The translations under genes and the position numbers were made by a program. A stretch of DNA of 64,000 bases from Apostichopus japonicus (lineage: Eukaryota; Echinodermata; Holothuroidea; Aspidochirotida; Stichopodidae). This document shows, piece after piece, positions 1-64,000 of this stretch. Below the pieces are notes generated by a model. That model saw only the letters and a program-made list of their open reading frames with translations, was not told the origin of the DNA and did not search any database. Every line of letters starts with the position of its first letter. Position 1 is the first letter of the stretch. The stretch is taken from contig NC_092573.1 in assembly GCF_037975245.1 (NCBI RefSeq), positions 12,420,001 through 12,484,000 on the forward strand. Reading direction: 5' to 3'.

Positions 1-160
1 TACGCTGCCACGGAATATGCTCCCTATTTCATTTCCCCAATATTAGGGAACGGGCACCGTCTTTGAAACAACATCTACAACTAAACAACAACTATGTACA
101 AGCTTTGGCTCTAGCTATGGAGGGCTGTCTCTTATGATAATGACGGAGCGCACTTTTTTC
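1..160. other. Unassigned sequence at the window edge
   Basis: No coding signal was recognised. The stretch lies just past the stop of the hAT transposase remnant on the minus strand, so it is probably the 3' non-coding end of that decayed element. Confidence 0.3.
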
Positions 161-540
161 CTACTGGAATCGCCCGAAGATGCGGCGTCTGTAATCCGAG
201 GAACCAACGAACTTCTCTGCTAACTCCTCAGGCTTCAACTGGGCTAGACGTTCGCGGTGAATATAGCACACCATCACATGGTTCAGCCTATGTTGAGTCA
301 TGGTGCTCCGTAGCCATGTTTTCAAACGCCTCAAAGCACTAAATTATCTCTCGGCTTCCGTCGCACTGGCGGAGGAGACGAGGAGGACCCTAAGAGAGCT
401 TCGACTTCACCAAACATAGCCCGTACCGCCGGATTCATCAACTTGAATATTTGTCTATACCCTTCAACCGACGACTGGAACTGGCCTCGAAAAAAGGCAG
501 ACTAAGCTTAAGATTGTCGAAGACTTCAGGGTACTAACTC
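161..540 (-). pseudogene. hAT-type transposase remnant, C-terminal dimerisation region
   Basis: Read on the minus strand, the segment below about 494 encodes pieces such as GYRQIFKLMNPAVRAMFGEV and, after a frameshift near position 395, LRVLLVSSASATEAER followed by FSALRRLKTWLRSTMTQHRL. This is the characteristic C-terminal hAT dimerisation domain (ZMYM1/DUF4371-like transposases), in which an AERxFSxLRRxKT-type core precedes the helix used for dimer formation. The copy is dead: the frame changes between the two blocks and a TAA stop replaces the residue just before FSALRR (about position 347). The reading frame ends at a stop at 161-163. Coding similarity upstream of 494 is weak. It is an old transposon fossil, not a host gene. 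Confidence 0.75.
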
Positions 541-654
541 ACGAGATCTCGGTGGAATTCTCCATTCAGCAACATTGAGTAATATTCGATGATATGAATC
601 CTTAGATGTGTAAGTCCTAACCAAATAGAGCCACATCATTACTCTTTTTCCAAA

Positions 655-685
<31 letters not shown>

Positions 686-755
686 CATTTGATATTGTTT
701 CCACCACCCATCGAAATGTGGGGGGACGTGTCCCCCCGTCCCCCCCCCCCCCCCT
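655..755. repeat. Poly-G/poly-C block with GT repeat and G/C palindrome
   Basis: A short GT run leads into about 17 consecutive Gs. A palindrome of about eight bases per arm follows (GGGGGGAC/GTCCCCCC), then about 16 Cs. Such blocks recur next to transposon ends in this window. No gene is seen in 495-771. Confidence 0.7.
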
Positions 756-960
756 GGATTGACGCCCATGCAATAGGCCTACTTTGGTATAGTAGAAACA
801 AACCGACGCATAGCAACCGACAATCACAAGCGACCACAACACTTCGTGACCTCTATCCCTTTCGGTTTACTCAGTGCGACCATGACTTTGTGAATTTGGC
901 CGGCTACGGACCAGTCCAGACACGGATAGGGATTGATTGCCTGCATGGAAGTGTCTCAGC

Positions 961-990
961 CAGGGAGTTGTTATAGCAACTCAACACTGG
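961..990. repeat. Degenerate copy of the CAGGGAGTTGTT palindrome
   Basis: CAGGGAGTTG is followed after six bases by CAACTC, an imperfect inverted repeat. The equivalent site in copy B (21,375-21,400) and the perfect palindrome at 10,218-10,245 share the same core. Confidence 0.5.
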
Positions 991-1850
991 TCTCAGAGAC
1001 CTCGAACGATAAGTTTCCCGCCGAACAATTTCCAGGCAATCAATCTCAATTATTTTCGAGAAGTTAGCGATATATGCTCAGGTGTAAAGTGTTTTCTCTT
1101 CTATGATACAGTTATGTACAAGCTTCCGTACTTTCATGGAGACTAAGGGTACACGTTTTTTTTATTTTTTTTTTATTTGCTTATTGGTTTTATGCGTTGG
1201 TTATATATTCGATTTTAACACCCCTGATAATAGGACAGGTTTGGTTATACGATAAGATAAGCATACATAGCAAACAAGAACACAACAAACAACAGAAGAA
1301 CAACAACAGAACCCTCACATCCGCCCTCTACCCACAACCAATTTTCAAAGGTCAATATTTTCCAAAATAGAGAAGTCTTTCGAGCTGCGACGGATGGTAG
1401 CACCAACCGTGTCGAATATCGACTCAAACAAAATGATATGGTTGCAAAATATTATGAAAATGTAATAAAATAAAGCAAACAATGTTCAATGTTACACTGC
1501 AGTCAAAACTTTCAAGTTTGACCTTTGCTGACTTCAAGTATCCAGCAAGTGTGCACTAATGCTGACCAGTTTACGAGGCCTTTGTATATGATTCTATTGA
1601 CGTTCCAAAAAAGACAAACAAAAGGAAAGCCTCTTCTTTAGGGTCCTTTTAGGTACTTTTCACGGGGATGGTTAAAAAAAAAACGGGAATGGTTAAAAAG
1701 GTTTTCATCGGTCTCACACTAGGAATTGGTTTCTTCAAAATATGACTAACATGTTACAATTCTTATGCGACAAGTTATCAATATATTTTGCCCTCGAGGA
1801 CACCGCTAGATACTTCACGACTAAGACTCATTTAAAAATCAAGATTTTAC

Positions 1851-2222
1851 CAATTACCTACCCCGACGTTAAAGAAGAAAAGAAAAAGTGACCATTGGGG
1901 GTAAGGGTGGCATGTTCGTTGATTTTAATTAATGAGTTCTTGGGTGATACAAAAGCTTGTTATACAGAAACGTGTGATACAGAAACTTGTTATTGCCTAA
2001 TTTCGTCTCTTTTTTTGGTACGATTTTGGAGGATTTAAAGTAAACAATTGTTTCAAGTAACATAATCTATGCATTAACGGTTGAGTCATTAGCGTAGACA
2101 CAGAGGGGTTGGGGGGGAGGGGAGGTGTAGGCCTATGCCCCCCATTTGAAATATTTCTTCCCCCCTAATAAAATCATAAGAAAATAGACACTGCCTGCCC
2201 CTCTTGCTACGCTGAATTGACC
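1851..2222. other. Block present in repeat copy A, absent from copy B
   Basis: The two copies align on both sides of this block, but copy B joins the flanks directly near 22,080. The block contains a G-rich then C-rich inverted stretch near 2,105-2,166. Whether it is an insertion in A or a deletion in B cannot be told. Confidence 0.5.
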
Positions 2223-2475
2223 TTATGTAGTGTTGCGCCTAGACTATGGGTAGGGATCAACCACACTATGTAACACTATAGACGGGTAAATGGATCATAC
2301 ATATATGATGTAACATTATGGGTATAGAAATCAACCACACTTTGTAACTCTTTGGGTAGGGATCAACCACACTATGTTTAGCACTATGGGTAGGGATTAA
2401 CCACACTATGTAAAAATGGGTAGGGATCAGCCCCATGTACGTAAAAGTATATATAGGTAGCGATCACCCAACGAA
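2223..2475 (+). repeat. Short tandem repeat, degenerate units of about 36 bp
   Basis: Variants of GGTAGGGATCAACCACACTA with a TGTAACACTATG linker are repeated about seven times with slippage. The same array occurs in copy B at 22,082-22,345, so it belongs to the dispersed repeat. It is non-coding. Confidence 0.75.
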
Positions 2476-2614
2476 GCATCTGTTTAATTTATGTGGGCTA
2501 CAGTCTTCGATCTTCATACATTGCTACTTCCAATCCTGAGTTCCAGGTTTGATCTATTATGGCATGGAACGCCAAACAATCTCATTACATGCGATGAAAA
2601 TAATGTTTGGCAGT

Positions 2615-2743
2615 AGCAGAACAGCGATGGCGATGACGAGGATGAAGATGACGATGACGATACAGATGACGATTGTGTTAAAGATGGCGATGACGATGAT
2701 GGAAGACACGACGATGAAGGAGATGACGATACATATGACGATG
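2615..2743 (+). repeat. GAT/GAC trinucleotide-rich tract (Asp-rich if translated)
   Basis: Runs of GATGAC-type triplets would translate in one frame as an almost pure Asp/Glu stretch. The frame is open in both A and B (22,480-22,625). It may be simple microsatellite drift or a relic of an acidic region of a transposon protein; no flanking domain supports the second reading. Confidence 0.5.
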
Positions 2744-3548
2744 CAGTGCTGCCAAGTCACCCGCTTTGGGCGGGTGTCACCCGCATTTTCGGGTCGTCTC
2801 CCGCTCACCCGCCCACCTGTCCGAATCTCCCGCATTTTTGAAGAATCTCCCGCATTGTAGGCCCACAGAGTTTTTCCTGTGAAAGTGTTTCATTGCTAGC
2901 GTGAAATTCATTTCATCACACCAAAATGCGAATTATCTCAGAACCGCCAGGATCGGAAATTACTCAAAGCCGATCGTGCTAAATATGCCCGGCTGAAAGC
3001 AACGTTACCTATACGATTCGTGAAAAATAATACCGTTACGACACACGTGAACGCTACAGCGTCCGCGAAGACATTGAATGCAACCGAACGAAGTACGCGT
3101 GCTACTGCCAGAAACTACCGGTAGCTGTTGTACATATGCACACATCACCGCTGTATACCGTAGGCTATCGGTAGGCTATGTGAGGACATCGGATAGGAGT
3201 GAACAATTGAAGTGCTGAAGCAAGCCAAGATGTCGAGCCGGCGAGAGTATTTCGAGATGGTCTGTGAGAGGTTAGGGGGTGAGAAATCGATAGAGTTTTT
3301 TTTATTTCAAGATATTTTTTCCTGTGGAATGAAAAAAAATAGACACAATACAAATATGGAGACAGTATAGATTCAGCCAAGATGACCCGGGAAGTGATGT
3401 TTCCGGCCATCTGAGGGGCCGTAAGATCCCAAAATTTTCTTGTACGCTTCGCGCCAACTCATGGTGGCGCTCCGCTTAGATGGTGTACGTAACCAACAGC
3501 ACCAGACAATTTTCACCCGCCTAAAAAACATCTGACCTTGGCATGTGT
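2744..3548. mobile_element. Non-autonomous hAT-like insertion in copy A (805 bp)
   Basis: The left end reads CAGTGCTGCCAAG and the reverse complement of the right end reads CACACATGCCAAG, so the ends are partly inverted repeats. They are flanked by TGACGATG (2,736-2,743) and GGACGATG (3,549-3,556), an 8-bp target duplication with one mismatch. Copy B at about 22,591-22,610 is the uninterrupted empty site. An 8-bp duplication and a CAG terminus are typical of hAT elements. The inside holds repeated TCTCCCGCATTTT motifs and, near 3,410-3,490, sequence shared with the hAT element at 24,626-26,802. Confidence 0.75.
3395..3485 (+). repeat. Shared transposon motif (GTACGCTxCGCGCCAACT block)
   Basis: This roughly 90-bp block is closely similar to 26,635-26,735. 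Both contain TTTTCTTGTACGCT, CGCGCCAAC and ATGGTGGCGCTCCGCT in the same order, so a transposon family recurs inside two different hAT insertions. Confidence 0.7.
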
Positions 3549-3647
3549 GGACGATGTTGTTAGAGATGGCGATGTCGGTAACATGAATGTAAAAAATTGT
3601 ATATATATATATGCTTTGAGCGTCTTTTTAGTAAGTTAAGCTACTGT

Positions 3648-3948
3648 TCATTCATACTTAGTAAAGATTCCTAAATCCTATTGGTCCATTCAGGTCAGCT
3701 GACCGTGGTTAATCCTTTGAGTAACGCACATTAAAATTACGGGGCATCACTTTAATAAATCTTTGGTTATATGTAACCAAAAATGTTTTGTTTTATGATT
3801 TTTCCCCCACACAAATGGTAGTGTATGAATAAACGCTAATGCTATCGCTGGATGCACTCGGGCTCCGCCCTCGTGCATCGCTTGCATTATCCCCCGATCG
3901 TGCATTAATCCTGTGAGTAACGCACGCTAGACCGTTGATTAACCCCTT
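3648..3948. other. About 300-bp block present only in copy A
   Basis: Copy B runs straight across this point at 22,690. The block contains two direct copies of a GAGTAACGCAC motif and an imperfect palindrome near 3,851-3,877, with arms ATGCACTCGGGC and GCCCTCGTGCAT. A palindrome plus flanking direct repeats suggests a small mobile element, but no clear target duplication was found. Confidence 0.5.
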
Positions 3949-4403
3949 ATTATATTATTATATATACGATATTACGATATGTATATTACGATATTATTTG
4001 CTATCGTATTTAATATAGAGGAAGTTAAATATCATCTGTTAGCGGTATTCGTTAAGCAGGTCAAATAAAATATAACAAAATAAAAATTCTTACCTGTCAT
4101 TGTACAGTCCCTGTAACAGTAAAAAAGTAGAGTATATGGAACATGGTGTATTATAGTAAGACGTTTACCATTCCAAATGATTTGAGGGTCAAAATGCAGA
4201 AAGCTGTTTGTCTTTCATTACGGTACAAAATTTGATGAAAATTTTCGCATGCGGGTATCTCTAACTCATAATAAAATGTTTTAATCTTTTCTAAATATTC
4301 GAAAAAGTTATAATATTTGATGAGTATATACTGACTTATGATAGTGTTTAAATAAAATGCAAGAAGGTATCAATAAATAGTATTCACTATTGTTTGCTTA
4401 GCG

Positions 4404-4440
4404 ACAGTTGCTGGTGGTGTTGCTATGCACCAGCAACTGT
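4404..4440. repeat. Perfect 13-bp stem-loop, copy A
   Basis: ACAGTTGCTGGTG and CACCAGCAACTGT are perfect inverted repeats around an 11-base loop. The whole hairpin is unchanged in copy B (23,471-23,507), although flanking bases have diverged. Confidence 0.85.
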
Positions 4441-5676
4441 TACGATATGAAATTTTTATTTTAGATTCAAATTATTAAACCACGTGACGATTTGACAAGT
4501 ACGCATAATATTAATTACACAACAACTATACTACAACTTTACACGGAGTCTTTTCTTTACCAATATAGTGTGACTGTATATATGTTTACAACCTCCACCC
4601 CAGCCATGTATATTTGAAAAGTCAACCTTCCGGGGGGGGGGGGATAAATACGGGTGGACGGGACTGTATGGACTTCAATATCGAATTGTGTCTTTTTCTG
4701 TGCATGATCGAAACTCCGTTTCATCACGCCTATCGGAGCAGATGATGGGGAAGGGTTTGGTTGTTGTATTTCCTTCTCCGTCTGTGCGTTTTTTGAAGAA
4801 AAAATGATAAGACCGATTTCCTGCATTCTAGAGATAAATTCCCAAATCATTATTATAGTATTTGTGTGCGTGCGTGCATGTGTGTGCAGACGTGACATTT
4901 GATAACCTCTCTTAACATACAAATCTATGGTAAAGTGATGTTGTTCCTTTCGAATTTTTTTCGAGAAAAATACAAATCTAGGTGTCACGTGATGTTGTAT
5001 ATACATCAATGGATAAGTTATGGTCATAACATAGGTTCCACCTTCAAATAAAGTATTATTATTAACAAGATAAGATCTGCCTATTTCTCTCAGTTTAGGG
5101 GATTTTAAACTCCACCGTAGCCGTTAAGAATACAGAGATAATCTTTTGAAAGGCTATAACTTTATGCTTCTATTCATTTCGATGTAAAATTGACCAAATA
5201 TTCAAATCTCTTTTTTTATTTAATCAGGTCACAAATGGCCATTACAACATAAATTCGGTGGGGTTTTAACTAATATAATTATCTTCCGGTGAGTCGTTTG
5301 CGTCCAGCACCTATCAGGTGTTATAAGCAGTTACGTACACAGGAGCTGGGAGAATGGTGAGGGCGGGTGTTGGGAGACACCATCAAATAAAGTTGCTCCT
5401 GCACCTGGAAGGGTGGTATTGCCAGGGTCGGGACATACCACCCCCACCACCCGTGAAGTCAGCTTTTCCCTTCCTCTGGCCGGCACTAGCTCTCTATTTT
5501 TGTTTACGCTTCCAATCTGAAAACGTATTTACTTGTCTACTTAACTTCTACTTAATTTCCTATACTAGTCATCTTTTATTATTTATGCTATCATGCAGGA
5601 CTGTTCATGCTAAGTAGGAGCGAAGGAGATTTTCGGACAGGGTGATTGCGAATTGGTTGGTGTATGGGTGCGTGTG

Positions 5677-6869
5677 TCTTGGAGGTGGGAGAACATGCTC
5701 CACAAAATATTTAGGTGTAGGAACCCTGGGGCAGTGGCTCAGCCAGAATTGTTTAATGAGTGGGTGTGTGTAGGGGGTTGGGGCTCCTTTACTTCATTGA
5801 CGGTGACTGATTGGATAGTGTAAGTTTGTCAGTTTGGCCCCAACTTTCATAGTCACATCCTGGTTTTCACAATTCAGACTTAAACGAAGGAAATAGGCAA
5901 CCAGTCAGCGATAAGTCTGCTTAAATTTGTTAGAAAGTACTATAGGCTCACATTAACATGTTTGCACAACCTTCATAAAGAGCATGATATATCCTACTTA
6001 ATGCAATATTTGCAGTTTATTATTGATTGAAAATCATCTTTACCCTTGTGGAAACATGTTCACAAGGTCCTGAATATGGAAGAAAGCAACTTCATTAAAA
6101 AATATGATGTTTTCCATATAGCTATGCTTAATGTAAAGATGTCTCTGGTGCAATGGAATTCATTTTGCACAATAAAACAAGAAGTCTACAGGGGACTCCA
6201 GTAAATTCTGTAGAGTACAGTGATTATAAAATAGTGATCTGTGCACGTAAATTGAAATGCGTGCTATTTAGTTGATCAACTTCAGGTTAAAAGAGGATAG
6301 GTAGTTCAGAGATACATTTGACATATCTTTCTGTAAATTGACATTGATAAGAAGCACGTCAGTGCAATGTCATGGTTTGACTGATACTTATTGTATGAAC
6401 TTGAAAAAGTAAAGTATGCATGTTTATAATTGCATTGTGCATAGTGTTGAAATTCTGTTGATCTCCATAGTCTTGAAAACTTAGAGATATTTGTCCAATA
6501 TTGTAAATATAGGTTTCTTAGCTGTCATGAACTTGAAGAATTCTTATATCTCTGGTCATCTAAAAGTGGTTATGTTTGTGGTCCCAGAAAATAAGTTTAT
6601 TGTAAGTTTACTGTAATTTGAAATCTCTGGTAAGATATATGTTGATATGTTTTATTGATATTGTTAATGTAGGTGTGCTATTGGTCTTGCAGATGTAGGT
6701 GTATTTGTGTGGTCTTGAGAATGTAGGTGAGTTTGTGTGGTCTTGTTAATGTAGGTGTGTCTCTAGTGGTCCCGGAAATGTAGATAAGTTTTTTACTGGT
6801 CCCCACTCCTGTGAACCACTCGGGACGAAAATGCCGGTCCCCATATACCAGGTGCGTATGTATGTCTGT
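5677..6869. other. Intergenic sequence
   Basis: No exon with clean splice sites or family similarity was recognised. Near 6,650-6,790 there are several degenerate copies of a TGTAGGTGTGTxTxTGGTCTTG unit leading up to the minisatellite. Confidence 0.4.
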
Positions 6870-8178
6870 GTGTGTGTTTGTCAGTGTACAATACATTGTC
6901 TTCTAGAGCCGATAACTCCTGGTGTCTGGGTGAGTGTTTGTCAGTGTATAGTACATTGTCTTCCAGAGCCGATAACTCCTGGTGTCTGTGTGAGTGTTTG
7001 TCAGTGTATAGTACATTGTCTTCTAGAGCAGATAACTCCTGGTGTCTGTGTGAGTGTTTGTCAGTGTATGGTACATTGTCTTCTAGAGCCGATAACTCCT
7101 GGTGTCTGGGTGAGTGTTTGTCAGTGTATAGTACATTGTCTTCTAGAGCCGATAACTCCTGGTGTCTGTGCGTGTGTTTGTCAGTGTACAATACATTGTC
7201 TTTTAGAGCTGATAACTCCTGGTGTCTGGGTGAGTGTTTGTCAGCGTATAGTACATTGTCTTCCAGAGCCGATAACTCCTGGTGTCTGTGTGAGTGTTTG
7301 TCAGTGTATAGTACATTGTCTTCTAGAGCCGATAACTCCTGGTGTCTGTGTGAGTGTTTGTCAGCGTATAGTACATTGTCTTCTAGAGCCGATAACTCCT
7401 GGTGTCTGTGTGTGTGTTTGTCAGTGTATAGTACATTGTCTTCTAGAGCCGATAACTCCTGGTGTCTGTGTGAGTGTTTGTCAGTGTATAGTACATTGTC
7501 TTCTAGAGCCGATAACTCCTGGTGTCTGTGTGAGTGTTTGTCAGTGTATAGTACATTGTCTTCTAGAGCCGATAACTCCTGGTGTCTGTGTGAGTGTTTG
7601 TCAGCGTATAGTACATTGTCTTCTAGAGCCGATAACTCCTGGTGTCTGTGTGAGTGTTTGTCAGTGTATAGTACATTGTCTTCTAGAGCCGATAACTCCT
7701 GGTGTCTGTGTGAGTGTTTGTCAGTGTATAGTACATTGTCTTCTAGAGCCGATAACTCCTGGTGTCTGTGTGAATGTTTGTCAGTGTATAGTCCATTGTC
7801 TTCTAGAGCAGATAACTCCTGGTGTCTGTGTGAATGTTTGTCAGTGTATAGTACATTGTCTTCTACAGCCGATAACTCCTGGTGTCTGTGTGAGTGTTTG
7901 TCAGTGTATAGTACATTGTCTTCTAGAGCCGATAACTCCTGGTGTCTGTGTGAGTGTTTGTCAGTGTATAGTACATTGTCTTCTAGAGCCGATAACTCCT
8001 GGTGTCTGTGTGAGTGTTTGTCAGTGTATAGTCCATTGTCTTCTAGAGCAGATAACTCCCGGTGTCTGTGTGAGTGTTTGTCAGTGTATGGTACATTGTC
8101 TTCTAGAGCCGATAACTCCCGGTGTCTGTGTGAATATTTGTCAGTGTATAGTACATTGTCTTCTAGAGCAGATAACTC
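6870..8178. repeat. 60-bp minisatellite, about 22 units
   Basis: From 6,901 to 8,160 there are 21 consecutive units of exactly 60 bp with no insertion or deletion, plus partial units at each side. Each unit contains GATAACTCCTGGTGTCTGTG and TTTGTCAGTGTATAGTACAT. Units differ only by point changes (for example GCC or GCA before GATAAC, GTACATTG or GTCCATTG, GTGAGTG or GTGAATG), and the same change combinations recur in distant units. Because 60 is divisible by 3, several frames on both strands stay open and create long artificial ORFs. Confidence 0.97.
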
Positions 8179-8732
8179 AGAAATTATATGGTATAATTTT
8201 ATACTTGTTATACATGGATACATCTTAATGTGTAAAAGTACCCTGTTGTTTTTCAAACAAGTCATAGGTCATTTCAGGACAGTTGAGGTCCCAAGGCAAA
8301 GTCAAATGTATAAAGCTTGGGTGAACTTTGTACTGGATGTTTAGATCCACCACTATAGTCAGTACAAGAAAACTATTAATTTCTCTGAAGGTCAAAGGTG
8401 AGCAGTACGTGGTCAAAGTCTGAAAGCCTTGAGTAAACAAGATTACCTCCAAAAGTAAACCCTTGGATAAGCTGATTGCTTGATATGGCAGTCTGTGTCG
8501 ATGTGAGAAATGTCGTCTCCAACGACGGTCAACGCTTGACATTGTCCATCTTGTGTGCAATGTACATTAAATGATCATTTTTATAACATTTATTAAGGAA
8601 CCACTAAAGTCTGCTTGTCGTGTGGTGTGTCGTAGATTGTCAGGCTTTGAGAAAATAAGTTTACTTTGTCTGAAAGTTTGAATCCCTTGAAAAGAAATGT
8701 CAACACTTCTCTACAACACTTTTACAGTGCCT
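8179..8732. other. Intergenic sequence
   Basis: Nothing recognisable is present. The ORFs reaching into this stretch are run-outs from the minisatellite frames. Confidence 0.4.
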
Positions 8733-8806
8733 ATAGGCGAGTGTTAGCTCAGTGGTTAATGCCGGTGCCTTCCAATCATAAGGTCCCCGGTTCAATTAAG
8801 TCACTC
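8733..8806 (+). repeat. tRNA-derived SINE-like block
   Basis: The stretch has an A-box-like TTAGCTCAGTGGTTAATG about 40 bases ahead of a degenerate B box, GGTTCAATTA. The acceptor arms do not pair and the B box is altered, so this is a SINE head or tRNA relic and not a working tRNA gene. Confidence 0.45.
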
Positions 8807-9257
8807 CAAGACTAATGTATGTCATCCAGTTACAGAGTTGTTGACAATTGACAATTCATTATCATGGACGTTAAAGATGAATCTAAGAGACAGATTTCGG
8901 TCATCTTCCGGCTTTGATAAGCCAATGAGGTTTCTTCGCGAGTTCCTGCTTGCAGGAGGATTTTAAAACATATATACAGTACATACATATGCAAAAGCAT
9001 ATCAGATTCTGGACAAACTCTGAACAAGAATTACACAAGGAGGTAGAGACTTGTAAATGACTCATTTTTGTGTCAGTAGCAGTATTTAGACAAAAAGCTA
9101 AGTCTTAGAAGTAAGCTTGACCTTTCTAACAACGGAATAACAAATTTCTGAAATATTAAGTGAATAGTGATCATATAGACTGAAGATATTTGTAATCTGT
9201 TGTAATTTTAAAATCTATCCATCAGTCTCATATTCTTGACGACTTTATAACCCACAG

Positions 9258-9422
9258 CAAAGCGGTAAAAGTACGCCTGATGCGGCGTCTCTCACGACTC
9301 CAGAGAACCGAGCATTAATTAGACGCATGCTGATAAAGTGTTCTGATGTAGCAAACCCAACACGGCCTGTTGACCTATGTGTGGCCTGGGCGAACAGGAT
9401 ATCACAGGAGTACTTTAACCAG
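9258..9422 (+). CDS. PDE8-type cyclic nucleotide phosphodiesterase, one internal exon
   Basis: A 55-codon exon, phase 0 at both ends, is bounded by CCCACAG and GTGAGT. It encodes [20 protein letters not shown] followed by [12 protein letters not shown] and RISQEYFNQ. This is the region of the class I phosphodiesterase catalytic domain around the conserved MLIKCxDVxNPxRP motif, whose Asp helps bind the catalytic metal. TPENRxLI and the CxxWAxRIsxEYF spacing best match the high-affinity cAMP-specific PDE8 family as I recall it. Such enzymes hydrolyse cAMP in the cytosol. No earlier or later catalytic exon (HDxxHxGxxN, or the segment starting TDEEK) was found, so either introns are long or this is an isolated duplicate exon. 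The end of the exon and its splice donor are duplicated 54 bp downstream. Confidence 0.8.
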
Positions 9423-9476
9423 GTGAGTTTAGTAAAGCATGATGCAAATAGGATATCACAGAAGTACTTTAACCAG
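9423..9476 (+). other. In-frame duplicate of the PDE exon end and its 5' splice site
   Basis: The segment from about 9,396 (AGGATATCACAGGAGTACTT) through the donor and following intron bases is repeated at 9,450 with a 54-bp offset. Reading through the first donor stays open for 18 codons and reaches a second AACCAG/GTGAGT. Use of the second donor would add 18 residues inside the catalytic domain. Confidence 0.75.
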
Positions 9477-9489
9477 GTGAGTTAATTAG

Positions 9490-10217
9490 TAAAGCATGAT
9501 GCATGGTAAAAGTCAGTACTATATATGTCACGCACAGGTGCTCCCAACATACATGCATATTAAAGAGAAAAGGCAGGCCAATCAGTGCGGGACAACTGCA
9601 GTATTACATACTTCGTCATCAGCAATCAATGTTCTGCGACCAAACTTGTGATTTCATTTGACAATATATCTGTTAAAGGAAACCAATTGCCCACCCTCAA
9701 AGTTTGAATGCAGTTAAATTATAAGTAGTTATGATTCACTTCAATTTAGATGATTTTTTGGGCATTTTGTAATGAAGATGCGTACACGAAGGAACTGGAC
9801 TCTGGAATTGACTTGAAATTTACCTGAATATTGCCTGATAAAGTTACCTGAAATTTTTGAATATAAGACTGATAAACGCAAAACTCAGCATAAGTGTTTT
9901 GGGCCTATGAAAAAGACTCGCTTTCTTAACCTTCGTGGTAAATGACCCTTGTGAGAGAAATATTCTTGTGGTTAGTACGTCAACGTCGACTTACAAACCA
10001 ATACATAAACACCGTGAAGGTTACAACATACTTTCTCTGCCTTGTATCGTTGATCATTTAATGCAATCTCTCTAGTCAAACATTCCGTTAACATTTCACG
10101 AAGTTAGCCTCTATGTAATAAATTCAAATTCTTATGGAAACGAAAGACATATGTTGTTTACACAGTGCTGTTTTCTACGTTGAACCGTTGTGTAAAATAA
10201 TATGCGGTCAGTTATAT
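9490..10217. other. Sequence downstream of the PDE exon
   Basis: No further phosphodiesterase exon could be identified on either strand. The composition is ordinary AT-rich intronic or intergenic sequence. Confidence 0.4.
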
Positions 10218-10245
10218 CAGGGAGTTGTTCCATAACAACTCCCTG
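10218..10245. repeat. Perfect 12-bp palindrome with 4-base loop
   Basis: CAGGGAGTTGTT and AACAACTCCCTG are exact inverted arms around CCAT. Degenerate relatives occur inside the dispersed repeat at 961-990 and 21,375-21,400. Confidence 0.85.
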
Positions 10246-10786
10246 GTTAGATCATTTGAAGCCAGCAGGTTAAAAACTCGGCCACTCACTAAAGTGCCAC
10301 ATCGGTCAGTCCAATACCAGGCGTTTCATCGTCTAAAACCTGGAATGAAATGTCCTTCAGACCACATTTCTGCGATGTTAAATGAAGATTATGACAGCCA
10401 ATAGCATATAAGGATCCCACTAAAAGATGCAGTTTGTGTTGCATATTCTTGCAATATTTACCAGCCGTAAATATTAGAGTGCAGCAAACATAAAAGGAAT
10501 GACGAGATTAGGAATAAAACTCAGAGGTTTGAAACCAAGATTAAAAGAAATCTAAAACCTTTCGTACTTAAATCATTATCTGTTAATAACTCAATAATAA
10601 TCCTTATAGGGTAAAGGAGACTGAGAGCTTCTCTCACGTATGAAGCAACGATTGCAAAGCCTCATTGCTTCAAATGCCACCTCCTTTATGCACTCGGCCA
10701 CAGCACCGGTCATTAAACCATACAGGCATTAATATATATAGTGTGAAATAGGGGTTCAGAAGAGCATCAACCTATCTACATATGGA
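10246..10786. other. Intergenic sequence
   Basis: No feature was recognised between the palindrome and the hAT element. Confidence 0.4.
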
Positions 10787-11478
10787 CAGTGGCGGCACCA
10801 GAAATACTGGAGGTGAGGCAAGTGAGGTCAAACGAACCATTTTCTTCTTAAATCTTGGGAGTGCAAAACGAAGCTGTATTAAATGCATATCACTGGAAAC
10901 TTAAGAACACGCCATATTCCCACCCTATCCCCCACGGCGTAATCGGTAAACTAACTTTACTTTTTACATGAAATTAAAAACTCACCCTATTTAAAATGGG
11001 ATGTTGATCGATTTCGCGGACCGAGTTGCAGTGAGTAGCTGAGCAACGTTTTGAAAAATAACCGGCGCCTTGCGTTATAATAACAGATGTACCCTGACAT
11101 GTTATTTGCTAGGAGAGCAACGAGGGCCCTCTGAAGCTGCGGCACTTTTAGCCATGTCTTTACAGCACAAAAACACATGTCAGAAAGAGGAATTCTATTT
11201 CTGTGGAAGGTATTCCAGGCCCTGACGGTGAAGTGCTTTCTACAGCACAGAAATACCTTCTAGAGATAACAATCCAATTGGAATGTATTAGGAAGCGAAA
11301 ACTATGAAGGTTTAGTATTTCTGTTAGTTAACTTTTATCCAAATAAAGGCAATCTGGGCGTACGTGAGAACGTTTAAGTGTTTTTTACCGCAGCCGAGTG
11401 GGGGGGGGGGGGGGCTGGGCAGGGGAACAAAATCATCTTGATTGGCACTTTTGCCTCGCCACCTTTGCTCCGCCACTG
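10787..11478. mobile_element. Non-autonomous hAT element (692 bp)
   Basis: The left terminus is CAGTGGCGGCACCAG and the inverted right terminus is CAGTGGCGGAGCAAAGG. Both are followed at a short distance by a GAGGCAA motif. Flanks are CATATGGA (10,779-10,786) and CATATGAA (11,479-11,486), an 8-bp target duplication with one mismatch. The inside carries a poly-G tract (11,400-11,414) and no transposase, so it would have depended on an autonomous relative. Confidence 0.8.
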
Positions 11479-11486
11479 CATATGAA

Positions 11487-12589
11487 CGCATAAGACCTCG
11501 TGGATCGTTGTATCTCACTCTTTCCATGTAGGGACTCGATACAATGCTAACTATTAGCCTATACCTGAATTGTATGTTGGTATTAAATACATGACTTCCA
11601 CATGTACAGCACAGGACCGAATTATCGTGTTTACTCATGTATGGATATCATTTTCGTCAGCTCTGCCAATAATGAGACCACATGAGAGCTTTGATATAGC
11701 TTGTTATATCTCCAAGATATCAGCAGACAATTTATAAAGCGTTAAAAGGCACGTTGTCTCTCTGTCAGTCTGTGGCGACTTCCTCGTTTTGCCTAATTCC
11801 ATTTAAGATTGAAAAGTCGGGAAATCATAAAGATCTGCCTAGAACGCTGTTATTCAGGATCTCGCTTTAGCAAGAACTGATGTACTTTCTGATGCTACAT
11901 CAACAAGGTCCACCGACGGTGGCACCTTTGGCCTGGCGAGATTCCTAGCAAGAAATGTTTATGGAAATTCAGCTTAGACCTATATTCCTTTCTTTGACAT
12001 TAAACATATACAATGTTAACAGGTACATTCAATATATCAAGTCTGTGACGGGAAGCAGTTTATGTGGTAGTTACGTCATAATTCTACCTTGTATTGGTTA
12101 TTTGGTGTTTAAAACTTCAAGTATAACTTCCCAGTTTAAATGTAACCGTATTCGGTATTGTATTTTGCAAATTGATCGATTAGTTCGTTCGCTTGGATAT
12201 ATGAATTACATTCCTAAAACTATTATTGTGTCATTATTTGAATGCAACAATGGACGTTACATGCCAACCATAGAAATTGTTCTACTTCAATTTCTATGAT
12301 GCAAACACAGATGCTCCTGCATGGCTGATCGGTGAAAGTGAAAGTTCACAATGTCTATTGTAGGCGCCCTTCATTAATAAGGTTAGCCGTGTGAATGGTC
12401 ATTGTGCAGCGAGTTCCGTTTCACAACGGCTGACTTCACATGATATGTTCGTAATGATAATTTGTCCAGAAATTCTGTTGCAATAATTCTGCCATTTTCT
12501 TTTCGCCCTTAATTGGACCTACTGTAGTGAATGGCCAAGCAACGTTGAGAAATATAAGCAAACAAAAACGGCAATTTGCTTCATAATGA
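11487..12589. other. Intergenic sequence
   Basis: The short ORFs here lack splice-site or family support. Nothing else was identified. Confidence 0.35.
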
Positions 12590-13330
12590 CACTGTTATTG
12601 GCTAAGATTACAGAGAGTTGGGAAGAAGTCTCCGGAAGTTGTCTTTCAGACACAAAAATACAAGTCAGAAAAAATCATTACTCTAAATTTCCCCGTAGTG
12701 TATCTCAAGCCCTAATGTCATTGGAGGGTCCAAGTGTCAAAGCCCCCGGAAGCTGCAAATTTATTGTTCATTCAAAGCGAAGTTAAAGTACAAAAATACA
12801 TGTAAAAGACAGAGGGTTTTAAATGTCTCTGTATTTTAAAGGCCTGGTGGGGGTCATGGGGCAGAGCCTCCGAACCATTAGCATTTGGCGATATTCTATT
12901 TTCTCTTGGAACGACTTAAAACTGCTAAATTTACATGTCAGACAGAAAAAAGTCTTCTAACATTTATCTGGAATGGATCAGAGTTCTACTATCGTTCAGG
13001 GGGTAAAAAAGGAACCGAGTAAGTGTGCGTTTATATGTTTTAGCGATTTTAAAGGACAAATACATATCTCAGTAAGAGAATTTTAGTTCTCTGGAATGTG
13101 TTCTAAGCCCTTGTGGAGATCCTGGAGATTTCGGGTTGGAGCCTTTGCAGATATTTCTCGTTCTGTGGAAGTGAGTTTAAAGTAAAAAAAGACCGTTAAA
13201 GACCGTCAAAAGACCGTTTTAAAGAGGAATTCAGGTTTATGTGGTTGTATTTAAACTGAAAGCCACGACCGGGAAGCTCTACCTTTTTGGTAGCATAATA
13301 TTACCCTTAATTTTAGAAATATGTTTGTAA
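12590..13330 (+). repeat. Highly diverged tandem repeat, about 130-140 bp period
   Basis: Recurring order: an ACAAAAATACATGTCAG-like start, an AGAGGAATTCT-like centre, TCTGGAAxGTxTTCTAAGCCC, then a G-rich end. Copies begin near 12,655, 12,788, 12,930, 13,055 and 13,185. A related unit lies at 11,160-11,260 inside the hAT element. Identity between units is low, so the count is uncertain. Confidence 0.45.
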
Positions 13331-15914
13331 GGGAGAAGCAGAAAGAACAGTTTTGGTTTCATTTTCATGTTTAGTTTGTTACTCTTTATGTTCATGGATG
13401 TGAGACCACGCTGAATTCGGCTCCAATTTTTGGGCCGACTTGGCATCGATTTGGATCGACTTGAGATGATTTGAAAACAACCTAAGGGGGTAGAGTGACA
13501 CCCTTCAACCTACCCCACCCCGTATGTACGCCTATGTCTGCTGTACACGTATGAAATCTCTTTAATGGTGAGTATAATGACATGGCACTCTATATTTTAC
13601 CTTTGTGTAAATGTACAATTACAATTTATTTACCATTTTATATCAAATACCATACATCGGGACAATTTGCCTTTTCATATATTTGAAGGTGCGATTCAAC
13701 ATTTTGTATAGGTAATATTCTCGTTATTTGATTTCGGTGCTGAATTTAGAAAAACTCATCCTGATATTATTGAAGAGAACTTTGTATTAGAGGAGCTGTT
13801 ATTTAATCGTAATTAACGTCGTGAATTCACGGCACAATGTACCCGTTAAAAATTGTCGCGCCGATTTTCATAAACCGCTGTTAAATTACGTATTAAGGCA
13901 GGCATCCTGGCTGCAGTGTAGCAGCAAAAACAACGACACCAAGACAGGTATAAAATGACAAAGAGTAGACCATTAACAGTGGGAAGATAATTTAATAATT
14001 GAGGTGTCTATACTAAACGTTTAACATCAATTTGAACAGACAATCAACCAGTCGATTACAGCAACTTACAGGGGACATCTCTACTGTTATATCTCAACTT
14101 TTATAGTTGACGTTTGAAAGTCGCAATCTGCAGATTTGACCTCTAAAGGAATCGTGAGGTCCCTGAAAAACGTTAACAGTATAGACAAAACCCTTTTAAT
14201 TGATCTGCATTCACTGGTTCTAAGTTTTAAGAAATTTATAACGATGACCTGGCACCGGTTTGCTGATATATATTGATGATACTTTATATTGTAGCGTAGC
14301 CACCGAATCGTAGAAACTTTAAACGGAAATGTTCCACTGTAATTTGTAGACATTTTAACAGAACTGTTTAATGTTAAAAGAATCACAAAGTAGCTCCACT
14401 TGAAAATAAATCACGAAACACAGCTATTTAAGTTGGCTTCTTTCTATTTATTAATGCAAAACACTGACTTAAAAGGCTAAATAACAACAAGCTTACAAGA
14501 ACTGACTGAACAATAACTAACAGCTGACAACTCGCAACTAACAACTAAACAATTGAAAAACTAACAACTAACATGTAACAAGTAGCAATTCACAAGTAAC
14601 TCAAAATCACTGACTACATCTCTTTTTCTACACAAATCATGCTCAGGTACTGACCACCAAACTTAAACTAATCCAGCTGTCTTCGCACCCTTTTACAAAG
14701 AACAAGATAAGCTCATGCATGAAGTAAAACTCTCCTGGGCCAAGGAATAAGATTAAAGCATACATTAAATATTCCTAGGCTTTAAAATCAAGATGAGCCA
14801 CACAGATGATACTTATACGTATGGCTCATTAGTGTTTCATTCTCACTTAAAGATTCTCAGTAGTATAATTATAAAGACTACATAAGGCTCTCTCATTACT
14901 GGCATCTAATAATACAATGAGTGTAAACAAATTTGTGCGAGAAAATTTACTTTCTCACCACCGTGAAATCACAACAATATCAAATTTACATTAATTATTT
15001 AATTTGGCAAATCAATCCCAGGTAGGCTATATATGACCTCTGGCATACTATCAAAATGGAGGAAAGTTTAACGAATTGAGAGGATACAAGATAACATGGG
15101 CTGATAGTCATGAACCATGCATGCTTAAACGATTTGGGGAAACCAACTAAGTTTCTTATTTAACGTTGTCAATTATATAGGTTCTACCTTAATACAAACG
15201 TGCACATTATATACACATGTATAAATTGGTTGGCTGTTTGCATGTTTGCGTGTATGAATGCACACTTTTATATACGGATCATATTCGGACGGCTGGCAAC
15301 TTTAATAAAAAGAGAATTGGTATGCTTACAACGTCCCAAGTTTAAGTATAATCCACGCATAAACCTATGATGCATTGACTTCTTAATGATATGGTCACTA
15401 TTAATTCGAACCAGCACAGATAAATTCACATATAGCAGTGTGGTCATACAGTTTTACTTGTATTATACGAATCAATAAAAGTGAGCAACTATATATTTGT
15501 GTCAACCGTTAGATTCTCCTGCCATCATCAAGATATGCTTGTAACGAGTAACGTCAGTTTTTACACATTTAATTAATGTGACAACAAATTAGAGGTGATC
15601 ATTTTCCACAACATCCTTATTATTTGTTTATGATAACCTTACCTATACTACCGTCACATACAACATTTAGACTCATAAAAGCTATCATTTCACCAAATAT
15701 TGTGGATAAGAACAAGCTCATCTCTTACATGTCATTATGGGGGTAGGGTTAATTCCATACCATTATCACGGACCATTGACTAGTGACTGAATAGAACTTC
15801 CAGGTAATTGAGACATGGTTGCAAAACCTATAACCAACTGTTAACAACACATATAATTGGAACTGTGTAGGACGCAGTGACTCATAATGTATCATCATCT
15901 TTTAATATCAGTTT
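13331..15914. other. Intergenic sequence with AAC-rich simple repeat
   Basis: No exon was recognised. The stretch 14,465-14,610 is rich in AACAACTAAC and CAACTAACAACT repeats. The rest is featureless AT-rich DNA downstream of the HNMT-like gene. Confidence 0.4.
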
Positions 15915-18900
15915 TCAGATTTCTTGTTTCTTTTGAATTACGATGGCCTCCCAATCATTTCTTAGCATTGTTTTTCCATCAACTGTCGAAGTCAAATCTG
16001 GTTCACTCAGACGTTTTAGAATATCTTCAATTACAATTGGAGATTTGTTGAAATGAAAATGTACCTCTTGCATGAGGAAATCAAACAACATTTGGCCGTC
16101 TTTATTGTTGCTATCGAAGCATGGCGTAATATCAACGAACGATTCAACCCTGGTGGTCTCAAAGGGAATGATGAGTGTCTTCAATACCTGTTTGATGTCT
16201 TCGGCGTTCTTCTGGTTAAAGAAGTTTTCATCGGGCAACTGGCACCGCTTCGGAAACCGCCGGACATCAGAATAGTCTGCAATAGCCAATGAAAAGTATT
16301 AAAATCAAATCATTTAAAAATCAATAATTAATTAACAAAACAAGAATGAAAACTAACGATGGATGTAACGAGTCAAGGTCAGGGCACTATTTTGTTTTTA
16401 GGAAATCTCGCTAGTGGGGTAAATTATGTAAGGGAGCCCATTTCACGCCGGAAAAAATGTGTGGTACATTATGACTATTGTTTCTGATTTATGTTGTATT
16501 CAGAGCAGTACATAGCACACTGGTTCACATAAAAATCATTTACAAAACCGCAAGCTGCAAAGATTAACGTTATTCTCTATATACATGTTCTACTACAGTA
16601 CATGTTCTAACAGCGTCCAACTGTGATGTCCAAGATAGTAGTAAATCGGTTTGGGCAAACAAGTCAAATGCAAAGAAGTTCGTTCACAATCCTGAAATAA
16701 TTTTCACTTCGAAGATCCTACAAGTATGTGTGTCGCTTACAGTATCTCATAACACTCTCTGTTGGAGACAGCTCTTCACTCTTGGCAAGAAGGGCCCCAT
16801 AGTTTATGGGGAAAAACATTGAGTATAGCATAATATACATGATTAACAAAAACAGGAGTAAAATAATAATTCGTTTTGCACAGTTATTGATCCAAAATTG
16901 TGTTAAGGCGATATTTAGATATAATAGTGTAGAATATACCAAACACTACCCGGAGTACAGACATAACTCAACATTGTTAACACTATTGTATGATATTTAT
17001 CGTACACGATATGCACTACTACAACCTCAACGTATAGTCTGAACACCTGAGATGTGTTAAGGCGACTTTTAGATATAATAGTGTAAAAGATACCAAACAC
17101 TGCCCGGAATATACATACAAAACTCAACATTGTTAACACACTATTGTTATGCCCAGCAGATTAAAGTTAAATATGGGTGTGAGGTGATCCAAGGGGTCAA
17201 GTTGTGAAATTGATCTATCTCTTACTATTATTGGTGTATGCCGTTTTATTACTTTAAGGTAATAGATTATGCTGAAAGGGTCCCGACATTCCCACACCCT
17301 CCTCTATACAAACTAAATCATCCGGCTCTGGTTCTCACCCTCCATTCCCGAAAAATGACGAAATTTTTCAGGATGGTAACTCGAAAATATATGACTCTAT
17401 GTTACTTAATGTAGCGTTATACTTCTGTGTGATATCATCGTTTCCATGTTAATCATATGTTTGTAATATTCCTTTACTGCATAGCCCTATAGAGCATTAT
17501 GACCTACCATGCATATTATTGTCCACGATTGTCTGTCATCACTTAATTTCTATATAAAGTCAATAACAATATGATATTATCATGATATTAAAGTAATTTT
17601 ATCGCTTAACATTACATAATGACGAGTAATCTCTTGACCAATACACGTGGAGAGGGTTTTATATATCTTCGTAACCACATCTGTGGTTAAGCCTATAGGA
17701 AAGAGACATATATAGCATTACCCGCAGACAATATCAAAAGGAGAATACCACCATCCTCTAAGCAGGCCAGAAACTCTTTGATGGTCTTTTCCAGATTTGG
17801 TATATAATACAGCGAGTGGATGCTGGACACAAAATGAAACTTGGTGCTTGGGATGTCCGTGAGTGTAAGATCATCGTAATACTGTTGCCACATCGTTTGG
17901 TTCCAGTGCCATTCAACTGAGAGCAAACTCTCCTCCGCTGCATTCTCTTTGAACCTATCAATGTACGATAGCATGGGTTCAACAATAGTGCTGCAAACGT
18001 CAGGAAACTTTCTCAATATGCATGAAATGAGTTTACAATCCATAAACCCTGAGGAGCAAAAACCGGAACAAAGAGAGAAAGTAACAAAAGACAGAGAAAC
18101 GATTTTATAAATATTAGCTGTTACATGTTAATGAACAATCTAATAACATCATCTATGAAATTTGAGTAATAGCTATCTTTGCCTGAAGCTGGCGATTCGC
18201 ATAAGTTAAGCAAAATCCTGTAGGGTGAACTAATACAAGCTCCACGGTGGATATTTTTGGCGCCAATTTGGGTTTATTCTTGCAATCTTCCAATGCTCTC
18301 AAGACCCGACCGCCATGGTGCGACAACACTCGAAACCCTGTGCAATTATTTAGAACCATAAGAACCTAGAGATCATTGGGCAAATATAAATGCTCTAGGT
18401 CGTCGAAATCGGAGTGGGGTGGGGGAGGGGTAGAAGCGGTACATGTCGCAAAACTTAAAAAGTGCGCCATTTTCTCAAGTTCAATATACCACTTTTTATT
18501 TAAAAGCTCAAAATTGCAATTTGTTGTATACGAAGGATCTATTTTTGGAAATTTTTGATGTAATTTATAGTTTGCCCCCTTAAGGCAAACTTATGTGCCC
18601 CTGCCAGTGCACAAATTCCACAAGAACTTCGTTTGAGAATTGGTTAAAACATCAGAGAGCTGTTAGGGGTTAAATCAAACGTGATATATGTAATGCAGGA
18701 CAGTGTGTGACATCTTCATTAATGGTGAGGTGCATGATATCTTCTCTCTTGTCTACCTTTCCTGTCCCCTGCTCCCTCGTCCCTCTTCTACTGCCCTCAT
18801 CTAATCGGCATCCGTCTGTGTCGGGAATTACACTACCCCACGTGTCCACCAGCATTTTAGCACAACTTACCTGACGCAGATCCAATACCAAGAGTTCTTA

Positions 18901-19075
18901 GTTTTGTTCCACCTTCTACGAGACCTTTGCTTACTTTTTCCACCACGACCTTGGGAAATACCTCTTCTGCCCATTTCGAAAGGATTTCATGTTTTGAAGA
19001 ATACTTGCAAAAGACGTCGAAGGCCTTTGCGTAATGATTGTGGTTGTCGATTAGTCGTCGGTTATTCGAATCCAT
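15915..19075 (-). CDS. Histamine N-methyltransferase-like SAM-dependent methyltransferase
   Basis: A complete three-exon gene on the minus strand: exon 1 at 18,871-19,075 (ATG at 19,073-19,075), exon 2 at 17,722-18,048, exon 3 at 15,915-16,276. Donors GTAAGT and GTAATG and CAG acceptors join all exons in phase 1. The product is 297 residues; human HNMT has 292. The N-terminal block MDSNNRRLIDNHNHYAKAF lines up without gaps to human HNMT. The SAM-binding motif I is LGIGSASG (about 62-69), followed by EPMLSYIDRFKEN, then SLYYIPNLEKTIKEFL, where the human protein has its MLYYV segment. The family methylates the imidazole of histamine using SAM in the cytosol. By eye, the human histamine contacts Glu28 and Gln143 are Lys28 and His here, while Asn283 is kept, so the substrate may differ. 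Introns carry repeats but no extra exon is needed. Confidence 0.93.
16277..17721 (-). other. Second intron of the HNMT-like gene
   Basis: The intron has GTAATG and TTGCAG boundaries. It contains a direct duplication of about 95 bp (16,901-16,995 and 17,055-17,150, period 154 bp) beginning TGTTAAGGCGA and ending near CAACATTGTTAACA. No internal exon was seen. Confidence 0.7.
18049..18870 (-). other. First intron of the HNMT-like gene
   Basis: The intron has GTAAGT and CTCAG boundaries. It includes a G-rich stretch near 18,410-18,435 and a pair of C-rich motifs near 18,595 that look like old transposon ends without a demonstrable target duplication. Confidence 0.6.
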
Positions 19076-20560
19076 GTTCCGTAACCTAATAATTAAGAAA
19101 CAAATGGTTTACGGTTATGATCGATGCGTTACACACGTTATACTGATTGCGCATAGGGTGTAGGCGGGGAGGTATAGCTCACATCAAAAAGTCATAGTAA
19201 CCTTGCGTGTTGAGCTAACTATATATCTCATTTATAACCTTAAATATGCTTCAGAATACACATTTTCACGTTGTCTTAATGACATGGCTTATTCCTCTCT
19301 GCTTTGAAATTCCAAGTTTCGATTTAATTTTGTTGAATCAACAGATGTTTCTCTCCCTCATCTCCTCTTAGAGTATAGTGATAAATATACGTCTTTAAGT
19401 TGTTTAAAAGATAGAATAATTCCATGCACTTGTAATAAATGCAATTCATAAATACTGAAAAACAATTGTATAGAAACAAGCTGGGTGACCGTCAAATGAA
19501 ATACAAACCAGATTAAAAATGTTTTATTTACATATAAGCATGTGGCCTTCTTTTATTGTAAATAATAACACATAACGTATACTACACAATATATTTCTTT
19601 GTAGACCTAAAAGGATGTTTTTCAAGAAAGAATCTTGCAATCATTATGTTCTTTTATGTTTTTTATTTGAAGTTCAAAGCTTATCAGATGAACTGCTTCT
19701 TAAAGAAAGAGATTTATAGCATTCATATATCGATAGGAAAATGGCCAAGAAGAGGGCGCCGTCATAGATCAACTGGGGACGAGGTCTACTACAACGAACA
19801 CTTGTAACGCAGAATCAAAAGTTTCAAAGGTAAAGAAAAGATTTGAACTTGGTTTTTTGAATATTAATCACCTCTATCCTAAACTGGATCAACTGCATTC
19901 ACTCATGTTTTATAACAACAGGAAATTAAATATTCTGGCAATACATGAATCATTTTTTCTGTAAAAGCTTGTATGACCATGAGATAAAGTGTTCCTGGAT
20001 ATATTACTATTCTAAAAGATAGACCCGATAATGAACGTGGTGGTCTATGCTAAAGACGACGCCCCATATATAAGATACACTAAATTCAAAGTAGATATAG
20101 TATCGAAGTCATATGGTTGGAATTAACATAAATGTAACATCGTCCAACCCGGCGGTGCTAAGGTAGAATGAATTTATACCCTTCATAACATATTTAAAGT
20201 ACCACACAGTTCATGTCACGATAATGTCGTCATTTGGAATTTTAATTTGATTACAACGTGAAAGAGACTAAAATTAAGCAATAGAAAAGTACTGTGCACC
20301 ATTTCTGATTGACTCAATGTTACGAAACCAACTTTCGGCATTACTTGAGTAATTGATTGTTACACTGAAAATGATGAATACGTCACGAATGTTGACGTAC
20401 ACCACGAATAAGTGACCATGGCACCTGTCTGTCTTCTTTACATGGAAAAGACCAAAGATTAAATGAGAAAATGTTCATACTAGCAGTATTTACAGGGACA
20501 TGAGTAATATACGTGAAGAGACATTTTCACATGATTTTTACATTTTTAACTGGAAGTTTA
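19076..20560. other. Upstream flank of the HNMT-like gene
   Basis: Probable promoter side of the minus-strand gene. No TATA-like or other regulatory signal could be assigned with confidence, and no other exon was recognised. Confidence 0.35.
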
Positions 20561-20564
20561 ATAA

Positions 20565-20785
20565 CATCAACATTTTGCAGAATATTGCTCAATAATTGCT
20601 CATTTGGAATGAAAGGAAAAATTTAATATTTTGCAGAAAAATGTTGAAATGATGAGATATGATATGAGATGAGATATGAGATGAGATATGAGATGAGATA
20701 TGATAACATTTTGCAGAAAATTGTTGAATTGACGACATATTATAAGTGGTCAATTCAACATTTTGCAGAAAATTATTCAATTACA
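20565..20785. repeat. Interspersed ACATTTTGCAGAAAATTGTT repeats with GATGAGATAT microsatellite
   Basis: The motif ATTTTGCAGAAAATTGTTGAAT is present four times in variant form. Between copies, 20,650-20,702 holds GATGAGATATGA-type short tandem units. The block is non-coding. Confidence 0.7.
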
Positions 20786-20944
20786 GAGATCACTTACATC
20801 TGATGACCGATAGATCCTGTGAAAAATTCATAATGTTTCAGCTCGACAAGTAAATAATTGTGCCAGCACGACAAGATTACAATAATGAGGTAAAACATCG
20901 AAATAATGAAGAAAACATGACATTTCATATGGTTTGAATGGTTT

Positions 20945-20988
20945 CCATCCATCCATCCATCTATCTATATATATATATATATATAGTT
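20945..20988. repeat. Compound microsatellite (ATCC)n(ATCT)n(AT)n
   Basis: Consecutive CATC, TATC and TATA units, clearly visible by eye. Confidence 0.9.
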
Positions 20989-22860
20989 ATCGATATGTAA
21001 GTGCATGGTGTAGGTTATTTCGTTGAATATGAACAGTTTCTACTTACCTTATATATACCTCAGACGTTACTAATTAAGGGAATTCAACTCACTGCTAATT
21101 AACAATTTTGGCGTTGTCTTAGCAAAGAACTGTTGATAAGTATTACTTGGTCGCACGAACAGGTTACTTATACGAAAACAGCAGCAAAATAGGCCTACTT
21201 TGGTATAGTAGAAACAAACCGACACATAGTAACCGACAATGCGCAAGCGACCACAACCCTTCGTGACCTCTACCGCTTTTCAGTTTACTCAGTACGACCA
21301 TGACTTTGTGAACTTGGCCGGCTACGGACCAGTCCAGATACGGATAGGGATTGATTGCCTGGAAGTGTCTCAGCCAGTGAGTTGTTATAACAACTGTCCC
21401 TGGTCTCAGAAACCTCGAAAGAAATTTCCAGGCAATCAATCTCAATTATTTTCGAGAAGTTAGCGATAGATGCTCACGTGTAAAGTGTTTTCTCTTCTAT
21501 GACACAGTTATGTACAAGCTTCCGTACTTTCCTGGAGACTGTGGGTAAACGGTTTTTTTTTTCAAACAACAGAAGAACAACAACAGCACCCTCACATCCG
21601 CCCTCTACCCAAAACCAATTTTCAAAGGACTTTTTTTTTCAAAATAGAGAAGTCTTTCGAGCTGCGACGGATGGTAGCACCAACCGTGTCGAATATCGAC
21701 TCAAACAAAATGATATGGTTTCAAAATATTATGAAAATGAAATAAAGTAAAGCAAACAATTTTAAATGTTACCCTGCAGTCAAAACTTTCAAGTTAGATC
21801 TTTGCTGACTACAAGTATTCAGCAAATATGCACTAATGCTGACCAGTTTACGAGGCTTTTGTATAATGATTCTATTGACGTTCCAAACAAGAAAAAGAAA
21901 AGGAAAGCCTCTTCTTTAGGGTCATTTTAGGCAATTTTCACGGGAATGGTTAACCATTTTCAGAAGATTTACATTGGGCCTCAACTCTCATGCGACATGT
22001 TATCAATATATTTTACCCTCACGGACACCGCTACATACGTCACAACTATAAGACCTATTTAAAAATCAAGGTTTTTCCGTTGCGCCTACGCAATGGGTAA
22101 GTATCAACCACACTATGTAACACTACGGGTATAGGGATCGCACATACATGATGTAACATTATGGGTAGGAATCAACCACATGATGTAACACTATTGGTAG
22201 GGATCAACCACAATACGTAACACTACGGGTATAGGGATCGCACATACATGATGTAACATTATGGGTAGGGATCAACCACACTATGAAAAAATGCATAGGG
22301 ATCAGCCCCACCACGTAAAACTATATGGGTAGCGATCACCCAACGAAGCAACTTGTTAATTAATGTGGGCTACAGTCTTCGATATTCATACATTGCTACT
22401 TCCAATCCTGAGTTCCAGGTTTCATCTATTATGGCAACGAACGCCAAAAATCATGTGAAGAAAATAACGTTTGGCAGTAGCAGAACAGCGATGGCGATGA
22501 CGATGATGTAGATGACGATGACGATACAGATGACGATGTTGTTAAAGATGGCGATGACGATGATGGAAGACAGGACGATGAAGAATATGACGATACATAT
22601 GACGATGTTGTTAAAGATGGCGATGTCGGTAAAATGAATGTAAAGATTTGTATATGCTTTGAGCGTCTTTTTAGTAAGTTAAGCTACTGTTATATTATTA
22701 TATATACGATATGTATATTACGATATTACGATATTATTTGCTATCGTATGTAATATAGAGGAAGCTAAATATATTACACATCTGTTAGCGGTATTCGTTA
22801 AGCAGGTCAAATAAAATTAAAAAAATATATAAATTCTTACCTGTACTTGTACAGTCCCTG

Positions 22861-23177
22861 TGTCATGTTTCCTTGTTTAGGTATATGAGTTCTTTCAAAC
22901 AATCAAGTAGAACACAGTCGACGTAGAGTATTAACAAATAACATGTTATTATTTATTGCGTTACATCATGCTGTACAGGACAGATATATAGGACGATATG
23001 TCCAAGGTTACTTGTTGACAGATGGAGAGACAGGGTGAAACAAGGACGAGCAGACGGCATGCTTTAACTTATATATCAATATGCAAATACACAGCTCATT
23101 AGCATACAGGTGCAGATTATAGAATGTAGTGCATCGTTTGCACACGTACATGTGAATGCATATTCAATAACATTACA
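22861..23177. mobile_element. Solo LTR (317 bp) with 5-bp target duplication
   Basis: The insert begins TGTCATGTT and ends AACATTACA, the TG...CA pattern with a short imperfect terminal inverted repeat. It is flanked by CCCTG at 22,856-22,860 and 23,178-23,182. Copy A has the single CCCTG empty site near 4,110. A 5-bp duplication with TG/CA ends is typical of Gypsy-like or related LTR retrotransposons; recombination between two LTRs would leave this single one. Confidence 0.85.
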
Positions 23178-23470
23178 CCCTGTGACTGTAAACAAGTAGA
23201 GAATGTTTATAAATGGTGTATTATAGTAAGACGTTTACCATTCCAAATCATTAAACAGTCAAAATGCAGAAAGCTGTTTGTCTTTCATTACGGTACAAAA
23301 TTTAATGAACATACACACGTGCGGATATCTCTAACTCATAATAAAAGATTTTAACCTTTTCTAAATAGTCGATTAAGTTATAATATTTCATGAGTATATA
23401 ATGACTAATATTGTTTAAATAAAATGCAAGAAGTTATCAATAAATAGTATTCACTATTGTTTGCTTAGCG

Positions 23471-23507
23471 ACAGTTGCTGGTGGTGTTGCTATGCACCAG
23501 CAACTGT
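23471..23507. repeat. Perfect 13-bp stem-loop, copy B
   Basis: Same stem and loop as at 4,404-4,440, with no change in 37 bases. Confidence 0.85.
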
Positions 23508-24312
23508 TACGAAATGAAATTTTTAGATTCAAATTATTAAACCACGCGACGATTTGACAAGTACGCATAATATTAATTACACAACAACTATACTACAACT
23601 TACACGGAGTCTTTTCTTTACCGATATAGTGTGACTGTATGTATGTATACAATCCCCCATCCCAGCCATGTATATATGAACAGTTGACCTTCCGAAGGTG
23701 GGGGTGGTGGGGGGGGATAAATATGGGTGGACGGGACTGTATGGGCTTCTATATCGACTTGTTTCTTTTCTGTGCATGATCGAAACTCCGATTCATCACG
23801 CCTATCGGAGCCATCTAGCAGATGATGGGGAAGGGTTTGGTTCTTCTCCCTCTGTGCGTTTTTTGAAGAAAAATGATAAGACCGATTTCCTGCATTCTAG
23901 AGATAAACTCCCAAATCATTATTATAGTATTTGTGTGCGTACGTGCGTGTGTGTGCAGACGTGACATTTGATAACCTCTCTTAACATACAAATCTATGGT
24001 AAAGTGATGTTGTTCCTTTCGATGTAAATTTAACAGAATGTTCAAATTTCGAGAAAAATATAAATCTAGGTGTCACGTGATGTTGTAAATACATCAATGG
24101 ATAAGTTATGGTCATAACATAGGTTCCACCTTCATATAAGGTATTATTATTAATAGTAATTATTAACAAGATAAGATCTGCCTTTTTCTCTCAGTTTAGG
24201 GGATTTTAAACTCCACCGTAGCCGTTTAGAATACAGAGATAATCTTTTGAAAGGCTATAACTTTATGCTTCTATTCATTTCGATGTAAAATTGACCAAAT
24301 ATTCAAATCTCT

Positions 24313-24617
24313 TGAAAAGTGCAAATCTAGTATCTAGCATCTCTTGTTGCAATTTAAAATCCTTCGTGTCTTGAAAGAATCAATAATGGCATCTTATACG
24401 GTTATAAGCCTATTGTTCATCTGATCGATCAAGAATCTCGCTTTATCTAATCACTTACAAAGAACTTTTCAGAGACGCATTGTTTTCTGCTTGCCTTGCA
24501 ACGAGTAAGATTTATTACCCCATCAGTTCAAGCTAAATTTAAATTGGATAATGTTTCAATGTCGTCCGTTAGGTCAGTGGGTCGAGCAGATGACTAAGAA
24601 GCTGATATCTCGAGTTA
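24313..24617. other. Start of the foreign block inside copy B
   Basis: Homology to copy A stops at 24,312. This stretch, up to the large hAT element, shows nothing recognisable. Confidence 0.4.
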
Positions 24618-24625
24618 GTTCGATA

Positions 24626-26802
24626 CAGGGACGTAGCCAAGGGGGGGGGGCAGGGGAGCGACCGCTCCCTCCCTTTCAGTGTCTATTTTTTTTTATACTG
24701 TCGTTTTTTAGCATGGTATTTTGTCAGTGCTCTTTTGATCTTGAATACTCGTCAGCTCCGTTAACTCGATTGTAATCGTAGTAACATTCACGCCTACTGA
24801 TTCAACTACTTACTTAGTTTGGCAGATGCAATTAGCTAAATTTAGCTTATAGCCAATTACAAGCCTACAGTTGGCCACTGCGTAATAAAATACATATTGC
24901 CTACCTAACCGCACTCTATGGAATGTCACGAACTGTATGCACAACAACGTCGACAACGTTCGTTCAATAAGTTGTTGCACGAACAGCATCTTATAAAGCT
25001 AAGCTAGCAATCGTACGTGATACGCACTTCCTATAAAGAATTATTACACTACTAATACACTGCGATAACGATATTTGTTTTTAGGCCACTGCATTTCTGG
25101 CTATATTACAAAATATGAAAGTTTATATTGTCCATCAGTTAAGTTCGTCAAATGTATTAAAGTCCAGACATTGGACAATAAACAAGAATCATCCTACTGG
25201 CAAACTTGTAAAAGAGATGTTTGTCTTTCTGATATATTATGTAAAAGAACATGTAAAAGAATTTAAACAGGAAACAAATCTGCTGATACTGATATCATAT
25301 GATCAGGGCGTAGCCAGTATGTAGCACGATAGTTTCATTCAACACTCTACCCGCCGAAAAAGACAATAGGATTCGATCTTGTCAGTTTTTTAACATGTAG
25401 TTTAGAACCCGTTTACGCAGATAATATTTCAGTTGAGAAAGCACTTGAGAAATTTGCATCAGATGGCAATCGTCGGATAGCTCTCGCCTTCTCCTATTAG
25501 GCTAACTTAAACATTTACTAGCTACAGTTGTATCAAAGACATTTCTGGACTATCTTTGCATCTACAAGTATCAGAAGTTGAAAAGTAAGTAAGACTACTC
25601 TGTACATGTACCTTCAAGGGCGGCGGAACCGGGGGGCACAGGGGGCAAGTATCCCCCACTTTTCCTCAGGTTAAAAATGTGCCCTTTTTCTACATAAAAC
25701 CTGTACTCTTGATCACCTTATTAGGTCAGCGATATTTCAGTAAGAGATCTAATCCTAATTTAGAACTATCAGGGGCGTAGCCAGTATGTAGCACTGTAGG
25801 CCCGGGCCTACACTTTTTTTGGCCAAGTTATCTTTTTTATTAAAACACCCATAATTCAAATCCATAAGCTTGCTGAACGAGTTTAAGAGTCTAGACAGGA
25901 AAAACTATTGAAATGAACGTAGCAAGATTATGGCTAAATTGGGTGACCTATTCTTCTGTCATCTAGGCTGTCATTCATATCGCGTGCGGTTTCATTCAAT
26001 ACTCTACCCGCCGAAAAAGATTAGGATACGATCTTGTCAGTTTTTTAACATCTCCTTAAGAACCCGTTTACGCAGATAAAATTTCAGTTGAGAACATTCC
26101 ACAGTCAAATTAGTTGATTAACAGACTTTATATGTATAGAGCTGCAGCACTTTGTTGCCTGTTGTTGTCACGATCGGCGTTCCAAGTTCCAAAACAGCCT
26201 TTTCGATAAACATTTACTAGCTACAGTTTTATCAAAGAAAATTACTGGCTATGGTTGTATCAAAGACATTTCTGGCCTATCTTTGTATCTACAAGTATCA
26301 GAAGTTGAAAAGTAAGACTACTAAGACGGGGGGGGGCGTCGATGGAGTGATGTGTATACGCAAATAAGATAATACAATCAGATTTATAAAGGGTACTAAA
26401 TATCAGGCTGCATCAGTCCAATCGAATTTCTGCAAAGTGCCCTTTGACGTCGGTGCCCCCCCCCCCCAGATTAAAGGTGCTTCCGCCGCCCTTGTGTACC
26501 TTGCTAATTTTAATACATTATGTATTATTGAATTACGTACTATTTTAACTCGTTTGTTTTTTGGGTTTAAAAGTGATATTGAATGAGGTTTCTCAAGTTA
26601 GCAAGAGGCCAGGGAACCAGAATGAACATTCGGGAAGGGCTGTTTCCTGCCATCTGGGGGGTTTGTAAAACCAAAAATTTTCTTGTACGCTCCGCGCCAA
26701 CCGATGGTGGCGCTCCGCTCAGATAGTCGTGCCTACAACTTTGGAAATCCATATCAATCGCAAAAAGTGCTCCCCCCTTTCAAATTCCTGGCTACGTCGC
26801 TG
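24626..26802. mobile_element. hAT-like element (2.2 kb) hosting a second, nested hAT element
   Basis: The left end is CAGGGACGTAGCCA and the inverted right end is CAGCGACGTAGCCAGG. Flanks are GTTCGATA (24,618-24,625) and GTTCGAGA (26,803-26,810), an 8-bp target duplication with one mismatch. A complete 880-bp element sits inside at 25,615-26,494. No transposase frame is visible. Two internal direct copies of a CAGGGCGTAGCCAGTATG-led segment (from 25,302 and 25,770) indicate repeated insertion or internal duplication. Confidence 0.7.
25615..26494. mobile_element. Nested non-autonomous hAT element (880 bp)
   Basis: The termini are CAAGGGCGGCGGAA in inverted orientation (14 matching bases). They are flanked by a perfect 8-bp duplication TGTACCTT at 25,607-25,614 and 26,495-26,502. 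G and C runs lie just inside both ends. The middle (about 25,770-26,320) repeats sequence found immediately to the left (25,302-25,605), so the element carries, or arose beside, a copy of its surroundings. Confidence 0.88.
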
Positions 26803-26904
26803 GTTCGAGACCCACCAAAGATAGACGAATGTGACAAAATTCTGTTTTGACTTTTCACTCCTTTTTCAGTCTCTTCTTTAAGTATTAGTTCTGAAGTTAG
26901 TTTT

Positions 26905-27080
26905 CTAGCTGATGTGTTGGTTAGAGCGACGGTGTAAGCGAAAGACCTTGCACTGCTAATTGAGTTAACCGTGGCTAGGGTTCGAGACAGGCTGGAGGCA
27001 TAATTTTTCTCCGGCTGTAGGTATGGTGCTTTTTGTGACCTAGGATCCCGTGCCATGTGTCCCTTGTTGTCGTTAACGAA
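26905..27080 (+). repeat. Possible tRNA-derived SINE
   Basis: A TTGGTTAGAGCGACGGTGT segment resembling an A box is followed about 70 bases later by AGGGTTCGAGAC, a good B-box match. No cloverleaf can be drawn, so a tRNA gene is unlikely. Confidence 0.4.
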
Positions 27081-28170
27081 CCCGGGAGGAACCGAGGAGG
27101 GTCGGTTGGTCAGAGGTCGACCAGAAGCGTCCTAAGTGGCTTGCGTGAATCCTTGCCTTTGGCCAGAGGGCGAGACACTCTCTGCGACCGGCATGTGTGC
27201 AGCCCATGACCACTGAATACGAGGTCCAATGAGTCGCTATCCTCTTAAAAATGTACATACGGAAGCTTACAAGTGCCATCTTAATATTTAATATATTTAC
27301 AAAACTATTACTTAAGTTGCGCCATCCTTTTTACTTCCTGCACAAAGAAAGGAAATCCCTTTTGTTGCACAAATCCTGATTGGTAATATTATCTTCTTTC
27401 CCAGTGAAGAGTGCATATTGGTAGTATGACGTAATTTTACATATACTCCTCATTAAGTTATAATTCGCAAAACTGATCAATAGTACTATTTTGTGTATTC
27501 TTCGTGGTTGGAAAGTTTTTCTTTTGGTTAATATCATGTTATAGTGACGTGCATGTATGTTATTGCGCGGTATCGATAAGCAATATTTCCATTTGGTTTT
27601 GTTTCGACTGAACTGTATAAACACTGTATAATTTGTAACAAATATATAATATGAATGTTTCTTAAATGGGAATGGCAGTTAACTGGTTAAGGACTAGAAT
27701 GCAAAATTTAATCAGGTAAAAAGGCAACATGGCCATTACTATATAAATTCGGTGGGGTTTTAACTTCAGGTGAGTCGTTTGCGTCCAGCACCTATCAGGT
27801 ATTATAAGCATTTACGTACACATGTAGAAGCTGGGAGAATGGCGAGGGCGGTGTTGGGAGACACCATGAAATTTGCTCCTGTACCCACTCTTCCCTATAT
27901 ACTCCTGGAAGGGTGGTATTGCCAGGGACGGGACAGCCCCCCCCCCCTCCCCCACCACCCGCGAAGTCAGCTTTTCCCTTCTTCTGGCCGGCACTATAGC
28001 TCTCTATTTTTGTTAACGCTTCCAATCTGAAAACTTATTTACTTGTCTACATAACTTCTACTTAACTTCCTGTACTAGTCAGCTTTTACTATTACATTGC
28101 TCCCCTGCAGGACTTTTCATGCTAAGTAGGAGCTAAGGAGATTTTCGAACGGGGTTGGTGCATGTTTGCG

Positions 28171-29942
28171 TATATGTGTGTTTGTGTGTGTGTGTGTGTA
28201 AGGGGGGGGGGGAAATTGTCCCCTCCATATATGATTTTTTAAATGTTTTCCTTTCTCTTTTTGCTCTGAAAAGTTTCTGACGTCTGGAAAATCTCGTGAC
28301 AAAAGAAGTGAACATTTTTCACAACCCCACTCTTTTGGTGCATGCGCACATGCAGAGTTTGCGGTCCGTCGTAGTTTAAGAATGAAAAGTGTAAAGGTCC
28401 TCTTAACCCATGAACTGGATTATAGAACAAAGACCCCGGCAGCCATTTCATAAAAAGAGAAAAAGAGAACATAAACACAGCCTATGCTTTATAGAGCACT
28501 CATGCCCCTTTCTATGTATGAGAGTGCCAGCCTGAGCCAAAACGTAATTTGTCTGAAGTATTCAATGCATTGGTGTTTAATAAGCACACAAAAAACAGCG
28601 GTCATGTCCTTCGGTGCAAATAAGGCGGCCAGAAGTTTACGGTAGTACGTTGAACTAGACAGTGACGTCAATGAGCGGACGATCGAATAAAGAGAAGCAT
28701 ATGAGACCCACTCATGCGTCAGGGGATGTTACAGTGGTTGAGCCCAGCTGGTACGGTGGTTAAAAAAATGAAGTCGATAGCCCATAGTGCTATGATCTTT
28801 ACTTCAGATGAAAATTAAATGGAAATTATGTTCCCTGTGTAGAGGAACGTGTTAGAACTTTTTGAACGCAAGCGTCAAAAATGCGTATCAAAATTAAAAC
28901 CGGATCAACCTGAACATAACATGGCACGCATGCAACCGCGAGGTAAATAATAAATCTTTTTCAATCAATGTAAAATCCCGTCATACCAGTTGAAAATCTC
29001 TTCAGTCTAACTTAGTGATCAAATCATTTGGTCACTGTTATATTGCTGATTTTGTAATAAGCGTGATATCATTTATTCCAAGACAGAACATTTGGTGCCT
29101 GCAAAAGTAACTCACAGTTTTTACATTAGCATATATACCTTAGAATGTTATTCTACGTTGATCGTTCCTGATATATTTTTGTTCGCAGTGATGGAACGGT
29201 TTGTAACTTAGATTTCTTACTTCTTTGCTAACGAACTTTAATGCAGGTGGATATGGGGGAGGGGGAGGGGGAGGGAGAGACACCCCTTTTCAGGCCTCCA
29301 GACATTCCCCTACATCGGGAATCGGCGTTAATATAAACCCAGGCCATACCTAGGGGCCTACCTAGACAAGAAAGTGATAACTTTCAACAAAAGGCTAAGC
29401 CCCGAGGTAACACGGCGAGGTAATAAGATTCCCCAAGTAAGCGACCCATGTTCGGGATAGAAACTGGAAAATATAGTAAAAATTGCACCAGTATACTCCA
29501 CCTTTCTGAAATGTGAATTCTCATAGGCCTTTGACTTTGAATACCGTGGCAGCTCGTGACTCGGACTTCAAACATATTTCGACATTTTTCTGTGGGTGAA
29601 ATCTGTGCAAAATAGTACACAACGTGCTTCATATACGCGCTCGAACCAAAACAAAATGAAGAGGGGAATCCATGGATTTGAAAATCTCATCTCCTTCGCA
29701 CAATTAAGGCCAATTTGACCTCTGACCTACATTGACATTTGACCTCGATTCTTAACAACCACATAGTACTATCCTAAAATGAGTCCCATTATTTTCTATA
29801 TATCTTGTGGTTTAATGAGTTCCACCAACATACTGACAAAATAGGTAATGGCTAAAATCCAGTTTTTGGGGTACTTGACCGTTGACCTCTGATCTTTGGC
29901 CTATGACGTCACCAATCACTCAGGCACTATTTTTTGTATGGT
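28171..29942. other. Intergenic sequence
   Basis: It starts with a GT run and poly-G (28,170-28,212). A GGGGGA repeat lies at 29,252-29,276. Near 29,700-29,790 and again at 36,087-36,190 are related TTGACCTxTGACCT-rich segments. No exon was recognised. Confidence 0.4.
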
Positions 29943-29950
29943 CAGGCACC

Positions 29951-30388
29951 CAGTGGCGTAGGAAGGTACTTTCCAGGTGGCCTCAGATGCAATTTGGTGC
30001 AATATAGCACACTTCAACACCCACTCCATTTTGTAAATAATTTTGCATTTCCACCTGGCCTTAGATGCAATTTGGTGCTCCAAATGAGATTTTTTTCTGC
30101 CAAAATGTTCTGGGCACCAAGGGCAGTTAGTTCCTTATTGATTATTATCCACAATCGCACAAACAAGTCATCACCATGTTTAGAATAAGATTAGAAAAAA
30201 TCATGACATATTATTTTTATTTTTGAGTGTTATATTAGACTCGATCACTCCCTGATATACAGGATATAGAAATGAAAAAGGGGTTTTCTGACTTGCGAAG
30301 CGGGGAGGGGGGCGGAATGATACTTCCGCGCCCCATATTTTTCACTAGGGGGGCTGGCGCCCCCCAGCCCCCGGTTCCTACGCCCTTG
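29951..30388. mobile_element. hAT MITE (438 bp)
   Basis: The left end is CAGTGGCGTAGGAA and the inverted right end is CAAGGGCGTAGGAA, 12 of 14 identical. Flanks are CAGGCACC (29,943-29,950) and CAGGCACT (30,389-30,396), an 8-bp duplication with one mismatch. Inside, TAGATGCAATTTGGTGC-like sequence occurs twice. There is no coding capacity. Confidence 0.9.
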
Positions 30389-30463
30389 CAGGCACTTACC
30401 CACCACATTTGAACATGACCAGACGTACAATTGTAGGAGGAGTTCGTGCTCTCTTAAATTTAT

Positions 30464-30660
30464 AGACTGAAATTTCAGTCTAATAGACTGAAATTTCAGT
30501 CTAAGAGCGGACGAACTGAGGGACCAGTTCCTTCAGACTGAAATTCAGTCTTAGGAAGGACTGAAAATTTTCAGTCTGTAAAACGACTGATTTTTAGTCT
30601 AGCTAGACTTAATGATTTCAGTGTAACAGGACTGGAATTTACCCTTTCTTAGACTGAAAT
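30464..30660. repeat. Left subterminal array of AGACTGAAATTTCAGTCT palindromes
   Basis: Two perfect 18-bp palindromes occur at 30,464-30,481 and 30,485-30,502, followed by near copies starting around 30,535, 30,562 and 30,645. Such arrays often serve as transposase binding sites in cut-and-paste elements. Confidence 0.85.
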
Positions 30661-31419
30661 TAAGCCAAATTAGATTAGAATCCAGCCTATAAGGTTTAAA
30701 TTATTTTATTCAATTAGACTTTAAAAAAAAAGTGGCTAGACAGAATATCGTCATTTTATAGTTTTAATTCAGGGATTAATAGTCCAATATGCCAGTCAAA
30801 AAACTGCCCAAAGGCACTAAATTGGGACGATTACAGTCGCCCTCCAGGCAGGTTAAAGGAAATTTCCCCATAAAATTGTAAAAATTCCTAAATGGAGTAT
30901 TATTTTAGAAACAACTGGTTAAAAAAGCAGGTTGATAGTTACATATTTTTAACTTAGATTTTGCTTTACAATATACAATAAAACAATAATTCATGGGAAC
31001 ATTCCACTAACTATGGAAATAAGAAAACAAAACACCTGTTTAAAGTTTAAAAACTGTACTAAAACTGTCTTTATTTATTTTCTTGGATACATTTAAGAAA
31101 TATAACAAAAATAATACAAAAGCTAAATTTGTTTGCTTGGGTTTTATTTATGATATCTTAGGTCTAAATAATGGTTATTTACCTAAACTACAAAAATAAA
31201 TTAAATGTAAAGTTTTAGTTATGAAATATTCCAAAAATTAAAGTTGCAATTTTTGTGCCGACGATTTGACATGCAAACTCTATAAATGTGGTCAAGTTTA
31301 CCAGAAATTTCTAATTTGACCATAACTAATTTATTTTGTGTCCTAAAAATTTAAGGATTGAAACATTTATTTTTATAGTTTTATTTAGTTTTAATTTAGT
31401 TTTTATTTAGATTCATACC

Positions 31420-32200
31420 TTTAAGTGAAACCCATGTGCAGCAGTTGCTGCAAATATAATAATAACCAGAACCAATTATGACAGGGCAAGTTCGTTTATC
31501 CTACAGATATCGATATAAAGAATATTAAAATGTAAAACTAAAATTGTACTTCAAGAAAAAATAATGGCAAAGGCCACTTGGAAAGTGACCAACAATGAAC
31601 GGATGCTGGCATAGGCCACTTGGAAAGTGACCGACAATGGACGGATACTGGCAAAGGCAATTTGGAAAGTGACCGACAATGGACGGATACTGGCATAGGC
31701 CAATTGGAAAGTGACCGACACTGGACGAATACTGGAAAAGGCCACTTGGAAAGTGACCGACAATGAACGGATTACAATTGACGGATAACAGATTACACTC
31801 AACTTATGTACAGAGAAGGCAAGTTCCTAAATAAAAAATAATGTATATTAACAACTGGAATATTTTTATATAGTGTCCTAAAAATCTAAGGCTTGAAACA
31901 TTAATTGTTATGTTTTAATTTAAATTCATACTTTTTAAGTGAAACCCATGTGCAGCAGTTGTAGCAAATATAATAATAACCCGAACCAATTATGGCAGGG
32001 CAAGTTCTTTATTATACAGATATTGGTATAACGAAATTTAAAATATTAAACTAAATTGTACTTAAAGAAAAAATAATGGCAAAGGCCACTTGGAAAGTGA
32101 CCAACAATGAACGGATGCTGGCATGGGCGACTTGGAAAGTGACCGACAATGGACGGATACTGGAAAAGGCCATTTGGCCAAGCCCTTCTTCCAAGCTCCA
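31420..32200. repeat. Internal duplication with 42-bp tandem repeats
   Basis: A unit starting AAGTGAAACCCATGTGCAGC at about 31,422 recurs at about 31,937. Each copy ends in tandem 42-bp repeats containing TTGGAAAGTGACCGACAATG: about five at 31,571-31,775 and about three at 32,083-32,180. Since 42 is a multiple of 3, one minus frame stays open but is not a believable gene. Confidence 0.85.
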
Positions 32201-32395
32201 GCCTCTTGTCACCCCAACATTTTTTATACTCCCAACCTCTCCACCTACCCTTCAGGGTTTTCATTTCTGCTGCTTATTCCCAACCCCATCTCTTACCAGC
32301 CCACACCATTCTGACACTCGTTTCTCATAATTGAACCATTTTTGGAAACTGACTGACCCGACAATGGATGGATTACAATTCAGAATTGTACCAAA

Positions 32396-35300
32396 CTAAG
32401 TTATAATACCGATAGTACTGGTGTTTAAATAAACAAAACAATTGTTTACATGACACAACATCAAAATGAAAATACAGCATACAAATAAACACTTGCAACA
32501 CCACTCTAAAAAGCTACTTTTAATTAAATTAATGTTAGATGCCAAGCTACGCAATGGTGCCTTTACTGACGTAGCAGGAATCACTCCATATAAAAAGGCA
32601 GCTAAGAATTCACAGAATTGATGAAGTGCCAAAGCATAATGCACATTAAATGTGTAATGTGCTTTAAATAATCTATCCACTTGTTACTTGTTCCTGCAGG
32701 AATTGGAATTCTATCCGCCAAAAATAAAGAACTGTGACGGATTTTGGGTAGGTCCGAGTGAAAGTATATACAGTTGTACATACTTTCCATCTATTCCGGC
32801 AGCGGTAGCATCAATGCTGGTGTCAAGCTAGAAAGAAATGACAAAAAAATATGTATATTTTACTCCATACTATTAAATTAACATCTGAACATTAGGCAAA
32901 CTGCCAATCTAAATATTCCATGAGACTTCCAGTTTATTCATACGAATAAAATTTTACATAAACTAAACTTCTTACATGATCTCCCTAGAATGTCACTAAA
33001 AATTCACAAACCTTTGACAGGCAACTTTACAAAATTTGGTTATTACAAACCCTGGACAGACTGGCAGAGTGTACCTTCAGTATCAATAATTGTACATCTC
33101 AGACACCTGAAGGGTTCATAAGTCAACCGTTTTTCCATCTCTATCTTTGTTATTCCTTACTAAAAATGGCATATATATTGGTTGGCTTTACATTTAAAAA
33201 TATTATGTCACTTTACTACAATTGTGACCACAATGGGCATTCTCCCCCAAACACCCCTATTAAATTCCCTTTTTGCCGGTTTTCCGCCTTGCTCCACGTT
33301 CTTGTCAGTATCGCTGCCAATCAGACAGTGCTGAATAAATTATTCCTGCTTTACATTGCCATAATAAGTGTTTTTTCCTACTCTATACAAGTCACTTCCA
33401 TTGAGCCATGATGATTATAGAGCCAGTGCCTATACCATTCAGTAGCGCCAATGGAAAAGAGCCATAAGACCCAGTGGATATGATGCTAACCTTAATATAC
33501 ACCAGACAAACTTTTTTCCACATAACAAGCCAATTTTTGTTTAGCCAAGCAAATTTTGTAAAACCAAAACTTTTCCACTAAACGCAGGGGTGTTTATATA
33601 GCATTGAGCAAGGGAATTAACGGTATATTGTCATAAAATACTCACAGGTTTGTTCTGAAGGAAGTACAACAGTGCCCCTGCTCTGCTAGTGGACTGCTGC
33701 TTCTGCTTTAACATAGTCACTGACCTGTGCAGTATATATATAAATGTATATAAAGCACACATATCCTCTGAAAAGAAAATTGAGTTTGAAGTTTTAAACA
33801 TAACCTCCAAGGCATAGTATGTGGCTAATTAAATGCAATAAATCATAGAACAAGTAAATGTGAACAAATGGCACATTCCATAAATAACCTTTTTGAATAT
33901 AATCCAGATAAGTTATACATCCAAATAAATAATTCTGTATTTTCACAAACTATAAAGTTATTGATAAATTGATTTTTTAAAGTTATGGTTCATTGAATTT
34001 TGGATGACAATCTGCTCAAATTAAATTGTGTCATATTTCTAATCGTAAACAGGAAAAAATGTTTATAGTACTTTAAGTGCTTGATTTCAAAGAATATTCA
34101 CAGAAAATTTAACTATGATGTTTATTATTGCCTATATGGTAATAAGAAAAAATAAGAACAATTAAGTTTTCGGTCTTAATTTTAAACCTTTATCTATCAA
34201 GCTGCCACAATTTGCCCAAATTGAGAAAAAGAATAAAATTTAGAACTTTCCAGCCTCTTACCAAGGGGTAATGCCCAAAACGTTATTGATTGGTTAGCTA
34301 GAAAAAGGCATACAAAGAAAACTTTGAAATATGATAGCTATACTAATTTAACTTACTACTATCAGTTTCCTCAAAAGCATCAATCATATTTGCGATAGCT
34401 GGTGAGGTTTTCTTTCTCACTTCTATGATGCGTTCTCTATATCCATCCCACTTTGTGATGAAGTTTTCCCTGGATTCGGCAAACATTAATCGAAACTCCT
34501 CATTTATCTGAAAGAAATGTAAACATTTTATTACTGCAAATCAGAATGCTAGGAGATTTTTCTAGTATCACAATTATGAAACTTACTACATCAGATCTGA
34601 ATTTTGCTTCTTCAGTTATCTTTTGACTGAAAAGAAGGTTATGATTATTAGAAATGCTTGATATAGCGCATTATACGTAAACCGGTCTCAATGCCCTTTA
34701 CAATGGAAAAATGCGCAGCTAGCCTACAGATAACATACTTAACTGGCTGCAAAGCACATCTACCTGCAATAAAGCTACTGAAAAATCGCTGGCACAGGAT
34801 TCAAACCTGCAACCTTCAGCATCTCAGTCTGGTGCTCTACCAACTGAGCTAACCCGTAAAAGGGCCAGCGGCCTGTCATGGACGATTTGATTACCCACGC
34901 CCCACTGGCTTGAATTAGCCAATAATGTCCAACACTCCTATTTTAGATGGGTATGGAAATGTGTTATTATTTTTGTTTGCTACTAATAGATGTGTTAGGC
35001 ATTTATCTGAAACATATTCAAAGAAAAAGAAAGCATTTTCAGTACTTTTCTTTTAAATTACAATTAAAGAAGTGAAAAATCTAGTATTTCTCCATTGACT
35101 GTAATGATAAGTGACCCTACGAAGTGACCAAGTAGAAACCATATTGAGCCCTATAGCACCAGTGCCTAACGGCCGGGTAAATAGCCAATGCCTTTTCACT
35201 TAGGCTAAGTAAACTTGTATGCGCAGCCTGCAGGGTAGGAATAAATTTTCTTCAAAAAAAAAATCATTTATTAAGGACTAACGTTAGGGGCCTAACGTTA

Positions 35301-35687
35301 GGCTAAGCCTTGTTTTTTTCGTTTTAACCGGTACCTATTAATTTCAGTTGGCACACTCTGAATAGGCTTGCCTAATTTAGTAATAATTAGTAAAATATCA
35401 CTAGGCCTAGGCCAACACTAAATTACTCGTAACCAGTGACACAATAGACGTACATGTACGACAGTCTGACAGTACAGTGTATACCGGGCCATAGTATAAC
35501 TATACTAGGCTATAGCCAACTGTACTACTACTGTACTAGGCATAGCATTGTTCTTGTTAACGCTATGACTGCGTATGAGTATGAATCGATTAAAAACGGC
35601 CTGTTTTAATATTACCTTCGAGCAATGATATTACTTCTTCTGCATATCCTTTACCTGCTAAACACGTTCTCAATGTTTCTGCCATTC
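32396..35687 (-). CDS. Unknown spliced gene carried inside the 5.6-kb element, with a damaged last exon
   Basis: Minus-strand exons: 35,618-35,687 (MAETLRTCLAGKGYAEEVIS...), 34,587-34,626 (QKITEEAKFRSDV), 34,357-34,507 (INEEFRLMFAESRENFITKW...), 33,646-33,719 (TMLKQKQQSTSRAGALLYFL...) and a last exon from 32,827 down (LDTSIDATAAGIDGKYVQLY, then IFGG, a stop at 32,711-32,713, and after frame disturbance VDRLFKAHYTFNVHYALAL). Exons 2 to 5 join in frame with good GT-AG sites. The first exon ends in a phase that does not fit exon 2, so an exon is missing or mutated. In the last exon, IPIPAGTS lies in a shifted frame between the two in-frame parts, which implies two compensating frameshifts or assembly errors. 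The LFKAHYxFNxxY motif resembles uncharacterised proteins I cannot name. No catalytic motif was seen. Confidence 0.6.
34755..34870 (-). repeat. tRNA-derived SINE-like insertion in an intron
   Basis: On the minus strand, TTAGCTCAGTTGGTAGAGCA (A box) precedes GGTTTGAATCC (B box) with tRNA-like spacing. The position of the anticodon would read GAG, but neither the anticodon stem nor the acceptor stem pairs. It is a SINE head or tRNA pseudogene. Confidence 0.6.
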
Positions 35688-35869
35688 TTATACCCTCGTG
35701 GAAAGCTTAAAAAGGTTAGTTTTTACACATAAAACGAAGCGTAAATTCTCTCGGTATTCAAGGTAAGTTCAGCTAAGATGGCGAGTCGATTCAACGTTCG
35801 TACGTACCTACGTACGCGGCCGGGCATATGTAGATTAGGATACGTCATTAATTTGGACAGACCGGATTG

Positions 35870-36064
35870 GTTTAACTGTTCAGTCTTCGCATGGACTGAA
35901 ATTAAAATGAGCACGTGACAAAATACAATGATTTTATTGGGTATTGCATTCAGTCTATTGTAGGCTGAATTACGTTCGGAAACAATTCCAGTCTTAGCGT
36001 CTGGAAATCGGTCTTATGGACTGAAATAAATTTCAGTCGAACCTTAGACTGAATTTTTCAGTCT
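35870..36064. repeat. Right subterminal array of AGACTGAAATTTCAGTCT-type palindromes
   Basis: Near copies occur at about 35,881-35,900, 35,950-36,010, 36,018-36,038 and 36,046-36,064 (AGACTGAATTTTTCAGTCT). They mirror the left array and define the element's right end. Confidence 0.8.
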
Positions 36065-36079
36065 TCAAATTTAAGAGAG

Positions 36080-36791
36080 TGACACACAATTTAGACCAAT
36101 TTGACCTTATGACCTCACTTGAACTTTGAGCCCGAACCTAAACACCTAAATATGTCCTATTTTAAACTTCGTCTCATCATAAACCTAACAATGGATTGAA
36201 CTTTAAAATATTCCTTTAAAACTGAATAAAAAAATTGATATTTGTTTGCTGTACTTTAGATTCTTATCGTTTAGTTTACGGGAAAATAAAGGTAATTTTT
36301 TAGAACAAAGTACATGTTAACCATCGTCGTGTTGCTTGATTGTAATGAAAATGAATTCATCCTGCATTGTCAAGCGAAATCAAAACCTATGTAAGCGTAT
36401 TGTGTACGAGAAGATTATTTCATGGAAATTACTGACTTTGGCGGACTGGTAGTTTCGATTCATAGATTCAGACATTATTAACTCAAATTATGGTTAATTG
36501 AATGGAACGTTAATCATGTGTTACAATTATTACAGTGTTTATGTCGTGATGAATTGATGTATTCTTCCTTCGCCTTTATGTCAAAGTATTATAAAATACA
36601 CCATTCGGACTAGCTATCTATCGTGCAGATAAATCGACTATGATCATAAAGTTCTTAAGGCATTTCTGTATCATTTATTCTCCGATGAAAAACAGCCACA
36701 CAAGAACTTTGCTTTAGGAAACAGATGTTCCTTGACTAATATTAGCCCCTAGATAAGGACAGAACTAATTCCTATCATAGATCCTTACCAG
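36080..36791. other. Flank of the 5.6-kb element
   Basis: The TTGACC-rich start resembles 29,700-29,790 on the other side of the element. No gene was recognised. Confidence 0.4.
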
Positions 36792-36972
36792 AATTGATGA
36801 CGTTACAGTTGGAAGGATTCAGCTGGATGGCAATGGCTATTATGAAACAGTCATCACTTATCAGCATCTTGGTATATCGTCAGAATTGTATAAAGCATTA
36901 TCATCTGCCATTTGGCAGATATTAAATTGGGAGCCACGCGTAGCAACGATTGGCAGTTTCGAAAAAGGCACG
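36792..36972 (+). CDS. Probable internal exon of an unknown gene
   Basis: The segment is bounded by CTTACCAG and GTAAGTTT. It is open throughout in one frame: one base, then 60 codons (IDDVTVGRIQLDGNGYYETV, later ISSELYKALSSAIW and ATIGSFEKGT). It starts needing two bases from a previous exon and ends in phase 0. The amino acid composition looks like a real globular domain, but I do not recognise the family, and neither neighbouring exon was securely found. It lies between the 5.6-kb element and the foldback repeat. Confidence 0.5.
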
Positions 36973-37346
36973 GTAAGTTTGTTATTATATTAATTAATAG
37001 CTTAGGCTTTTAAATTGACACATGGGAAATCAGTCGTGTTTTGAGAGCATACTCTGCGATGAATTTGCACTTCGAAAATTGCTTGTTTTACAATTTAAGT
37101 TAACGAAACAAAAAACAAAAAAACTTAAGAAATTGTGAATGTTGCTCGTATTAAATTATTGATTTAAATACCGTACTTGATGTGTTTATGTATTCCGTAA
37201 GCCTATCTGTGTGTCTTACTAACGGATGACATTAAGCTAAATATTAAGCTGAATAAGCTTAATAAGACATTAAGCGGAATATATAAGGTGAAGTGTTAGA
37301 GAGTCCACGAAAAGGAACAAAAAGTGCAAGCAATGTTCAAACTTGC

Positions 37347-38946
37347 GGAATGCCAAATGTATAAAAAAAATGTCCAAAACAATATAAGCATGTCCAAAAT
37401 AATATAAGCATGTCCAAACTAATACAAACATGACGAAACTAGTATAAGTATGTCCAAAAATAATATGAGCATTCTAAACATTATATGAGAGTGTCGAAAA
37501 TAACATGAACATGCCGAATGTAACTGCTAACTTCATATATGTAGTGAACATTTTGGCGTTTGATTTCACGTCATTTCTTGCAAAATGTCCAAATACAATC
37601 TAAGCATGTCCAAAATAATATAAGCATGTCCAAACTAATATAAACATGTCGTAACTAATATAAGTATGTCCAAAACTAATATGAGCATCATGTTCAAAAT
37701 TATATGAGAGTGTCGAAAAATAATATAAATATGTTGAATGTTACTGCTAACTTCATATATGTAGTGAACATTTTGGCGTTTGAATTCACTTCATTTCTTG
37801 CAATATATTCAAAATAATATAAGCATGTTAAAAATAATAGGAGCATGTCCAAACTTATATAAACATGTCGGAACTGATATAAATATGTCCATAAAAATTA
37901 CTTAAGCATGTCAAATAATCTATGAGTGTCGAAAAATGATACGAGAATTTCCAACATAATAAGTGTGTCGAAAAGCTTATACAAAAGTCTCGAGCGTAAC
38001 TGCTGAATTTAATCTAGTTACGCCATATGTTCCAAATATCATTTTTTGTTTGAGGTAATAGCGCATATCAAGCGAAAAGTAATACAATGTACACTTTATC
38101 CATTACCGTCTTAATGTATGTGTTTGAATTTTAATGATATTTCGGTCGAGAACGATTTTATTTTTCGAGATAATATTAGTTGAGTTGTTTCGTAAAGCGA
38201 GTGGTCGACCGGCTCCAGAGTGCTTCAACTATCAATGAGTTACGAAGAACCATTGTGTCCAATGCGGATGCACCAATGATCTGTAGTTGAAGGCTTGTTT
38301 CCACTTTTCCAACTTGAAATTTATTTAAAAGTTGAGAGTGAAGATTACTCTTTATAATCCGCGAAAACCACTCACATTACGGAGGGATGTTAAAAACAAA
38401 TATGGTGCTGGTCTTGTATCTACATATTCTGAATTGTTTGCTTCACAAAGCAGAAGAAATGGTGCAATATTGTAACGTCACAATGATTATCATGGTGTCA
38501 TTATAGATACAGAGTAATTCCAAAGAATATATTGATAAGCTGAATTTGTTTTCGAAATACCAATATAAAAGTTCGATATTTGGACCACATAGCGTGACTT
38601 CAAACGCCACAGTTACGCTCGAAACTTTTCTATTATTTTTCGACACTCTTATATTATTGTGTACATGCTCATATTATCTTTGGACAAACTTATCTATGTT
38701 TGGACATGATCATATTAATTTGTAAATTCTTATATTATTTTGGATATTTTACACATATGACGTAGCTTAAAACGCAATTTTTTTTTACCATACCATTGAA
38801 TTTAGAAGTTACACTCGACCCTCTTGTATTATTTTTCGACACTGTTTAAATATTTTACACATGCTCATATAACCTGTCGACATGTTTATATTATTGAGGA
38901 CATGCTTATATTGCTGTGGACATTTTTTTGATACATATGGCATTTC
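37347..38946. repeat. 1.6-kb foldback element with ATGTCCAAAATAATATAAGC arrays in opposite orientation
   Basis: The left arm (37,347 to about 37,995) consists of roughly 20-25-bp units of the type CATGTCCAAAATAATATAAG, arranged in larger repeats of about 230 bp that also contain CTTCATATATGTAGTGAACA. The right arm (about 38,590-38,946) carries the same motifs in reverse complement (for example CTTATATTATTTTGGAC-like). The outermost GAATGCCAAATGTAT at the left is inverted as ATACATATGGCATTTC at the right. The central 0.6 kb is unique. No ORF is present. Confidence 0.75.
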
Positions 38947-39757
38947 TTACAAAATATTCACCTTTAAAATGTGCTAAATCTTTGGAACGCTCCTTTGGGG
39001 TTAAAAGATGATGACTTCAGTGCAGGCCTCAATATTAACATTAGTTCATGTTTTACATAAATTAATAGCTCAACCAAAATGCATTATTTTCACTTCATTT
39101 ATACAACAGAGCATCCTTGGATGATATTGAACACCATTTGATCTTGACCACTTGGGAACATATTATAAAAACGTTATTTGAAGCGTCATTAAGCCACAAA
39201 GGTCTTAAGTTTTCCTATTGGGTTATGTGTTGCATCTGAGGAACTGACGAAATCTGTGTATTAGACTACATCGTCCAGCCATCTTAACTGATGGACCCCA
39301 GCTGTTTGAAAGATCTCCAAAGGTCTCCAAAATTGATAAACCTGGACATATAGAAGTGGGTCTTTACCGGTGTACTACATGTCGGAATTAATGTAAAGTC
39401 ATCCTTTAATGTAAACATTTGTTAAATGTTGCAATGAGGAGAGCCTAAACAAAATTAGCTCCTTGTTACAGTTACTACTTCGAATTTGTCTGAAAATACC
39501 ACTTTACGTTCCTTCCAAAGAAACAAAGATGGCATATACTTGTTATTAATCGCTTTCATTTATCATGTTGTCAATTTACTACAAGAAAATGGTTTTATTA
39601 AAGTGAAATATTTAAGAGCTCCCAGTAGCTGAAAATCTGAAAAATTTACGAACGTTTGTGTTGAGAGTATCTGCATAGCATGTGATTATTGAAACACAGT
39701 TACCGAACGTAGCGCTGTCATACATATCAATACTTGATACGTCTGGTTTGGTAAGTT
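38947..39757. other. Intergenic sequence
   Basis: No recognisable feature. Confidence 0.35.
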
Positions 39758-39779
39758 TTGATGTGTTACGCACGATTTC

Positions 39780-39940
39780 CAGTAATCTGTTTATTTATAC
39801 TTGTTGACAATGAATTCAATGCTACAATTTCATCGACAGCATCGACAGCCTGTGTCCATTTCGAGTTCTTGTACACATTAGATGAATACCAAATGCATAG
39901 AGAGTGGGGGAAAGACTATGGATTTTGCTGCTATAATTAA
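39780..39940 (+). CDS. Possible exon fragment, plus strand, unknown
   Basis: The stretch is open up to a TAA at 39,938-39,940 and encodes VDNEFNATISSTASTACVHF followed by EFLYTLDEYQMHREWGKDYG. A CAG acceptor-like site lies near 39,782. There is no ATG that fits and no family match. Composition is the only support, so this is weak. Confidence 0.25.
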
Positions 39941-39950
39941 GTGCTATTGT

Positions 39951-40235
39951 TTAATGTTGCAAATTTGTATCAAGTTTCCGGAAGCAAAAATTCTCTTTTC
40001 TTGTATTAGAGTTAATCAATAAAATATATGGTATCCTCTCAGTTAGCCTCTTCTCTATGACAGATGTTCTTTCAGTTCCCATCATATCATTATGCGGATC
40101 ATATATTGGGTATTCGGCTCCATCTGGAAAAGCCATTGTGCAGTTATAATGATAAATGGGCACACCGGAGTAAGTTCCCTGTAGGTTAGAATCGGGTGAT
40201 ATCAATTTAGAGTGTCGTTCGTAAACATCATACAT
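39951..40235 (-). CDS. Possible exon or gene fragment, minus strand, unknown
   Basis: This is a 94-codon frame with an ATG at 40,233-40,235 and a stop at 39,951. It reads MYDVYERHSKLISPDSNLQG, later PDGAEYPIYDPHNDMMGTER. Codon content looks protein-like. It would be convergent with the plus-strand candidate just to the left. I do not recognise the family, and it may be a terminal exon of a gene whose other exons were not found. Confidence 0.3.
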   Translation of the reverse strand: MYDVYERHSKLISPDSNLQGTYSGVPIYHYNCTMAFPDGAEYPIYDPHNDMMGTERTSVIEKRLTERIPYILLINSNTRKENFCFRKLDTNLQH

Positions 40236-41199
40236 ACCATATCATGATTTTTTGTTGTTGGCATAAGCCGTCACTTTTGTATGCTTGAAGGATTCATTAT
40301 TTAATGTATAGAATAGATTCAGAAGGTGTTAGAACATAATGAAATAATAGTAATAATAATAATAATGATGTTACGGTGATCGTGTGTAAATTAAGCCACG
40401 TAGTCAACAGAAAGTGAATATCATGATTGTTCATCTGTTAAAAAAATGATTTCATTTCATTTTTTCATTTCATTTCAATTTTGATTGTGGGAAAAAATAA
40501 GAGACTCGTTGTGAAATTACACTATGAAATCAACACAGTAACTGTTCATTCTCAATATCCAGCATTGATGATAGAAAGACATGTAATGCAAAACAATGCA
40601 AAGCATCATTGAGAAAGGTTTCTATAACAGTAATGTATGAAGTATAATTGAATTATATATAACTGAAGTATATGAAGTATAATCCACTATAAAGTTTCAA
40701 GAATGGAGCTGAATTGATGAATGCATGCAGAGAGTCTCTGGTAAACAATATATCTGAAGTACACCACGAGTGGCGGGTGATACTACTGTTAAGAGGTATA
40801 TTTCAAAGCAGCATGTGATGTGAAGTTACACGGCGACGAAATGATATGAACCCGTTATTGCTGTGTCAGCTTATGGCGTAATATTGTTAACCATTATTAG
40901 GTAATCTCTGCAGAAAAAGGGTAGCATGATGAATGTTATGTGAAACATTTCTTCGGCTAAATACCAACTAAAATCGATAATATCTTGTTATTCATGAGTC
41001 TGTACATGTTAACAACCTATTGCCCTTTGAATCGTGTATCACAGTAACCTTTGATCTCTCCAATATTCATCTGCGAAAGGGAAACTGTGTTCTACACAAT
41101 ACGGAGTCGCGGTTGGTATAGAAATTTAATAGAGTTACATGTTACATACTGTATATTGAAAGTAGCAACATGTTATCATTTCTACTTTCATTTCAACAG
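40236..41199. other. Sequence between unknown exon candidates
   Basis: It holds a short TAA microsatellite near 40,345-40,368 and otherwise nothing identifiable. Confidence 0.35.
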
Positions 41200-41268
41200 C
41201 CTGAACTGTCGACATTTGATCGGTAAACAACCTACTCCAGACGATGTAGAATTGGCGTGGGAAATGTA
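41200..41268 (+). CDS. Possible terminal exon of an unknown gene
   Basis: A pyrimidine-rich acceptor (TTTCATTTCAACAG) precedes a frame reading LNCRHLIGKQPTPDDVELAW, then EM and a TAG. An AATAAA polyadenylation signal follows at about 41,290. Acceptor, short open end and poly(A) signal make it a candidate last exon, perhaps of the gene containing 36,792-36,972; phases require at least one unseen exon between them. Confidence 0.35.
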
Positions 41269-41924
41269 GTTCACACACTCAAGTTAAATTAATAAACTGA
41301 CAAGTGTTTTCTAAAATATATACTTACCACAATGAAGATGATTAAAGAAGAAATGCTTCGTGTTCAATGTGCTTGAGTCTATTTTTACTTAATACTGGAA
41401 ATATCATTTCCCAGGAGCAACATCAGGACGCTCAGCACGCGAAACTCTTCCTTCTTTTTAGAATTGTATTACTGACGCCTTACTTTGAGCGTTATGCAGT
41501 GAGATAAGGTAACCTTAAACATTCCATTTAAGAAATGAGGAAACTATTATTTTATGGATATGTTAAGTATTGAAATGTTCCATCGCTGTAGAGCGGTAGC
41601 TTTCAAGAAGTTTAATCAACGCATATAGAAATTGGATGGTGAATTGCATTTTGACAACCTTATTCATGGGATTTATGTCATAAATTGAATAGAGTGATTA
41701 AAATATCTTCAACATCGGAAAGAGCAGTGTACAGTACATGTACGATATTTTGTTTAACGTTATTCTGAATATGATTGCATCCTCTTCAAGTACAACACTG
41801 TCTCGAATTACAAGAATTTGTTTTTTAAAGGGGAAACATTGTTTCGATTCAAATACAACAACAAAATTCAAGGACTCGCCATTTTTGTTTTTGACATTAG
41901 AACATAATTTGAGTGGCTAAAACG
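41269..41924. other. Upstream flank of the GPCR gene
   Basis: No other gene is visible. An in-frame TGA sits just before the GPCR reading frame, so translation cannot extend upstream. Confidence 0.5.
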
Positions 41925-43004
41925 ATGGAAGAACCAACCGCTGTTGCAAACGGAACATTGACTCTCTTAAATTTGAACATAACGAATGGTTTTGTGTGGA
42001 AATCAGTCGAATGGAACTGGTGGGTCATTTGTCAGGCACTGTTGGCTGTAGTCGGCTTACTAGGAAACACAGTTGCAGTGCTTGTTTATTCCATAAGAAG
42101 TCAATTCGATAAGTCTACGTGTTTTCTTATAAAAGCGTTAGCGGTTGCAGATTTCGTCTCCTCGATTAGCTTCATTCCTCTACGAACAGCTGCAACTGTC
42201 CCTGACAATTTCATGGGACACCTCTACTGCAAATTTATTTTCCCAAATGTTACTCTTTGGCTTTCCGTAGTTGCTTCAATTTTCACATTGACAGCTATCT
42301 CGGTGGAGAGATATTTAGCAGTTGTTCATCCAATAAAATATCGGAAATACTTTTCGAATACGCATCCACAGATCGTTGTTCTCTCTATTTGGCTTAGTTC
42401 TGGTGTCATTAATTCATGTAGCTTGTTTATTTCTCATCGTGACCCTGACACTGGCGTGTGCTTTGTGAGCTTTGGAACGTCTTTTATTCAACATGTTATT
42501 GGAATTTTCTTATTTTTGGTAGAATATTTTCTTCCAGTACTAATTATGATTTCAACTCAAGTTATAACTATCAAACATTTATACACTGAGGACAAAACTA
42601 CAAGCCATGATGGAATGACTAGGGGAACATCTTCAAATTCCACAGTACGGCAAACTAGATTTGTGTTTAAAGCGCGAAAGAAGATCGTTCGAATGTTATG
42701 CGTAGTAATTTTGATATTCGTGATTTGCTGGACACCCGATCAACTAGCGTTGATAACATTTCATCTTGGATTAACGGAGCCGCAATATTTGGCTGGCGAT
42801 GTCTATCGAATATTTGTGGTCCTCGCATTTTGTAATTCTTGTGCCAATCCATTCATCTACGCTGTCAGTAATCCACAATTCAGAGAAACTCTGCGACAAA
42901 TACTGACTCGACAGGCTCAAAGTATTGGACTTACAATTGGAAGCACACAGAGCACACCGCCGAATGATGCCACCCCTTCACGAAATGAACTTTCTACAGT
43001 GTGA
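41925..43004 (+). CDS. Class A (rhodopsin-like) G protein-coupled receptor, intronless, orphan
   Basis: A single-exon 359-residue receptor. The ATG at 41,925 has a purine at -3; the GTG in frame 12 bases earlier is not a plausible start. The N-terminus has two N-glycosylation sites (N9, N18). TM1 carries GN48, TM2 has LAVAD with D76, and C102 and C179 are the expected disulfide pair. TM3 ends in E128-R129-Y130, TM4 has W156 and TM5 P204. The third intracellular loop is Ser/Thr-rich and basic at its end, TM6 has C268-W269-T270-P271, and TM7 has NPFIY (308-312) followed by a short basic helix 8. All hallmark residues are intact, so it should fold and couple to G proteins at the plasma membrane. 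The sequence resembles peptide-type receptors, but the ligand cannot be assigned. An AATAAA lies at 43,254-43,259. Confidence 0.93.
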   Translation: MEEPTAVANGTLTLLNLNITNGFVWKSVEWNWWVICQALLAVVGLLGNTVAVLVYSIRSQFDKSTCFLIKALAVADFVSSISFIPLRTAATVPDNFMGHLYCKFIFPNVTLWLSVVASIFTLTAISVERYLAVVHPIKYRKYFSNTHPQIVVLSIWLSSGVINSCSLFISHRDPDTGVCFVSFGTSFIQHVIGIFLFLVEYFLPVLIMISTQVITIKHLYTEDKTTSHDGMTRGTSSNSTVRQTRFVFKARKKIVRMLCVVILIFVICWTPDQLALITFHLGLTEPQYLAGDVYRIFVVLAFCNSCANPFIYAVSNPQFRETLRQILTRQAQSIGLTIGSTQSTPPNDATPSRNELSTV

Positions 43005-46000
43005 TGACCGACTGCAACGGGATTAGTGATAACAACAAACAATGATGCCGATGAATCTTAGTGTTACATTTCAGTGCAACATTAACATTATGTATATAAA
43101 TATATATGTATAGATATATATATAGAGAGACAGCAGCTATATAGAAGTGCTTCCCATTTCGTGGTATGATGGTATGATTTCGTGATATGATTGCAGATCA
43201 ATCTAGTTTGCGAGCATTTGTTAAACGGAGGAGCAAATTACTGTTGAAAAACAAATAAAATATATCAGTGAATCACGTATTTGTATTATAAATCGTTTAA
43301 TATCACATGAGAATCTTTTTTATTGATTTATATTACAATTGTAGCATTTGTGAAGTAAAGGGCAAATCTATTGACTCTCAGTAGAAGAATGTTTGTCAAT
43401 GTAATTAATATAAATCAGTAAGATCAATCTGCTTATCAGTTGTTGTATTAAACTGTAAGTCATCTATTGCTTGCATACCTAAACCTTTCTGTGAAAATCA
43501 CAGTTTTATTTTCCTTATAGGACGTTGCCTAAAGAACTGCTCTTTATGTCGAATTCTGGAAATTTCCCCAAACGAACTAAGCGTTAAGTGGAAAATTATT
43601 AAAGCCACAAGATACCTTCCTTGACACAGTAGCTAAAAATCTTATTAATCAATGGTTACTTAAATTATGATATTTTCCAAAAACTTGTTGTACTATATGA
43701 CTTATTTTATCATTTTTATTGCGATGTAAAATATCGGATATTTTCCGTCTTAATTGAAATAAAACTCTTGTAGTTAAAGCTTAAATGTACAGATTAATTT
43801 TTTAACTTATAGTTTGCATTTAAGCATTCTTGTGGATTTTTATATTTGTCAAATTGTATATACTGGAGCATGATTCTGTAATCATTCTGATATCATATGT
43901 ATGCAAAACTCCTCTTGCAAGATAAGTTAAGTTAGATAGCATAATTAGCTGTTGTACGGATTAAACGCAGAAAATAACACGATGATGCAACCCCTGCAGT
44001 TCGCCTCAAGAAAGTTAATAAAATACACGTTTCTATTTATTTTGAGAGCTATTCAAAGACAAGGGAAATTACTCCGAACTTATATAAATACGTTGCTAAA
44101 TGTAGCAATTTTTCTGTCTCTTTCGTCTTCACGTTAGTATGTGCAGTCTTGTTTTTTTATAGAGTCTTAAAAAGAGTCTTAAATATAGGAGAGCTAGCTG
44201 GAAATCTATAGCCGAAGTTTGTGGCCTGGTGGAAATTCCTGTAAATACCGTTCTTTCATAAAATAAAAAAAAGGTTAGATGCAAGAGGTGAATTGATCGT
44301 ACATTAATGCAGACAAGTATATCTTTTTTAGTTCAAATGGAATCATCCCTTTTGGAATTTCTTAGATGATGAGAAAGTTTAACAGCTAATATTCGGTTTC
44401 CTTCATTTCCTTTTTTATAATTGATTCTATCCTTTATATAATGATACTGATATATATAACTTAGATCATCACTATAGTATCCACGATAGGCCGTTTCTGC
44501 ATTACCGCCAATAATACCTCTAGCCTCTTCTTGCCCATAAAATTACTCCATAATCCTGTCAGGTATGAGCAGGGTTTTATGACTTAGTCATAACATTAGA
44601 ACACTTAGTTTGCATAAGATGGATTAGCAATGTGAGCCTGACGTGCTACTTATCTAGCCCGTAGCAAGAGTTTGAATTTGTGGGCACAAATGAGGAGATG
44701 TGTAACGGAATGGGAATAGATGAATATGGTTTTACCATTCCCATCCTTTTTAACAACTTTTGTGTAAACAGATTGTTGAATTGTCGCCAGTGTATACGAC
44801 TTTGAGTGAGTGTATGTGATTATATGTAAGGCTTTGCAACACGTCTGATCTTTTTAATAACGTTCACGTTGTGTTAAATAATAAACTTTCAAAATAATAA
44901 ACTGTTTTCAATCACCTTATCATCCCATGGTTTTATGTTTTGCTTTCAACAGGACAACTTTGTACTGAGTTTGTCGATATTTAGTGATAATCTTTTCATC
45001 TTTTGTCACCGGTTCTATGACTAAAGCGGCTGATTGACAAGAAGAAAGGATTCCGACGAAAACAAAAGTCGACACTTAAGACTAAGTTGCCCTCGAATGT
45101 CTCATTTTAATCTCTGTCTGATGGTATTATCCGTATTTCCATTTGACAATGTCTAGCTCAGAGGACCTCTTTTGAGGATATCAAGCAGGTGACTTAGTTT
45201 GGAAGCTGAGATGGCTGTGTTCAATGTAGCATCTTCAGAGATTCAAATACAATTCTGCGCATTCCATGTATTAGTTCTCGTAAATTGTAATCCTCAGAAG
45301 CAAACAATGTTTATAATATAGATAATGTCTATTAGTTTATTTTTTATAGTATGTATGAACTTGTCATAGCAATGCTAGAGCCACATTCCTTTTTTAGTTC
45401 ATCGAGTTGAATATAAGAATGTGTAAGCAAAGCAATTGTTGTTGACTTCGACACGTTATTATCTTTGTGAGTTTTAAAGCACATCTACTTGCCAGTGGGT
45501 GAGAAAAATGCTAAGCGCTTTTTGATAACGGTTGCTAACTGTCTTTTGAAAATGATAGTAAAATAACGTAATGTATTCCTAGTCCTAACAATTCGTCGCC
45601 TAAAACGTGTATTTATCATTAATTGTTCTAAAATATAGTGATGGCGATAGCATGCTCAGTCGTCGATGACAAACTAAGATACATGGAAACGCAAATAAGC
45701 TTTTGCTTTAGACCTTTCAAGCTCTTATTTCCAAATCTGGCAGTTTCTGATACAGTAAACAATCATCTTTTTTTACCTGGTTATCTATCCTTCCTGTTAA
45801 TTTTCTTGTGTGTCTCTTTCACTGATTGTGTGTTTTTTTAGTCTTGTTCCGTAAAACATATTGTGTTGTATGTTTATAGGGGTTTTTCACACGAACAGCA
45901 GACCGTCTAAAGATCGAGTGTTATGTAAAGCATAGCTACATTTCTTAAAGAGTATCTACCGCAGTTCCGTTTGGAAGGATTCTGCAGCTACCTAAGATAT

Positions 46001-46390
46001 TGTAATCTGTCATATTCCCCTAATCTCACTGAAGATATGTGTCTCATTGTCAATTTTCCACTTGTTGTATGACTGTTTGTATTTGTGGCTAATTACATAG
46101 ATATCGCTGACATGAGACTTGCACTTTAGACTACCACATTGATCTGAAATGTCGCGTTATTGGACCTGCCACAATGATGGTTCATTTCAACCCACGCAAA
46201 ATGTATATATATTATAGAAATGGACGTAGATCATAAAATCTTGCAAACGTCGGCTAAAAGTTCTATGTTCCTTACGGAGTGATATTTTGTAGTGTTAATT
46301 GTGTTCTAGTACTAGAAAACCAAAACAAAGATGTAAGTCAAGATTCGCGAATCCATTTTTTCAATTAAAAGACCATGGTAACTTGCTGGA
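43005..46390. other. Intergenic sequence
   Basis: It holds the GPCR 3' untranslated region with a TA-rich microsatellite (43,096-43,126), then AT-rich DNA without recognised exons. Confidence 0.4.
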
Positions 46391-47361
46391 ATGGTCCTTA
46401 AATGATGGAACAATTATGAATAGATCTTGTTTTTAATTTATTGTAAACAACTTCGACGACATCCAACACTATTTATCCTTCACACGCCTCGTGAACATGC
46501 AACTAATTGAGGCTCTAATTTTCTCATTGATTCTTTTGAGCTGAAGAAGTGTTTTCCGAGCTATGCTTGGTAGTCCATCCCACTTTTATCGATGACTCTA
46601 TAATGCTTAAAGCGTTATTTCTCAAAAAAATAATTTAAATAAAAAGAGGTTTAGACATACAACCTGTCCTATAACATCAGTGAGTTACAACTGTTTATAA
46701 CATATATAATGTATTTCTGTCAAGTTACCCTAAATCACTGCAATAATATCATATATGCTTGGCAACGTATGATTTACAATATTGGCGGTTAGTTCCAGGT
46801 TTTAGGTATCGTTATCCTTTCGGTAAATTCTTGGTGGACTCTTTATGTTGATGCGCAGCTTGTTTCCATGTTGTGTGTGTCTTTGAGCAATTTATTTTAC
46901 ACAACTATCAAACGTTGTTTATTTACCGGCTCATACATTAGTCCTGAAGTAAAACTTATTATTGTCATATAGCATTAATAGACAAACAAAGTCTGCGATA
47001 AATGTAATAGTTTAAATAATTTCAATGTGAAATATATTCTCATATGTTTGAACACGTTAAGTAGAATATAGCAAAACGGTTAGAACTAAACATATGAATT
47101 AGAAAAAAAAACAGAGAGCAGAGGGTTACCTAAGCCAGTGACCTTTGGAACGGTTTTATACAGCCATATATATATATATATATATATGACGTGCTTAACT
47201 GGCTACCAGTCTCATGTTGGCTGCGTACACCTTTAGTAATTTCCTCGGATTTTATAGCCTGTGGTTACCGGTAATGATGTGCACAACAACAGATTGCAAG
47301 ATGATATTTTTATGGCACATTAATTCTAGTAATCAAGAGAATTCTTTCAACAAGTCTTACA
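46390..47361 (+). other. Upstream region of SLC22 gene 1, start of the tandem duplication unit
   Basis: From about 46,390 the sequence is recognisably homologous to the region from about 59,730 upstream of gene 2 (for example TATGCTTGGTAGTCCATCC and TGATTCT blocks in the same order). A (TA)n run lies at 47,166-47,188. The promoter and any 5' untranslated exon were not resolved. Confidence 0.6.
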
Positions 47362-50300
47362 ATGGAATCGAAGGCATTGACCAGAAGAAGCTTGGACGAT
47401 GCTTTGAAACTGGTGGGATCGTTTGGACGTTTTCACATATCTCTGCTTATTTTGAACATATTCTTTCAATTATTTGTTCCATGGATGTCTCAAATCATAA
47501 CATTCATTGGTGCGACACCCGAGTATCTTTGCAAACCGCATATCGGTGACAACGAAAGTGATTATAATGACCCTGTTTTTGGTAGCACTAGTTCACCAGA
47601 AAGTTTAACTTGCGAGCGATATGTCGATCCAGTTTGGCGAAACGAAACCGAGGAATGCACAGATGGATGGTGGTATAGCAACCAAACTTATGGTGAAAAT
47701 ATTGTTACAGAGGTGAGAGGAACTTTTTCATTGTCAATACTTGTCAATATTTTAAGAAATACACATACAGTGACCTGCGCACTTTTCAAACAAACGGCGA
47801 AAAACCTGTTAATTGTCGTATTAATTTGTAGAAGGGATGGTTGGGAAATATAACTAACTCCTTGAGTAACCATCATCACACTGTGGAAAAGTTATTAGTC
47901 TACACTTCCTTTTGTACCTTCAAACAAATTTTTCCTGTGATATCATTGTGTCTTGACTGCTAGCTTTAATTGACGTACGGTACCATAACATGCGGCAAAC
48001 CCAGCAATTAACCAAATGTTTAGTTTCGGTGAAATATAATTTAAGTTAGATGATAAGAAACTTTTTTATGAAAATTGAAATCATTAAGAAATGTTAAAGA
48101 ATATTTCATTTAACTTTTATATTAGCAAGTGGTACACATATCGAACGCATTCTATAAGAAGGACACGTCCTATGTAAGCATATAAACGACAAGAGGATGA
48201 ATGAAATAAGGCCTTTAGGTAATCATAAACCCCTCAGGTATTTTGTGACCATCATAGGGTCGTAACGTAGTGACAAATGCCTGTATTTGTAAAGATCATT
48301 TTCGTTTTCATTTGAGCAAAGTATAAATCGTTTTTAGTTCTTTACTACCATTGTATTGATCAAGTAATGAAACTATAACCACTGGTAATGAACCTTCTAA
48401 ACCAGCAACACTCATTTAGACTGAAGTTTGAAATCTTACTCGTCTCTTTGTAAAACTAAAGACAAGCACCATTAACCATTAATACCCATGTATGACATAA
48501 TACTGATAGAAGGCACAAAACTGTTGCTTATCAGAACCATCCAATAATTGTAAATGGATAAATCGATTGGTTTATTGTAAGGTCATCGACGTTGACCAAA
48601 TGCTGAGCCATGACCATCATCTGAGCAGAATTTGTTTTTCTTTAATCATTTCATTCTTGACTTTTAACCTTTAACCGACGGCATTGTACTCCCATCTTAT
48701 AAATATGGTCTCGATATCAACAGAAAGTGGGTAGATACATGGCTATCCTTAACGTCAGAAGTAATCAGAGATATACAACCCTTTGTCAAAGTTCATGGTA
48801 TAAATAACAATCGTTTGTTACACTTTGTCTAATCTTCCACTTGAATCCTGATGATAAACAAACATATTGACCGATGTGCGGACCTTGTCCTTGCGGATAA
48901 GAAAAGACAAATAGAAATAAAAATGGGTAACAAAGTCGTTTTAAGTGGCCGTTCATGGCTGTCTAGTCTTGATGCAAATACACTCCAAGGCCGGCTGGTT
49001 AGATGACCCTACAGATATTAACTTTTGCCAAACAGAAAGATTTTAATTCCTCAACAAAAGAAACGCTTTAACTTCCTAAACGATAACACGCCAAGCCTCA
49101 TAGACGCTGACATTAAATTTGAATAATTATCGAATTTTATAGATGTAAGAGCTATCTAAAGATTCACCAGTTGTGATAAAATCTATGTGCAACATTATGC
49201 GTGTTCAAAGTCAAATATCCCATTGCGCTTCAAAAGTTGTGCCTAATACTACTGAAACCCCTACGGAACCCCCAGTCCGCTGCATCTAATATGGAAAGAA
49301 AACATTTTCAATGATTAACATATCTCCTGTTATAAAGACCCCCCCCCCCACCCCACCCCATCCCTGAGCGTTTCGCCGTACCTGCGAGGCCTTAGTAAGG
49401 GACCACATAGCATCCACATGAGATAATCACTTTGATGCATTTAATGCAATTATAATACGTCTCAAAAACATTTTGCGGTTACGAGGATGTGTTGTTGAAA
49501 ACTTTTATGATTGAATGATATTAACTTTACTTTTACAAGGCCAGGCTAAAAAAAAAAAAATATGATACAGACTAAAAGACAACAGTAAGTTCTATTTAGA
49601 ATTCTCTTTATTTCGTAATTTACAGTTTGACTTGGTTTGTTCCAAGAAGGGGCTGACAGATTTGGCTCAATCCAGTATGATGCTTGGAGGGGCCTTCGGA
49701 TCAATCATTGCTGGATTCATAGCTGATCACATTGGCAGACGACCAGTTATCATATGTTCGCTGGCTATTTTTGTTGCCAGCGGATTAGCTCTAATATTCT
49801 CGCCAAACATATCAGTATTTATCGCCCTATTTACAATCTACGGAGCAACACAACCTGTAAGTTTTTCAGAATCTAATATTCTTTTTTATTAATGGGACAC
49901 TATGGTAAAGATTGTATAATCTCGTTTGGCTAGCCTATATCATTTTACATTTCTAGAACGTGTGGATTAACTGAGTAACTAGCAATTTCTAAATTACAGT
50001 TCAGCTAATGCTTAGTCTACTCTATCATGAAATATAACGACGAAAGGGCTATTTATTATCTGAGATGTAACAAGTGATATATATTAACCAAATAAAGTTT
50101 ACTTGAATACTCGTCGATATGTATAGTATTATTTTCTTCCACCGATGCTTATCGCCGCCCCCCCCCCCCTTCCCAGAAATTAAGCTATTAAGAGTTAGTA
50201 ACTGTTCACTGTAAAGACCTTGATATGGACAATGTGCCGTCGTGGGTTGTGTTCTCAACTGCTAGCTAATAATGCATAACGTTATGTATCATCCAGTATG

Positions 50301-53300
50301 TGCGGATTGGTTTAAATGCAACCTTCACTCTTCGTTATTGTTTCGAATGCAGGGATTCTGGTCCAACTGCCACATACTTTTCACTGAGTACTTGGTTCCA
50401 AGCAAACGATCAAGGATATCGGCTTTCCCGCCATTTTTCCAATCAGTAGGTTCCGTATTACTTGCGGTGCTTGCATATTACATTCGAGACTGGCGATATT
50501 TACAAGCGGTGCTGATCTTCCCATATATAATATTGTTGTCAGTCGTTTGGTAAGTATAAATCACCGGGCAGGGGCAAACCGAGAATTTCTAAGGAGGGGT
50601 TGGATCCGGGGTTAGTTGAAGTCAACCTCACAAAGGGACTTTGAGTACGAACCCCCTCCCCACCCCTCCTTCGAATTTTCTCTGATTAACTAACTCTAGA
50701 GATCAAGCATGAAGCTAGACAACAAAAATTGTAACAACAAAATTATGTTGCTCTTTGGATTGGATGCGAGCTATTCGGATTGATATCGCACATTGTTAAC
50801 TACTTGGTGGTTCAAAATCAAATAGGAACAAGCGCAATCAACGTTATTCTTGCCATAAATTAGATTTTAAATTAGACATTATGTATTGATGAACATCTTG
50901 ATCGATTAACTCGCACATTATAACAAAATAGGAATGAGCAGACTACGTATGACTGAAAAAACAACGCATTAGAGTATAAATTTAAAAGCCATCAGTTAGT
51001 GGAGGGTTAACATGTTTTGAATATCGCTACTATTATATTGATGGCTTTTTATCATTATTAGGTTGGTACCTGAATCAGCAAGATGGCATATATCAAGAGG
51101 GAATTTCAATAAAAGTGAGAACATTCTGAAAAGAATTGCAGTTCTTAACAGGAAAAATAGCCAGGGTCCATTTCTACATGAAGATTTCTTAAAGGAGGAT
51201 ATACAAGAGGGACCATTACGTAGCCCCATTGTTGTGACAGATACGCATACAGAAACTACCCCACCCACAACTAGTGAGGCTGAGAGATATGACGCATCAA
51301 AAATTCATACCAACCATGGATTTTCCTTAGATGAAGAAAACGAGGTGACATTCCTCTCTGACAGCCGTGTAGACCAAAACGTTTTGCACAACCAAAAAGA
51401 TGACATAGCACCCAAAAATGGAAGTCAGGAACCTAAATCTGAGTTAGTCAAAGGTGACATTTATCATAATTATAATGACATCGATAATAAAGAGGGAATA
51501 CCAACAATATCAGCGAACATTGATGCAATGTCCTCCGACAGTGATGGCGAAGTCAAAGAGACCAGAAGAAGTATTTTAGATGTGTTTAAACCACCAGTGT
51601 TGTATATAACCCTTTCCGTTTGCACGATAAGGTAAGCTTATCAGGAACTGAACGCCGGACAGTCCTCGTTGATACTTTTTGGTTTAAATGTCGATTTTCA
51701 TCCCTCCTCCTCCGCCCCCCCCCCCCCTATGACACATGAACAAAAAGCTGGCATCATGGACAATCACGTTTCATCACACACCGAACATTTACTGTCTCTC
51801 AAACTTAAATGTATTTCTATTTCAACTGCAAACACTGAAACTTAGCTCATTTCATTGTTATTTGTGGAATTTCTTGTGGCCTAATGCATGCAACGTTGTT
51901 TACTCTTAAGTACTCTACACCCTTCATTCTATGACCTGATTGTAACAAAATCTTTATTGTTTATTCTATTATAGTATTTCCTGCTCTATTTCTTTCCTTT
52001 TTCGGTAGGACTGTGTACAGCGTGGTGTACTTTGGTTTCGTTCTCAATACCGGAAATCTCGCCGGAAACCCTTATTTGAATTTTATTATTGGTGGAATAA
52101 TTGAAATACCAGCAAGAATGATTCCTGTCGTTTTAATCAAGAGGCACGATCAAGTTGTATTCTCGCAATTTTCAGCTGTTTCTTTAACGTCAGTCATAAA
52201 TATTTTTAAATGGTGCAATAGAATGGTCTAGAATGGTTAGTATCATGCATCGGATCAATAATTTAGATCGGAATATTTCCAGTATAAATTTGAACTGTTT
52301 ATCAATTTAATTCACTTATTATAGGCATATATTGAAAAAAAGGTACCTTTACGCATGCATCATTACTGGCATATGTGGCATCTACATAAAACTTCTGTTT
52401 TGAAAATACTTTATTTTATCATTAGTTTGGGCGAAAAGAAATTCCAGGTTTAAGACAATTAAGCTGAGCTTTGTTTGTTTATGATAGCCAAGAATGACAA
52501 ACACGCACGTTATCAAATGAATATTTTTGAATAAATAGTCACTGTGATATTGACTCAAAAAGAACAAACAAGTTCCAAAGTAACTCCCATGATGAGAGCA
52601 GTTATTGTAAGAATCAATATGCCAGAGATAGTTCGGTAAGGATGATGGTATCTTCTTTTCTTGATAATATCGGGCCATCTGAGAGTTTGCCCCCATGGGA
52701 TCAACATTCATCCACAAGCACAGTTATGATGGGGTTTTTTTGTAAAACATTACAGTCGTATAAAATATCTGAATTACCATTTAATGAAAAGTATAATCAT
52801 GCATATTTCATGGGAAAGACATAACATTAGGGATAATTCAAATCTATGACTGTATAGCTGGCGAACTGATCTTCAATAACATTGTAGGAACGCGTTACAC
52901 TCTATTGAAATTCTTGGTAATATTTTGCAATGTTCACAATGTTATGACTTAAGGCTGACCGTCCAATGATAACGTAAAACTTGCAGCAACGAGCCACTTC
53001 ATAAGTTTTGTTTAAACTAAAGCGTGAATAATAAGCTATTGGCCCTGCGACATATTCCAGACAATTGCGCTTTGCGCTCCTTTGTGTCACTAACCAATAA
53101 AACAAATAACGATAACTTGCTGCTCCTTATTGAAGACACATTGTGTCTACTTATAAGTTTGGCTATGAAATCTTTTATTAACATTTTCAGTTTTACCTCC
53201 AACATCAAACTCTTTTTCGAAAAAAGTTGATGGGGAGGAGTAGGGAGGGAGGGCTGAAGCCGGGGATGTTAATGTGTAAAGATGCATACCGTTATTACAA

Positions 53301-55578
53301 ATTTCTTACAAATTCTGTATTAAAACGATGTCACGCCAGAGAGATTATAAATTAATTTTCCAAAAAGTTACTAAATATGAACATTTATAACTATTTCCAT
53401 GCAAATGATCTCTACGGTTGTTTTTTTCCTTTTAGACTCGGCGGCAGATTTATAACATCTACCTTCTTCCTTTTGAGTGCCGTGACATTGACAGTTATTG
53501 TCCTGATCCCAGAAGAGACAGGTTAGTAGATAAAACGACCAAACCCATCTGACGAAAGGTTCTCTTACTAATGGAGAATAAACTCATATACTTAAAAGAC
53601 CAACAAAGACTTGTTTTCTTGTCAATATAGTTCACTTAGTAGTACTAAGAAGTGTACGTCATATTGGTAATAATTAATCATCTACAAGCATTAAGAAATT
53701 CAAGACAAACGTAATTCTGTTATCCGAGAAGGAAACAGTGTACGATACTACATGACTGTAATTTGTTTTTTAAATGAAGTTTTAATTTGAGGTTTTCAAA
53801 TGATATTCGTAACTATCATTTGTACGTCAGAGTATCAGGTATGAACATTTGTAGACTTACATCAATGCCATGGGTCCAAAAAAGTGATAGTTGTTCAAGC
53901 GTTCAGATGACAGCCACGTTTAGAACCTTGCATCATTACACCCCACACGATTAACAAAATGACGACAATTTTTGTAACCTAGTGACACAGAATATTGTTT
54001 CACTTTTATCGTGTCTGCACTTATTTCGTAGCACTGCTTTCTTACAAATATTTCCGAAATGTTCTAAGAATGGCTTAACTGGCTGAATCTTCGTTAGTGA
54101 TCTTCTACGGACAGCAAATTAAAGAAACAATTATAACATCTTTAATGGACATAAGTCGATATTAAACTCGGAGATGGGAGTGATCACGTTCTTGAATCCT
54201 TCTTTGTTCTTAATTGAAGATAGTGGAAAAAATCTAGGTACAGTTATAACGGCGGTCTCCCTCTTTGGTCGGTTCCTGGTGACAGTTACTAATGCTTCCT
54301 GCCTCTTGATGTCCATGGAGTTGTTCCCAACAACAGTGAGGTAAGATTGTCTTGTAATACTGTTCGTTACACGTGTCCGTATGGTCCGAATGTTTACAGG
54401 AACCTATGCAGTGCGATTCCCATTGAAGAACATTTCCCATTCTTACACTGTAAAGTTACACAAACTCCGACCTTTGCTTTTCTTTACAGAACTCTTGGAA
54501 CTGGAGTGGCGCAATTCTTTGGTCGGTTTGGTGGCTTTTTAGCACCACTGATGTTGTATCTTGTAAGTGATTGGTTTTGTGCTACTAGTATTTAGTGAAA
54601 ATGAGTGGGGGAGGTGGGTGGAGGGTGGGCGTTATATGAATTACGTATGAATATATATGTATATACACTTAGTTAGGACATATTTAAAATCTTTTCATAA
54701 AGCGGAGACGAGCGTGGCAAGTGGCACCACACAAAGATGTGAGAGTTTTGGGGCGTATTGCTCATTCATTCATTCATTTATTGCATATTTTATAGAGCTC
54801 GTTGTACTGAAAATCATGGATCGAAACTTGGTACATCCATCTCAATAGTTATATGGATATCATTTGGGATTTGTATAACGTTTCTTGGAGTTGTTCTGTG
54901 CAGTGCTGTGCTAAGAGAGACTGATTCCACTAGTGCAAATCAAACATTTGGGGGATCAGTGGTAAAGAGGTTCTGAATTTGTTAACAGGAACAACTACCA
55001 TGTTCCTTTTTAATAACATGCTGCTTCAAACAATGATCAGATAAGGTTGATAACTAATAATGAAGGAATGTTTCTACAAACCAAATTATGCTTAAACCAA
55101 AATTGGAATTTCCTTAAGTAATTTGCAATAACTGTTGTACGTTATTTTTCACTTTTGTAGTCCTGCATCATTTTCTGGAATGCATATGTGAATATAGACC
55201 ATTCAAGTGAAATTTTCAAGGTCATTGACTGAAATGATAATGATGCATCATTCGTCCCCACGAAAACACTACAAAACCAATACTCTGAACTGATATCTTT
55301 TTGTATTATTTAACATGGTTCATATGAATATGTAAGGATTATATTTACGAGAGAACGTCGCTCTGGAAAAGTATATCTTCAATACCTTTGATTCGCAGGA
55401 TAATGTTTTCCCCGGGTTTTCATTGATCGCAATGGCCGTGGGATCTCTTACAGCATCAATTCTAGCATTCCTGCTACCAGAGACGCTCAACGAACCACAA
55501 CCTGAGACGCCAGAAGACCTCAAGAAGATGATGGGCCAAAAACGCCGTCTATTGCCAACTAAAACAGTCCAACGCTAG
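47362..55578 (+). CDS. SLC22-family organic ion transporter, gene 1 (complete)
   Basis: Nine exons: 47,362-47,712; 49,626-49,856; 50,353-50,549; 51,062-51,631; 52,009-52,143; 53,436-53,521; 54,220-54,340; 54,490-54,562; 55,399-55,578. Joined they give 647 residues. Exon 1 has TM1 and the large Cys-containing extracellular loop ending in ECTDGWWYSNQTYGENIVTE. Exon 2 starts FDLVCSKKGLTDLAQSSMML, the family signature, and contains the MFS motif A GFIADHIGRRP with D151. Exon 3 holds TM4-6. Exon 4 begins with LVPESARW, the SLC22 PESxRW motif, then a long acidic cytoplasmic loop. Later exons give PEET and the terminal TM helices ending LPETLNEPQPETPEDLKKMM. SLC22 proteins move organic cations, zwitterions or anions across the plasma membrane; the substrate is unknown here. 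The intron after exon 5 uses a GC donor. An AATAAA lies at 55,701. The protein is longer than typical (about 550) because of the exon 4 loop. Confidence 0.93.
47713..49625 (+). other. Intron 1 of SLC22 gene 1
   Basis: The intron is 1.9 kb with GTGAGA and TTTACAG boundaries. The first 140 bp are conserved in gene 2 and remain open in frame with exon 1. A poly-C tract at 49,340-49,350 is also present at the matching place in gene 2 (61,975-61,985). Confidence 0.75.
50550..51061 (+). other. Intron 3 of SLC22 gene 1
   Basis: GTAAGT and TTATTAG boundaries, phase 2. Apart from the MITE-like block, nothing was recognised. Confidence 0.7.
50565..50690. repeat. Short palindromic MITE-like insertion in intron 3, shared by both SLC22 genes
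   Basis: GGGGCAAACCGAGAATTTCT and AAGGAGGGG at the left are loosely inverted at the right as CCCCTCCTTCGAATTTTCTC. A homologous block lies at the same intron position in gene 2 (about 63,187-63,295), so the insertion predates the gene duplication. Confidence 0.5.
52144..53435 (+). other. Intron 5 of SLC22 gene 1, GC-AG type
   Basis: The exon ends AAGAG and the intron begins GCACGA, ending in CCTTTTAG. Only this junction keeps IKR joined to LGGRFITSTFLFL in frame; the nearest GT donor at GTTGTATT would shift the frame. The intron has no recognised internal feature other than G-rich sequence near 53,230-53,260. Confidence 0.7.
53522..54219 (+). other. Intron 6 of SLC22 gene 1
   Basis: Boundaries GTTAGT and TTGAAG. 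Using the AG at 54,219 and not the one at 54,223 keeps the frame (PEET-DSGKNLGTV). No other feature was seen. Confidence 0.65.
54563..55398 (+). other. Intron 8 of SLC22 gene 1
   Basis: Boundaries GTAAGT and TTCGCAG. It contains a short ATTC microsatellite at 54,760-54,780. The sequence 54,840-54,975 (IVIWISFGICITFLGVVLCS in one frame) looks like a transmembrane segment but is not needed for the terminal exons; it may be an alternative or relic exon. Confidence 0.5.
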
Positions 55579-57787
55579 AAGTTAAATGAAAAAAAAACAA
55601 TCAATAAGTAATTTGAATCGATTTACTCCGGTAACATTCAGTGTCTTTGTTAAACAAATTCATACTGAAATATTGTAACCGTATGAAGATTGATCTAATT
55701 AATAAACAAATGTATAACTAATTATAGTGAATGGTTATATGTTCATATACTGACAGGGAAGAATTCAAATGAATACCATTGACAGCTGAAATTTGAAACT
55801 ATTTTGACAGAGAAAGCCGTAATTCGTGAAATATATACACAGATTATATACTCATAAGTTGTGTAATTATAACTCAAAATTATAAACAAGTCTAAAGTTA
55901 CCAATTTACTTGTTGCATATACATTTCAGATAACCCATTTCACAGTATTTCTCTTGTATTTTTGTTTTTCTGTGAAATGAAAGGTGCACTTAAAGTAGCA
56001 CTTACCACCACGTATTCGTTTTGAAAAATATACGCCTTAATGGTCGTTGATGAACAATTGGTATTCCAAGCAATACAACAAGTTCAAAATGTGTTTGCAA
56101 ATGGTCAATGGGTATTGGGATGTTAAGATTTTGTAAAGAATCGTATGATATAATTATAATGATGGTACTTATACAGAGGTCATTAGAGCAAACAGCTTGA
56201 GATAATCTATTTTAAAGTTTCACATACCAGCTTGCTAGGAACATTTATATTATTGCACTACCCCTTCAGAACATGACAAAATATTTCAGTACTTAAGCGA
56301 TTAAAATTAAACCTTTCCAACGATCAAGTACACTTCGTATGTGTTATGTAGTTAGTTAAATACATATCAGATATCGCAACCTGAATGGATCTGAACTATT
56401 TGGAAATTGTGATTGGGCCGGTAACAAATGCCTCCTTTTTTTTCAACGCAAGACGTATACGGTTTGTAATGTATCAAACTTAATGTATATATAGTCATCT
56501 TTCCTTATAGATGGAACAAGTTCAGATACTGTGCTTTTGTGATAAATGCATGTATTGTACGTTCTTAAAAATATGGTTCAGGGGTCTGCACGCCTGGATT
56601 CGGGGGGTATAAAATACTTAACGTAATAGATGTGCACAATTCGTGTCGCGATCACGTGGCTCTCGACGTCTCTGGTACCCCAGTGCCAATTTGGTAGGCT
56701 TTCTGGTAATTTACCATTTACCCTAGAATTACGTACACGTGTTGTTTGTCTCAACACTCACAATAAATGATTCCATTAGTGAATTGTTCGTCGTCTCTTT
56801 TTGCGCATGTACATAACTTACATAAAGAGTTGATTGTGCATATATTAAGGGTGATTACTCATGAAAAAAACCTTTATCGAATTGTTGTATAGTCGAATTA
56901 TGATGAAAGCCGTCTATGTGCACCGCTAGCTTAATTGTTTATCTTTGCAAACCCTATATCGACAAGAAAAAACAAATCATGTGTCCACTGTATGCTCAAC
57001 AACATATTTCAATGTCTACAATTTGGACATGCTATTCTTTGAACTCTTGTAAAGTGCATTTTGATTTCAGAGTGGTGTATATATGCAGACAAACCCAACC
57101 AACTATTATTCAAAAAGCTTGAATTTGGTCATTGCTCACAAACCAACATGAGTTAAATACTAAGACCAAAAACGAAAAACAAAATGAAACAGGCGTTAGT
57201 ACGTATAGATGCAAATGGAAGGTAACATGATGATACATAAAAGAAACGCAAAAAGGGGCAGTGTAATGAAATCATCACAACAGACGTTTTATGGATATCG
57301 TAAACTCGTTATACATTCTCGAGCTCCACCTAATCCATCAACGCTGTTTAACTGTTAATTCAAGAGTTTATTGTTCTTTTCTGTCACCCGATTATCATGG
57401 CTTTATCAGTTAAAACTTGTAAAGGTGTGTACCCGTAAATCAGTTAAAACTGATGGGTGCTATTATTTCTTAACATGTGTTACATTTATGACGAGTTGTT
57501 ATTGAGCAGGACTTAAACAAACATAACAATAATAGACATTCAAACTTATGCATAATGATTGACTGGAATAACCAGAATACTAAAGGTTTCGCCAATAATT
57601 TCGTCTACATTTTAAGAGAAAGTGGGCACCGTGACACTTAACTACAGAAAGCTTATAATCTGCATTTGAACCATCTTCACATGGTAACTTACCTAGTCAA
57701 ACGTAGGAACAGATGTTTAGAATGCTAAGCCGTCATTAGTTTAAATAGCCTTTGAGTAATGAACTCGTCTGTTATTATTTTTCCTCG
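55579..57787. other. Intergenic sequence between the SLC22 genes
   Basis: 3' untranslated region of gene 1 with an AATAAA at 55,701, followed by AT-rich DNA without recognised exons. Confidence 0.45.
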
Positions 57788-58030
57788 GTAGCATCTACTG
57801 ACAGGTATAACATGTGTTACGGTGTTACAACACATTTCAGTTTATGCTGATTAGTGGTCGTCTCTTATTCACAGTACAAACCGATCAAGCCATGTACATT
57901 GGGTGCACAGTAGCATCTGCTGACAGGTCTAAAATTTGTTACGGTGCTATAACACAATTCAGTTTATACTGATTAGCGGTTGTCTCTTATTCACAGTACA
58001 AACTGAACAAGCCAAGTACACTGGGTGTTT
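57788..58030 (+). repeat. Two-copy tandem repeat, 122-bp period
   Basis: GTAGCATCTACTGACAGGT at 57,788 recurs as GTAGCATCTGCTGACAGGT at 57,910, and both copies run on through CTCTTATTCACAGTACAAAC. There are two units at roughly 85-90% identity by eye. Confidence 0.85.
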
Positions 58031-59729
58031 CTGTCCCTATCGTCTCTACAGTGGCGTATACAGTCTTGTCTTGTGTTTTTCTATTTTTTTAGTTATCCTT
58101 AACATAGAACTGCCTAGTTGGTAATCCATACCTGTATTTTGTGAAATGGTGAACTTCATACCTATACCTGTTCTCTTCATAAATAGGTTAGGATCAACAT
58201 ATGATTAGATTGAACTTTAATTTCAAACAAGTAGAAGGAACCGAAAAGCCAGAGGGTAAGATAAGACAGTACTTTAAAAAAATCGGTAAAGATGTTGGTA
58301 ACAAGACAACAGTAAATGGTAATATTTGCATATGGTATATATCATAAATATATCATAACACTCTCAAGTTCGAATTGTGTACGTGTATTAATTGTGATCC
58401 TATGTACAACAACATTTGATCATGATATTCATTAGAGGTGTAATCATTGGAAGTTCAAATCGGCAATTACATTAAGAAGTTATGATTTGTTGCAACTGCG
58501 ATGATTATTAACTCTATAACTTGTGTACTTAGAGATATGTTTGAAGTAGGCATTAAATCGTACGTTATAAGTAAAGATAATTGCCCACAAAAAACTCTTA
58601 TTAAGAATTAATTGATATATTACTCAAAGTCTCAATACGTGTTTGCTGATGAATTTCGGAAAACAAACTTCCGAATCAGATTCAATGTTTCTTAGTATAA
58701 ATGCACTTTGACCAGATGGGTTTAATTGGGAAAAGCTGTCGCAATGGATTTTTTTTCTGTTGCCCTTATAGCGCAAACGATTAACCGTAGAACCACTGCA
58801 AACACCCATATTATACCCAATTTCACGGAGGAAACGTCTGAAAAACACATGTTTATTCCTTGCAATGGAAGGAAATGACACAATTTGGCAAGCTACATCG
58901 GTAAGACCGAAAGAAAGACACTATTCAAGAGAATGGACCTACCTAACACAGGCCAGCACACAGGCCTAACCGTCGTAAACAAAACAGAGAGACTAGATTG
59001 GCGCATGATATGTTGGGCGGGCTTGCAAATATTCATTGAAGTTTGTAGAATCTACGGACTCGTTAAAAAATCTGGTGAATTTTATTCAGCTCAAATATTT
59101 TACGACAGATAACTTAATAAAAGTAATGATTATTAATATGAAAATTGCATTTCATTGCAGTGTCATTTTCACTGACCTTTAAGGGCAGTAAGCTGGAAAG
59201 GTCGAAGTTAAAATGTGGCAAACACACATTGAGATTTTAACATAATGGATTCATCGATCTTTCCCTCACCTTCTTAGAACAAAAAAAAGCATACGAGCGT
59301 GCTTACGATATCTAGTGGCCAACTGTTAATCATAACGGATCCAGAGATAAACATTTATAAGCTGGCTAACTGGTTTCGGGAAAGATTGCTACAGACAGTG
59401 TCCCTATTTTCACAATATCAAGCTCACAGAAAGTTTTTTGTATCTAGTATCAAGAGCATCGGAACACTAATACCAAAGACTTTGACTTGTAAAGCCAAAA
59501 TTAATTCACAACTTTATAAAACACTAGACATATCATTTAAATCAGACGCGGTTCCAGGAGGTACTACAAATAGACAACGCCTCTTTTTTCAACTCTACAC
59601 AAAAAATATAAATTAGTTATCAACACAATCTTGGTTGAGACCCTAATTTATCGTCTAAATGTGTATCAGCCTGACATCCTATCATGTATTAAATGTAACT
59701 TAATCTAGGGGACGGCGATCTAGGGGAAT
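58031..59729. other. Intergenic sequence
   Basis: A frame at about 58,888-59,109 begins SYIGKTERKTLFKR, which faintly resembles GIY-YIG-like ends of retroelements but lacks an ATG and other support. Nothing firmer was seen. Confidence 0.35.
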
Positions 59730-60493
59730 GGTCTTTTAAAGATGAAACGATTATGAATAGATTATGTTTTGATAACAATCTTCCGTAACATCCAACACCA
59801 TATATCTTCGATATGTTGTGACATTAATTGAGGTGGGAAACGTATGATATGTTTTGCGTTTTTCATTGATTCTGATATGCTGAAGGAATGTTTTGCGAGA
59901 TATATGCTTGGTAGTCCATGTAACTTTCATTGATGAGCATTTAATGTTAAAGTGTTATTTGTCAAAACATTTTAAATGAGAGTGGTACAGGAATTAAACC
60001 TGGCCTGCAATATCATACTATAAGTATAACATCATGTGGTTTGCCCAATTGGCGGTTCGATTTCCTTTCTATAAATTATTGTCGGACTCTTTTTGTTGAT
60101 GTGCACCTTTTGACCTTGTTTTCTTGTATTACTCAAGTAGACTGTAAACGGTAGTTTGAATCTATAAAAAGATATTTATTTACCTACTTAAACCCTGATG
60201 TAGTAAAACTTACTTCCATTGTTATTAACAGAGTGACGCATAAGATTGTGATAAACCGCAAATGTTTAAGCAATGAACTTTGGAACAGTTAGTTACAGTT
60301 ACAGGTAAATGATATTCTTCATTAGCCAACATATTTCAGTTGGCTGCGTGCAACCAGTTTACTTGAGTGAGTTCCTCGGATTTTATTGTTAGTGGTTACG
60401 AGTAATGATGTGTGCAACAGCAGATTAGAGGGTATTTATATGGCGCACCAATTTTGGTCATCAAGTGCCTGAATTCTGTGAATAGTTCTTACA
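59730..60493 (+). other. Upstream region of SLC22 gene 2, second copy of the duplication unit
   Basis: Homologous to 46,390-47,361, with several small insertions and deletions. The duplication distance measured exon 1 to exon 1 is 13,132 bp. Promoter elements were not resolved. Confidence 0.6.
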
Positions 60494-63400
60494 ATGGAAT
60501 CGAAGGCCTTGAGCAGACGAAGCTTGGACGATGCTTTGAAACTGGTGGGATCGTTTGGACGTTTTCACAAATCTCTGCTTATTTTGAACATATTCTTTCA
60601 GTTATTGGTTCCATGGAATTCTCAAGTCATATCATTCATTGGTGCGACACCCGAGTATCTTTGCAAACCGCATATCGGTGACAACGAAAGTGATTATATT
60701 GACCCTGTTCTTGGTAGCACTAGTTCACCAGAAATTTTAACTTGCGAGCGATATGTCGATCCAGTTTGGCGAAACGAAACTGAGAAATGCACAGATGGAT
60801 GGTGGTATAGCAACGAAACGTATGGAGAAAATATTGTTACAGAGGTGGGTGGAACTTTTTCATTGTCAATACTCTTCAATATGGAATATGTACAATATTC
60901 AATAAGAAATACACATACAGTGACCTGCGCACTTTTCAAACAAACGGAGAAAAATCTGTTGATTGTCGTATTAATTTGTAGACGGAATGGTTAGGAAATA
61001 TCACCAACTCCTGTACCTTGATTTCTAGTTGCAAGTAACATACGGTACCTGTAAAATGCAGAACACGAAACGTTTAGTTGGGTGACATATATAGTATAGG
61101 TTAGATGATAAGAATTTGAAAAGTATCTTTAAGAAATGTTGATGAATGTATTATTTAATTTTGCATTAGCAAGTGGTACACATCGAACGCTCTCTATTAG
61201 AAAGACATTCCTTTGTTTCACGTCAACAATCAAACTATCTTACACAACTAAACCAATTGGTTTATCGTACAGTCAGCGAGGTCGACCAAATGGTAAATCC
61301 ATGGTAATCACGTGAGAAGAAATGTTGTCTTTAAATGTGTCGCTTGGTGATGGCATGTAGCCTACACTCGTCTCATAACCATGAAAATGGGTTCATACAA
61401 GGCTATCCTTGAAATCAGCAGTATCAAAGATAAAAAGTCAAAAGTTCATTGTTTAATTAATTAACAGTCTCTTTGATTACTACACTATGTAATCTAACGT
61501 TAGTTGTTAATAATACAGATACATGTAATGACAGACTTGCGAACCTCTGTCATTTAGGATAAGAAAAAAGTGAAAAACAGTTGGTTAACAAAGTTGGTTT
61601 ATATGGCCGTCCATGGCTGTCTAATCTTGATGCAAATACAGTCCAAGTCCCGGCTGGTTAAATTACCCGACAAAAGTCAACGATTCTCTAAACAGAAAGT
61701 TCCAACGAAACACCATAACTTCCTAAACGGAAACACTTTAAAGCCTCATGGACGCTGAATAATTATCAAATTTTATGGATATAAGGGTAAGCTAAACATT
61801 CACCAATTGTGATATAGGAATTATGTGCATCATTAAGCGTGTTCAAAATCAAGTGTCATACTGCCCTGCAAAATGTTTGCCTCCCCATCCCAACCTACTA
61901 TTGAACTCTCTCTCCGCTGTATCTACTAAGGAAAGCAGAAATGCTTAATGTTGAACATATCTCCTGTCATAATTCCCCCCCCCCCATTTTGTTTTTTCCC
62001 TACAAGGCCTTAGTAAGGGACAATAGAGCATCCACATGACATAATTACATACACTTTTGCATTTAACTAATTTAATACAAGAATGCATTTATATTTTCGT
62101 TAAGCTGTTTCCTTAAATTCTTCACATATCACAAACTTTGATTGTGAACCTTCTGCATTAGATTTTCTCACATCTTGTTACGGGAATGTAATGTTCTTAT
62201 CTTTCTGTGATTGGATGAAATTGATATTTATTTTACAAGACCGGTCTAAGCTCAAAGTCTTATTAACAATAAATCACAGCAGTACGAACAATTTAGATTT
62301 CTCTTTATTTCTCAATTTCTAGTTTGACTTGGTTTGTTCCAAAAAGGGGCTGACAGATTTGGCCCAGTCTAGCATGATGCTTGGAGGAGCCTTCGGATCA
62401 ATCACTGCTGGATTACTAGCTGCTCACATTGGAAGACGACCAGTCATCATATGTTCGCTGACTATATTTGTTGCCAGTGGATGTGCTCTAATATTCTCGC
62501 CTAATATAGCAGTTTTCATAGCCTTATTTACAATCTACGGAGCAACACAACCTGTAAGTTTTCCAAACTTCTACGGATTTTGCTACAAAATAGACACCTT
62601 TTTTATGAATGTTCAAAATTATAAATTAACAGGTAATGTTAGGAATTTCTAATTACAGTTCAGATCTAGTTTATCGTGAAATATATCGATCATTTATCAT
62701 CTGTGGTGACATATATTTAGCAAGTGAAATTCACAGGAATACTCGTCATTATGTAACAACTAGTTTCCTCCAACGATGCTTATCCAAAAAATTAAACATT
62801 TTGAGAGTTACGAATGTCTTCACCGTATAGTTGTACGTTAGTAGCTGAAGTTTTAATCCGCTTGCTAATAAGGTATAACGTTCCGCTTGCTAATAAGGTT
62901 TAACGTTATATATCATTCATGATAGGCAGTTGGGAATAAGTACAACCTTCACTCTTCGTTTTGTTTTGAATGCAGGGATTCTGGACCAACTGCCACATAC
63001 TTTTTATGGAGTACTTGGTTCCGAGCAAACGATCAATGATTTCGGCTTTCCCGCCATTTTTCCAGTCAGTAGGTTCCGTATTACTAGGAGTGCTTGCATA
63101 TTACATTCGAGACTGGCGATATTTGCAATCTGTGCTGATCTTCCCATATATATTACTGTTGTCAATCGTTTGGTAAGTATGAATCACCGGGCAGGGGCAG
63201 ACCGAGAATTTTCTAAGGAGGGTTTCGACCCGGGTAAATCCAAGCCGACATGATAAAGGAAATCTGGCGTGAGACCCCCACCCCTCCCTCGTAACGCTAG
63301 AGATTAATCAAAATGCAATTAATTCGAAATCGTCTGTGAACTCTAAGGCCGAATCTCGAATGAGAACTTTGGTCCAGAACTCTGTTGATTGCAGTGGAAA

Positions 63401-64000
63401 TTATTATTGCGTTGGCTCTTTATCATTAAAAGTGACTATTTATGTTGATATTTATCATTTTGTAATAAGGTAATAGTTGATTAAATTCGTCGCAATTTAT
63501 CATATTAATTGTTAAACATAAAACAAGGAACATACATGCGTCTGTGTTTGACAAGTTTCTGTAATCCGCCTTTTTGCAAGTTGAAATAGATACTCTTCTT
63601 TAGGTGGAAACCAAATGTCAATTCATTGCTTTGCATATAGTCCTCTTTCCTTACTTCGAAGGTTAATCCCTGAGTCAGCAAGATGGCATCTTTCGAAAGG
63701 GAATTTCAATACTAGTGAGAACATTCTGAAAAGAATTGCAGTTATCAATAGGAAAAATAGCCAGGGTCCATTCCTACATGAAGATTTCTTAAATGAAGAT
63801 ATACAAGAGGGACGATTAAATAGCACCATTGTTGTGCCAGATACACACACAGAGACCACCCCACCCACAACTAGTGAGGCTGAGAGATATGACGCATCAA
63901 ATATTCATACCAACCAAGGATTTTCCATAGATGAAGAAAACGAGGTGACAGTCCTCTCTGACAGTCGTGTAGACCAAAACGTTTTGCAAAACCAAAAAGA
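60494..64000 (+). CDS. SLC22-family organic ion transporter, gene 2 (partial, runs off the window)
   Basis: Exons seen: 60,494-60,844, 62,323-62,553, 62,976-63,172, and 63,662 to the window end. The first three exons have exactly the same lengths and phases as in gene 1 (351, 231, 197 bp). The protein begins MESKALSRRSLDDALKLVGS and repeats all gene 1 features: the Cys-rich extracellular loop ending KCTDGWWYSNETYGENIVTE, FDLVCSKKGLTDLAQ, and LIPESARWHLSKGNFNTSEN in exon 4. In MFS motif A the sequence is GLLAAHIGRRP: the conserved Asp151 of gene 1 is Ala. No stop or frameshift was found in the visible part, so it looks expressed, but motif A change may alter transport. Exons 5 to 9 should lie beyond position 64,000. 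Confidence 0.9.
60845..62322 (+). other. Intron 1 of SLC22 gene 2
   Basis: About 435 bp shorter than in gene 1. As in gene 1, the frame stays open past the GTGGGT donor (to about 60,992), and a poly-C tract is kept at 61,975-61,985. Confidence 0.7.
62554..62975 (+). other. Intron 2 of SLC22 gene 2
   Basis: Boundaries GTAAGT and ATGCAG. It contains a short direct repeat TTCCGCTTGCTAATAAGGT near 62,857-62,900. No other feature. Confidence 0.65.

Follow-up and report, generated by a model that had tools for sequence, protein, structure and literature searches.

Gene-carrying elements with terminal inverted repeats (TIRs) have been described in animals as Pack-TIRs, whose captured pieces are small, with a median of 224 bp, and which are called by known TE ends together with an identified parental copy (PMC8277862). 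In plants, CACTA elements frequently capture genes and carry subterminal repeats with units of 10-20 bp, direct as well as inverted, according to the description in PMC8195511. The termini of CACTA/EnSpm elements are given as CACTA or CA..TG (PMC8195511, PMC12730594) and their target duplication as 2-5 bp (PMC12730594), and the TRC group of CACTA is characterized by a TIR starting with CCC and a 2-bp duplication (PMC4298943). Target duplications of 0, 2 or 3 bp are listed for the Harbinger/ISL2EU/Spy group and of 8 bp, or 5-7 bp in some members, for hAT (PMC12730594), while Kolobok is described by a TTAA duplication with RR..YY termini (PMC9587614).

The locus that we compare with these systems lies at 30449-36079 of a 64-kb window (64000 bp, the whole stretch of DNA analyzed). 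Its neighborhood includes a GPCR reading frame (41913-43004), a methyltransferase fragment and, at two locations, exons of MFS transporters, which together with the introns indicate a eukaryotic and probably animal genome. A large segmental duplication links 772-5643 with 21188-28155, with pieces longer than 300 bp being 80-88% identical, and the duplicated region that carries the MFS transporter exons (46388-51400 and 59725-64000) contains pieces of 67-91% identity. At 6863-8178 there is a 60-bp tandem repeat of 21.9 copies at 95%, with long open frames on both strands. To the left of the focal element is a 438-bp hAT-like short element (29951-30388; ends CAGTGGCGTAGGAA / CAAGGGCGTAGGAA) with CAGGCAC, 7 of 8 bp, at either flank. 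On the right, a second element-like structure of ~1.6 kb (37349-38944) consists of inverted arms of a 20-bp tandem unit, ATGTCCAAAATAATATAAGC, with the ends AATGCCAAATGTATAAAAAAAATGTCC / AAATGCCATATGTATCAAAAAAATGTCC.

The focal element is 5631 bp long, was read over its whole length and is framed by inverted ends. Its left terminal inverted repeat (30449-30472, plus strand) is complementary at 22 of 24 positions to the right one (36056-36079, minus strand). Within the window, 24-mer inverted pairs with at most two mismatches and 1-10 kb apart were limited to this 30449/36056 pair and one other cluster, which is the array element at 37349-38944, and no such pair occurred in any of six simulated windows; the 24-nt inverted ends are beyond chance. 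The exact 13-bp inverted ends from which the sequence-only reading had started, CTCTCTTAAATTT at 30449-30461 and AAATTTAAGAGAG at 36067-36079, are indeed present and exact, but their significance comes from the extension to 24 nt. Taken alone, the 13-bp match is weak and at chance level, because 33 of the 56 exact inverted 13-mer pairs found 1-10 kb apart in the window belong to the array element at 37349-38944, and a remainder of 23 is about as many as expected from 40 order-3 Markov simulations (mean 20.8, maximum 39). The 13 bp of the ends also recur at 41962-41974, inside the GPCR reading frame, and there is a 17-bp exact inverted match between 36064-36080, which is the right end plus one base beyond it, and 41961-41977 in that frame. 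We take this 17-bp match to be a coincidence. Beyond the terminal repeat, the left and right ends are only partly alike.

A comparison of the flanks at the outer edge of the inverted repeat (offset 0) found TG common to both, at 30447-30448 on the left, where it is preceded by GTTCG, and at 36080-36081 on the right, where it is followed by ACACACAATT, and nothing longer. These two dinucleotides are the candidate copies of a target-site duplication, and a match of this length is expected by chance about once in 16 cases. A different boundary is suggested by the TTAA that is present nine bases inward of both ends, inside the inverted repeat. It is correctly placed on both sides for a TTAA-type transposon whose true ends would lie at offset 9, with the TTAA duplications inside the 13-bp repeat and CTCTC/GAGAG as target sequence, although this arrangement needs a palindrome of 5 bp to have arisen by chance beyond the ends and would make the ends AT...AT instead of the 5'-RR/YY-3' of Kolobok as described (PMC9587614). 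We therefore regard a TTAA-type element as scarcely probable.

A repeat (CACAATT..GGCCAATTTGACCT..) is also present in the surroundings of the element as diverged copies, at 29699 to ~29790 and at 36085 to ~36180, with the homology on the right beginning ~5 bp past the element end. The resemblance between the right flank (from 36085) and the sequence from 29699 onward has a score of 35, which was reached by none of 1000 shuffles. Between the left flank and the region upstream of 29699 there is no resemblance, the score of that comparison being reached by 738 of 1000 shuffles, and the repeat was rejected as an empty-site witness since the left flank is without a match there.

Behind the inverted repeats, both ends carry arrays of the half-site GACTGAA, of which the window has 26 copies. 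Nine of these are found in 30449-30720 and seven in 35860-36079, so that 16 of the 26 fall in two ends totaling 492 of 64000 bp, whereas the 5.1-kb interior between the arrays has one copy and the remaining 58 kb of the window has nine. In the left subterminal array (30463-30658, plus strand), eight of the nine half-sites form four dyads with spacers of 1-4 bp (2, 2, 1 and 4); in the right array (35879-36064, minus strand), four of the seven half-sites form two dyads, with spacers of 6 and 3 bp. All six GACTGAA-N(1-6)-TTCAGTC dyads of the window are located in the two ends, as determined by a search that allowed spacers of up to 8. When 7-mers were screened for pairs of 220-bp intervals, 2-10 kb from each other, that both contain six or more copies, only GACTGAA, ATATATA and CCCCCCC qualified. 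The window has 39 palindromes whose arms are 8 or longer and whose loops are 6 or shorter; seven of them, one of which spans two others, lie within the 492 bp that the ends make up. The mirrored subterminal palindrome arrays reported from the sequence are real and concentrated in the ends. Because the half-site is conserved while the spacing varies (1-6 bp), we infer that the bound unit would be the half-site or a hairpin arm and not one rigid dyad.

Each array is accompanied by a single terminus, which points outward at both ends, and a sequence like CTCTCTTAAATTT (at most two mismatches) was found once at each element end and nowhere else within 24038-41122. Given one terminus per end, the two arrays are better understood as the ends of one element than as two complete short elements. 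The same observation bears on the possibility that a decayed host gene merely lies between two opposite-facing end fragments of a repeat family, left by two truncated insertions, which never formed one mobile unit. A single locus was seen in the 64-kb window, where no second copy of the element was found; the flanks match over just 2 bp; and another inverted array element (37349-38944) is close by, all of which would suit two separate fragments. However, two independent truncations that leave one outward terminus for each array are a less likely origin than one element, and we consider the two-fragment explanation unlikely. With regard to the TIR transposon architecture that had been proposed, the inverted ends and the arrays are confirmed, and mobility is what we infer from this anatomy alone.

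The interior carries a spliced gene of ~3.2 kb on the minus strand, which lies wholly between the ends and starts with an ATG at a distance of 394 bp from the right one. The first exon, E1 (35616-35685), begins with this ATG and comprises 23 codons followed by the donor GTAATA. E2 (34587-34626, 40 nt; acceptor CTTCTTTTCAG, donor GTAAGT) is in phase with E3 (34357-34507, 151 nt; acceptor TTTCTTTCAG, donor GTAAGT) and not with E1; since E1 ends in phase 1 and E2 needs phase 2, an exon between them would be missing or unrecognized. E4 (33646-33767, 122 nt; acceptor TTTTCTTTTCAG, donor GTGAGT) is open in the expected frame, and its phase fits both E3 and E5a, the first part of the last exon (32714-32827; acceptor TTTCTTTCTAG). 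E2 to E5a are thus four exons with consensus splice sites and one common reading frame. Two in-frame stops follow in the last exon, the TAG at 32711-32713 that ends E5a and a stop at 32684-32686, and past them E5b (32513-32680) continues this frame without a stop. Together, the joined chain and E5b amount to only ~200 residues.

Codon scores, for which the training set was 879 codons of this window only, give weak support for the gene. Compared with a null distribution (95% point 0.092, 99% point 0.148), the score of E5a (0.238) is above the 99% point, that of E3 (0.139) falls between the 95% and 99% points, and that of E5b (0.097) is just above the 95% point, with the expected frame being the best of six in all three. 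The expected frame was not the best of six in E1 (0.006), E2 (0.031) or E4 (-0.032). Since the codon scores are weak, the evidence for the gene comes mainly from splice sites and phases. The multi-exon spliced gene that the sequence-only reading had recognized therefore holds with respect to its four exons, splice signals and phases but is not intact, and pseudogene may be the best term for it, unless the breaks stem from errors in sequencing. A search of the 64-kb window for a second copy of the exon proteins found none that was convincing, the best other match having an E value of 0.57.

In the search for a transposase, we scanned all 34 stop-to-stop frames of the element that reach 50 residues, together with two shorter ones, against Pfam. 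No Pfam transposase was found in these 36 frames or in the spliced chain, in agreement with the earlier statement that no known transposase is visible, though one split into shorter pieces could escape such a scan. The only match at cut-off was to DUF1582 (25.2 bits against a cut-off of 25, E 1.4e-05), which falls on an array of a 42-bp tandem unit and which we took as spurious. The other matches in these frames were weak and below cut-off, the best being Ig_CycH (E 0.0022) and Biopterin_H (E 0.018), and were taken as chance or low-complexity matches.

For the spliced chain, neither Pfam nor NCBIfam returned a family at cut-off, in line with the earlier description of the gene as of unknown family; FBPase_2 in Pfam (E 0.054) was below cut-off and one NCBIfam match (E 0.052) was far below it. 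Comparison of the chain with the PDB gave no convincing structure, and a single match at E 0.082 was taken as chance. In IMG/VR, six stretches fit the pattern of the E2-E5 chain and none was confirmed; in the GTDB genomes, none of 589 pattern matches, obtained with E5b only, was confirmed; and patterns of the element ends had no match in either collection. These absences say little because neither collection is of animals. The chain is reminiscent of the large families of uncharacterized 'SAMD3-like' genes in fish and invertebrates, and E1 would resemble the opening half of a SAM domain. E1 was scanned against Pfam in three versions (24, 38 and 31 residues), all of them too short for a decision, with no match, and a literature search gave this identity no support, so that it serves as a lead and not as evidence.

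These results bear on whether the gene belongs to the machinery of the element. It could encode the element's own transposase or an accessory protein, such as a binder of the GACTGAA array, of an undescribed superfamily, with the present copy having decayed. This would accord with the location of the gene wholly inside the ends, with its start 394 bp away from the right one, and with the finding that no family is recognized for it. On the other hand, ~200 residues of chain and E5b contain no recognizable transposase, the broken frame means that the present copy could not supply the protein, and no relative appeared in IMG/VR for the E2-E5 chain or in GTDB for E5b, which is weak evidence because animals are not what these collections cover. 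We judge the own-gene explanation distinctly unlikely. A more specific version, in which the product would be a non-DDE-like or strongly diverged recognizer of the GACTGAA array in an undescribed system, with a dead copy here and intact copies elsewhere in the genome, has in our estimation only a slender chance of being correct.

Two further components were found in the interior. The intron that separates E1 from E2 contains a tRNA-like segment (34790-34854, minus strand), which matches Rfam RF00005 with 40.6 bits; since ARAGORN reports no tRNA gene there, the segment probably represents a SINE head of tRNA origin. An internal duplication (31330-32177, plus strand) is formed by 31330-31665 and 31865-32177, which are 85% identical, and comprises two arrays of the 42-bp tandem unit. 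The choice that had been offered between a new transposition system and a captured gene is thereby shifted toward the latter: cargo fits better because the reading frame is broken and because the tRNA-like segment and the internal duplications also lie inside, and a role of the gene in a new transposition system is unlikely.

Taken together, we consider it probable that the element is a decayed non-autonomous cut-and-paste TIR transposon of 5631 bp whose cargo is a spliced gene that is now broken. The designation as a non-autonomous TIR element follows from inverted ends and end-concentrated half-site arrays around an interior in which no transposase was seen. A transposase from an unseen relative might have bound to the GACTGAA half-sites, brought the ends together by way of the inverted repeats and cut the element out, after which the element would have inserted at its present site and duplicated 2 bp (TG) there. 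The enclosed gene would have travelled along and then decayed, possibly gaining the tRNA-derived SINE in the process. Several points stand against the cargo-carrying transposon: no second copy was found in the 64-kb window, the candidate target duplication is 2 bp only, the ends are only partly alike beyond the terminal repeat, E1, E2 and E4 have no codon-score support, and a gene of ~3.2 kb is unusual compared with the small pieces that animal Pack-TIRs are described to capture (PMC8277862). As a single decayed locus, this is a modest annotation result. If copies exist, however, it would represent an animal TIR element that took along a spliced gene together with the start exon, far above the median Pack-TIR piece as given in PMC8277862, and the half-site arrays would be a direct handle on the missing transposase.

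When set beside the described systems, the element resembles Pack-TIRs (PMC8277862) in having two DNA-transposon ends around non-transposon sequence that is partly exonic; it differs from them, as they are described there, in enclosing a spliced gene of ~3.2 kb and in being recognized by its anatomy, not by known TE ends and a parental copy. With CACTA/EnSpm and TRC-like kin (PMC8195511, PMC4298943, PMC12730594) it shares short TIRs followed by subterminal repeats of short units in both orientations; the half-site is 7-8 bp, and the dyads of 15-20 bp fit the 10-20 bp units described for CACTA (PMC8195511). The TG would also fit the 2-5 bp range given for the CACTA clade (PMC12730594), with a chance of ~1 in 16. 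However, its termini are CTCTC and not CACTA or CA..TG, on which ground we rejected membership in CACTA/EnSpm by the published definitions (PMC8195511, PMC12730594), and no transposase was seen. The TRC group as described (PMC4298943) was rejected likewise, since the element starts with CTC and not CCC.

Like Kolobok as described (PMC9587614), the element has a TTAA within its inverted repeat, but reading it at offset 9 leaves AT termini instead of RR..YY, no transposase was seen, and membership was rejected. For hAT, the flanks share 2 bp at the inverted-repeat end and not the 8 or 5-7 bp that PMC12730594 gives, and this assignment was rejected as well. The 2-bp TG would lie within the range listed for the Harbinger/ISL2EU/Spy group (PMC12730594), a likeness in the length of the candidate duplication; no transposase was seen in the element. 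The 'unassigned superfamily' of the sequence-only reading thus stands only weakly, by way of published descriptions of CACTA, TRC and Kolobok termini and of hAT flanks. The element would work like a known kind, and its superfamily may, in a weak sense, be set apart by these descriptions from CACTA, TRC, Kolobok and hAT but not from others such as Harbinger/ISL2EU/Spy.
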